This document shows positions 1-40,244 of a stretch of 40,244 nucleotides of DNA, piece after piece; positions within the stretch are counted from its first letter, which is position 1, and every line of letters starts with the position of its first letter. The stretch is from Pleomorphomonas carboxyditropha (GTDB lineage: Bacteria; Pseudomonadota; Alphaproteobacteria; Rhizobiales; Pleomorphomonadaceae), in contig NZ_NQVN01000033.1 in assembly GCF_002770725.1 (NCBI RefSeq), forward strand, positions 1-40,244, in the 5' to 3' direction. The notes under the pieces are model-generated. The model was not told where the DNA came from and did not search any database. It saw only the letters and a list, made by a program, of their open reading frames with translations. The translations under genes were made by a program, and so were the position numbers.

Positions 1-331
1 GTTCAAAGAGTCCATTCCCGAAATCACAAGTTCACTCGACGAGGTCTTTCCACCTTAGCCCCACCCTTCCGGACAAAGCCAAAACGGAAACCTTATCAAG
101 AAACGTGCACTCCGGCCTTAGCTCTTCCTGGCACATCCCCCAATCCCGAAGGACCAGGCAACGTACCGACAAGCCCTAAACGCCGGCCACGTTTCTCTTT
201 CTTCCTATTCACTTGTCAAAGAACAGAGGAAAACCAGTCCCTCAAAGCCCACCGCCAGAACTCCAGCTCACAGCCAGGACCCGACAACAGAACACCGCCG
301 GCACCACGTCGCCGCAGCGCCGCCGTCGTTG
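1..331 (-). other. rRNA operon leader (5' part of rrn transcript)
   Basis: Read on the minus strand, this is the transcribed leader between the rrn promoter at 338-366 and the 16S gene expected beyond the left edge. It has no convincing open frame. It contains a boxA antitermination element at 207-225 (TGTTCTTTGACAAGTGAAT on the minus strand), close to the known rRNA leader boxA with its CTCTTT-ACA core. A strong promoter followed by boxA and a long non-coding stretch is the known layout of alphaproteobacterial rrn leaders. The 16S gene itself is not in the window, so the identification rests on these signals. The mature 16S end and the RNase III processing stem cannot be checked here. Confidence 0.75.
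207..225 (-). promoter_or_regulatory. boxA antitermination element of rrn leader
   Basis: The minus strand reads TGTTCTTTGACAAGTGAAT. This matches the bacterial rRNA boxA core recognised by the NusB/NusE complex. It lies about 105 bases downstream of the predicted transcription start. Confidence 0.7.
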
Positions 332-337
332 GACGTG

Positions 338-366
338 CTTATAGGGGGGCGTATCGCCCTTGTCAA
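338..366 (-). promoter_or_regulatory. strong sigma70-type rrn promoter
   Basis: On the minus strand a perfect -35 box TTGACA (361-366) is separated by exactly 17 bases from the -10 box TATAAG (338-343). It is followed by the boxA leader, so it should drive the rRNA operon leftwards. The GC-rich spacer is typical of alphaproteobacterial rrn promoters. This is the best-formed promoter in the window. Confidence 0.8.
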
Positions 367-534
367 CACCGACAAGTCCGGAGGGGAGAAGAACCATCCG
401 CTTCAATAAAAACATTTAAATATCAATCTGTTACTTGTTTTCCAAACGGTCAAAAAACCGTCATGTCAGCAGCTTGAGCCGAAAAAAATATCGGAAAATT
501 TCTATTCGCCGATCGGCAGTCCAAAGAAGGCGGC
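367..534. other. AT-rich gap between rrn promoter and cca
   Basis: These 168 bases hold no supported gene and are clearly AT-richer than their surroundings. They include an inverted repeat ACGGT-N6-ACCGT around 447-462, a 10-base palindrome GCCGATCGGC near 509-518 and A/T runs near 484-490. On the minus strand this is the region downstream of cca, and some of it may end cca transcription. No single hairpin followed by a T-tract is good enough to call as a terminator. Confidence 0.4.
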
Positions 535-1722
535 TCAATCGCCGTCAAACGGCTCGGCAGGACAGCCGGCGGCGATCCAGGCGGCCTCGCGGCGGCGCAA
601 CTCGGCCCCCAGGGCCGGCCCCGGAACGTAGCCTTCCGACATGAGCCGGGCGGCCGTTATGGGCGATCGGGGCGGCCTGAACTCGCAAGCCAGGCGGACG
701 AGATCCGCCGCAGGTTCCTCGCCCTTGTCCGCCGCGGCGAGAAGCAATGCCGCAAAAGCGACGTCGTTGCCGCCGCGAACCACGGCGAGGCGGACGGTCG
801 CCTCGTCCATCCCTGCAGCGATTTCGCCCGCCCAATGGGCGATCGCCTCGATCAGCTTGCTTTCCCGCCCGGACAGACGCAGCGCTTCGCCAAGCCTGAT
901 GCGATCGACGGCAAGCGCCGCCAGACGCGCCTCGAGGCCGAATGTCCGCTCGTGCCGCGCCGCCAGATCGATCGCGTCGGAGAGCCGCTTCACGGCGCCG
1001 CCGCCCGGCAGGATGCGGGCGACAATCCCGGCCTCGTCCATCACGGCGAGGGCGGGCACCGCGCCGGCAGCGGTCACCAGCTTGCGCATTTCGGCACCGA
1101 TGCGTTCGCGCGACAGCCGGTCGAGCCCCTCCTGCAACGCCACGGCCGCGGCGAGGCCCACGGCGTCGAGCGCACTACGGCCGTAGCGGGCATGGAAGCG
1201 GAAGAAGCGCAGGATGCGGAGATAGTCCTCCTCGATCCGTGCGACGGCATCGCCGATGAAGCGGACGTGGCCGGCGAGAGCGTCGGCGATGCCGCCGACC
1301 GGATCATGCAGAGCGCCATCGGCATCGGCGTAGATGGCGTTCATGGTAAAGTCGCGCCGCCGGGCATCGCCGGCCCAGTCGCGGGTGAAAGCGACGACGG
1401 CGTGGCGGCCGTCGGTCTCGAGGTCGGCCCTGAGCGTCGTCACCTCGAACGGCCGCCCGGAGGAGACGACCGTCACCGTGCCGTGCGCGATACCGGTCGG
1501 CACCGCCTTGAGCTTCGCGGCCGCCGCTCTGGCGGCCACCACGTCCGGCGGCGCCGTCGTTGCGATGTCGACGTCATCGACCGGCACGCCCATCAGCGTG
1601 TTGCGCACCGCCCCGCCAACCACGCGCGCCCGATCGCCGCCCTGCTCGATCGCCGCGATCACCCGCCGAAAGGCCGGATCGGCGAGGAAGGAAGCGCCAG
1701 CGATCGAGGCGGGCGCACTCAT
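535..1722 (-). CDS. cca: CCA tRNA nucleotidyltransferase / poly(A) polymerase family
   Basis: This enzyme adds or repairs the 3' CCA end of tRNAs, using CTP and ATP. The 395-residue product starts with the class II nucleotidyltransferase head: a GGAVRN loop near residue 37 and the metal-binding DVDI motif near 50. It continues with the RRDFTMNA motif and the ARIEEDYLRILRF segment that mark the CCA/poly(A) polymerase neck, followed by a helical tRNA-binding body. The length fits bacterial CCA enzymes of alphaproteobacteria. The start is well supported: GAGGAGG lies 8 bases upstream, and the ATG overlaps the stop of the upstream Nudix gene (ATGA), so the two are translationally coupled. A poly(A) polymerase role cannot be excluded by sequence alone. 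Confidence 0.92.
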   Translation of the reverse strand: MSAPASIAGASFLADPAFRRVIAAIEQGGDRARVVGGAVRNTLMGVPVDDVDIATTAPPDVVAARAAAAKLKAVPTGIAHGTVTVVSSGRPFEVTTLRADLETDGRHAVVAFTRDWAGDARRRDFTMNAIYADADGALHDPVGGIADALAGHVRFIGDAVARIEEDYLRILRFFRFHARYGRSALDAVGLAAAVALQEGLDRLSRERIGAEMRKLVTAAGAVPALAVMDEAGIVARILPGGGAVKRLSDAIDLAARHERTFGLEARLAALAVDRIRLGEALRLSGRESKLIEAIAHWAGEIAAGMDEATVRLAVVRGGNDVAFAALLLAAADKGEEPAADLVRLACEFRPPRSPITAARLMSEGYVPGPALGAELRRREAAWIAAGCPAEPFDGD

Positions 1723-2417
1723 CGGAACACCTCCTCGTAGAAGCGCCGCAGGATGTTGCCGGTGACGCCCCAGATGCGGTGCTGGCCGTATTGGAGGGAA
1801 AAATAATGGCGGCGCCCACTCGCGCCTTCGACGAATTCCTCGCGATGATTCCCCGGGTCCAGCACAAAGTCGAGCGGAACCGAGAAGACCTCCGCCACCT
1901 CGCCGGGGTTGGGCATCAGCGCCGGGGTGCCGTCGATCAGCCCGATCACCGGGAAGACGCGAAAGCCCGACGGCGTCGGATATGGCGCGAGCAGGCCGAC
2001 CGGCTCCACGACGGAACAGCTGAGGCCGACCTCTTCCTCCGCTTCGCGCAACGCGGCCTCGACCGGCGAGGCGTCTTCCGGCTCGATCTTGCCGCCGGGC
2101 AGCGCCACCTCGCCGGAGTGGACCCGCAGGCCGTCGGTGCGGCGAATCATGATCAGGTCGAGGCCGCTCGACCGACGCCGGCCGACAAGACCGATCAACA
2201 CGGCGGCATCGCGCAGCGGCACGGTGGAAGCGTTCAAGCTGGCCGCGATTCGTCCCTCGGCGGAAGCGCGCAGCGCGCTGGCTGTCGCCAAAGGCCGCAT
2301 GCGGTCTGCCCTGGCGAGAATTTCGGCCGGCCCGACTTCCTCCGGGATCACGCCCGCCTCCCGGCTGCCTGCCTTGATTTTGCTTGCCTCATGGGTTGAA
2401 ACCAGATCCGGCGTCAT
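1719..2417 (-). CDS. Nudix hydrolase, probable CoA pyrophosphatase
   Basis: The 232-residue Nudix protein probably hydrolyses coenzyme A or its derivatives to 4'-phosphopantetheine and 3',5'-ADP. The segment LRVHSGEVALPGG followed by the Nudix box ending in REAEEEVGL gives both the CoA-pyrophosphatase (UPF0035-type) signature and the catalytic glutamates. The frame is open further upstream, but that part consists of the repeat array, so I chose the ATG at 2417. No Shine-Dalgarno sequence precedes it. A possible promoter (TTGACA at 2450-2455, weak -10 CATCAC at 2427-2432) would put the transcript start almost on the ATG, so the mRNA may be leaderless. The stop overlaps the start of cca by four bases, giving one operon. 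Confidence 0.88.
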   Translation of the reverse strand: MTPDLVSTHEASKIKAGSREAGVIPEEVGPAEILARADRMRPLATASALRASAEGRIAASLNASTVPLRDAAVLIGLVGRRRSSGLDLIMIRRTDGLRVHSGEVALPGGKIEPEDASPVEAALREAEEEVGLSCSVVEPVGLLAPYPTPSGFRVFPVIGLIDGTPALMPNPGEVAEVFSVPLDFVLDPGNHREEFVEGASGRRHYFSLQYGQHRIWGVTGNILRRFYEEVFR

Positions 2418-2426
2418 TGCCGAAAG

Positions 2427-2455
2427 GTGATGCGCCGCGCGGCGGGAGATGTCAA
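2427..2455 (-). promoter_or_regulatory. candidate promoter of the Nudix-cca operon
   Basis: On the minus strand TTGACA (2450-2455) is followed after 17 bases by CATCAC (2427-2432). The -35 box is perfect, the -10 box weak. Initiation would fall around 2420, within a few bases of the chosen ATG. Confidence 0.3.
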
Positions 2456-2470
2456 ACTCACCCGATGGAC

Positions 2471-2731
2471 ACAAGCCCGCCGGCGGCCGGAAGCGGAAAC
2501 AAGAAGCCGTGATGCGGGTTCTGGTCCCACCGCCGGCGACCGAGAAAGAGACAAGAAGCCGCGAAAGCGGCTTCCGGCGCCAAGTGGCGCCCGCGAAGCG
2601 AAAGCCAAGGGCCGGAGGCCCGCCGGCGACTGAGGCATGAAACAAGAAGCCGCATCCAGCGGCTTCCGGCGCCAAGCGGCGCCCGCGAAGCGAAAGCCAA
2701 AGGCCGGAGGCCCGCCGGCGACTGAGGAATG
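2471..2731. repeat. array of hairpin-rich intergenic repeats
   Basis: Two nearly identical 91-base units begin at 2551 and 2642, each starting ACAAGAAGCC and ending CGACTGAGG-ATGAA. Two shortened units precede them (from 2471 and 2499). In the unit at 2551 the order is: an 8-bp stem GAAGCCGC/GCGGCTTC closed by a GAAA tetraloop (2555-2574), a hairpin GGCGCC-AAGT-GGCGCC (2576-2591), and a short stem GGGCC-GGA-GGCCC (2609-2621). The second unit keeps the same stems but has the loop ATCCA. A third, interrupted copy lies at 11386-11512. No coding function is supported. The array fills the gap between two divergent operons. Confidence 0.8.
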
Positions 2732-2749
2732 AAAAAGGAGCAGCCCGCG

Positions 2750-3748
<999 letters not shown>

Positions 3749-3751
3749 GCC

Positions 3752-4639
3752 ATGGCGGGGCACGATGCCCTGACGCCGGAAGGCGTCGCCGCAGCGCGTG
3801 GCCTCGCCACCGCCCTGCCCGACCTCCTCGTCGAGGCGCGGCGGGTGGCGAGCACCGTCGCCGCCGGCTGGCATGGCCGCCGCCGGGCCGGCCCCGGCGA
3901 GGACTTCTGGCAATTCCGCCCTTTTCTGTCCGGCGAATCCATGCGCGGCATCGACTGGCGACGATCGGCCCGCGACGAGACGCTCTATGTGCGCGAGCGC
4001 GAGCGCGAGAATGCGCATACCGTCTGGCTGTGGGTCGATCTCTCGGCGTCGATGGATTTCCGTTCCGAACTCGCCATCACCAGCAAACGAAATATGGCGC
4101 TGACGCTCGCCCTGGCGCTGGCCGAGCTGCTGGCGCGCGCCGGCGAGCGGGTCGGTCTCGTCGGCAACGCCGAGCCGACCACCCGGCGCGACGGCGCCGA
4201 GGTGATCGCCATGAAGCTCGTCCGGCTCGGCGCCGTCGAGGCGCGCCGGGCGCCGGTGGCCATGCGCCGCCGCGACGACGCCGTGTTCGTCTCCGACTTC
4301 CTCGGACCGCAGGCGGAGCGCGATTTGCTGTTTGCCGACCTCGCCGCGCTCGAAAGCCGCGTTCATCTCGTCGAGATCGCCGATCCCGTCGAGGAGACCT
4401 TTCCCTTTGCGGGCCGCGTCGACTTCGTCGATCCCGAGAACGGCGCCCGCCTCACCGCCGGCCGCGCCGAGGCCTGGCGCGACACCTATCTCGCCAGCCG
4501 GGCCGGCCACCGGGCGCGCCTCGTTTCGGCCTGCCGCCCCGGCTGGAGCCATACGCTCGCCCGCACCGACCGGCCGGCGACCGAAACGCTGATTGCCCTT
4601 TGCAGCCGGTTGTCGGCGCCGGAAGGAGGCGGAGCATGA
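3752..4639 (+). CDS. DUF58 domain protein (VWA-like)
   Basis: The 295-residue DUF58 protein is the usual partner of MoxR ATPases. The DUF58 core is visible as RAGPGEDFWQFRPF and the following IDWRRSAR (around residues 50-74). The VWA-like strand and metal-site motif follow as VWLWVDLSASMDF (around 91-103), with an intact DxSxS (DLSAS). No membrane segment or signal peptide is seen, so it is probably cytosolic or membrane-associated through partners. The start follows the moxR stop after 3 bases, with AAAGGTGA upstream. The stop overlaps the next ATG by four bases. Function within the complex is inferred from the conserved cluster only. Confidence 0.9.
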   Translation: MAGHDALTPEGVAAARGLATALPDLLVEARRVASTVAAGWHGRRRAGPGEDFWQFRPFLSGESMRGIDWRRSARDETLYVRERERENAHTVWLWVDLSASMDFRSELAITSKRNMALTLALALAELLARAGERVGLVGNAEPTTRRDGAEVIAMKLVRLGAVEARRAPVAMRRRDDAVFVSDFLGPQAERDLLFADLAALESRVHLVEIADPVEETFPFAGRVDFVDPENGARLTAGRAEAWRDTYLASRAGHRARLVSACRPGWSHTLARTDRPATETLIALCSRLSAPEGGGA

Positions 4640-7407
4640 GCGGCCTTTCCTTCGCCGCGCCGCTGGCGCTCCTCGGCCTTCTGGCGCTGCCGGCCATCTG
4701 GTGGCTTCTGAAGGCGACGCCGCCGCGTCCGGTGACGCGCCTCTTTCCACCGCTTGCCCTGATCGTCCGCCCCAAGCGCGACGAGGAGACGCCGGTCCGC
4801 ACGCCCTGGTGGCTGATCGCCCTGCGCCTTCTTGTCGCCGGCCTGATCGTGCTGGCGGTCGCCGGGCCGATCCTTCAGCCGACCGAGCGCATCGTCCGTG
4901 GCGAAGGCCCGCTGTGGCTCGTCGTCGACAACGGCGCCAGCGCCGCTCCCGACTGGCCGGAGCGCCGCGCCACCGCCGCCGCCATTCTCGCCGAAACCGG
5001 CGACGCCGGCCGGCCGGTGCTGCTGGTCGCCACCGCCGACGGACCGGACGGCATCGGCGCGCAGACGACGGCCGCCGAGGCGGTCCGCCGCGTCAACGCG
5101 CTCGCCCCGCGCGCCGTCCTGCCTGACCGCGCGCCGCTCCTGCCCGCCCTCACCCGCCTGGCCGGGGAGACCCCGCCGGGCGAGGTGATCGTCCTGCCCG
5201 AACCGGGCGACAACGGCACGGCCCATGATTTCCTCTCCGGCCTCGCCCGGCTTGCCGGAACGGCACCAATGACGCTGGCCGTCTCCGGCCGGCCGGCGCC
5301 CGTGGCGATCGATGGCGTCGAACAGGACGGCGCCGCCGTCACCGTCCATCTGCGCCGGGCGGCGGCCGGCGCAGCGGCGGACGGCGGCCTCCGCCTGCTC
5401 GATCGCAAGGGACGGCTCCTCGACGAGCGGCCCTTTGCCCTGGCGGCCGGCGACGACCAGGCCGACGTCCGCTTCGAGCTGCCGCTCGAGATCCGCAACG
5501 ACATCGCCCGCGCCGAGGTGGCGAACGGCAACTCGGCGCTGGGCGTTCACCTGCTCGACGACCGCTGGCGCCGCCGGTCGGTCGCCATCGTCACCGCGAC
5601 GGGCAGCGAAGCGGCGCGGCCGCTGATCGCGCCCGAATACTTCCTCGAAAAAGCGCTCGCTCCCTTCGCCGAAGTGACCGTTTCCGGTCAGGGCGCTCTC
5701 TCGGACGCGTTCAAGGCGGCGATCGAGGCGCGGCCGGCCGCCATCCTGGTCTCCGACGTCGGCCGCCTCGGTCAGGGCGAGGCGGCGCTCGCCCGCGCCT
5801 TCATGGAGAGGGGCGGCGTGCTCGTCCGCTTCGCCGGGCCGCGGCTTGCCGCCTCGGACGAGACCGAAGTGCCAAGCCCGCTCCGGCGCGGCGACCGCGC
5901 CCTCGGCGGCTCGCTCTCCTGGAGCCGGCCCCAGGCGCTCGGCAGCTTCTCCGACAACGGCCCCTATGCCGGCCTCGCGGTTCCCGGCGACGTGACGGTG
6001 AACCGGCAGGTGCTGGCCGAGCCCGGCGTCGACCTAGCCGACCGGACGTGGGCCAGCCTGTCCGACGGCACGCCGCTGGTCACCGCCGCCCGCGTCGGCG
6101 CCGGCTGGCTGGTGCTGTTCCACGTCACCGCCGATACGCGCTGGTCCAACCTGCCGATCTCCGGCGCGTTCGTGGAGATGCTGCGCCGAACCGTCGCCCT
6201 CGGCTCGGCCGGCGCCGGTGCGCGCGACGTCGGCGGCAACGCCGTGCTGCCGCCGCTCTCCCTGCTCGACGGCTACGGCCGCCCGGCTGCGCCGGCGGCG
6301 GGCGTCACCGGCATCCGCGAGGCGGATATCGCGACGATCACCCCCTCGCGCTCCACCCCTCCCGGCCTCTACGGCAGCGACGACGGCTTCCGCGCCCTCA
6401 ATCCGCTGCGGCCGGACATGGTCTATGCGCCGCCCGATCTCTCCGGCCTGCCGGACGGCGTCCGCCGTGCCGGGCTCGTCACCGAGGCGGCGATCGACCT
6501 GTCGCCCTTCGGCTTCGGCCTCGCCTTCCTGCTGCTCATCGCCGATGGCCTCGCCGTCACCGCGCTGGCCGGCGGGTTCAAAAGGCGGCGGGCCGCCGCG
6601 GCCGCCGTCATGGTCGGTCTTGCCCTTCTCCTGACGCCGCCCGTCGCCCGCGCCGCCGACGACGCGCGCCTCCTGGAGGCGCTGTCCGCCACCCGGCTCG
6701 CCTATGTCGAGACCGGCATCGCTGATCTCGACGAAACCAGCCGCGCCGGCCTTTCGACGCTGTCCCGATTCATCGCCAGCCATTCGTCGCTGGAGCCGGG
6801 CGAGCCGATGGCGGTCGATCCGGAACGCGACGAGCTGTCGGTCTTCCCGCTGATCTACTGGCCCATCGACGCGTCGGCGCCGATGCCGTCGACCGCCGCC
6901 ATGGCTCGCGTCGAGGCCTTCATGAAGGACGGCGGCACCGTGCTGTTCGACAGCCGCGACGACGCCGACTTCTCGGCCGCCTCGCCCAACACGGCGCGCC
7001 TGCGCGACATGCTGGCCACCATCGACGTACCACCGCTCGAGCCGGTGCCGTCCGATCACGTGCTGACCAAGTCCTTCTACCTGCTCGGCACCTTCGTCGG
7101 CCGAACCGAAGGCTCGCCCTTGTGGGTCGAGGCGCCCGACGACGACAGCGGCGACGATGCCGGCGAGGTGCGGCCGGTGCGGGCCGCCGACGGCGTCTCC
7201 CCGCTTCTGATCACCGGCAACGACATGGCCGGCGCCTGGGCGGCCGACGAGGCCGGCGCCTTCCTGAACCCGCTGGTGCCCGGCTCGCCCCGCCAGCGCG
7301 AGCTCGCCTTCCGTGCCGGCCTCAATATCGTCATGTACGTCCTGACCGGCAGCTACAAGGCCGACCAGGTGCACGTGCCCGCCCTCCTCGAACGGCTGGG
7401 GGAATGA
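4636..7407 (+). CDS. BatA-like N-terminal / DUF4159 membrane protein
   Basis: This 923-residue membrane protein begins with a BatA-type (aerotolerance regulator N-terminal) module: two membrane segments within residues 1-82. A VWA-like region follows whose expected DxSxS site reads DNGAS (VVDNGASA, near 96), so the metal site looks degenerate. A long middle region leads to a further membrane segment (about 624-645). A second hydrophobic stretch ending PPVARAAD (about 653-676) comes next, and then a C-terminal DUF4159 domain (about 676-923, with FMKDGGTVLFDSRDD). The start ATG overlaps the DUF58 stop and has GGAGG at 4625-4629. The frame is open well upstream of this ATG, but that part is a shadow of the DUF58 gene. 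Probably a membrane partner of MoxR and DUF58; biochemical role unknown. Confidence 0.88.
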   Translation: MSGLSFAAPLALLGLLALPAIWWLLKATPPRPVTRLFPPLALIVRPKRDEETPVRTPWWLIALRLLVAGLIVLAVAGPILQPTERIVRGEGPLWLVVDNGASAAPDWPERRATAAAILAETGDAGRPVLLVATADGPDGIGAQTTAAEAVRRVNALAPRAVLPDRAPLLPALTRLAGETPPGEVIVLPEPGDNGTAHDFLSGLARLAGTAPMTLAVSGRPAPVAIDGVEQDGAAVTVHLRRAAAGAAADGGLRLLDRKGRLLDERPFALAAGDDQADVRFELPLEIRNDIARAEVANGNSALGVHLLDDRWRRRSVAIVTATGSEAARPLIAPEYFLEKALAPFAEVTVSGQGALSDAFKAAIEARPAAILVSDVGRLGQGEAALARAFMERGGVLVRFAGPRLAASDETEVPSPLRRGDRALGGSLSWSRPQALGSFSDNGPYAGLAVPGDVTVNRQVLAEPGVDLADRTWASLSDGTPLVTAARVGAGWLVLFHVTADTRWSNLPISGAFVEMLRRTVALGSAGAGARDVGGNAVLPPLSLLDGYGRPAAPAAGVTGIREADIATITPSRSTPPGLYGSDDGFRALNPLRPDMVYAPPDLSGLPDGVRRAGLVTEAAIDLSPFGFGLAFLLLIADGLAVTALAGGFKRRRAAAAAVMVGLALLLTPPVARAADDARLLEALSATRLAYVETGIADLDETSRAGLSTLSRFIASHSSLEPGEPMAVDPERDELSVFPLIYWPIDASAPMPSTAAMARVEAFMKDGGTVLFDSRDDADFSAASPNTARLRDMLATIDVPPLEPVPSDHVLTKSFYLLGTFVGRTEGSPLWVEAPDDDSGDDAGEVRPVRAADGVSPLLITGNDMAGAWAADEAGAFLNPLVPGSPRQRELAFRAGLNIVMYVLTGSYKADQVHVPALLERLGE

Positions 7408-7414
7408 GGCCGTC

Positions 7415-9496
7415 ATGATCTGGTCGATCGCCTTCGCGCCGCTTCTGCCCGTCTCCGTCCTCGTCGGCGGCGGCATCCTGGCGCTCGTCGTTCTCGCCCT
7501 GATGGCCTTCCGTCGCCGGCCCGGCGTGCTCCTCCGGGCCCTGGCGCTCGCCCTTCTCCTCCTCGGCGCCGCGAGACCCCAACTCGTCGCCGAGGACCGC
7601 AAGGCGCTGCCGTCCGTGGTGGCGCTGGTCGCCGACCGCAGCGCCTCGCAGTCGCTGGCCGGCCGGCCGGCCGACACCGACGCCGCCTACGCGACGCTCA
7701 AGGACAGGCTCTCCCACCTGCCCGGCGTCGAGCTGCGCGAGGTGCCGGCTGCCGCCACCGACAACGCCGACGGCACGCGCCTCTTCGCCGACGTCGCCCG
7801 CGCCCTGTCCGACGTGCCGGCCGACCGGATCGGCGGCGTCGCCATCGTCACCGACGGCCGGATCCACGATGCGCCGAAAGACGTCGCCGGCCTCGGCTTC
7901 TCGGCGCCGGTGCACGTGCTGGTCACCGGCGATCCCGGCGAATACGACCGCCGCATCGAGCTGACCGCCAGCCCGAAGTTCGCGCTCGTCCGCTCGACGC
8001 AGCGCCTCAGCTTCCGCCTCGTCGACGACGGCCGGTCGCCCGATGGCGGAGCCGTGCCGGTGGTCGTCCGCCGCGACGGCGAGACGGTGGCGACGGTGAC
8101 CATGGCGCCGGGCGAGGAACGCTCCGTCGACATCGCCATACCGCACGCCGGCAACAACATCGTCGAGGTCGAGGCACCGCCGCTCGCCGGCGAGATCTCG
8201 CCGCTCAACAACACCGAGGTCGCCGTCGTCGACGGCGTGCGGCAGGCGCTGCGGGTGCTGCTGGTCTCCGGCGAGCCGCACGCCGGCGAGCGGACATGGC
8301 GCAATCTCCTGAAGTCCGACGCCTCGGTCGACCTCGTCCACTTCACCATCCTGCGGCCGCCGGAAAAGCAGGACGGCACGCCGATCGACGAATTGTCGCT
8401 GATCGCCTTCCCCACCCGCGAGCTGTTCGACGAGAAGATCGACGACTTCGACCTGATCATCTTCGACCGCTACGAGAAGCGCGGCGTGCTGCCGCTTCTC
8501 TACTTCGACAACATCGCCCGCTACGTCGCCGACGGCGGCGCGCTGCTGATGGCCGTCGGCCCCGATCCGCTCAATGCCGACAGCGTCTACGACAGCCCGC
8601 TCGCCCCCCTGCTGCCGGCCATTCCCGACGGCAATATCGTCGAGACGCCGTTCCGGCCGGCCGTCACCGCCCTCGGCGCCCGTCATCCCGTGACGGCGGG
8701 CCTGCCGGGCGGCGACGTCGACCCGCCCCGCTGGTCGCGCTGGTTCCGCCTCGTCGAGACCCGCGAGAACCGCGGCGACACCCTGATGTCCGGGCCGGAC
8801 GGCAAGCCGCTCTTGGTGCTGTCGCGCGAGGGCAAGGGCCGCGTCGCCATGCTGCTCAGCGATGAGGTGTGGCTGTGGGCGCGCGGCTTCGAGGGCGGCG
8901 GCCCGCACGCCGAGCTGTTGCGCAACATCGCCCACTGGCTGATGAGCGAGCCGGAGCTCGAGGAGGAAGCGCTCCGCCTTTCCGGTGAGGGCGGCCGGCT
9001 CGCCGTCGAACGGCGCACGCTGAAGGAGACGGCCGCGCCGGTGACCGTCACCTTCCCCGACGGCTCCGAGCAGCGGATCGCCGACCTCGCTCCGCTCGGC
9101 CCCGGCCGCTTCGGCGCCAGCCTGCCGGCGCCGCTGCCCGGGCTCTACAAGGCGACCGACGGCACGCTGACCGCTCTCGCCCATGTCGGCCCCGCCAATC
9201 CACGCGAATTCCGCGCCCTCGTCTCGACCACCGAACCGGCAAGGCCGATCGCCGAGGCGACCGGCGGCGCGGCGATCCGGCTCAGGGCGGAGGCCGGCGG
9301 ATCGCTCGCCGTGCCCACGGTGGCCATGCGCCGGTCGGCCGCCGGCACCTACGCGGGCGACGGCTGGATCGGCTTCAAGGCGTCGGAGGCCTACGAGGTG
9401 GCGGGTATCGAGACCGTACCGGTCTACCTCGGGCTGCTCGCCGCGGCCCTGCTGCTGCTGGCGGTCGGCGGCCTTTGGTGGCGGGAGAGCCGATAA
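7415..9496 (+). CDS. large membrane protein with VWA-like and glutamine-amidotransferase-like regions
   Basis: The 693-residue protein is the last gene of the MoxR operon. It has two N-terminal membrane helices (about 5-27 and 37-53) and one C-terminal helix (about 668-688) ending in WWRES. Between them lies a large, probably periplasmic, region. That region carries a VWA-like strand with an intact DxSxS motif (VADRSASQ, near 70) and later a class I glutamine-amidotransferase-like fold region (VLLVSGEPHAGERTW onwards, with YVADGGALLMAVGPD). No catalytic cysteine motif of true amidotransferases is evident. The start has GAGG 5 bases upstream and lies 7 bases after the previous stop. The IS481 insertion begins just 8 bases after its stop codon. 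Specific function unknown. Confidence 0.85.
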   Translation: MIWSIAFAPLLPVSVLVGGGILALVVLALMAFRRRPGVLLRALALALLLLGAARPQLVAEDRKALPSVVALVADRSASQSLAGRPADTDAAYATLKDRLSHLPGVELREVPAAATDNADGTRLFADVARALSDVPADRIGGVAIVTDGRIHDAPKDVAGLGFSAPVHVLVTGDPGEYDRRIELTASPKFALVRSTQRLSFRLVDDGRSPDGGAVPVVVRRDGETVATVTMAPGEERSVDIAIPHAGNNIVEVEAPPLAGEISPLNNTEVAVVDGVRQALRVLLVSGEPHAGERTWRNLLKSDASVDLVHFTILRPPEKQDGTPIDELSLIAFPTRELFDEKIDDFDLIIFDRYEKRGVLPLLYFDNIARYVADGGALLMAVGPDPLNADSVYDSPLAPLLPAIPDGNIVETPFRPAVTALGARHPVTAGLPGGDVDPPRWSRWFRLVETRENRGDTLMSGPDGKPLLVLSREGKGRVAMLLSDEVWLWARGFEGGGPHAELLRNIAHWLMSEPELEEEALRLSGEGGRLAVERRTLKETAAPVTVTFPDGSEQRIADLAPLGPGRFGASLPAPLPGLYKATDGTLTALAHVGPANPREFRALVSTTEPARPIAEATGGAAIRLRAEAGGSLAVPTVAMRRSAAGTYAGDGWIGFKASEAYEVAGIETVPVYLGLLAAALLLLAVGGLWWRESR

Positions 9497-9504
9497 GCCC
9501 TAGG

Positions 9505-10506
9505 TGTTTGATCCCGTGTTTTGATGGTGCAATGTTCTCGCAGGAATGGAGGGATGCGCTATGGGCCAAGTTCTACACGGGAGCGCCACAACGACAGAGG
9601 CGATCCGTCGAGCGATACAAAGTAGTCAAGAGAGCCTGAGGGCTCTGGCCAAGCGCTACGGCATCAACCAGAAGACGGTCGCCAAGTGGAAGAAGCGGAC
9701 CTCTATCGCCGACCTTCCAACCGGGCCGCAAGACCCGCATTCGTCAGTGCTGTCGCTGGATGAGGAGGCGATCATCGTCGCCTTTCGCAAGCACACCCTG
9801 CTGCCGCTCGATGATTGCCTCTATGCGCTTCAGCCGACGATCCCACACCTGACGCGCTCGTCATTGCATCGCTGCTTGCACCGTCAGGGGATCAGTAGGC
9901 TCCCCGATGTCGAAGGCGACAAGGAGCCGAAGAAGAAGTTCAAGGCCTATCCAATCGGCTTCTTCCACATCGACATCGCCGAGGTGCAGACGGCAGAAGG
10001 CAAACTGCGCCTGTTCGTCGGGATCGACCGGACATCCAAGTTTGCCTATGCCGAACTTCATCAAGAGGCCGGCAAGATGGTCGCAGCCCAGTTCCTGCGC
10101 AACCTCATCGCAGCGGTTCCCTACACCATCCATACGGTACTGACCGACAACGGCATCCAGTTCACCAACCACGCCCGTCACAAATACGCCTTCCACCACA
10201 TCTTCGATCGCGTCTGCGACGAGAACGGCATCGAGCACAGGCTCACGAAGATCAATCATCCCTGGACGAACGGACAGGTCGAGCGGATGAACCGCACCAT
10301 CAAGGACGCTACCGTCAAGCGCTTCCATTACGACGATCACAACCAGTTGCGACGGCACCTCCAGGACTTCATCGACGCCTACAACTTCGGCCGCAGGCTC
10401 AAGACGCTTAAGGGCCTCACGCCCTACGAGTTCATCTGCAAACGATGGACTTCAGAGCCGGATCGTTTCATCTTCGATCCAATCCATCAAATGCCGGGAC
10501 TAAACA
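9505..10506 (+). mobile_element. IS481-family insertion sequence, 1002 bp
   Basis: Terminal inverted repeats are TGTTTGATCCCG at the left and its counterpart TGTTTAGTCCCG at the right end (read inwards), so both ends begin with TGT as in IS481. It is flanked by CCTAGG (9499-9504) and CCTAGA (10507-10512), a six-base duplication with one mismatch. This fits the NCTAGN target known for Bordetella IS481. The element carries one intact transposase gene. The CTAG on the right belongs to a palindromic repeat at 10508-10612, so the element appears to have landed at the repeat's edge. No neighbouring gene is broken. Confidence 0.88.
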
Positions 10507-10511
10507 CCTAG
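9561..10511 (+). CDS. IS481-family transposase (DDE)
   Basis: The 316-residue transposase has an N-terminal helix-turn-helix (ALAKRYGINQKTVAKWKKR) and an rve-type catalytic core. The acidic triad is visible as FHIDIAE, LTDNGIQF and GQVERMNRTIK. It appears intact. The ATG at 9561 (MGQVLHG) is preferred over one at 9546 because GGAGGG at 9548-9553 sits 7 bases before it. The stop codon TAG (10509-10511) is not inside the element proper: it is supplied by the CTAG target duplication, so the frame reads out of the right end and stops in host DNA. It should catalyse cut or copy transposition of its own IS. Confidence 0.92.
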   Translation: MGQVLHGSATTTEAIRRAIQSSQESLRALAKRYGINQKTVAKWKKRTSIADLPTGPQDPHSSVLSLDEEAIIVAFRKHTLLPLDDCLYALQPTIPHLTRSSLHRCLHRQGISRLPDVEGDKEPKKKFKAYPIGFFHIDIAEVQTAEGKLRLFVGIDRTSKFAYAELHQEAGKMVAAQFLRNLIAAVPYTIHTVLTDNGIQFTNHARHKYAFHHIFDRVCDENGIEHRLTKINHPWTNGQVERMNRTIKDATVKRFHYDDHNQLRRHLQDFIDAYNFGRRLKTLKGLTPYEFICKRWTSEPDRFIFDPIHQMPGLNT

Positions 10512-10612
10512 AGCATCGGACCGAAAAGTGGACTCCGGTTTTCGGAAAATCCGATGCGACAACGAAAAACTAGATCGTCACTTTGCGTCCGTTAGGACGC
10601 ACGACGATCTAG
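10508..10612. repeat. palindromic mosaic intergenic repeat, rhizobial type
   Basis: Two nested palindromes lie side by side. The first pairs GCATCGGA (10513-10520) with TCCGATGC (10550-10557), and inside it CCGAAAA (10521-10527) with TTTTCGG (10539-10545). The second pairs CTAGATCGTC (10570-10579) with GACGATCTAG (10603-10612), with an inner stem GCGTCC/GGACGC and loop GTTA (10585-10600). CTAG occurs at both outer borders and at the junction. The first half resembles palindromic elements scattered through rhizobial genomes (from memory). The second half could act as a bidirectional terminator between the IS and the GNAT gene. Confidence 0.75.
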
Positions 10613-11160
10613 ACGTTGGGGCGCACCGCCCTCACCGGGCCGGCGACGCCGTCGGACGCGCCCGGCGTGAGTTCGGCCCACAGCAGGCGAGCCGGATCGA
10701 CCGGCCCCGGCAGTTGCAGCCGGCCGGCCGGCACGACGCGGAAGCCGAACGGCCAGTAATAGGGCAGGTCTCCGACCAGCACGACCAGCCGGTGGTGCCG
10801 TTGACGCGCCGCTTCCATGGAGAGCCGCATCAGCGCCTTGCCGACGCCGAGGTTCTTGAGCGCCGGCAATACGGCGAGCGGGCCGAGCAGCAGCGCCGGC
10901 GTTTCGCCCGCCGCGATGGCGGTGAGCCGCACCGAACCGATGATGTTCTCCCGGTAGGCGGCGACGAGGCTGGTCGGGCCATCGGGCGCATGGCCTTCCC
11001 GCAGGCGAAAGGCAGTGCGGCTGTAGCGGCCGGGGCCGAAAGTCACGTCGTGGATGGCGTCGATGGCGGCGGCGTCGCCGGCCATTTCCGGGCGGAAGGC
11101 GACGTCCTCGAGCGCAAAGCTGTCGATGGAGCGGGCAAGCGAGAGATCGATGGCGGTCAT
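10609..11160 (-). CDS. GNAT-family N-acetyltransferase (YhbS-like)
   Basis: This is a 183-residue acetyl-CoA-dependent acyltransferase; the substrate is not known. The GNAT core is visible: FRPEMAGDAAAIDAIHDVTF at the start, LLLGPLAVLPALKNLGVGKA as the acetyl-CoA binding motif A, and PYYWPFGFRV near the C-terminal end, a pattern of the YhbS-like group (COG3153). The start is uncertain. ATG at 11160 gives a normal family length, while an in-frame ATG at 11193 adds 11 residues, and neither has a clear Shine-Dalgarno. The stop codon TAG (10609-10611) lies inside the terminal CTAG of the palindromic repeat, so the repeat borders directly on the coding region. Confidence 0.85.
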   Translation of the reverse strand: MTAIDLSLARSIDSFALEDVAFRPEMAGDAAAIDAIHDVTFGPGRYSRTAFRLREGHAPDGPTSLVAAYRENIIGSVRLTAIAAGETPALLLGPLAVLPALKNLGVGKALMRLSMEAARQRHHRLVVLVGDLPYYWPFGFRVVPAGRLQLPGPVDPARLLWAELTPGASDGVAGPVRAVRPNV

Positions 11161-11385
11161 GTCGAACCGTGGGAAAGCGGGGTGCGGCGCCATCGATCCG
11201 CAGACCCCGGGGAGCGGCTGATCAGGCGCAGGAAGACGCGAAGGCGCGCTCAAAAGCGCGGGCGTCGCGTCGTCGTCGCTGATCGTGGCCGAGGAGCATG
11301 CAACTCTCCGAAAAGGTTCGCCGCCCCTTAGCATGACGGCGATGGCCGCACAAGCTGGAGCCTGCACGTTAGAAGGAAATTGGTT

Positions 11386-11512
11386 GAAGCCGCCTTGGCG
11401 GCTTTCGGCGCCAAGCGGCGCCGCGCGAAGCGGCATTTCGAGGCAAGAATCGCCTCGAAATGTACAAGCGGAGCGGAAAGCCTAAGGGCCGGAGGCCCGC
11501 CGGCGTTTGAGG
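11386..11512. repeat. interrupted copy of the hairpin-rich repeat
   Basis: It matches the units at 2551-2731: stem GAAGCCGC-CTTG-GCGGCTTTC, then GGCGCC-AAGC-GGCGCC, then the terminal GGGCCGGAGGCCCGCCGGCG block. Between the second hairpin and the end block it carries an extra palindromic insert, CATTTCGAGGC (11434-11444) paired with GCCTCGAAATG (11452-11462). The loops differ between copies while the stems are kept. Confidence 0.75.
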
Positions 11513-11523
11513 CCGAGAATAGG

Positions 11524-11542
11524 CAAACGCCTATAGCGTTTG
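11524..11542 (-). terminator. weak hairpin downstream of cydC
   Basis: A 7-bp stem CAAACGC/GCGTTTG with a 5-base loop lies 7 bases past the cydC stop. No proper T-tract follows on the minus strand, so this may or may not terminate the transcript. Confidence 0.3.
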
Positions 11543-11548
11543 CGAAAT

Positions 11549-13231
11549 TTATACTTCGGAAGCCGCGCGATTTGCGGCGATCCGGCCTTCGTCGAGCTTC
11601 ACCACGCGATCCATGCGGTGAAGCGCCGCGCGGGCATGCGTGATCAGAATCACCGTCCGGCCGGCCATCCGGTCGAGCACTCGCTCGAGGACGGCAGCCT
11701 CGGTTTCCGGATCGAGCCCCTCGCCCGGCTCGTCGAGGACGAGGATGTCCGGATCGGGCAGCAACGCGCGAGCGATGGCGACGCGACGCGCCTCGCCGCC
11801 CGACAGCGTGGCGCCGGCGACGCCGACCGGCGTCGCGAGCCCCTGCGGCAAGCGGGCGACGAAATCGGCAAGACCGGCCGCCTCGATGGCGGCGGCGAGC
11901 TCCTCGGCCGTCGCCGAGGGGCGGCCGAGGCGGAGATTTTCCTCGAGCGTCAATGTGAAGAGATGCGGCCTCTGCGGCACCACGCCGACTGTCCGGCGGA
12001 CGTCGGCAAGCGCGAGGTCGGCGAGCGGTACGCCGCCGAGCCGGATTTCTCCCAGATCCGGATCGCGCAGCCGGGCGAGCAGGGCGGCGACCGACGACTT
12101 GCCGGCGCCGCTTTTGCCGACCAGCGCCACGCGGCTGCCGAAGGGGATATCGAGGCTGACGCCATCGAGGGCCGGCCGGAGGCCGCCGGGATAATGCAGC
12201 GTCACGCCATCGAGGCGAAGATCGCGGCCTTCAGGCAATGGCCGGGGATTCGCCGGCTCGATGACCGGCGGCTTGCGATCGAGGATGGCGAACAGCCGCC
12301 GCGCCGATGCGAGCGTCGACGAGACGCCGAGAAAAGCCGCCGGCAGGCCCATGAAGACCTCGGCCGCCGACAGCGACAGAAGCGCCGCCATGGCGAGGTC
12401 CGGCCCCTCCATGCGACTGGCCGCGACGAGCGGCACGCCGACGGCCAGCGCCACGATCAGCGCCAGATCGCCGGAGAGGCGGCCGAGCGCCTGCCCGAAC
12501 GCCGCCCGGCGGGCCAGCCGGCGCTCGGCTTGGACGAGCGAGGCCATCGCCCCGACCAGCCTGTCGCGATGACCGGCGAACGCGCCGACGGCGATGAGCG
12601 GCATGAGGCCGGAGAGATCGTCGACGACCAGCCGGCGGAGATCGGCCGAGCGCGCCGTCAGCGCACGCCCGGGACCGGCCGCCGCGACGGCGGCGAGCGC
12701 CGGCGCCAGGAGACCGCAGCCGGCGAGCACCGCGAGGACTCCGGCCGACAACAGCCCATCGTAAAGGAAGAGCAGCAGCCCGACGGCGGCGAGCGTCAGC
12801 AGAGCGACGATCAGCGGCGACAGAAGCCGCAGGAAAGTCAGCTCCAGCCGGTCGATGTCGGCCTTGAGACGAGCGAGCAGATCGCCCGAGCGGAGGTCGT
12901 CGAGGGCGGCCGGGGCGAGCGGCACCATCCTGGCGAACAGGTGGGCGCGCGTGTCGGCAAGAAGGCGCAACGTCGCCTCGTGGCCGACCACCCGGTCGAT
13001 GTAGCGGCCGCCGGTGCGCAGGATGGCCAGCGTCCGGATGATCGCCGCCGGCGTGAAGTAGTTCATGGCAATGCCGGTAAGGCCGGCCGCCGCCATGGCG
13101 GTGATGAACCAGCCGGATATCGCCATCAGCCCGACATTGGCGAGCGTCGCCACCAGCGACACCAGCATCGACAGCAGGATCCAGCCGACATGCCGGCGAT
13201 AGAGGCCGAGGAGACGGAGCAGATCTTTCAC
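11549..13231 (-). CDS. cydC: ABC transporter CydC, cytochrome bd assembly
   Basis: CydC is one half of the heterodimeric CydDC ABC exporter, which exports cysteine and glutathione and is needed to assemble cytochrome bd. The 560-residue protein has an N-terminal six-helix membrane domain (about 1-300) and a C-terminal nucleotide-binding domain. That domain shows Walker A GKSGAGKSS, Q-loop VVPQRPHLF, signature LSGGEARR, Walker B ILVLDEPGEGLD and the H-loop histidine in LITHARAA. The start ATG overlaps the cydD stop (ATGA), so the two are translationally coupled. It is the last gene of the cyd cluster. Confidence 0.92.
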   Translation of the reverse strand: MKDLLRLLGLYRRHVGWILLSMLVSLVATLANVGLMAISGWFITAMAAAGLTGIAMNYFTPAAIIRTLAILRTGGRYIDRVVGHEATLRLLADTRAHLFARMVPLAPAALDDLRSGDLLARLKADIDRLELTFLRLLSPLIVALLTLAAVGLLLFLYDGLLSAGVLAVLAGCGLLAPALAAVAAAGPGRALTARSADLRRLVVDDLSGLMPLIAVGAFAGHRDRLVGAMASLVQAERRLARRAAFGQALGRLSGDLALIVALAVGVPLVAASRMEGPDLAMAALLSLSAAEVFMGLPAAFLGVSSTLASARRLFAILDRKPPVIEPANPRPLPEGRDLRLDGVTLHYPGGLRPALDGVSLDIPFGSRVALVGKSGAGKSSVAALLARLRDPDLGEIRLGGVPLADLALADVRRTVGVVPQRPHLFTLTLEENLRLGRPSATAEELAAAIEAAGLADFVARLPQGLATPVGVAGATLSGGEARRVAIARALLPDPDILVLDEPGEGLDPETEAAVLERVLDRMAGRTVILITHARAALHRMDRVVKLDEGRIAANRAASEV

Positions 13232-14949
13232 GCCGCGCCTCCGCCGTCCAGCGTCGCCGACATGGCGGCGAACGCGCCGCCGCGCGCCTTGAGCTCGGCC
13301 GGCGTCCCTTCCTCCGCCAGTCGACCGCCGGCGAGGACCAGCACCCGGTCGGCGGCCTCCACCGTGCGCAGACGATGGGCGATGGTAAGGCGCGTGCGGC
13401 CAGCCGAAAGCGCGGCGATCGCCTCTCCCACCGCCGCCTCGGTGGCGGCGTCGAGATGGGCGGTGGGTTCGTCCATCAGCACGAGCGGCGCTGGGGAGAA
13501 GAGCGCGCGGGCCAGCATCAGCCGCTGCGCCTCGCCGCCGGAAAGGCCGGCGCCGCCCTCGCCGATGCGGCTTTCCACGCCGTCGGGCAGCCGGGCGACG
13601 AACTCATCGGCGCGGGCGGCCCTGAGCGCCGCCGAGATATCGCCGGGCCGGCCCATTGCGATGTTCTCGGCGATGGTGGCGTCGAACAGGAAGGCGCGCT
13701 GCGGCAGGAAGGCGATGTGGCGCCTGATATCGTCGAGGTCGAGGGAGGCGAGCGGCCGGCCGTCGATCAGGATGGTGCCGGCCGACGGCTCCAGGAAGCC
13801 GCCGATCAGCGACAGGATGGTCGACTTGCCGGCGCCGCTCTCGCCGACGATCGCTACCTGCTCGCCGGCGCCGATGTCGAAGCTGACGCCATCGAGGGCA
13901 AGGCGGCCGTCGCCATAGCCGGCCGACACGTTGTCGAAGCGGACCGATACCGCCGCACCGGCGCCGAACGGCTCGCCGCCGGTGCGGCGAGGCACCGGCC
14001 GGGCCAGGAAGTCGACAAGCCGCTCGGCGGCGGCCACCGCTTCCATGCGGGCGTGCCGCTCGGTGCCGAGCATCCTGAGCGGCGCGTAGAACAGCGGGGC
14101 GAGCAGCAGCACGGTGAGGCCGTCGACAAAGGCGATCTCACCCCACAGCAGCCGGAACCCCACCAAGACCGCCGTCACGGCGATGGAAACGGTGGCGAAG
14201 AATTCCAGCACCAGCGCCGACAGGAAGGCGAGGCGCAGCACCTTCATGGTCTCGCGCCGGTATTCGTCGGCGGTTCGGGCCACCAGCTTCACCTCGCGCT
14301 TCGCCGCGCCGAGCAGCACCAGGTCGGCGAGACCGGCCACGGCGTCCAGGAGATGTCCGCCGAGCCGCGCCATCGAGGCCCATTGCCGCTGGTTGGCCCG
14401 TTCGGCCGAGCGGCCGGCCAGCACCATGAACATCGGCAGAAGCGGCAGGGTCACGGCGAAGATCGCCGCCGAGCGCCAGTCGACCGGCAGCACGACAAGC
14501 AGGATGGCGACGGGCAGCACGGCGACGGCGGCCGTCGCCGGCAGCCACTGCCGCCAATAGGGCTCGATGCCGGCGACGGCGTCGGTCAGCGTCGTGGCGA
14601 GATCGCCGGTGGCGGTACCGGCCAGCCGCACCGGCCCGAGGGCGGCGACCTGATCGAGAAGACGAGCGAACAATCCCTGCCGCGCCCGCGCCGCCGCCTC
14701 GAAGCCGACCTGAGCGCCGGCATAGCCGATCACCGCCCTGAGGACGGCGATGCCGACAAGCTGCATCAGCCAGGAGAGGACGGCGGCAAGGTCAGCGCCC
14801 TGAAAGACCGCGGCGTCGATGATGCGGGCGGTGACGAAGGCAGCGGCCACTCCGAGCAGGCCCTCGGCGACGGCGGCGGCGAGAAGCAGCGCCGTCTCCC
14901 TTCGCACACCGGCCGAAAGATCTTCGAGAAGGGTCTCGGGTTTGCTCAT
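13228..14949 (-). CDS. cydD: ABC transporter CydD, cytochrome bd assembly
   Basis: CydD is the partner subunit of the CydDC thiol exporter. The 573-residue product (start MSKPETLL) has six membrane helices in the first 300 residues, then an ATPase domain. That domain has Walker A VGESGAGKST, signature LSGGEAQRL, Walker B LVLMDEPTAHLD and H-loop TIAHRLRT. The frame stays open 21 codons upstream of the chosen ATG, but the MSKPET start gives the usual CydD N-terminus. No strong Shine-Dalgarno is seen. It is separated from cydX by 172 bases containing a stable hairpin, so cydDC may be transcribed partly independently of cydABX. Confidence 0.9.
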   Translation of the reverse strand: MSKPETLLEDLSAGVRRETALLLAAAVAEGLLGVAAAFVTARIIDAAVFQGADLAAVLSWLMQLVGIAVLRAVIGYAGAQVGFEAAARARQGLFARLLDQVAALGPVRLAGTATGDLATTLTDAVAGIEPYWRQWLPATAAVAVLPVAILLVVLPVDWRSAAIFAVTLPLLPMFMVLAGRSAERANQRQWASMARLGGHLLDAVAGLADLVLLGAAKREVKLVARTADEYRRETMKVLRLAFLSALVLEFFATVSIAVTAVLVGFRLLWGEIAFVDGLTVLLLAPLFYAPLRMLGTERHARMEAVAAAERLVDFLARPVPRRTGGEPFGAGAAVSVRFDNVSAGYGDGRLALDGVSFDIGAGEQVAIVGESGAGKSTILSLIGGFLEPSAGTILIDGRPLASLDLDDIRRHIAFLPQRAFLFDATIAENIAMGRPGDISAALRAARADEFVARLPDGVESRIGEGGAGLSGGEAQRLMLARALFSPAPLVLMDEPTAHLDAATEAAVGEAIAALSAGRTRLTIAHRLRTVEAADRVLVLAGGRLAEEGTPAELKARGGAFAAMSATLDGGGAA

Positions 14950-15041
14950 GCGCGAATGGGCCGGTGATGAGATGTGGCAAGCCGGAGTGCCACGCGCCGA
15001 CCGGAACCGCAAGGGCGGTCGCCTTCACTTGGGCGCGATTG

Positions 15042-15085
15042 AAAACAGGACGGCCGGCACGGTGGGCGGGACGACCGTGCCGGCC
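15042..15085 (-). terminator. hairpin between cydX and cydD (terminator or attenuator)
   Basis: A perfect 12-bp stem GGCCGGCACGGT (15052-15063) pairs with ACCGTGCCGGCC (15074-15085) across a 10-base loop. On the minus strand it is followed after six bases by TTTT (15042-15045). The stem is strong and the T-tract short, so it may attenuate rather than end transcription from cydABX into cydDC. Confidence 0.5.
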
Positions 15086-15121
15086 TTGAAAGACGCGGCG
15101 GAGGCCGCCGCGCCGGATCGG

Positions 15122-15232
15122 TTATTCGGACGCGTCGATGTCGAGACCGTCCTGGAATTCGAACCACATGACGTTGATGACGCCGATCGCCGCCGCGGCC
15201 GTGACGCCAAGGATCCAGGCAAAATACCACAT
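15122..15232 (-). CDS. cydX: cytochrome bd small subunit CydX
   Basis: This 36-residue single-helix subunit stabilises the haem sites of cytochrome bd. The N-terminus MWYFAWILGV followed by a hydrophobic stretch and NVMWFEF is the CydX (YbgT) pattern, and the acidic tail DIDASE is typical. The start is secure: GGAGGAG (15241-15247) lies 8 bases upstream. The gene begins 16 bases after the cydB stop in the same direction, matching the usual cydABX order. It is easily missed because of its length. Confidence 0.93.
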   Translation of the reverse strand: MWYFAWILGVTAAAAIGVINVMWFEFQDGLDIDASE

Positions 15233-15248
15233 TGTCCGTTCTCCTCCG

Positions 15249-16400
15249 TCAGTAGGCCGAATGCGAGCGGGCGCCGATGTCGTCCGCCGTGACGCGGCCC
15301 CACATCCGCCAGTAGCACCAGAGGGTGTAGGCGAGCACGACCGGCAGGAAGATGATCACGGCCCAGAACATGACGTTGAGCGTCAGGTGGCTGGACGTGG
15401 CGTCCCACATGGTCAGGCTGGCGTTGGGGTCGAGGCTCGACGGCATCACGAAGGGGAACATCGAGAGGCCGGCGGTGCCGATGATGCCGGCGATGCCGAG
15501 CGCCGACGTCACGAAGGCGAGGCCGGGCCGGTCGGCCTTGGCGAGAAGCGCGGTGAGGAGCGGTCCGACGAGGCCGACCACCGGCGCCAGGATGGTGATC
15601 GGCATCGTCGCGTAGATGTCGAACCAGGCGCCCGGCGCCACCACCACCTGCTTGCCGAGCGGGTTGGGCAGGGCATCGAGCGGCGGCTGCGACACGATGC
15701 GATAGCCGTCGATGCCGAGCCAAACCCAGACGCCGGCGATTGCGAACAGCGCGGCGACCACCGGTGCCAGCCGGATCACCAGCGCCTGCGACCGCGCCGC
15801 CACCTCACCGGAGGCACGAAGCTGCAGCCAGACGGCCCCGTGCGCGACCAGCATGCCCAGCGAAATGAGGCCGGCCAGCAGCGCGAAGGGGTTGAGCAGC
15901 GGCAGCAGGGCGAAGATGAACGAGCCCTGGTAGTGGGCACGCAGGATCTCGTCGAGGCGGAAGGGCACGCCCTGCAGGAGATTGCCGAAGGCGACGCCGA
16001 AGATCAGCGCCGGAATGGCCCCGCCGGCGAACAGTGCCCAGTCCCAGGTCGAGCGCCACTTCGGATTGTCGAGCTTCGAACGGTAGTCGAAGCCGACCGG
16101 CCGGAAGAACAGCGCGAACAGCACCAGGAGCATCGCCATGTAGAAGCCGGAAAAGGCGGCGGCGTAGACCATCGGCCAGGCGGCGAACAGGGCGCCACCG
16201 GCGGTGATCAGCCACACCTGATTGCCGTCCCAGTGCGGGCCGATGGTGTTGATGGCGATGCGCCGCTCGGCGTCGGTCTTGGCGACGAAGGGCAGAAGCG
16301 ACCCGACGCCCATGTCCATGCCGTCGGTGATGGCGAAGCCGATCAGCAGCGCGCCGACGAGGATCCACCAGATGAACTTCAGCGTTTCATAGTCGAACAT
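15249..16400 (-). CDS. cydB: cytochrome bd ubiquinol oxidase subunit II
   Basis: CydB pairs with CydA in the inner membrane quinol oxidase, which reduces oxygen to water with high affinity and without proton pumping. The 383-residue protein starts MFDYETLKFIWW and shows the conserved ITDGMDMGVG segment near residue 24, GPHWDGNQVW near 54-63 and several hydrophobic helices. The length agrees with E. coli CydB (379). It lies 10 bases downstream of cydA in the same operon and precedes cydX. Confidence 0.95.
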   Translation of the reverse strand: MFDYETLKFIWWILVGALLIGFAITDGMDMGVGSLLPFVAKTDAERRIAINTIGPHWDGNQVWLITAGGALFAAWPMVYAAAFSGFYMAMLLVLFALFFRPVGFDYRSKLDNPKWRSTWDWALFAGGAIPALIFGVAFGNLLQGVPFRLDEILRAHYQGSFIFALLPLLNPFALLAGLISLGMLVAHGAVWLQLRASGEVAARSQALVIRLAPVVAALFAIAGVWVWLGIDGYRIVSQPPLDALPNPLGKQVVVAPGAWFDIYATMPITILAPVVGLVGPLLTALLAKADRPGLAFVTSALGIAGIIGTAGLSMFPFVMPSSLDPNASLTMWDATSSHLTLNVMFWAVIIFLPVVLAYTLWCYWRMWGRVTADDIGARSHSAY

Positions 16401-16410
16401 GGCGGTCTCC

Positions 16411-17994
16411 TCATTCTGCCGCCGCGACGCGGGCCGATGCCGGCGTCTGGGTCTCGAAATGATAGCGGCCGGTGCCGAGCGAGCTCGGGCCGAGGCGGGC
16501 GAACTTGAACATCAGGTAGGCCTCGACCACCAGCAGGCCGGTGTAGAGCACCAGGAAGCCGGTCAGCGAGAAGATCAGATCGGTGGTGGTGAGGCTCGAC
16601 GTACCGAGGAAGGTCGGCAGCACCTCGCCGATCGCCCAGGGCTGACGGCCGAATTCGGCGACGAACCAGCCGAGCTCGCAGGCGAGCCAGGGCAGCGGAA
16701 TCGCCCACAGCGCCGCCTTGAGCAACCAGCGGTTCTTCTCGTGGCTGCGCCGGGCGCTGACGTAGAAGGCCGAGGCGAAGATGATCAGCATGACGAAGCC
16801 GAAGCCGACCATGAAGCGGAAGGCCCAGAACAGCGGCCAGACCTTGGGGATCGTGCCGTCGGCGGCGGCCTGGATCTGCTCCTCGCTGGCGGTGGCCGGA
16901 TCCTCGACGAACTGCTTCAGCAGAAGGCCGAAGCCGATATCCTTGGCGTGGGCGTCAAAGACGGCGCGCGTCTCCGGCGTGGTGTCGCCCCCGCGGATCT
17001 TCATCATCGCCGCGTAGCCCTCCTGCCCCGACCGGATGCGGGCGAGATGCTCCTCGCGGAGCTGGTTGAGGCCGCGTACCGGCTCATCCAGCGAACGCGT
17101 GGCGATCAGGCCGAGCGCGTAGGGAATTTCGATCGCCCCGCGGGTAACCTTCTCCTCCTGCGAGGGGAAGCCGATCAGGTTGAAGGCGGCCGGGGCCGGA
17201 GCGGTGTCCCACTCGCCCTCGATGGCGGCGAGCTTGACCTTCTGCACGTCGCCGAGCTCGTAGCCGCTCTCGTCGCCGAGCACGATCACCGACAGGCAGG
17301 ACGCGAGGCCGAACCCGGCGGCGACGGCAAACGACCGCTTGGCGAACGCGATGTCGCGCCCCTTGAGCAGGTACCAGGAGGAAATGCCGAGCACGAACAT
17401 CGAGGCGGTGGTGTAGCCGGCGGCGACCGTGTGGACGAACTTCACTTGGGCGACCGGATTGAACAGCACCTCCGAAAAGGAGTGCATTTCCATGCGCATC
17501 GTCTCGGGCGAGAACAGCGAGCCGACCGGGTTCTGCATCCAGCCGTTGGCGACCAAGATCCACAGGGCCGACAGGTTGGAGCCGAGCGCCGTCAGGAAGG
17601 TGACGGCAAGGTGCTGGCGCCGGCTGAGCTTGTCCCAGCCGAGGAAGAACAGGCCGACGAAGGTCGATTCGAGGAAGAAGGCCATCAGGCCTTCGATGGC
17701 CAGCGGTGCGCCGAAGATGTCGCCGACGTAATGCGAATAATAGGACCAGTTGGTTCCGAACTGGAACTCCATGGTCAGGCCGGTGGTGACGCCGAGGGCG
17801 AAGTTGATGCCGAACAGCTTGCCCCAGAACTTCGTCATGTCCCGGTAGATTTCCTTGCCGGTCATCACGTAGACGGTTTCCATGATGACCAGTAGCCAGG
17901 CCAGCCCCAGCGTCAGCGGCACGAAGATGAAGTGGTACATTGCCGTGGCGGCGAATTGCCAGCGCGACAATTCCACGAATGTCTGATCGAACAT
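16411..17994 (-). CDS. cydA: cytochrome bd ubiquinol oxidase subunit I
   Basis: CydA carries the haem b558, b595 and d sites and the quinol site. The 527-residue protein has [14 protein letters not shown] with the b595 histidine, [10 protein letters not shown] with the b558 histidine and the GRQPW signature. The segment from [12 protein letters not shown] to [12 protein letters not shown] shows a full-length Q-loop of the E. coli (long Q-loop) class, not the short cyanide-insensitive type. The start at 17994 (MFDQTF) is chosen because GAGAGG lies 12 bases before it. An ATG at 18006 would touch that same sequence with no spacing. It heads cydABX and is divergent from an Rrf2 regulator. Confidence 0.95.
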
Positions 17995-18315
17995 GATGGC
18001 CGACATCCTCTCAGCGAAGGCAGTCCGCGAACACGTGTGGCGTTCGGACCGCCGCGTTCTTCCTCAAGGGCTCGCCGCGTCGCCGGCAGGCCGGCGGCAG
18101 GCGGAACTCGTCGATCCGGAGGACGGACAAGCGGCGTCGGCCGTGCGCTTCCGGCGACGACCACCGACAGCGACGGTATGGACGACCATCATCTTTGCAA
18201 CCCCCGTGGCCGGCTGCACCGGCGGACCACCGGCAGCTCCCCGCCCGGCAATCGACATGGACAGGACTATCGATATAAAGCTATACAGTCAATATACCTT
18301 TGGAGGAAGGTCGCC
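17995..18315. promoter_or_regulatory. divergent control region between cydA and Rrf2 gene
   Basis: These 321 bases separate two divergent genes and hold no supported gene. Most is GC-rich, but 18268-18300 is a marked AT-rich island close to the Rrf2 start. It contains an imperfect dyad TATACAGTCAATATA (18282-18296; outer TATA/TATA and inner G-C symmetry), a possible operator. Promoter hexamers for either side are not clear: TTGACT occurs on the minus strand inside the island, without a good -10. Confidence 0.45.
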
Positions 18316-18732
18316 ATGAAAATCAATGCTGTGAGCCACGGCGCCCTTCGCATTCTGATGATCTGCGGCGACGGCGAAGCGGTGACGCTGCCGGAAATGG
18401 CCAGCCGGCTCGGCATGCCCGAGGCGCGCGTCACCCGATCCTGCAACGCGCTCGCCCGCGCTGGCCTGCTGGTCGGCCGCCGCGGCCGTGGCGGCGGCTA
18501 TCGGCTCGGCCGGCCGGCCGCCAGGATTTCGGTGCTGTCGGTGATCGACCTGTTCGAGCCGGAGGACGACATGCGCGTCTGCGGCCGCTCCGATACGAAG
18601 GCGTGCCAGAACTGTCCGCTGGCCGGCGCCTGTGCCGAGGCCTACCGGGCGATGCGCGACGAGCTGGCAGCGATCTCCGTCGCCGACATCCTCATTGACC
18701 ACGCCCGTCCGCAGGCGCCCCTCACCGCTTAG
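18316..18732 (+). CDS. Rrf2-family regulator, likely Fe-S, divergent from cyd
   Basis: This 138-residue Rrf2-type transcription factor begins with a winged helix-turn-helix (VTLPEMASRLGMPEARVTRS, with RGRGGGYRLGRP as the wing). It has cysteines at 89, 97, 100 and 106 (pattern C-x7-C-x2-C-x5-C) in the effector loop, where Rrf2 proteins such as NsrR and IscR bind an iron-sulfur cluster. GGAGGAAGG at 18302-18310 fixes the start. Divergent placement from cydABX-DC suggests that it controls cytochrome bd synthesis in response to oxygen, NO or cluster status. The ligand cannot be read from sequence. Confidence 0.85.
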   Translation: MKINAVSHGALRILMICGDGEAVTLPEMASRLGMPEARVTRSCNALARAGLLVGRRGRGGGYRLGRPAARISVLSVIDLFEPEDDMRVCGRSDTKACQNCPLAGACAEAYRAMRDELAAISVADILIDHARPQAPLTA

Positions 18733-18778
18733 GCGGCGGAGAGAGCGTAAGAAGGAGAGGAAAAATCGAAGGAGACGG

Positions 18779-19273
18779 TCAGGCGCCGATGACCAGCGGT
18801 TCGCTGCCGCAAGCGGCGGCCGGAACCCGGCGCGCCGGCGCCGCGCCGTCGAGCAGCGCCCGGAACTCGGCCTCGTTGCCGGCAACGTCGGCGAGCGTCA
18901 GCCGATCGAGCACCTCGAGGAAGGCGTCGGTGGCCCGGCGCAGCACCTGGCTCATCCGGCAGCGATCGACCAGCGGGCAGGTATTGGTTTCCGGATCGAG
19001 GCATTCCACCACGGAAAGACCATCCTCGGTGCGACGCACCACCTCGCCGATCGACACCGACGCGGCCGGCCGCTTGAGACGGAAGCCGCCCCGGTTGCCG
19101 CGCACCGTCTCGAGATAGCCCCAGGTGCCGAGCTGATGCACGCACTTGACGAGATGCGACTGCGGCAGGTCGAAAGCCTCGGCCACCTCGCGGATCGTGA
19201 CGAGGCGCGGCGAACGGGCGGCGGCGGCCAGGAGCACGCGCAGCGAATAGTTGGAATAGCTGGTCAGTCGCAT
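18779..19273 (-). CDS. Rrf2-family regulator, NsrR-like
   Basis: The 164-residue protein starts MRLTSYSNYSLRVLL, the classic NsrR opening. It has a winged helix (VTIREVAEAFDLPQSHLVK, wing GNRGGFRLKRP) and cysteines at 91, 99 and 105, the C-x7-C-x5-C arrangement of NO-sensing [Fe-S] NsrR proteins. GAGGGCGGT precedes the ATG at 19273. It converges on the first Rrf2 gene with 46 bases between stops. NsrR normally represses NO-detoxification genes, and cytochrome bd is NO-tolerant, so a link to the cyd operon is plausible but inferred. The C-terminal tail is longer than usual. Confidence 0.85.
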   Translation of the reverse strand: MRLTSYSNYSLRVLLAAAARSPRLVTIREVAEAFDLPQSHLVKCVHQLGTWGYLETVRGNRGGFRLKRPAASVSIGEVVRRTEDGLSVVECLDPETNTCPLVDRCRMSQVLRRATDAFLEVLDRLTLADVAGNEAEFRALLDGAAPARRVPAAACGSEPLVIGA

Positions 19274-19388
19274 ACCGCCCTCGGACTTCCCCTTACGTCG
19301 GGATGTCCTGCAGGAGATCGCACGCGCCGGGCAGTTTTTCAAGACCGCCCATCCGAGCCGGACCGGACGGCATTTGGCTGACGGCCGA

Positions 19389-20084
19389 TCAGACGGCTAT
19401 TTTGCCGCGCACCGCCTCTTCGTCCATGCCGTCGCGATCACCCGACATCACCACCTCGCCGCGCTCCATGACCACGAAATCGTCGGCGAGATCCTTGGCG
19501 AAATCGAAATATTGCTCGACCAGCACGATGGCCATGTTCCCCTGCCGGCGCAGGAAGGCGATGGCGTGGCCGATATCCTTGATGATCGACGGCTGGATGC
19601 CCTCGGTCGGCTCGTCGAGCACGAGAAGGCGCGGCCGCGTCACCAGCGCCCGGCCGATGGCGAGCTGCTGCTGCTGGCCGCCGGAGAGATCGCCGCCGCG
19701 CCGGCGCAGCATGTCCTTCAGCACCGGAAACAGATCATAGACCATGTCGGGCACGTAGCGGTCGGCCCGCCTCAGCGTGGCGAACCCCGTCAGAAGGTTC
19801 TCTTCCACCGTCAGCAAGGGAAAGATCTCGCGGCCCTGCGGCACGATGGCGACGCCGCGCCGCACCCGCTCGTAAGGCGCAAGGCCGACGAGATCATCGC
19901 CGTCGAGGCGGATCGCCCCGCCGGAGATCGGCTGCAGGCCGGCGATCGCCCGCATCAGCGAGGTCTTGCCGACGCCGTTGCGGCCGAGCACCGCCGTGAC
20001 GCGCCCGGCGGTGGCGGACAGCGACACCTTCCGCAGCGCCTGGGCGGCGCCATAGTGGAGGTCGACGGCTTCGACGTTCAGCAT
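19389..20084 (-). CDS. urtE: urea ABC transporter ATP-binding protein UrtE
   Basis: This is the second ATPase of the high-affinity urea importer. The 231-residue LivF-type protein has Walker A GRNGVGKTS, signature LSGGQQQQLAIG, Walker B LLVLDEPTEGIQPS and switch histidine region VLVEQYFDFA. The EGIQPSII sequence after Walker B is characteristic of UrtE. The start ATG at 20084 has AAGGAA upstream and lies 14 bases after urtD. It is the last gene of urtABCDE. Confidence 0.93.
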   Translation of the reverse strand: MLNVEAVDLHYGAAQALRKVSLSATAGRVTAVLGRNGVGKTSLMRAIAGLQPISGGAIRLDGDDLVGLAPYERVRRGVAIVPQGREIFPLLTVEENLLTGFATLRRADRYVPDMVYDLFPVLKDMLRRRGGDLSGGQQQQLAIGRALVTRPRLLVLDEPTEGIQPSIIKDIGHAIAFLRRQGNMAIVLVEQYFDFAKDLADDFVVMERGEVVMSGDRDGMDEEAVRGKIAV

Positions 20085-20098
20085 GGGTTTCCGTTCCT

Positions 20099-20851
20099 TC
20101 ACCGCCCGAGATAGACCTCGATCACCTTCGGGTTGGCCGACACGGCGTCGAGCGAACCCTCGGCCAGCACCGAGCCCTCGTGCAGCACCGTCACCTTGAC
20201 GTCGAGGGCGCGGACGAAGGTCATGTCGTGCTCGACCACCACCACCGACTGCGTCCTGGCGATATCCTTGAGCAGGATGGCCGTTTCCGCCGTTTCGGCG
20301 TCGGTCATGCCGGCGGCCGGCTCGTCGACCAGGAGAAGCCGCGGCTCCTGGGCGAGCAGCATGCCGATCTCCAGCCACTGCTTCTGGCCGTGCGACAGCC
20401 GGGCGGCGAGCAGATCGCGCTTGTCGGAGAGGCGGATGGTGGCGAGCAGCGCGTCGATGCGATCCTGTTCGGCGGCCGAGCGGCGGTGGAACAGCGTGGC
20501 GAAGGCGCCGCGCCGGCCCTTCAGCGCCAGCGCGATATTGTCCTCGACGCTGTGGCTCTCGAACACCGTCGGCTTCTGGAACTTGCGGCCGATGCCGAGA
20601 TTGGCGATCGCCGCCTCGTCGAGGCGGGTGAGATCGACCGAGCCGTCGAACAGCACGTCGCCCGTGTCGGGTCGCGTCTTGCCGGTGATGATGTCCATCA
20701 TCGTCGTCTTGCCGGCGCCGTTGGGGCCGATGATCGCCCGCATTTCGCCCGGCTCCAGCACCAGCGACAGCCGGTTGATCGCCCGGAAGCCGTCGAAGGA
20801 TACCGAGACGTCGTCGAGATAAAGGAGCGAGCCTTCCGCCTTGTCGGTCAT
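20099..20851 (-). CDS. urtD: urea ABC transporter ATP-binding protein UrtD
   Basis: This is the first ATPase of the urea importer, 250 residues, LivG-type. Walker A is GPNGAGKTTM, the signature LSHGQKQWLE replaces the usual LSGGQ (as is normal for UrtD), Walker B is LLLVDEPAAGMTDAE, and VVVVEHDMTFVR carries the switch histidine. The start overlaps the urtC stop (ATGA). It energises import of urea bound by UrtA through UrtBC. Confidence 0.93.
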   Translation of the reverse strand: MTDKAEGSLLYLDDVSVSFDGFRAINRLSLVLEPGEMRAIIGPNGAGKTTMMDIITGKTRPDTGDVLFDGSVDLTRLDEAAIANLGIGRKFQKPTVFESHSVEDNIALALKGRRGAFATLFHRRSAAEQDRIDALLATIRLSDKRDLLAARLSHGQKQWLEIGMLLAQEPRLLLVDEPAAGMTDAETAETAILLKDIARTQSVVVVEHDMTFVRALDVKVTVLHEGSVLAEGSLDAVSANPKVIEVYLGR

Positions 20852-21993
20852 GCCGCCTCTCCCGCCCGTCGCCCGGAACCATCCATTTCCTTCGCCGGCT
20901 TCGTGCGCCGGCTGACCACCCGATCCCACAGGCCGACGATGCCGCGCGGCAGGAACAGCGTCACCACCACGAACAGGGCGCCGAGCGCATAGAGCCAGAC
21001 TTCCGGCAGCGCACCGGTGAACCAGGTCTTGCCGAAGTTGACGGCCACGGCGCCGATCAGCGGACCGACCAGCGTGCCCCGGCCGCCGACCGCCACCCAG
21101 ATCACCGCTTCGATGGACGCGGCGGGATCGAACTCGGACGGATTGATGATGCCGACCTGCGGCACGTAGAGCGCGCCGGCGACGCCGGCCATCACGGCCG
21201 ACAGCGTCCAGACGAACAGCTTGTAGTGCTCGACGCGGTAACCGATGAACCGGGTGCGGCTTTCGGCATCGCGGATAGCCACCAGCACCTTGCCGAGCTT
21301 GGAGCGGACCACCGCCGAGGCGACGACGAAGCCGAGCGCCAGCATCAGCGCCGACGCGGCGAACAGCGCGGCGCGGGTGCCCGGCGCCTGGATCGGAAAG
21401 CCGACAATGTCCTTGAAGTCGGTGAGGCCGTTGTTGCCGCCGAAGCCCATGTCGTTGCGGAAGAAGGCGAGCAGCAGCGCGTAGGTGAGGGCCTGGGTGA
21501 TGATCGAGAGATAGACGCCGGTGACCCGGCTGCGGAACGACAGCCAGCCGAACAGCAAGGCAAGCAGGCCCGGCACCAGGATGACCATCAGCAACGCGTA
21601 CCAGGCCATGTCGAAGCCGTGCCAGAACCAGGGCAGCTCCTTCCAGTTGAGGAACACCATGAAGTCGGGCAGCACCGGATCGGCATAGACGCCGCGCGCA
21701 CCGATCTGCCGCATCAGATACATGCCCATGGCGTAGCCGCCGAGCGCGAAGAAGGCACCGTGGCCGAGCGACAGGATGCCGCAATAGCCCCAGACGAGAT
21801 CGACCGACAGCGCCAGCAGCGCGTAGGTGAGATACTTGCCGAAGAGGGTGAGCTGGTAGGTGGAGACGTGGAACGCGCTTCCCTCCGGCACCAGCAGGTT
21901 GCCCGCCGGCACCAGCAGGGCGAGCGCCACCAGCAGGCCGACCACGATGCGCCCCCGCCGGTCGAGGCTGTCGATCAGGAAGGAGGTGATCAT
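20848..21993 (-). CDS. urtC: urea ABC transporter permease UrtC
   Basis: This is an inner-membrane permease of the LivM type, 381 residues with about nine to ten hydrophobic helices. Family landmarks include GYCGILSLGHGAFFALGGYA near residues 69-88 and VGGRGTLVGPLIGA near the C-terminal part. The start at 21993 has AGGAGGTGATC directly upstream and overlaps the urtB stop by four bases. Works with UrtB to form the transmembrane channel for urea. Confidence 0.93.
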   Translation of the reverse strand: MITSFLIDSLDRRGRIVVGLLVALALLVPAGNLLVPEGSAFHVSTYQLTLFGKYLTYALLALSVDLVWGYCGILSLGHGAFFALGGYAMGMYLMRQIGARGVYADPVLPDFMVFLNWKELPWFWHGFDMAWYALLMVILVPGLLALLFGWLSFRSRVTGVYLSIITQALTYALLLAFFRNDMGFGGNNGLTDFKDIVGFPIQAPGTRAALFAASALMLALGFVVASAVVRSKLGKVLVAIRDAESRTRFIGYRVEHYKLFVWTLSAVMAGVAGALYVPQVGIINPSEFDPAASIEAVIWVAVGGRGTLVGPLIGAVAVNFGKTWFTGALPEVWLYALGALFVVVTLFLPRGIVGLWDRVVSRRTKPAKEMDGSGRRAGEAA

Positions 21994-23606
21994 GCTTCCA
22001 CCGCCCTGCCCTTCAGGGCGAACAGGCCGCGCGGCCGCTTCTGGATGAACAGGATGATGGCCAGCAGCAGGATGATCTTGCCGAGCACGGCGCCGGCATA
22101 GGGCTCCAGCATCTTGTTGGCGACGCCGAGCGTCAGCGCGCCGACCAGCGTGCCCCAGAGATTGCCGACGCCGCCGAACACCACCACCATGAAGCTGTCG
22201 ATGATGTAGCCGCGCCCGAGGTTGGGCGACACGTTGTCGATCTGGCTGAGCGCCACGCCGGCGAGGCCGGCGATGCCCGAGCCGAGGCCGAAGGTCAGCG
22301 CGTCGACCAGCGGCGTGCGGATGCCGACGGCGGCGGCCATCTGGCGGTTCTGAGTCACGGCGCGCATTTCGAGGCCGAGCCGGGTGCGCTTCAGCACGGC
22401 GATCAGCGCCAGGAATACGGCGAGCGCGAACAGGATGATCCAGAGGCGCGTCCAGGTAACCTGGATGTCGCCGACGGAGAAGGAGCCCGACATCCACGAG
22501 GGATTGCCGACCTCGCGATTGTTGGCGCCATAGAGCGAGCGGACCGCCTGCTGCAGGATCAGCGACACGCCCCAGGTGGCGAGCAGCGTTTCGAGCGGCC
22601 GGCCGTAGAGCCAGCGGATGACCGACCGTTCGATCAGGATGCCGGCGAGCGCCGCGGTCAGGAAGGCAACCGGCAGGGCGATCAGCAACGAATAGTCGAA
22701 CAGGCCCGGCCAGGAGGTCCGGATCACCTCCTGCACGGTGAAGGTGGCATAGGCGCCCAGCATCACCATCTCGCCGTGCGCCATGTTGATGACGCCCATC
22801 ACGCCGAAGGTGATGGCGAGGCCGATGGCGGCGAGCAGCAGCACCGAGCCGAGCGACAGGCCGTACCAGAGGTTCTGGCCCATATCCCACAGCATCAGCC
22901 GGCTTTCGATCGCCGCCGCGGCCTTGCGGGCGGCGTCGCCCACGGCGCCGTCGGCGGAAGTATAGCCGGACAGGAAGCCGAGGGCGTCGCGGCTGCCGAG
23001 ATCGGCGATGGCGGCGATGGCCGCCACCTTGTCGGATTCCGGCGCATCGGACGCGAGCAGCGCCGTGGCCCGCGCCGCCACCATGGCCGCGCGAATATCG
23101 GGGACGGTCTCGACGGCGATCGCCTGCTCGAGGGCGGGAAGCGCGGCGGCGTCCGCCGACTTCATCACCGCCTCCGCCGCCGCCCGGCGTACCGCCGGGT
23201 CGGGGCTCATCAGCGTCAACGCGCCCACCGCCGAAGCGATGGCGCGGCGGATGCGGTTGTTGACCTTGATCTTCTCGACCGTCGCCTTGGGCGCCGGCCC
23301 GGCGTCGGCGCCGGTTACCGGATCGGTGAGGCGATAGTCCTTGCCGGCCTTGTCGGCGAAAAACACGGCGCCGTCGGCCTTGCGCACCATCAGCTCGCCC
23401 TCGCCGAGGCGATCGAGGATGGCCGGCACACGATCGTCGCCGGTCGCGGCCAGATCGGTGATGGCCGTCTCGACCTCGTCGAAGCCGCCGGCGCCAAGGG
23501 CGGCGACGCGGGCCGAAAGGTCGGCGTCGGCGATGCGGCCGGCGAGGGCCGGCTGCAAGCCGGCGGCGAGCGCCGCCACGATGGCGAGAAGACGTAAAAA
23601 ACGCAT
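21990..23606 (-). CDS. urtB: urea ABC transporter permease UrtB
   Basis: The 538-residue UrtB has a signal-like N-terminus (MRFLRLLAIVAALAAG), then an alanine-rich helical region of about 210 residues likely outside the membrane. The LivH-type permease starts near residue 245 (LGSVLLLAAIGLAITFGVMG, then INMAHGEMVMLGAYA). The long N-terminal extension is usual for proteobacterial UrtB and absent in ordinary LivH. No strong Shine-Dalgarno is visible. It is separated from urtA by 94 bases containing a stable hairpin, and overlaps urtC by four bases. Confidence 0.92.
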   Translation of the reverse strand: MRFLRLLAIVAALAAGLQPALAGRIADADLSARVAALGAGGFDEVETAITDLAATGDDRVPAILDRLGEGELMVRKADGAVFFADKAGKDYRLTDPVTGADAGPAPKATVEKIKVNNRIRRAIASAVGALTLMSPDPAVRRAAAEAVMKSADAAALPALEQAIAVETVPDIRAAMVAARATALLASDAPESDKVAAIAAIADLGSRDALGFLSGYTSADGAVGDAARKAAAAIESRLMLWDMGQNLWYGLSLGSVLLLAAIGLAITFGVMGVINMAHGEMVMLGAYATFTVQEVIRTSWPGLFDYSLLIALPVAFLTAALAGILIERSVIRWLYGRPLETLLATWGVSLILQQAVRSLYGANNREVGNPSWMSGSFSVGDIQVTWTRLWIILFALAVFLALIAVLKRTRLGLEMRAVTQNRQMAAAVGIRTPLVDALTFGLGSGIAGLAGVALSQIDNVSPNLGRGYIIDSFMVVVFGGVGNLWGTLVGALTLGVANKMLEPYAGAVLGKIILLLAIILFIQKRPRGLFALKGRAVEA

Positions 23607-23657
23607 GGCAAGTCCGTTTCGGTCCGCTTGAGCTTGGCGCTCAAGGCCGTCAGTGCC

Positions 23658-23685
23658 CGTCCGGGGCCAGGGGCAGCCCCGGACG
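23658..23685 (-). promoter_or_regulatory. stable hairpin between urtA and urtB
   Basis: A 10-bp stem CGTCCGGGGC/GCCCCGGACG with an 8-base loop lies in the 94-base gap after urtA. There is no T-tract. Such a stem downstream of a binding-protein gene often protects the upstream mRNA or lowers expression of the following genes; here this is inference. Confidence 0.5.
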
Positions 23686-23700
23686 GAGGGTGCGCGGAGG

Positions 23701-24993
23701 TCAGGAATTGCCGCCGCACTTGCCCGTGGCGACGTTGAAGTTGCCGCAGGAAAGCGGCTTGCGCCAATCGGAGATCAGATCCTTGGAGCCTTCGAGGTAG
23801 TCCGACCATTCGTCGCCGACCACCGGCGCCGTCTCCGAGACGATATCGAACTGGCCATCGTCCTGGATCTCGCCGATCAGCACCGGCTTGGTGATGTGAT
23901 GGTTCGGCATGATGGTGGCGTAGCCGCCGGAAAGGTTCGGCACGGTGGTGCCGACCAGCGTGTCGATCACCGGGTCGACGTCGGTGGTGCCGGCCGCTTC
24001 CACCGCCTTCACCCAGGCGTTGAAGCCGATGTAGGTGGCTTCCATGGGGTCGTTGGTGGTGCGCTTGTCGTTCTTGATGAACTGGTGCCAGCCGTCGATG
24101 AAGGCGGCATTGGCCTCGCTGTCGACCGACTGGAAGTAGTTCCAGGCGGCGAGATGGCCGACCAGCGGCTTGGTGTCGATGCCGGCCAGTTCCTCCTCGC
24201 CGACCGAGAAGGCGACCACCGGAATATCCTCGGCCTTGATGCCCTGGTTGCCGAGCTCCTTGTAGAAGGGCACGTTGGCATCGCCATTGATGGTCGACAC
24301 GACGGCGGTCTTCTTGCCGGCCGAGCCGAACTTCTTGATGTCGGCGACGATCGATTGCCAGTCGGAATGGCCGAACGGCGTATAGTTGATCATGATGTCG
24401 TCGTCGGCGACGCCCTTGGCCTTCAGATAGGCCTCGAGGATCTTGTTGGTGGTGCGCGGGTAGACGTAGTCGGTGCCGGCCAGCACCCAGCGCTGCACGC
24501 CTTCTTCCTTCATCAGATAGTCGACGGCGGGAATGGCCTGCTGGTTGGGGGCGGCGCCGGTGTAGAAGACGTTGCGCTCCGATTCCTCGCCCTCGTACTG
24601 GACGGGATAGAACAGGATCGAGTTGAGCTCCTTGAACACCGGCAGCACCGACTTGCGGCTGACCGACGTCCAGCAGCCGAACACCACCGACACCTTGTCC
24701 TGCGAGATCAGCTCGCGCGCCTTTTCGGCGAACAGCGGCCAGTTGGAAGCCGGATCGACCACCACCGCCTCGAGCTTCTTGCCGAGCACGCCGCCCTTCT
24801 TGTTCTGCTCGTCGATGAGATAGAGCACCGTGTCCTTCAGCGTGGTCTCGGAAATGGCCATGGTGCCCGACAGCGAATGCAGCACGCCTACCTTGATGGT
24901 GTCATCGGCGGCGTAGCCGGCCATCGTGGAGGCGAGAAGCGCGCCGAGAACGGCGGCAAGCGTCGTGCGACGCCGATCGAAGATCTGCGACAT
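23701..24993 (-). CDS. urtA: urea ABC transporter substrate-binding protein UrtA
   Basis: This is the periplasmic urea-binding protein, 430 residues, with a signal peptide of about 28 residues (cleavage after AGYA). The mature part opens IKVGVLHSLSGTMAISE and contains VFGCWTSVSRKSVLPV and FYPVQYEGEE, all characteristic of UrtA rather than of amino-acid-binding LivJ/K. It is the first gene of the urt operon and should be the most highly expressed. The region upstream (24994-25265) is shared with a divergent sensor kinase gene, suggesting that this two-component pair regulates the operon. Confidence 0.95.
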   Translation of the reverse strand: MSQIFDRRRTTLAAVLGALLASTMAGYAADDTIKVGVLHSLSGTMAISETTLKDTVLYLIDEQNKKGGVLGKKLEAVVVDPASNWPLFAEKARELISQDKVSVVFGCWTSVSRKSVLPVFKELNSILFYPVQYEGEESERNVFYTGAAPNQQAIPAVDYLMKEEGVQRWVLAGTDYVYPRTTNKILEAYLKAKGVADDDIMINYTPFGHSDWQSIVADIKKFGSAGKKTAVVSTINGDANVPFYKELGNQGIKAEDIPVVAFSVGEEELAGIDTKPLVGHLAAWNYFQSVDSEANAAFIDGWHQFIKNDKRTTNDPMEATYIGFNAWVKAVEAAGTTDVDPVIDTLVGTTVPNLSGGYATIMPNHHITKPVLIGEIQDDGQFDIVSETAPVVGDEWSDYLEGSKDLISDWRKPLSCGNFNVATGKCGGNS

Positions 24994-25265
24994 CTGTGGT
25001 TCCCCGTTTTTGTCTGGAGGCCGAGGCCCCTTGCCCCGTCTGGTCCTCGCTCCGACTTTCGGCCAAGCCGGCCGGACACCCTATACGTCGATTGACGTAA
25101 GTTCCCGGCAGAACCGGCACGAACCCTGCACGCGGAATGAAATGGACGCGGCCGGCCGGCCGTCGGCCCGGCAGACGGGCGGTGTGATCACGGCTGCGCC
25201 GATCCCCTTGCCGGAAAAACGAGCAGCCTGCCGCATATGGGGGCGCGAACAGGAGAACGGGGCGC
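24994..25265. promoter_or_regulatory. divergent region urtA / sensor kinase with perfect dyad
   Basis: These 272 non-coding bases separate urtA from the kinase gene. A perfect inverted repeat TACGTC-GATT-GACGTA lies at 25084-25099, about 90 bases before the urtA start, a candidate regulator site. TATAGG on the minus strand partly overlaps it (25080-25085), so it could sit at a urtA promoter. No good sigma54 box was found. Confidence 0.45.
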
Positions 25266-28200
25266 ATGGCGGCGCGGCAGCGCATCATTCCGATCCGGCG
25301 CCAGTACAATCGCTGGGTCGCCGACGAGACGCTGGAAGACTACGCGCTGCGCTTCACCGCCAAGTCGGCGCGCCGCTGGTCGCAGGAGCGCGTCGCCCAG
25401 ACCGCCATCGGCGCCATCTCCTTTCTGGCGCTGGAGGCGATCGGCGGCGCCATCACGCTATCCTACGGCACGGCGAACGCCGTCGCCGCCATCGTCGCGG
25501 CCAGCCTCGCCATGCTGGCCGTCGGCTGGCCGATCGCCCGCACCGCTGCCCGCCACGGCGTCGACATCGATCTGCTGACCCGCGGCGCCGGCTTCGGCTA
25601 CATCGGCTCGACGGTCACCTCGCTCATCTACGCCAGCTTCACCTTCATCCTGTTCGCCATCGAGGCGTCGATCATGTCGACGGCCCTGGAGATGGCGCTC
25701 GGCCTGCCGCTCTGGGCCGGCTACATCGTCTCGACGCTCCTGGTGATTCCGCTGGTCACCCACGGCATCGCCTGGATCAGCCGTTTCCAGATCCTGACGC
25801 AGCCGGTCTGGATCGTCCTCAACATCCTGCCCTTCGTCTTCATCGCCTTCTCCGACGGCGCCAGCTTTGCCGACTGGGCGGCCTTTCCGGGGCGGGACGG
25901 AACCATCGGCGGCGGCTTCCAGCTCGTCGCCTTCGGCGCGGCGAGCGCGGTGATCCTGGCGCTCACCGCCCAGATCGGCGAGCAGGTCGACTTCCTCCGC
26001 TTCCTGCCGGCGCGCCTGCCGGGCTCCGGCCGCCGGCGGCGTCTGGCGGTGTTCCTGGCCGGCGCCGGCTGGGTGGTGCTCGGCGTACCCAAGATGATCG
26101 CCGGCTCCTTCCTCGCCGTGCTGGCGCTGTCGAGCGGCGTACCGGTCGAGCATGCCGCCGAGCCGGCGCGCATGTATGCCGTCGCCTTCGGCTACGTGCT
26201 GCCGGAGGGCGCGTGGCTCTCCCTGCTGACGGCCGTCTTCGTGGTGGTGTCGCAGCTCAAGATCAACGTGATGAACGCCTATGCCGGCTCGCTCGCCTGG
26301 TCGAACTTCTTCTCCCGCCTCACCCACAGCCACCCCGGCCGCGTCGTCTGGCTGGTGTTCAACGTCTCCATCGCCCTGTTGCTGATGGAGATCGGCATCT
26401 ACCAGGCGCTGGAGCAAACGCTCGCGGTATTCGCCATCGTCGCCGTCGCCTGGCTCTCGACCATTTCGGCCGATCTCCTGATCAACAAGCCGCTCGGTCT
26501 CAGCCCGCCCGGCATCGAGTTCAAGCGGGCGCATCTTTGGGACGTCAATCCCGTCGGCGTCGGGGCGATGGCGGCGGCGGCGCTGGCCGGCCTGCTCGCC
26601 CATGTCGGTCTCGCCGGTCCGGTCGCCGAGGCCTTCGCCCCCTTCGTGGCGCTCGCCGCCGCTTTCCTGGCCGCACCGCTGATCGCCTGGTTCACCGGCG
26701 GCCGCTTCTATCTCGCCCGCAAGCCCCGCCGAACCTACGCCCTCGCGCCGGCGCTGACCTGTTCGGTCTGCCAGCACGACTTCGAGGCGGAGGACATGTC
26801 CTACTGCCCGGCCTATCAGGCACCGATCTGCTCGCTGTGCTGCTCGCTCGACGCCCGCTGCCATGATCGCTGCAAGCCGAAGGCGCGGCTCGGCGCCCAG
26901 GCCCGGACCATCTTCGAGCGCCTGTTTCCGCCGCCGCTCGTTGCCGCCGCCAACACGCGGCTCGGCCGCTACCTCGTCGAACTCGGCCTGTGGGTCGCCC
27001 TGTCGGGCCTCATCATGTGGTTCGTCTACCGCCAGGCGGCCGTCGACCATCCGGATGAGGCGGCGCTGATCGGCCGGACGCTCGGCGTGGTGTTCTTCGT
27101 CTTTTCGGTGGTGATCGGCATCGTCGTCTGGTTCTTCGTGCTGGCCCGCGATTCGCGCGCCGTCGCCGAGGAGGAGAGCGCTCGCCAGACGCAGGCGCTG
27201 TTCCAGGAGATCGCCGCCCACAAGCGGACCGACGCCGAGCTGCAGAAAGCCAAGGAGAAGGCCGAGGCGGCGAGCAACGCCAAGAGCCGCTACGTCGTCG
27301 GCCTCAGCCACGAGCTGCGCACCCCGCTCAACGCCGTGCTCGGCTACGCCCAGATCCTCGAGCGCGATCCGGCCATCGCCGGCGGGCGGCGCAATGCCGT
27401 CGGGGTGATTCGGCGCTCGGCCGAGCACCTGTCCGGCCTGATCGACGGCCTTTTGGACATCTCCCGCATCGAGGCCGGCCGCTTCCGCATCCGGCTGACC
27501 GACGTCCGCGTCCACGACCTCCTCGACCAGATCGAGGGCATGTTCGCCCTGCAGGCGGAGGCCAAGGGGCTTGTTTTTCGCGCCACTCGCGCCGCCGACC
27601 TGCCCGCCGTGGTGCGCACCGACGAGAAGCGGCTGCGCCAAGTGCTGGTCAATCTGCTCTCCAACGCCATCAAGTTCACGCAGGACGGCAGCGTGACGCT
27701 CGCCGTCGACTACAGAAACCAGGTGGCGCGCTTCACGGTCGCCGATACCGGCGTCGGCATCGCCGAGGACGACCAGGGGCGAGTGTTCGAGCCGTTCGAG
27801 CGCGGCCGGCATGCCGCCTCCACCAACGTGCCCGGTCTCGGGCTCGGCCTCACCATCACCCGCCTGCTGGTCGAGACCATGGGCGGCGACATCGCCATGA
27901 CCTCGGCGCCCGGCGCCGGCACCCGTTTCAATGTGCGCCTGATGCTGGGCGCCGTGGTCGGCGCCGCCGCCGTCGACGGCGACCGGCCGGTGACCGGCTA
28001 CACGGGGCCGCGCCGCACCATCCTGGTGGTCGACGACAATGCCGAGCACCGCGACATGATGGTGGAGATGCTCGCGCCCCTCGGCTTCACGGTGCTGACG
28101 GCGGCCGGCGGCGACGACTGCCTCGTTCGCATGCAGGCGGCGCACCCGGATATCCTGTTCGTCGACATCCGCATGCCCGGCATGAGCGGCTGGCAGCTGG

Positions 28201-28625
28201 TCAGCCGGCTCAGGACCGACGGCGTCCGGACGCCGATCGTCATGCTGTCGGCCAACATCGGCGACGGCGCCATGCCGGCCAGCGACCTCGGCCACGACGA
28301 CGTGCTGGCCAAGCCCTTTTCGCTCGCCGATCTGCTCGACCGGCTCGGCCGCCACCTCGGCATCACCTTCCTCGAAGCGGAAGCCGGCGAGGCGGCGACC
28401 ATCACCCCGCTGCCAGCCGAGCGACCGCCGGCGCTGTCCGCCGCCGACGTCGCGGAACTGAAATCGCTCGCCGCCATCGGCTACGTGCGCGGGCTCGAGA
28501 GCAAGCTCGCCGCGCTCGCCGGAACAGAAGCCGATCCGGCCGCCATCGCCGCGCTCGGCGCCCACCTCAGCGCCTTCGACCTCGCCCGCTTCACCGCCAC
28601 CCTCGAGGATATGACCTCGCCATGA
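25266..28625 (+). CDS. permease-fused hybrid sensor histidine kinase
   Basis: The 1119-residue protein starts with a cytosine/purine-permease-like (NCS1-type) membrane region of about 12 helices (roughly 40-490). Next come a segment with eight cysteines (499-536), two more helices (about 569-588 and 605-627) and a coiled coil (about 630-672). The kinase core follows: SHELRTPLN with phospho-acceptor H682, N-box near 800, ADTGVGIA and GLGLGL in the ATPase domain. A receiver domain comes next (D923, D924, D967, K1016), then a short C-terminal helical tail. AGGAG lies 10 bases before the ATG. It is divergent from urtABCDE and overlaps the next regulator gene by four bases. Most likely it senses or transports a nitrogen compound (urea, purine or similar) and signals through phosphorelay; the ligand is inference. 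Confidence 0.85.
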   Translation: MAARQRIIPIRRQYNRWVADETLEDYALRFTAKSARRWSQERVAQTAIGAISFLALEAIGGAITLSYGTANAVAAIVAASLAMLAVGWPIARTAARHGVDIDLLTRGAGFGYIGSTVTSLIYASFTFILFAIEASIMSTALEMALGLPLWAGYIVSTLLVIPLVTHGIAWISRFQILTQPVWIVLNILPFVFIAFSDGASFADWAAFPGRDGTIGGGFQLVAFGAASAVILALTAQIGEQVDFLRFLPARLPGSGRRRRLAVFLAGAGWVVLGVPKMIAGSFLAVLALSSGVPVEHAAEPARMYAVAFGYVLPEGAWLSLLTAVFVVVSQLKINVMNAYAGSLAWSNFFSRLTHSHPGRVVWLVFNVSIALLLMEIGIYQALEQTLAVFAIVAVAWLSTISADLLINKPLGLSPPGIEFKRAHLWDVNPVGVGAMAAAALAGLLAHVGLAGPVAEAFAPFVALAAAFLAAPLIAWFTGGRFYLARKPRRTYALAPALTCSVCQHDFEAEDMSYCPAYQAPICSLCCSLDARCHDRCKPKARLGAQARTIFERLFPPPLVAAANTRLGRYLVELGLWVALSGLIMWFVYRQAAVDHPDEAALIGRTLGVVFFVFSVVIGIVVWFFVLARDSRAVAEEESARQTQALFQEIAAHKRTDAELQKAKEKAEAASNAKSRYVVGLSHELRTPLNAVLGYAQILERDPAIAGGRRNAVGVIRRSAEHLSGLIDGLLDISRIEAGRFRIRLTDVRVHDLLDQIEGMFALQAEAKGLVFRATRAADLPAVVRTDEKRLRQVLVNLLSNAIKFTQDGSVTLAVDYRNQVARFTVADTGVGIAEDDQGRVFEPFERGRHAASTNVPGLGLGLTITRLLVETMGGDIAMTSAPGAGTRFNVRLMLGAVVGAAAVDGDRPVTGYTGPRRTILVVDDNAEHRDMMVEMLAPLGFTVLTAAGGDDCLVRMQAAHPDILFVDIRMPGMSGWQLVSRLRTDGVRTPIVMLSANIGDGAMPASDLGHDDVLAKPFSLADLLDRLGRHLGITFLEAEAGEAATITPLPAERPPALSAADVAELKSLAAIGYVRGLESKLAALAGTEADPAAIAALGAHLSAFDLARFTATLEDMTSP

Positions 28626-29488
28626 CTCCCACCCGCGACACCGTGCTCGTCGTCGACGACAGTCCCGAGACGCTCGGCTTCCTCACCGAGGCCATGGAGG
28701 CCGAGGGCGTCACCGTATTGGTGGCCACCTCCGGCCGGCAGGCGCTCGCCATCGCCGGCCGCGTCACGCCGGACGTGGTGCTGATGGACGCGGTGATGCC
28801 GGAAATGGATGGCTTCGACGCCTGCCGCTCTCTGAAGGCCATGCCGGCGCTCGCCCACGTGCCGGTGATCTTCATGACCGGCCTCAGCGAGACCGAACAC
28901 GTCGTGCGCGGTCTCGCCTCCGGCGGCGTCGACTATCTCACCAAGCCGATCGACCTCGACGAGCTCAGGGCGCGCATCCGCGTCCACCTCGCCAATGCCC
29001 GCGCCAGCCTCTCGGCGCAGGCGGCGCTCGACGCGGCGGGGCGGCACCTCATAGCGCTGGATCCCGACGGCCGCATCGTCTGGGCCACGCCCCAGGCGAG
29101 CCGGCTGATCGACGAACTGGGCATCGCCAAGGCGATCGAAGCGGCGGCGGCGAGCAGCGACGGCCAGCTCGAACTGGCGATACCCGACGCCCTGCCGCTC
29201 CTCCTCGCCCCCGTGGGCGCCGCCGGACCGGGCGAACGCCTCTACCGGCTCGCCCGCAGCGAGGCGGACGAAGCCAACCTGTTGAGGTCCCGCTTCAGCC
29301 TCACCGCGCGCGAGGCCGAGGTGCTGCTCTGGATCGGCCGCGGCAAGACCAACCGGGACATCGGCGACATCCTCGGTCTGTCGCCCCGCACCGTCAACAA
29401 GCACCTCGAGCAGATCTACGCCAAGCTCGGTGTCGAGAATCGTGCCTCGGCGGCGCTGAAGGCGGCCGACGCGCTCCGGGACGGGTGA
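28622..29488 (+). CDS. LuxR-type response regulator, partner of permease-kinase
   Basis: The 288-residue protein has an N-terminal receiver domain (VLVVDDSPE, phospho-acceptor D56 in VLMDAVMPEMDGF, lysine in YLTKPIDL). A linker of about 90 residues with a PAS-like beginning (HLIALDPDGRIVWATPQA) follows. The C-terminal LuxR helix-turn-helix reads LTAREAEVLLWIGRGKTNRD and then SPRTVNKHLEQIYAKLGV. Its start overlaps the kinase stop (ATGA), so the two are made together. It is the likely DNA-binding output of the permease-kinase and may control the divergent urt operon. Confidence 0.92.
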   Translation: MTPTRDTVLVVDDSPETLGFLTEAMEAEGVTVLVATSGRQALAIAGRVTPDVVLMDAVMPEMDGFDACRSLKAMPALAHVPVIFMTGLSETEHVVRGLASGGVDYLTKPIDLDELRARIRVHLANARASLSAQAALDAAGRHLIALDPDGRIVWATPQASRLIDELGIAKAIEAAAASSDGQLELAIPDALPLLLAPVGAAGPGERLYRLARSEADEANLLRSRFSLTAREAEVLLWIGRGKTNRDIGDILGLSPRTVNKHLEQIYAKLGVENRASAALKAADALRDG

Positions 29489-29520
29489 GCACCGACAGCG
29501 CGCGGAACCGGCGACGGAAC

Positions 29521-29547
29521 CAACGATTTCCCTAAGCCGTTGTTTTT
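29521..29547 (+). terminator. possible intrinsic terminator after the response regulator
   Basis: A 5-bp stem CAACG (29521-29525) / CGTTG (29538-29542) is followed directly by TTTTT (29543-29547). The stem is short and the loop 12 bases, so this is a weak call. Confidence 0.35.
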
Positions 29548-29593
29548 GCGAAAACGCTTTCCAACGAAAAGCCAGCAACTTTCGAGATACATC

Positions 29594-29624
29594 CTCTAGC
29601 TCGCGGTCGGCGAAATCGCTAGAG
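29594..29624. repeat. inverted repeat upstream of O-antigen ligase gene
   Basis: Seven-base arms CTCTAGC (29594-29600) and GCTAGAG (29618-29624) enclose 17 bases. It lies 30 bases before the GTG start, where an operator or a leader hairpin could sit. Confidence 0.4.
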
Positions 29625-29654
29625 TGCCGCCGTCATTCAGGAGGATCGCCGAGC

Positions 29655-31034
29655 GTGGCCAATCGTCAGCACAGGGTGCACCGGAGCAGCATGTCCCGCC
29701 GGTCGAAAGGCCACGACTATCTCGGATGGGCTTTGGTGGCGACGGCGCTTCTGGCGCCGCTGCCCTTGGGCGGCATTCGCGCCTTCTTCTTCATGTTTTA
29801 CGCGGTCGTCGTCGCCGTGATGGGCCTGTTCTACGCCCTCGGCCTCTATCGCGGCCAGGTCCGGCCGCGCCTGCCGCTGTCCGCCTTCGCCATACCGGTG
29901 ATCCTGTTCGGCCTGGTGCTCGTCTGGCTGCTGGTAACGCTGCTGCCGCTCGGCATCGCCGCCGCGCCCGAATGGGCGGCGCTGTCACCGCTGGTCGACG
30001 TCGCGGGGCGGATCAGCATCGGCCCGGGTGCGACCTTCGACATGCTGGTCCGCTACCTCACCTACGCGCTGTTCTTCGTGCTGGCGCTGCAGGTGTCCGT
30101 CGAGAAGCAGCGGGCGCGGACATTGTTCCGCCTGGTCTACTGGGGCATTGCCGCCCACGCGCTGCTGGCCCTCGCCTCGCTCACCTTTTTCGGCGACGTC
30201 CTGCTGTTCCTGCCCAAGGAAGCCTATGTCGGCGATGCCACCGGCGTCTTCGTCAACCGCAACAGCTTTGCCACCTTCGCCGCTTTCGGCGCCGTCATGG
30301 GCACGGCCCTGATCTTCGGAGACGACGAAAACGACGTGGCGCGTTCGCGGCTGAGCCGCATTCTGATTCAACTGGGCTTCAACGTGGCGCCGCTTGCCCT
30401 GATCGGCCTCGCGCTCGCTTTCTCGCATTCGCGCATGGGCATGTTCGTCGCCGCGCTGGGCGCCGGTGTCGTGGCGCTGGTCGCCGTCTTCAGGTCGACG
30501 GGCGTGCGCCGTATCATCGCCGGACTGCTCATCGTCGTCGGCCTGGTGACCGGCGCCGTGCTCGCCAACACCGGCGGCATCCTGTTCGAGCGCATGGCGA
30601 CGATCGACCGCGACGCCGATGTCCGGCTTGCCGTCTATGAGCAGACGCTCGATCTCATCGCGGCGCGCCCCGTGACCGGCTTCGGCGGCGGCACCTACGA
30701 GGATGCCTTCCGGGCGGTCAAGGCCGACCCGATCGGCCCCGACGTGACTTTCGACGCCGCCCACAATCTCTATCTGGAACTGGCCGCCGAGCTCGGCATT
30801 CCCGCCGCCATCGCCGTCGTGCTGTCGGTGCTGCTGCTGGCCGGCACCGCGGCCGTTGCCGCGGTGCGTCGCGAAAACTGGATGATCCCGGCCGCCGCCG
30901 CCGCGGCCGTGCTGGCCGGAGCCGTTCACTCGCTGGTCGACTTCAGCCTGCAGATTCCGGCCATCGTCCTGATGATGCTGCTGATCCTTGCCCTCGGCTT
31001 CGCCCAGAGCCGTCCGATGCAGCAGGCGGGATAA
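29655..31034 (+). CDS. O-antigen ligase / polymerase family membrane protein
   Basis: The 459-residue polytopic membrane protein has about 11-12 hydrophobic helices. The Wzy_C-type pattern is visible: GVFVNRNSFATFAAFG, then FSHSRMGMFVAALGAG, a large loop with GFGGGTYEDAF and DAAHNLYLELAAELG, and C-terminal helices. Members ligate or polymerise lipid-linked polysaccharide on the periplasmic side of the inner membrane. The start is a GTG at 29655 with AGGAGG 10 bases upstream (29639-29644); an ATG 12 codons later is the alternative. No other polysaccharide genes adjoin it except ugd further right, so its substrate is open. Confidence 0.85.
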   Translation: MANRQHRVHRSSMSRRSKGHDYLGWALVATALLAPLPLGGIRAFFFMFYAVVVAVMGLFYALGLYRGQVRPRLPLSAFAIPVILFGLVLVWLLVTLLPLGIAAAPEWAALSPLVDVAGRISIGPGATFDMLVRYLTYALFFVLALQVSVEKQRARTLFRLVYWGIAAHALLALASLTFFGDVLLFLPKEAYVGDATGVFVNRNSFATFAAFGAVMGTALIFGDDENDVARSRLSRILIQLGFNVAPLALIGLALAFSHSRMGMFVAALGAGVVALVAVFRSTGVRRIIAGLLIVVGLVTGAVLANTGGILFERMATIDRDADVRLAVYEQTLDLIAARPVTGFGGGTYEDAFRAVKADPIGPDVTFDAAHNLYLELAAELGIPAAIAVVLSVLLLAGTAAVAAVRRENWMIPAAAAAAVLAGAVHSLVDFSLQIPAIVLMMLLILALGFAQSRPMQQAG

Positions 31035-31060
31035 GGCGGGAACGGGCGGCGGGTTCCGCC
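31035..31060. terminator. hairpin between convergent genes
   Basis: GGCGGGAAC and GTTCCGCC form a stem with one bulge immediately after the ligase stop, in the 46-base gap before the convergent aldo/keto reductase stop. There is no T-tract, so termination is uncertain. Confidence 0.3.
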
Positions 31061-31080
31061 CGACCGGGTTCCCTGCCCCG

Positions 31081-32112
31081 TCAGCGGCCGCCCGGCAGTC
31101 GGCGGTGACGCTGGGCGATGCCCTGGACACCGTAGGGATAGTCGGGCGGCGTGGGGGCGCTGACGGCCGTCAGCCGTTCCATGGCGTCGTCCGCAAGCCC
31201 GAGATCCGCCGCGCGGAGATTGTCGGCCAGTTGCGCCGGCGTACGGGCGCCGAGGATGACCGAGGTGACGGCCGGCCGGGCGGCCACCCAGGCAAGGGCT
31301 ACCTGGGCCATCGTCGCGCCGTGGCTGTTGGCCATTTCCTCGACGGCGCCGATGATCGCCCAGGTGCGCGCCTCGGCGTTGCGCGGACCATAGGCCTCCA
31401 TGCCGCGATTGGGATTTTCGCCGAGGCGCGTGGCGCCCGAGGGCAATGCGTCGCGTTTGTATTTGCCAGAGAGCCAGCCGCCGCCGAGCGGCGACCATGG
31501 CAGCAGTCCCATGCCGGCGTCGAGGCAGGCGTCGACGATCTCCAGCTCGATATCGCGCACCAGAAGGCTGTATTGCGGTTGCAGCGTTATCGGTCGGCTG
31601 TATCCCCTCGCCTTGGCGATCTCCGAGGCCTTGGCGATATGCCAGCCGACATAGTTCGAGAAGCCGTAGTAGGCGATCTTGCCGGCGCTGACCGCGTCGT
31701 CGAGGAAGCGCAGCGTCTCCTCGATCGGCGTCAAGGCGTCCCAGGCGTGCATCTGGTAGAGATCGATGCGTTCGACGCCGAGGCGCCGCAACGAGGCGTC
31801 GAGGGCGTCGCCGAGATGGCGGCGGGAAAGACCAAGGTCGTTCGGCCCCGGCCCCATGGGAAAGCGTCCCTTGGTGGCGACCACCGCCTGCCTCGCCTCG
31901 GTCGGCCGCGCCTTCAGCCAGCGGCCGACGATCTGTTCCGACGCGCCGGCCGAATAGACGTCGGCGGTATCGATGAAATTGCCGCCGGCCGCGAAAAAAT
32001 CGTCGAGCAGGCGAAACGACGTTGCTTCGTCGGATTCGGCGCCGAACGTCATGGTGCCGAGGCAATGGACCGACACGATGGTGCCGCTCGCGCCGAGCTT
32101 GCGATATTCCAT
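31081..32112 (-). CDS. aldo/keto reductase
   Basis: The 343-residue NAD(P)H-dependent oxidoreductase is of the AKR type. The catalytic tetrad is complete: D48 and Y53 in NFIDTADVYS, K81 in VVATKGRF and H122 in LYQMHAWD. The cofactor-binding C-terminal part includes SVILGARTPAQLADNL. The (beta/alpha)8 barrel length is normal. GGAGGAG precedes the ATG at 32112. The physiological substrate is unknown; it stands alone between the ligase gene and the efflux operon. A candidate extended -10 promoter lies at 32185-32193. Confidence 0.9.
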   Translation of the reverse strand: MEYRKLGASGTIVSVHCLGTMTFGAESDEATSFRLLDDFFAAGGNFIDTADVYSAGASEQIVGRWLKARPTEARQAVVATKGRFPMGPGPNDLGLSRRHLGDALDASLRRLGVERIDLYQMHAWDALTPIEETLRFLDDAVSAGKIAYYGFSNYVGWHIAKASEIAKARGYSRPITLQPQYSLLVRDIELEIVDACLDAGMGLLPWSPLGGGWLSGKYKRDALPSGATRLGENPNRGMEAYGPRNAEARTWAIIGAVEEMANSHGATMAQVALAWVAARPAVTSVILGARTPAQLADNLRAADLGLADDAMERLTAVSAPTPPDYPYGVQGIAQRHRRLPGGR

Positions 32113-32184
32113 GGAGCTCCTCCAGCTTATCCGGCGGGCCGGATACCCTTGGCTTTCAAACGGAAGCGACCTGGCCCGCAGCTA

Positions 32185-32193
32185 ATTATCACA
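32185..32193 (-). promoter_or_regulatory. candidate extended -10 promoter of the aldo/keto reductase
   Basis: The minus strand reads TGTGATAAT, one mismatch from the extended -10 consensus, about 73 bases upstream of the start codon in an AT-rich patch. No good -35 box is seen. Confidence 0.35.
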
Positions 32194-32303
32194 CAAATTG
32201 CCGTGTCCGGAGCATACCCTTTTGCCTGCCGGTTTCGATCCGGTCGGCAGTGCCGCAAATCGGGTCAGGCATCCCAAGGGCTGGAAGCCTTGCAGTCCTC
32301 ATG

Positions 32304-32331
32304 AAAAAGCCCCGCTGGCGGCAGCGGGGCT
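32304..32331 (-). terminator. intrinsic terminator of the RND efflux operon
   Basis: A perfect 9-bp stem AGCCCCGCT/AGCGGGGCT with a 6-base loop (32308-32331) is followed on the minus strand by T5 (32304-32308, overlapping the last stem base). It lies 26 bases past the pump gene stop and is the clearest terminator in the window. Confidence 0.85.
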
Positions 32332-32356
32332 CTCATGTTTGTCGACGGCGTCCGCC

Positions 32357-35300
32357 TCAGATCTCGGCCGCCGCCTCGTCCTCGGGCGGCCGATTGCTCC
32401 AGCCGAGCCGCTCGCTCGCCCGCATGACCAGGTAGAACAGCAGCGGCACGAAGAACAGGCCGACGGTGGTGGAAGCGATCATGCCGCCCATCACGCCGAT
32501 ACCGATGGCGTTCTGCGCCGCCGAACCGGCGCCGGTTGCGATGGCGAGCGGCGTCACGCCGAGGATGAAGGCGAGCGACGTCATAATGATCGGACGAAGA
32601 CGGATGCGGGCGGCATGCAGCGCCGCCTCGATCAGCCCCTCGCCCTGCCGCTGCAGGTCGCGGGCGAACTCGACGATCAGGATGGCGTTCTTGGCGGCGA
32701 GACCGATCGTCGTAAGCAGGCCCACCTTGAGATAGACGTCGTTGGACTGGCCGAAGAAGTAGCCGGCAAGCAGCGTACCGAGCACCGAGATCGGCACCGA
32801 CAGCATCACCGCGAACGGGATGGTCCAGCTCTCGTAGAGGGCCGCAAGACACAGGAACACCACCAGGAAGGACACGGCGTAGAGCATGTTGGCCTGGGCG
32901 CCGGACAACCGCTCCTGATAGGACAGGCCGATCCAGCCGGTGGTGTATCCCCCGTCCTTATTGGCAACCATGGACTCCATCTCGTTCATCGCCTCGCCGG
33001 ACGACGCGCCGAAGCCGGCCGAACCCTGGATGTTGATGGCCGACACGCCATTGAAGCGAGAGAGTTTCGGCGGACCGAACGACCAACTGGTCTCCAAGAA
33101 CGAGGAAAACGGCACCATCTCGCCCGATCCGTTGCGGGCGTACCAGCGATTGAAGTCGTTGGGCGTCATGCGGAAAGGAGCGTCGCCCTGGAGATAGACC
33201 GGCTTGATCTCGCCGCGGTCGATGAAGTCGTTGACGTAGGAACCGGCCCAGGCGGTGGTTATGATCGAGTTGATGTCGGCCAGGCTGATGCCGAGCGCCG
33301 TCGCCTTCTCCTGATTGATGTTGACGTGCAACTGCATCTGGTTGGCCTGGGCGTTCTCGCGCACCGCCATCAGCTTGGGATTCTGATTCGCCTCCGCCAG
33401 GATCTGGTCACGCACCGCTTCCAGAGCGGCGCGGCCGTTGCCGGCGTTGTCCTGCAGATACATGTCGAAGCCACCGGAGATGCCGAGGCCCGGCATGGCC
33501 GGCGGCAGCAACGTGAAGATCATCGCGTCCTTGATCTGCGACATCGCCCCCAGGGCGCGGCCGACCACCGCCTGCGCCGACAGCCGGGGATCGGTGCGAT
33601 CCTTGAAGTCCTTCAGCCGGATGAAGGCGAGGCCGGCGTTCTGGCCGGAACCGGCGAACGAGAAGCCGGTGATCCCCATGACGCTTTCGACCGCCTCCGG
33701 CTCGTTCTTCAGGAAGTAGTCGGTCATCTCGTCGGTGACCTGCTTGGTGCGCTCCATGGTGGCGCCGGAGGGCAGCTGGATCATGGCGAGCAACACGCCC
33801 TGGTCCTCCTCCGGGATGAACGAGCTCGGCAGCTTGTCGAACATGAACGCCGCGCCGCCGACCAAAGCCAGGAACACCACCAGCATGCGCACCGGCCGTC
33901 CGATAATGCCGCGGACCGTCCGCTGGAACATCGACGAGGAATCGTCGAAGCGGCGGTTGAACCAGCCGAAGAAGCCGCGATGACCGCCGTGGCTCGGCTT
34001 CAGCATGGTGGCGCAGAGAGCCGGCGTCAGCACCAGGGCCACGATGACCGACAGCACCATGGCCGACACGATGGTCACCGAGAACTGCCGGTAGATGATG
34101 CCGGTCGAGCCGGCCATGAAGGCCATCGGAACGAACACGGCGGACAGCACCAGCGCGATGCCGATCAGGGCGCTGGTAATCTCGCGCATCGATTTCTGCG
34201 TCGCCGCCTTGGGATGCAGCTTCTCCTCGGTCATGATGCGCTCGACGTTTTCGACCACGACGATGGCGTCGTCGACCAATAGGCCGATGGCCAGCACCAT
34301 GGCGAACATGGTCAGCGTATTGATCGAATAGCCCATCACGGCGAGTACGCCGAATGTGCCCAGCAGCACCACCGGCACGGCGATGACCGGGATCAGCGTC
34401 GCCCGGAAATTCTGCAGGAACAGGTACATGACCAGGAAGACGAGCACGACCGCTTCGATCAGCGTCTCGACCACCTTTTCGATGGAGAGCTGGACGAAGG
34501 GCGTGGTGTCGTAGGCGTAGACATATTCGACGTTCTGCGGCAGCGACGGCTTCAGCCGGTCGAGCGCGGCACGCACATTCTCGGCGGTCTGGAGCGCATT
34601 GGCGCCGGAGGCGAGGTTGACGCCGAAGCCGGCGGCGGGATTTCCGTTGTAGTAGGCGTCGGCGGCATAGCTCTCGGAGCCGATTTCGACCCGCGCCACG
34701 TCACCGAGCCGGACGATCGATCCGTCCTGCTGCGTTTTCAGGATGATATTGCGGAACTGCTCGGGCGTCTGCAACTGGCTCTGGGCGGTGATGGTGGCAT
34801 TGAGCTGGGCGCCTTCCGCCGATGGGCGACCGCCGATCTGGCCAGCCGACACCTGCATGTTCTGCGCCTGAACGGCGCCCGATACGTCGCTCGGGGTCAG
34901 CGTGAACTTGTTGAGCTTGTCCGGATCGAGCCAGATGCGCATGGCATAGCCGCTGCCGAAGGTCATCAGGTCGCCGACGCCATCGACACGGCGGAGCTGA
35001 TCCTCGATGCGGGTCGAGACGACGTCGGCAAGATCGGTGCCGGTGAGCTTGCCGTCGGTGGACACGAGGCCGACCGCCATCAGGAACGAACTGGTCGACT
35101 TGGTGACCGTGATGCCCTGGTCGATCACCGCGTCGGGCAGCAGCGATTCGACCAGTTGCAGCTTGTTCTGCGTCTGCATCTGGGCGATGTCGGCATCGGC
35201 CCGGTTATTGAAGGTCAGCGTGATCGACGACGAACCGTCGGAAGTCGACGACGATTCCATGTACTCGAGGTTATCGAGACCGTTCATGTTCTGCTCGATG

Positions 35301-35491
35301 ACCTTGGTCACGGCATTTTCGACGGTCTCGGCGCTGGCGCCGGGATAGGAGGCGGAAATACGCACCGTCGGCGGGGCGATTTCCGGATATTGCGAGATCG
35401 ACAGCGTCGATATGGCAAGGATGCCCGCCAGCATGATGGTGATGGCGATCACCCAGGCGAAGACGGGACGATTGATGAAGAATTGAGCCAT
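32357..35491 (-). CDS. RND multidrug efflux pump, inner-membrane subunit (AcrB/MexB type)
   Basis: The 1044-residue HAE1-family proton/drug antiporter is the motor of the tripartite pump. It starts [17 protein letters not shown], as AcrB homologues do, and has 12 membrane helices with two large periplasmic loops. The proton-relay aspartates are D407 and D408 in [13 protein letters not shown], and the relay lysine is K934 in [11 protein letters not shown]. The start at 35491 has GAGGCAAGG upstream. The frame is open further upstream but has no family similarity there. It is the third gene of the operon, 127 bases after the adaptor. Substrates cannot be predicted from sequence. Confidence 0.95.
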
Positions 35492-35618
35492 ACCTTGCCT
35501 CGACGAGGTCGGTCCGCCGGTTCGGGGCGAATCCGGAAGCGAAAATCGTGCGGCGCAAACGCATGCACCGTTGGTCAGGTCGGAGCGGCATGCGCCGCTG
35601 CCCGGCCCTTCGAATTGA

Positions 35619-36896
35619 TCAGGGCGTCGTGTTGGCCGGCGCGGCGGCGGCCGCCTTCGGCTTGACGAGGCCATTGGCGCCGAGCTCCACCTCGGAGGAC
35701 TTCACCTCCATGCCGGGCCGGATCTTCTGCACGCCTTCGACGATCAGCCGGTCGCCATCGGCGACGTCCTTCTCCACCACCCAATCGAACCCGTAAGCGC
35801 GATCGGCGTTCAAGACGCGCGCCTCGACCTTGTTGTCGGGCGTGAGGAAATAGGCGGTCGCCTGGCCGGTCACGGTACGGGTCACCGCCCGCTGCGGCAG
35901 CAGGAAAACATTGTCCTCGGTACCGATCTCGACGGCGGCGCGCATGTACATGCCCGGCAAAAGCAGCATCTTCGAATTGGCGAAGCTCGAGCGGAGGGTC
36001 ACCGTGTCGGTGGTCTCGTCGACATTGGCCTCCGTCGAGATGATGTGGCCAACCTCCTCGTAAACCGTGTTGTCGTCGAGCTTGAGCGTGACCCGCGGGC
36101 CTTCCTTGCCGGCCGTCACGCCATCGCGCTCGATGGCCTGCCGCATGCGGCTCATGCTGGTGCTGGAGGCGCTGAGATCGACATAGATCGGATCGATCTG
36201 GCGGATGGTGGCGAGCGCCGTCGCCTGCCCGGCGGTGACCAGCGCGCCTTCGGTCACCGAGGAACGGCCGATCAGGCCGGAGATCGGCGCCTTCACCTCG
36301 GTGTATCCCAGATTGATCTCCGCGGTGCGAACCGCCGACGCGGCGGACGCAACGGCGGCCTTGGCCTGCAGCAGCGCCGAACGCGCCTCGTCGATGTCCT
36401 GCTTGGAGACGCCGTTGACGTTGGCGAGCTCCTGATAGCGGTCGAACTTCGCCTGGGCGCTCGGCACGCTCGCCTCGTATCGCTCGAGATCGGCCTTGGC
36501 GGCATCGAGCGTCGCCTGGTAGGACCTGGCGTCGATCCGGTAGAGAACGTCGCCGGCATTCACCCGCGACCCTTCCTCGAACACCCGTTTTTCGATGATG
36601 CCGCCGACCTGCGGCCGGATTTCCGCCACCGCCGATGCCGCGGTACGGCCAGCCACCTCCTCGACGATCGGCGCCGAGGTGGGATGAACGACGATGAAGC
36701 CGACCTCGGGCGCCGGCATCTGCATGCCGGCGGGCGTTCCGCCGCCGGCCGCGCCGGCAGATGCGCCGTCGCTCTTGGCGCCGAGCATGTCGCCGGCCTT
36801 GTGCAGGACCGCGCCCACCTGTTCGCAGCCGGAGACCAGCGGCAACGCGACGGCGAGCAGCAACACGCCGCCAGCCAGCTTCTTGAGGTTCGTCAC
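35619..36896 (-). CDS. RND efflux periplasmic adaptor lipoprotein (AcrA/MexA type)
   Basis: The 425-residue membrane-fusion protein bridges the pump and the outer-membrane channel. Its signal peptide ends in a lipobox LVSGC with the lipidated cysteine at 24. The lipoyl half-motifs ([13 protein letters not shown] and [17 protein letters not shown]) flank a coiled-coil hairpin of about 80 residues, followed by beta-barrel and membrane-proximal domains. The start is GTG at 36896, with GGAG seven bases upstream, and overlaps the preceding gene's stop (GTGA). The C-terminus is alanine/proline-rich. Confidence 0.93.
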
Positions 36897-38380
36897 TTCT
36901 TATCTCCGGATACGGACGGCATCGTTTTTTGAGGATCGGTGTTGGCGAGCGCGACAAAGTTTTCCGGCCGGTTCCACCAACCGCCGCCCAGGGCCTCGAA
37001 CAGCGCCACCGCGTCGAGATAGCGCGACGCTTCCGCCGAGGCCCGGGAAAGCCGCGCCGACTGATAGGTGGACTGCGCCGAAAGCACGTCGGTGTAGGAA
37101 ACGGTGCCGGCCTTGAACAGCGTCTGCGTCAGATCGAGGCTTTCTTTTGCCGCCTTCTCCGCGGCGAGGTAACCGGCGAGCGCCTGCCGGTCGTGCTGCA
37201 ACGCACGCAGCGCGTTGGCGACGTCCTTGAACGCCGCGAGCACCGTCGAGCGATAGTTGGCGAATGCCGCCTCGTAGGCCGCTTCGGCTGCTCGCTTGTT
37301 GTGAACCAGCGTGCCGCCCCTGAAAATGGGCTGGGCGAGACCGGCGGCGATGCTCCAGCCGGTCGTGCTCGAGGCGAACAGATCGCCGAGCTCGGCGGCC
37401 GATGTCGGCAGCGAGGCGGAAAGGGTTATCTGCGGCAGCATGTCGGCGGTTGCGACGCCGATTTCCGCCGAGGCGCGATGGAGCTGCGCTTCCGCCGCCC
37501 GTATATCCGGCCGCTGTACGACCAGAGCCGACGGCACGCTGAGCGGCAATGCATGCGGCAAGCCCAGGCCGGCGATGCGGAATCTGCGCGACGCATACTG
37601 ATTCGGGAAGTCGCCGATCAGCGCGGCGATGGTGTTTTGTTGCAGCGCCAGCGCCTTTTGCAGCGCCGGCAGCGACGCCTGCGCCTGGGCAAGGGCCGCC
37701 TGCTGCTGCAAGACGTTGGCCCGGGCCGCCGTGCCGACGCTCACCTGGTTGTTGAGGACGTTGAGCAATTCCCTGTAGGAAGCGATCACCTCCTGCGAAG
37801 CGGCAATCTGCTCCCGGTAGGACGCTTCCTGGATGACCGCCTGCGCCAGACTGGAGGTCACCGTCAGATAGGTCGCCTCGGCGGTGAAGGCCTGGGCCTC
37901 GGCCGACGCCCTTGCCGCCTCCACCGACCTGCGGGTGCCGCCGAAAATATCCAGCGGATAGGATAGCGACGGCGTCACGCTGTAAAGCGTGTAGATGCCG
38001 ACGTTGGTGGAGCCGGTCGAATCGGTGCGCGTGGCGCTGCTCGACAGCGACAGGCTGGGGAACAGGCTGCCGCCCTCGGCAAGCGCCGTCTCGTTGGCCT
38101 GCTTCAAGGTCGCCCGCGCCGCATCGATGTCGGGATTGTTCTCGATCGCCCGCTTCATCAGCGCGTCGAGATCCTTGTTGCGGAACAGCTCCCACCAGCG
38201 CCCCGGCACGTCGGCGCCATAGGCGAGCTTGGTGCCCGTCGTCCGGCCGGCGGTGGCGTCGCCCGAACCGAGATAACCCGCGTCCGGATCCAGAACAGGC
38301 CGCTCGAAGTCGGGCCCGACCGCGCAGCCGGCGAGCACTGTCACCGACAGGAGAAGAGAAACAAGCCGAGCCGGCGTCAT
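36893..38380 (-). CDS. outer-membrane efflux lipoprotein (OprM/NodT type)
   Basis: The 495-residue TolC-like outer-membrane factor has a lipoprotein signal ending VLAGC, with cysteine 19 as the lipidated residue, followed by AVGPDFERP, a hallmark of the NodT/OprM family. It has two repeats of long coiled coil, with VVQRPDIRAAEAQL and GTVSYTDVLSAQ as family motifs. The start MTPARL at 38380 is chosen to give a proper signal peptide; an in-frame ATG 19 codons upstream would not. It is the first gene of the pump operon, an order (channel, adaptor, pump) different from the more common adaptor-pump-channel order. Confidence 0.93.
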   Translation of the reverse strand: MTPARLVSLLLSVTVLAGCAVGPDFERPVLDPDAGYLGSGDATAGRTTGTKLAYGADVPGRWWELFRNKDLDALMKRAIENNPDIDAARATLKQANETALAEGGSLFPSLSLSSSATRTDSTGSTNVGIYTLYSVTPSLSYPLDIFGGTRRSVEAARASAEAQAFTAEATYLTVTSSLAQAVIQEASYREQIAASQEVIASYRELLNVLNNQVSVGTAARANVLQQQAALAQAQASLPALQKALALQQNTIAALIGDFPNQYASRRFRIAGLGLPHALPLSVPSALVVQRPDIRAAEAQLHRASAEIGVATADMLPQITLSASLPTSAAELGDLFASSTTGWSIAAGLAQPIFRGGTLVHNKRAAEAAYEAAFANYRSTVLAAFKDVANALRALQHDRQALAGYLAAEKAAKESLDLTQTLFKAGTVSYTDVLSAQSTYQSARLSRASAEASRYLDAVALFEALGGGWWNRPENFVALANTDPQKTMPSVSGDKK

Positions 38381-38681
38381 TAATGCCCCCACCCCAAAAG
38401 ACCGAATACCCGACGGGATATGCACTTGAACGGTCAAAGCACAACCAAAAGACGATCACATGACCGATCGCCTGACCCGCAGGGCCGAAAAACTCCGACC
38501 GATTGGTGATGACGACCAAAAGCCGTGATTGCATGCGGAGTTGAAGAAGACGTTCGACAGACCCCAAAGTCAATCCGCAGGCGAGACCAGAACGACAATG
38601 TGAACAAATGAACGAACCCGGCCTTGCGCGCCGACCCTGCCGAGTCAGCGAAAAGTACCATATTCAGCAAATTATCACTTT
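38381..38681. other. gap between tetR and the efflux operon
   Basis: About 300 bases on the leader side of the efflux operon with no supported gene. The part next to tetR is AT-rich and holds a promoter overlapped by a dyad (38650-38685). A direct repeat TGAAC-N3-TGAAC lies near 38601-38613. The rest looks like an untranslated leader of about 270 bases. Confidence 0.5.
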
Positions 38682-38685
38682 TCAA
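38650..38685 (-). promoter_or_regulatory. candidate promoter and operator of the efflux operon
   Basis: On the minus strand TTGAAA (38680-38685) and TATGGT (38657-38662) are 17 bases apart. They are overlapped by an inverted repeat GAAAAGT (38650-38656) / ACTTTTC (38677-38683). A dyad covering both promoter boxes fits repression by the adjacent TetR protein. The -35 box overlaps the tetR stop codon. Confidence 0.5.
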
Positions 38686-39290
38686 GCGCGCAGGCTGAGG
38701 CCTCGGATCACGAAATCGATGAGATGGTCACACTTCTGCGTCATCTCCTCGACGGTGAACAGACTGCGGCCGCGAAACACGGCGGCCGGATCAAGGATGG
38801 TAACGAGGCAGTCGCAGACGGCGGCAGCGGTGACGGTAACGTCGCAGGGAGCAAATTCCCCGTCGGCGACCCCGTCGTCGATCAGTTGGCCCAGCCGTTG
38901 CAGCAGCCGGTGAAAGAAGGCGAGCGCGCTCGGCGGGGGCGTGGAATCGAGGCCGATCATGATCGCCAGGCGAGCCGGCATCCTGCCGCGCGCAAGATGC
39001 GTTTCGAGAATGAGATGCGCCATCGCCCGGAGCCGAAGCGACGCCGAGGGGATGTGCGCGGTCGTTTCGATGGCGGCATCGATCTCCATCACCCAGCGCA
39101 GCGCCACAGCGTCGATCAGGCCGGCCTTGTTGCCGAAATTCTTGAAGATATTGGCCGGCGACATGCCGAGCGCCTTGGCGATCGAGCCGATCGTCATATC
39201 GGAATAGCCCACCGCCTGGAGCTGGCGCTCCGCCTCGTCGAGAATTTCTTCGCGCGTATCGGCGCTCTTGTGCCAGGACCGTCTTGTCAT
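38682..39290 (-). CDS. TetR/AcrR-family regulator of the efflux operon
   Basis: This is a 202-residue TetR-type repressor. The N-terminal helix-turn-helix is clear (TREEILDEAERQLQAVGYSD, then MTIGSIAKALGMSPANIFKNF). The C-terminal half is a helical ligand-binding domain without a recognised subfamily motif. It lies immediately upstream of the RND operon in the same direction and probably controls it and itself. The start at 39290 has no obvious Shine-Dalgarno. Confidence 0.88.
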   Translation of the reverse strand: MTRRSWHKSADTREEILDEAERQLQAVGYSDMTIGSIAKALGMSPANIFKNFGNKAGLIDAVALRWVMEIDAAIETTAHIPSASLRLRAMAHLILETHLARGRMPARLAIMIGLDSTPPPSALAFFHRLLQRLGQLIDDGVADGEFAPCDVTVTAAAVCDCLVTILDPAAVFRGRSLFTVEEMTQKCDHLIDFVIRGLSLRA

Positions 39291-39493
39291 GATCGTTTTG
39301 TCTACAGCTTTCGCCCCGCTTCGACCATCGGCGTTTGGTCAGGTAAAGCGCCCCTGCCGGGAAGGGTGATTTCCGCAAAGTCCCTCGACAATGGCCGCCC
39401 GCCATGAAATGACGACGCCAATACCGATTGGATTTGAGCCGCGTCAAGACCGGGCGAAAGGCCTCGGTGACGCGCTGTTTCAGGGAGCTCACC
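39291..39493. other. divergent gap between tetR and ugd
   Basis: 203 non-coding bases that must hold the promoters of tetR (leftward) and ugd (rightward). I see no convincing hexamer pair or inverted repeat. Confidence 0.3.
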
Positions 39494-40244
39494 ATGAAGA
39501 TCGTGATGATAGGATCCGGCTACGTTGGTTTGGTATCTGGGACATGCTTTGCCGACTTCGGCCATGACGTGGTGTGCATGGACAAGGCGGTGGAGAAGAT
39601 CGCGGCGCTGGAGCGCGGCGAGATCCCCATCTACGAGCCCGGTCTCGAGGCGCTGGTCGACGGCAACGTCAAGGCCGGCCGGCTGACGTTCTCCACCGAG
39701 CTCGCCGGCCCGGTGGCCGAGGCCGACGTGGTGTTCATCGCCGTCGGCACGCCGTCCAGGCGCGGCGACGGCCATGCCGACCTCTCCTACGTCTACGCCG
39801 CGGCCCGCGAGATCGCCGCCGCCGTGACCGGCTTCACCGTGGTGGTCACCAAGTCGACCGTGCCGGTCGGCACCGGCGACGAGGTCGAGCGCATCATCCG
39901 CGAGACCAACCCGGCCGCCGACGTCGCCGTCGTCTCCAACCCCGAGTTCCTGCGCGAGGGCGCCGCCATCGACGACTTCAAGCGGCCCGACCGCATCGTC
40001 ATCGGCTACGAGGACGAACGGGCCCGCGAGGTGATGACCGAGGTCTACCGGCCGCTCTATCTCAACCAGGCGCCGCTGCTGTTCACCAAGCGCCGCACCT
40101 CCGAACTGATCAAGTACGCCGGCAACGCCTTCCTGGCCATGAAGATCACCTTCATCAACGAGATCGCCGACCTCTGCGAGAAGGTGGGCGCCGACGTGCA
40201 GCAGGTGGCGCGCGGCATCGGCCTCGACGGCCGCATCGGCGCCA
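39494..40244 (+). CDS. ugd: UDP-glucose 6-dehydrogenase, 3' end cut by window
   Basis: This enzyme oxidises UDP-glucose twice with NAD+ to UDP-glucuronate, a precursor of polysaccharides and modified lipids. The visible 250 residues cover the N-terminal Rossmann domain (IGSGYVGLVSGTCFA at the start, VFIAVGTPS, VVTKSTVPVGT near 110-120, SNPEFLREG with the catalytic glutamate) and the start of the central helix (SELIKYAGNAFLAMKI). The catalytic cysteine motif expected a little further on lies beyond the window. GGGAG six bases before the ATG supports the start. The first 20 codons are poorer in GC than the rest (for example GTT GGT TTG GTA TCT). It might supply substrate to the polysaccharide genes suggested by the ligase gene. 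Confidence 0.93.
   Translation, partial: MKIVMIGSGYVGLVSGTCFADFGHDVVCMDKAVEKIAALERGEIPIYEPGLEALVDGNVKAGRLTFSTELAGPVAEADVVFIAVGTPSRRGDGHADLSYVYAAAREIAAAVTGFTVVVTKSTVPVGTGDEVERIIRETNPAADVAVVSNPEFLREGAAIDDFKRPDRIVIGYEDERAREVMTEVYRPLYLNQAPLLFTKRRTSELIKYAGNAFLAMKITFINEIADLCEKVGADVQQVARGIGLDGRIGA

Follow-up and report, generated by a model that had tools for sequence, protein, structure and literature searches.

A window of 40,244 nucleotides of Pleomorphomonas carboxyditropha DNA (the whole stretch that was analyzed) carries a kinase gene and a response regulator gene beside the urea transporter operon urtABCDE. Kinases fused to a transporter domain have been described chiefly for the SLC5 family, and the sensing role of the membrane domain in those proteins is disputed. 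The initial annotation read the kinase as an NCS1-like transporter turned sensor for urea or purine-derived nitrogen. The locus raises the question of what this kinase senses and what the pair controls. The answer that we consider likely is a dedicated urea-uptake two-component system, in which a permease-derived sensor would switch urtABCDE through one dyad. Table 1 lists the features of the locus.

Table 1. Features of the kinase-urt locus (positions in the window).
Feature	Position	Strand	Evidence
Hybrid sensor histidine kinase, 1119 aa	25266..28625	+	ORF and Pfam
NCS1/LeuT-fold membrane domain, aa 24-490	25335..26735	+	AlphaFold, Foldseek, hhalign
Eight-cysteine module, aa 499-536	26760..26873	+	Invariant in relatives
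Two more predicted membrane helices, continued by a coiled coil, aa 565-627	26958..27146	+	Model and hydropathy
HisKA, phospho-acceptor H682	27282..27479	+	Pfam
HATPase_c	27618..27944	+	Pfam
Kinase receiver domain, D967	28020..28346	+	Pfam
Response regulator, 288 aa, receiver and LuxR/GerE HTH	28622..29488	+	Pfam
16-bp dyad TACGTCGATTGACGTA, predicted operator of the regulator	25084..25099		Pattern scans, comparison
urtA, urea ABC transporter binding protein, predicted target	23701..24993	-	TIGR03407, E 6.7e-166, above cut-off
urtB, with N-terminal extension	21990..23606	-	TIGR03409
urtC	20848..21993	-	TIGR03408, scanned as a longer open frame to 22890
urtD, ABC ATPase	20099..20851	-	Gene order and similarity to same operon elsewhere
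urtE, ABC ATPase	19389..20084	-	Gene order and similarity to same operon elsewhere

Both open reading frames were found where the initial annotation had placed them, and the Pfam matches agreed with the hybrid kinase and receiver architecture that it described: HisKA (residues 673-738), HATPase_c (785-893) and Response_reg (919-1027) in the kinase, and Response_reg plus GerE/LuxR in the regulator. The elements expected of a two-component pair are present, namely the H-box histidine, the ATPase motifs and the receiver aspartate of the kinase, and the helix-turn-helix and receiver aspartate (D56) of its partner. An HPt domain at the C-terminus of the kinase was ruled out, there being no conserved histidine in that region. 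The stop codon of the kinase and the start codon of the regulator share 4 bp (ATGA); the overlap itself stood, and the proposed co-translation may follow from it. In a strict search, the regulator gene was immediately 3' of the kinase gene in 112 of 140 full-length loci. The divergent operon was also recovered, with the UrtA, UrtB and UrtC profiles of NCBIfam above cut-off and in order, and urtD and urtE recognized by order and by similarity in relatives.

The AlphaFold model of kinase residues 1-667 (mean pLDDT 78.4, pTM 0.80) was compared with the PDB using Foldseek. Chains of CodB (E 3.6e-8, TM by target 0.76) and Mhp1 (E 5e-8, TM 0.68) occupied ranks 1-5, while the SSS structures SiaT and DUR3 appeared at rank 10 and lower, so the membrane domain resembles NCS1 better than SLC5. 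Since the best structures are CodB and Mhp1, the label "NCS1-like" is right by fold. An hhalign comparison with CodB and three permeases gave Prob 99.3 and E 2e-20 across residues 24-490 and that with CodB alone was weak (Prob 17), i.e., homology was detected at the profile level only with permease relatives added. Searches by sequence found no PDB chain for the protein or its profile (profile cut-off E≤1). In residues 1-530 there was no Pfam family at cut-off and none among the NCBIfam matches listed (25 of 156), and PF02133 matched neither the kinase nor, at E≤10, anything else in its own genome.

The next question is whether this domain still transports. A TM3 tryptophan predominates in NCS1 proteins (W108 in CodB), according to the available part of one report (PMC9379551); the corresponding position of the kinases is I, M, L or F. 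Nine polar residues located in membrane helices are invariant (E57, T126, E133, Q236, E239, Q240, K332, N334 and N337), K332 of TM8 in 143 of 143 relatives; these counts refer to 152 kinases reduced to 147 by leaving out 5 truncated sequences and then to 143 by leaving out 4 of unknown or mixed group. When TM8 is aligned by eye without gaps, K332 and I333 are opposite Thr278 and Thr279 of the CodB Na2 site, and the hydroxyl pair characteristic of that site was not found in the kinase, in a register that is uncertain (there is a MAFFT gap nearby and the pLDDT is about 73). A lysine at that position makes proton coupling conceivable. The protein could be transporter and receptor in one, importing urea or an amide and signaling by flux, which may also be how CbrA deals with histidine. 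In the accessible portions of the respective reports, CbrA transports histidine without sodium and has K196 in its Na2 site (PMC13022988), and MetT, a sodium-independent protein of the NCS1 family, is inhibited by CCCP (PMC13390362). However, the adjacent genes already provide an ABC system for this solute, which makes another uptake route unnecessary, and we regard continued transport as a somewhat unlikely, if serious, alternative to a former permease that only senses.

The membrane domain is followed by the cysteine-rich segment of the initial annotation, which was confirmed as eight cysteines (C499, C502, C514, C522, C525, C526, C532 and C536), all invariant in the 143 relatives. This module is possibly metal-binding. 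Linker helices follow at residues 565-594 and 596-666 of the model, with hydropathy peaks at 569-587 and 608-626. The conservation of the cysteines would also fit a metal or redox sensor for which the permease domain is merely an anchor. We consider this very unlikely: the nine polar residues of the membrane helices are equally invariant, a CxxC...CxxC tail also occurs on a plain NCS1-type permease without a kinase, and the gene neighbors point to amides.

Those neighbors were compared across genomes. A match to kinase residues 1-654 (E≤1e-10) was found in 85 of the 297 genomes of the order, that in G248 being a weak permease-like match only. After 5 weak, presumably plain-permease places were left out, UrtA was located within about 6.5 kb at no fewer than 45 of 88 kinase places, always in divergent orientation. 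Thirty-seven loci of the order were read (35 of the 43 places without a UrtA match, 8 being left unread, and 2 of the 45 with one); 35 had fmd-type, FmdA/AmiS or urt genes and 2 were cut by contig ends. In a phylum sample in which 34 of 57 places were read, including all 32 outside the order, 33 showed fmd, urt and/or ureC within the stretch and 1 was cut. Among 80 named loci, 76 had urt or fmd genes, 3 were cut, and one, L121, had the kinase with no such genes within 10 kb, the lone exception among the intact loci read.

The recurring neighbors were urtABCDE, urease, a short-chain-amide operon (fmdDEF-like ABC genes and formamidase), or formamidase with an AmiS/UreI channel; aliphatic amidase was found as well in the wider family. 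Purine genes were suspected in Rhizobium loci, where an ABC set and a gene of 118 aa lie past the regulator; the idea was rejected, as the order and start sequences of these genes look Liv-type. Four genomes (G435, G493, G513 and G636) have paralogue pairs with one copy near fmd and the other near ureC or urt. In a tree built without near-copies or rows whose group was unknown or mixed (L147, with a stop codon, was removed before alignment A2), the urt- or urease-linked kinases formed at least three groups within a mostly fmd-linked family. The tie to urt was conserved in related genomes, so the lack of linkage that would have spoken against the initial annotation was not seen, but the tie was not specific to urt. 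Residue 398 in TM10 is neither Gly nor Ala in 21 of 26 urea-linked versus 0 of 45 fmd-linked representatives; as a ligand switch it was rejected, with only 3 independent pairs (p 0.5), and kept as a hint.

The conserved linkage to urea and short-amide genes favors these solutes as the signal, which retains urea from the earlier proposal and makes its other half, purine-derived nitrogen, less likely. A signal such as allantoin, hydantoin or a nucleobase is what the NCS1 fold would suggest, the nearest folds being cytosine and hydantoin transporters, and the nearest plain permease found (L065) adjoins hydantoinase/oxoprolinase-type genes. Nonetheless, the neighbors that recur are those of urea and amides, the TM3 tryptophan is replaced in the kinases, and the L065 locus itself also encodes a UrtA-like binding protein and a regulator of the AmiR type, an amide theme. 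A purine-derived signal is in our judgment very unlikely, on a comparison of neighbors directed at urea and amide genes. The kinase could instead read liganded UrtA or FmdD, or the state of the ABC transporter, and not the solute itself, since the kinase and binding-protein genes adjoin in most of the loci read. This is unlikely given eight AmiS-linked loci in which no ABC binding protein was called beside the kinase (they have an OmpR-type regulator and no dyad at ≤1 mismatch), four others (L188, L203, L215 and L218) that show ureC and no urtA within the stretch, and the location of the invariant polar residues in membrane helices.

The regulator is predicted to have its target at the urt operon. 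The dyad TACGTC-N4-GACGTA precedes the urtA start by 98 bp. It was found once in its own genome (5.88 Mb) at ≤1 mismatch, where weaker sites may exist; a control pattern also had one match, but not at 0 mismatches. The exact dyad is present in 12 of 13 genomes of the genus, and the thirteenth has 1 mismatch. Among the 297 genomes it was found in 47 of 76 with the kinase (it is absent from 29) versus 13 of 221 others, a group that includes seven AmiS-clade-only genomes and G002; the reversed pattern was found in 8 of 76 and 28 of 221, respectively. Only exact or nearly exact copies of the dyad are distinctive, given that six kinase genomes had 30 to 96 matches each at 2 mismatches, below the control pattern. 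In G277 the nearest site has 2 mismatches.

The position of the sites points to the transporter operon. Of 30 loci with a urtA-kinase gap of at least 1.2 kb, none had a site (≤1 mismatch) near the kinase, and 20 had one at 70-126 bp upstream of urtA. In tight loci, such a site was near the binding-protein gene in 27 of 30 urt-linked versus 32 of 70 fmd-linked cases, and many of the tight fmd-linked loci without it have a class B site. Of 130 loci, 93 had a class A or B site no more than 300 bp upstream of the binding-protein gene, versus a mean of 0.02 in shuffles; classes A to C were defined after these sequences had been seen, and the related genomes are not independent. No class A to C site was present in 34 of the 130, 12 of them among the 60 urt-linked loci. 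The 22 of 152 kinase loci with no binding-protein gene in the stretch were left out of these position and class counts. Residue 259 of the regulator, in the recognition helix (N259 here, counted by hand), co-varies with the half-site: N accompanied class A, with half-site TACGTC, in 61 of 63 classified cases and D accompanied class B, with TACGC, in 15 of 15.

The dyad might belong to another regulator, its link to the kinase being a by-product of shared locus ancestry. The related genomes are not independent, and 17 of 61 exact sites are farther than 6 kb from any kinase. Against this, the control pattern had no association with the kinase, site and kinase occur together in loci outside the order and the class, and residue 259 of this regulator co-varies with the half-site. 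We find another regulator quite unlikely; the LuxR-type regulator would bind the dyad directly and would activate rather than repress.

Taken with the preferred reading, these observations suggest the following pathway. The kinase membrane part, a former NCS1-type permease turned sensor, would bind urea, or in the sister systems formamide or other short amides. The resulting change of shape would pass through the cysteine module, the two extra helices and the coiled coil to the kinase, which would phosphorylate the regulator encoded by the overlapping gene, a step that the kinase's own receiver probably tunes. The phosphorylated regulator would bind the dyad and activate urtABCDE, and perhaps its own divergent operon as well.

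The proposal of a transporter turned sensor of the CbrA kind, tied to urea uptake, is supported by fold and conserved linkage, and the best reading of the sequence data is an NCS1 counterpart of CbrA and CrbS, a urea/amide "transceptor". As far as the available parts of the reports go (PMC9100948, PMC7918813, PMC13022988), the SLC5/STAC kinases CbrA, CrbS (MxtR) and RpuS likewise join a transporter fold to a histidine kinase in one protein. CrbS and RpuS also carry a receiver at the C-terminus and work with a partner of the LuxR type, the symporter gene that RpuS controls lies close to it, and the lysine that fills the Na2 site of CbrA recalls K332. Here, in contrast, the domain is of the NCS1 type, an eight-cysteine module and two helices stand where those proteins have STAC and PAS, and the tie is to urea and amides. 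No STAC domain was found by Pfam or among the listed NCBIfam matches, from libraries that may hold no STAC model. In the part of one report at hand (PMC9100948), signal perception by CbrA was found not to require its SLC5 domain, and sensing in such kinases may therefore reside outside the membrane domain. CodB and Mhp1 share the fold and, taken together with relatives, homology at the profile level, but they differ from the kinase in the PF02133 match, the TM3 tryptophan and the absence of a fused kinase. The S-component/5TMR kinases also use a transporter fold as receptor, of a different kind (PMC11109136, in the portion available).

The sister kinases adjoin operons like Methylophilus fmdCABDEF, which encodes formamidase and amide/urea transport and is inducible by formamide and urea; in its accessible part, the report places a putative positive regulator in the cluster and mentions no kinase (PMC10781810). 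In Ectopseudomonas guguanensis G3, a hybrid kinase and a LuxR regulator are beside a second urtABCDE in the same gene order, with fmdA at an adjoining locus number; this likeness is one of annotation alone, the permease domain, site and ligand being undiscussed in the available part of the source (PMC13296017). No earlier description of such a kinase system was found in the literature searched. A broader claim, which we hold with about even confidence, is that NCS1-fold transceptor kinases are the long-missing receptor for urea and short amides in alpha- and other proteobacterial classes, having lost the sodium site and base-stacking pocket and gained invariant polar residues in the helices, with signaling replacing transport. 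On this view, the family would have moved several times from one type of operon to the other, amide or urea, and each genome in the genus of the window would have one operator site. The family would bring in a second transporter fold, for which a ligand is predicted, the target operon lies close by and the regulon perhaps consists of one site; the transporter-to-receptor question thus becomes directly testable. It also offers a candidate sensor for the induction of uptake operons by urea and formamide in soil bacteria exposed to urea fertilizer, rhizobia among them.

The initial annotation also proposed that the pair would act in addition to general Ntr control; the sole signal seen that bears on this was a weak sigma-54-like site. 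In the intergenic region no sigma-70 promoters were found.

Both genes lie where the initial annotation had placed them (see table), the stop codon of the kinase overlapping the start codon of the regulator as ATGA. The residues expected at the phosphorylation sites are present (H682 and D967 in the kinase, D56 in the regulator), and under strict search criteria 112 of 140 full-length loci have the regulator gene immediately 3′ of the kinase gene. The closest named record to the N-terminal domain of the kinase is from Pleomorphomonas sp. JP5 (93% identity).

Table. Coordinates of the features discussed (window positions unless a locus of another genome is named)
Feature	Position	Length	Pfam domains or neighbours
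Hybrid kinase	25266-28625	1119 aa	HisKA, HATPase_c, receiver
Response regulator	28622-29488	288 aa	receiver + LuxR HTH
Dyad (predicted operator)	25084-25099	16 bp	
Sigma-54-like sequence	25115-25130		
Long ORFs that we take to resemble cytochrome bd and its CydDC exporter	11549-18006		
Plain NCS1-type permease, cysteine tail	L065:6922-8562		neighbours by profiles
Plain NCS1-type permease, cysteine tail	L066:8660-10162		neighbours by clustering

No Pfam family scored above its cut-off in residues 1-530 of the kinase, and PDB sequence searches with the protein and with its profile gave no match. An AlphaFold model of residues 1-667, built on an alignment of 42 sequences, had a pLDDT of 78.4 and a pTM of 0.80. 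PDB ranks 1 to 5 for the model were CodB and Mhp1, both NCS1 transporters, and other LeuT-fold families followed, the urea transporter DUR3 among them in 18th place. Profile comparison gave a probability of 99.3 across residues 24-490 against CodB plus three permeases and only 17 against CodB alone. Given these ranks and probabilities, the membrane domain as modelled is of NCS1 fold, though divergent. In CodB, according to the excerpted text of the source, sodium is held by Thr278 and Thr279 of TM8 and cytosine is stacked on Trp108 and Phe204 (PMC9379551). When TM8 is aligned by eye without gaps, with CodB N280 and Y285 as anchors, K332 and I333 of the kinase fall at the two threonines, in a register uncertain by about one residue, with a MAFFT gap nearby; the Trp108 position is I, M, L or F in the kinase family. 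E57, T126, E133, Q236, E239, Q240, D242, K276, Q330, K332, N334 and N337 are identical in all 143 relatives, as are eight cysteines at residues 499-536. Residue 398 (TM10) is Gly or Ala in all 45 representatives linked to fmd (fmdDEF-like short-chain-amide ABC genes with the formamidase FmdA) and another residue in 21 of the 26 urea-linked ones, making it a candidate specificity position that is not significant by independent pairs.

The kinase-regulator-urt system is real and conserved, beyond a local curiosity. The neighbours of kinase loci were probed for urea and amide genes. Residues 1-654 had a match in 85 of the 297 genomes of the order, where 88 kinase places were taken and five weak ones, presumably of plain permeases, left out. 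In at least 45 of the 88, UrtA lay no more than about 6.5 kb away on the same contig, always divergent, and in 40 of these the distance was 240-931 bp. Thirty-seven order loci were read (35 of the 43 places without a matched UrtA and two of the 45 with one). An ABC set with FmdA lay opposite the kinase in 24 (22 with five called ABC genes and two with four); FmdA, an AmiS/UreI-type channel gene and an OmpR-type regulator lay beside it in eight, seven of them with a separate receiver-kinase; the remainder were three with urt genes and two cut by contig ends. Neighbour genes were profiled at two representative loci only, L032 and L056. At L032, FmdA was a formamidase, the binding protein scored as UrtA and the first permease as UrtB. 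Loci L056-L063 hold a sister clade of kinases of about 890 aa without the receiver, adjoining formamidase and AmiS/UreI (by profiles at L056 only); here the output half is exchanged for a regulator of OmpR type, in most cases with a second receiver-kinase.

In the phylum sample, a kinase relative occurred in 52 of 398 genomes (57 places). The 34 places read take in all 32 that lie outside the order; fmd, urt and/or the urease gene ureC occurred in the stretch in 33, and one was cut. Aliphatic-amidase-like genes were present in 10 of the 34, one amidase being profile-confirmed, in another locus. Four genomes carried two kinases each, one copy by fmd and the other by ureC/urt. The 80 named loci comprised 76 with urt or fmd, three cut and L121 with neither. 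L121 alone among the loci with complete flanks has the kinase and the regulator yet lacks urt and fmd genes within 10 kb, and it keeps a one-mismatch dyad 92 bp upstream of the kinase. Locus L104, in a record titled Arenimonas, resembles the Rhizobium loci in having urt, the kinase and a Liv-like ABC set in that order, and is perhaps a misassigned contig. In the window's own genome, urease alpha lies on another contig (G000:C1:105234, L222), with no dyad there at up to one mismatch.

Between the kinase and urtA, the sequence around TACGTCGATTGACGTA forms a block that does not vary among seven species of the window's genus. The exact dyad, TACGTC-N4-GACGTA, occurs once in the window's own genome and its reversed control not at all; with up to one mismatch each occurs once. 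Twelve of the 13 same-genus genomes among the relatives have one exact dyad each; in the thirteenth, a one-mismatch copy lies 165 bp upstream of the kinase. Across the 297 genomes, the exact dyad was present in 47 of the 76 whose kinase bears a receiver versus 13 of the other 221 (reversed control, 8 of 76 versus 28 of 221), and 44 of 61 exact dyads lay within 6 kb of a kinase. At two mismatches it was no longer distinctive, with 30 to 96 matches each in six kinase genomes, fewer than the control. The sigma-54-like sequence lies between dyad and kinase and faces the kinase; it has two mismatches to TGGCACGN4TTGCW, chance level over the whole window, and the genus alignment preserves its GG...GC core.

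For site assignment, 30 loci with at least 1.2 kb between urtA and the kinase were used. A dyad with at most one mismatch was found in 20, always 70-126 bp upstream of urtA; none of the 30 had one within 500 bp of the kinase, and 10 had none at all. Because the dyad at such spacing was found at urtA and never near the kinase, it goes with the urtA promoter. Half-site classes A (TACGT..ACGTA) and B (TACGC..GCGTA), defined post hoc on the same loci with many close relatives, occurred within 300 bp upstream of the binding-protein gene (urtA or its fmd counterpart) in 93 of 130 loci; 50 shuffles gave 0.02 on average. Class C accounted for three further loci, 34 had no class A, B or C site, and the centres of 94 of the 96 sites lay 60-150 bp before the gene start. 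Loci L053, L054 and L055 have a different dyad of the same 16-bp geometry, TGGGT-N6-ACCCA, upstream of the fmd operon. In the recognition helix of the regulator, the residue that follows RTV (N259 in the window) tracks the half-site class: 61 of the 63 classified loci with N belong to class A and all 15 with D to class B (mostly Bradyrhizobium and kin, so few events); T occurs with A in six and B in four. Since the site tracks the urtA promoter and residue 259 the half-site, the regulator is likely the binder.

From these sequences, urtABCDE is a strong prediction as the target, and urea or short amides a good one as the ligand. Most likely, the NCS1 domain would bind urea (formamide and kin in the sister systems), the kinase would phosphorylate its partner, and the phosphorylated regulator at the dyad would activate urtABCDE; the 98 bp between dyad and urtA start codon suit an activator. 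The NCS1-domain kinase is a variant within the transporter-kinase group, its nearest precedent being the SLC5/STAC kinases. In excerpts of the respective papers, CbrA, whose Na2 site contains K196, is termed a rare transceptor (PMC13022988), and RpuS, which has a receiver and a LuxR partner, controls a nearby symporter gene (PMC9100948). A hybrid kinase and LuxR regulator adjoining a second urtABCDE operon appear, as annotation only, in the portion available of PMC13296017. Titles and abstract openings among the matches listed contained no NCS1-type sensor kinase and no urea-sensing kinase of this kind, which is weak evidence as most subscription journals lie outside that coverage.

The 'urea-linked' label switches no fewer than three times on a tree built quickly from 76 kinases plus two permeases on long branches, likewise when only well-supported branches are counted; the simplest reading would be three gains of urea linkage from fmd-linked ancestors, with the root unsure. 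The nearest plain permease found (L065, 26% identity) has a CxxC...CxxC tail and adjoins hydantoinase/oxoprolinase-type genes, an AmiR-type regulator of the ANTAR type and a UrtA-like binding protein; the tailed permease of L066 has neighbours of the same kinds by clustering. Given this tail and these neighbours, a tailed permease may have preceded the kinase fusion.
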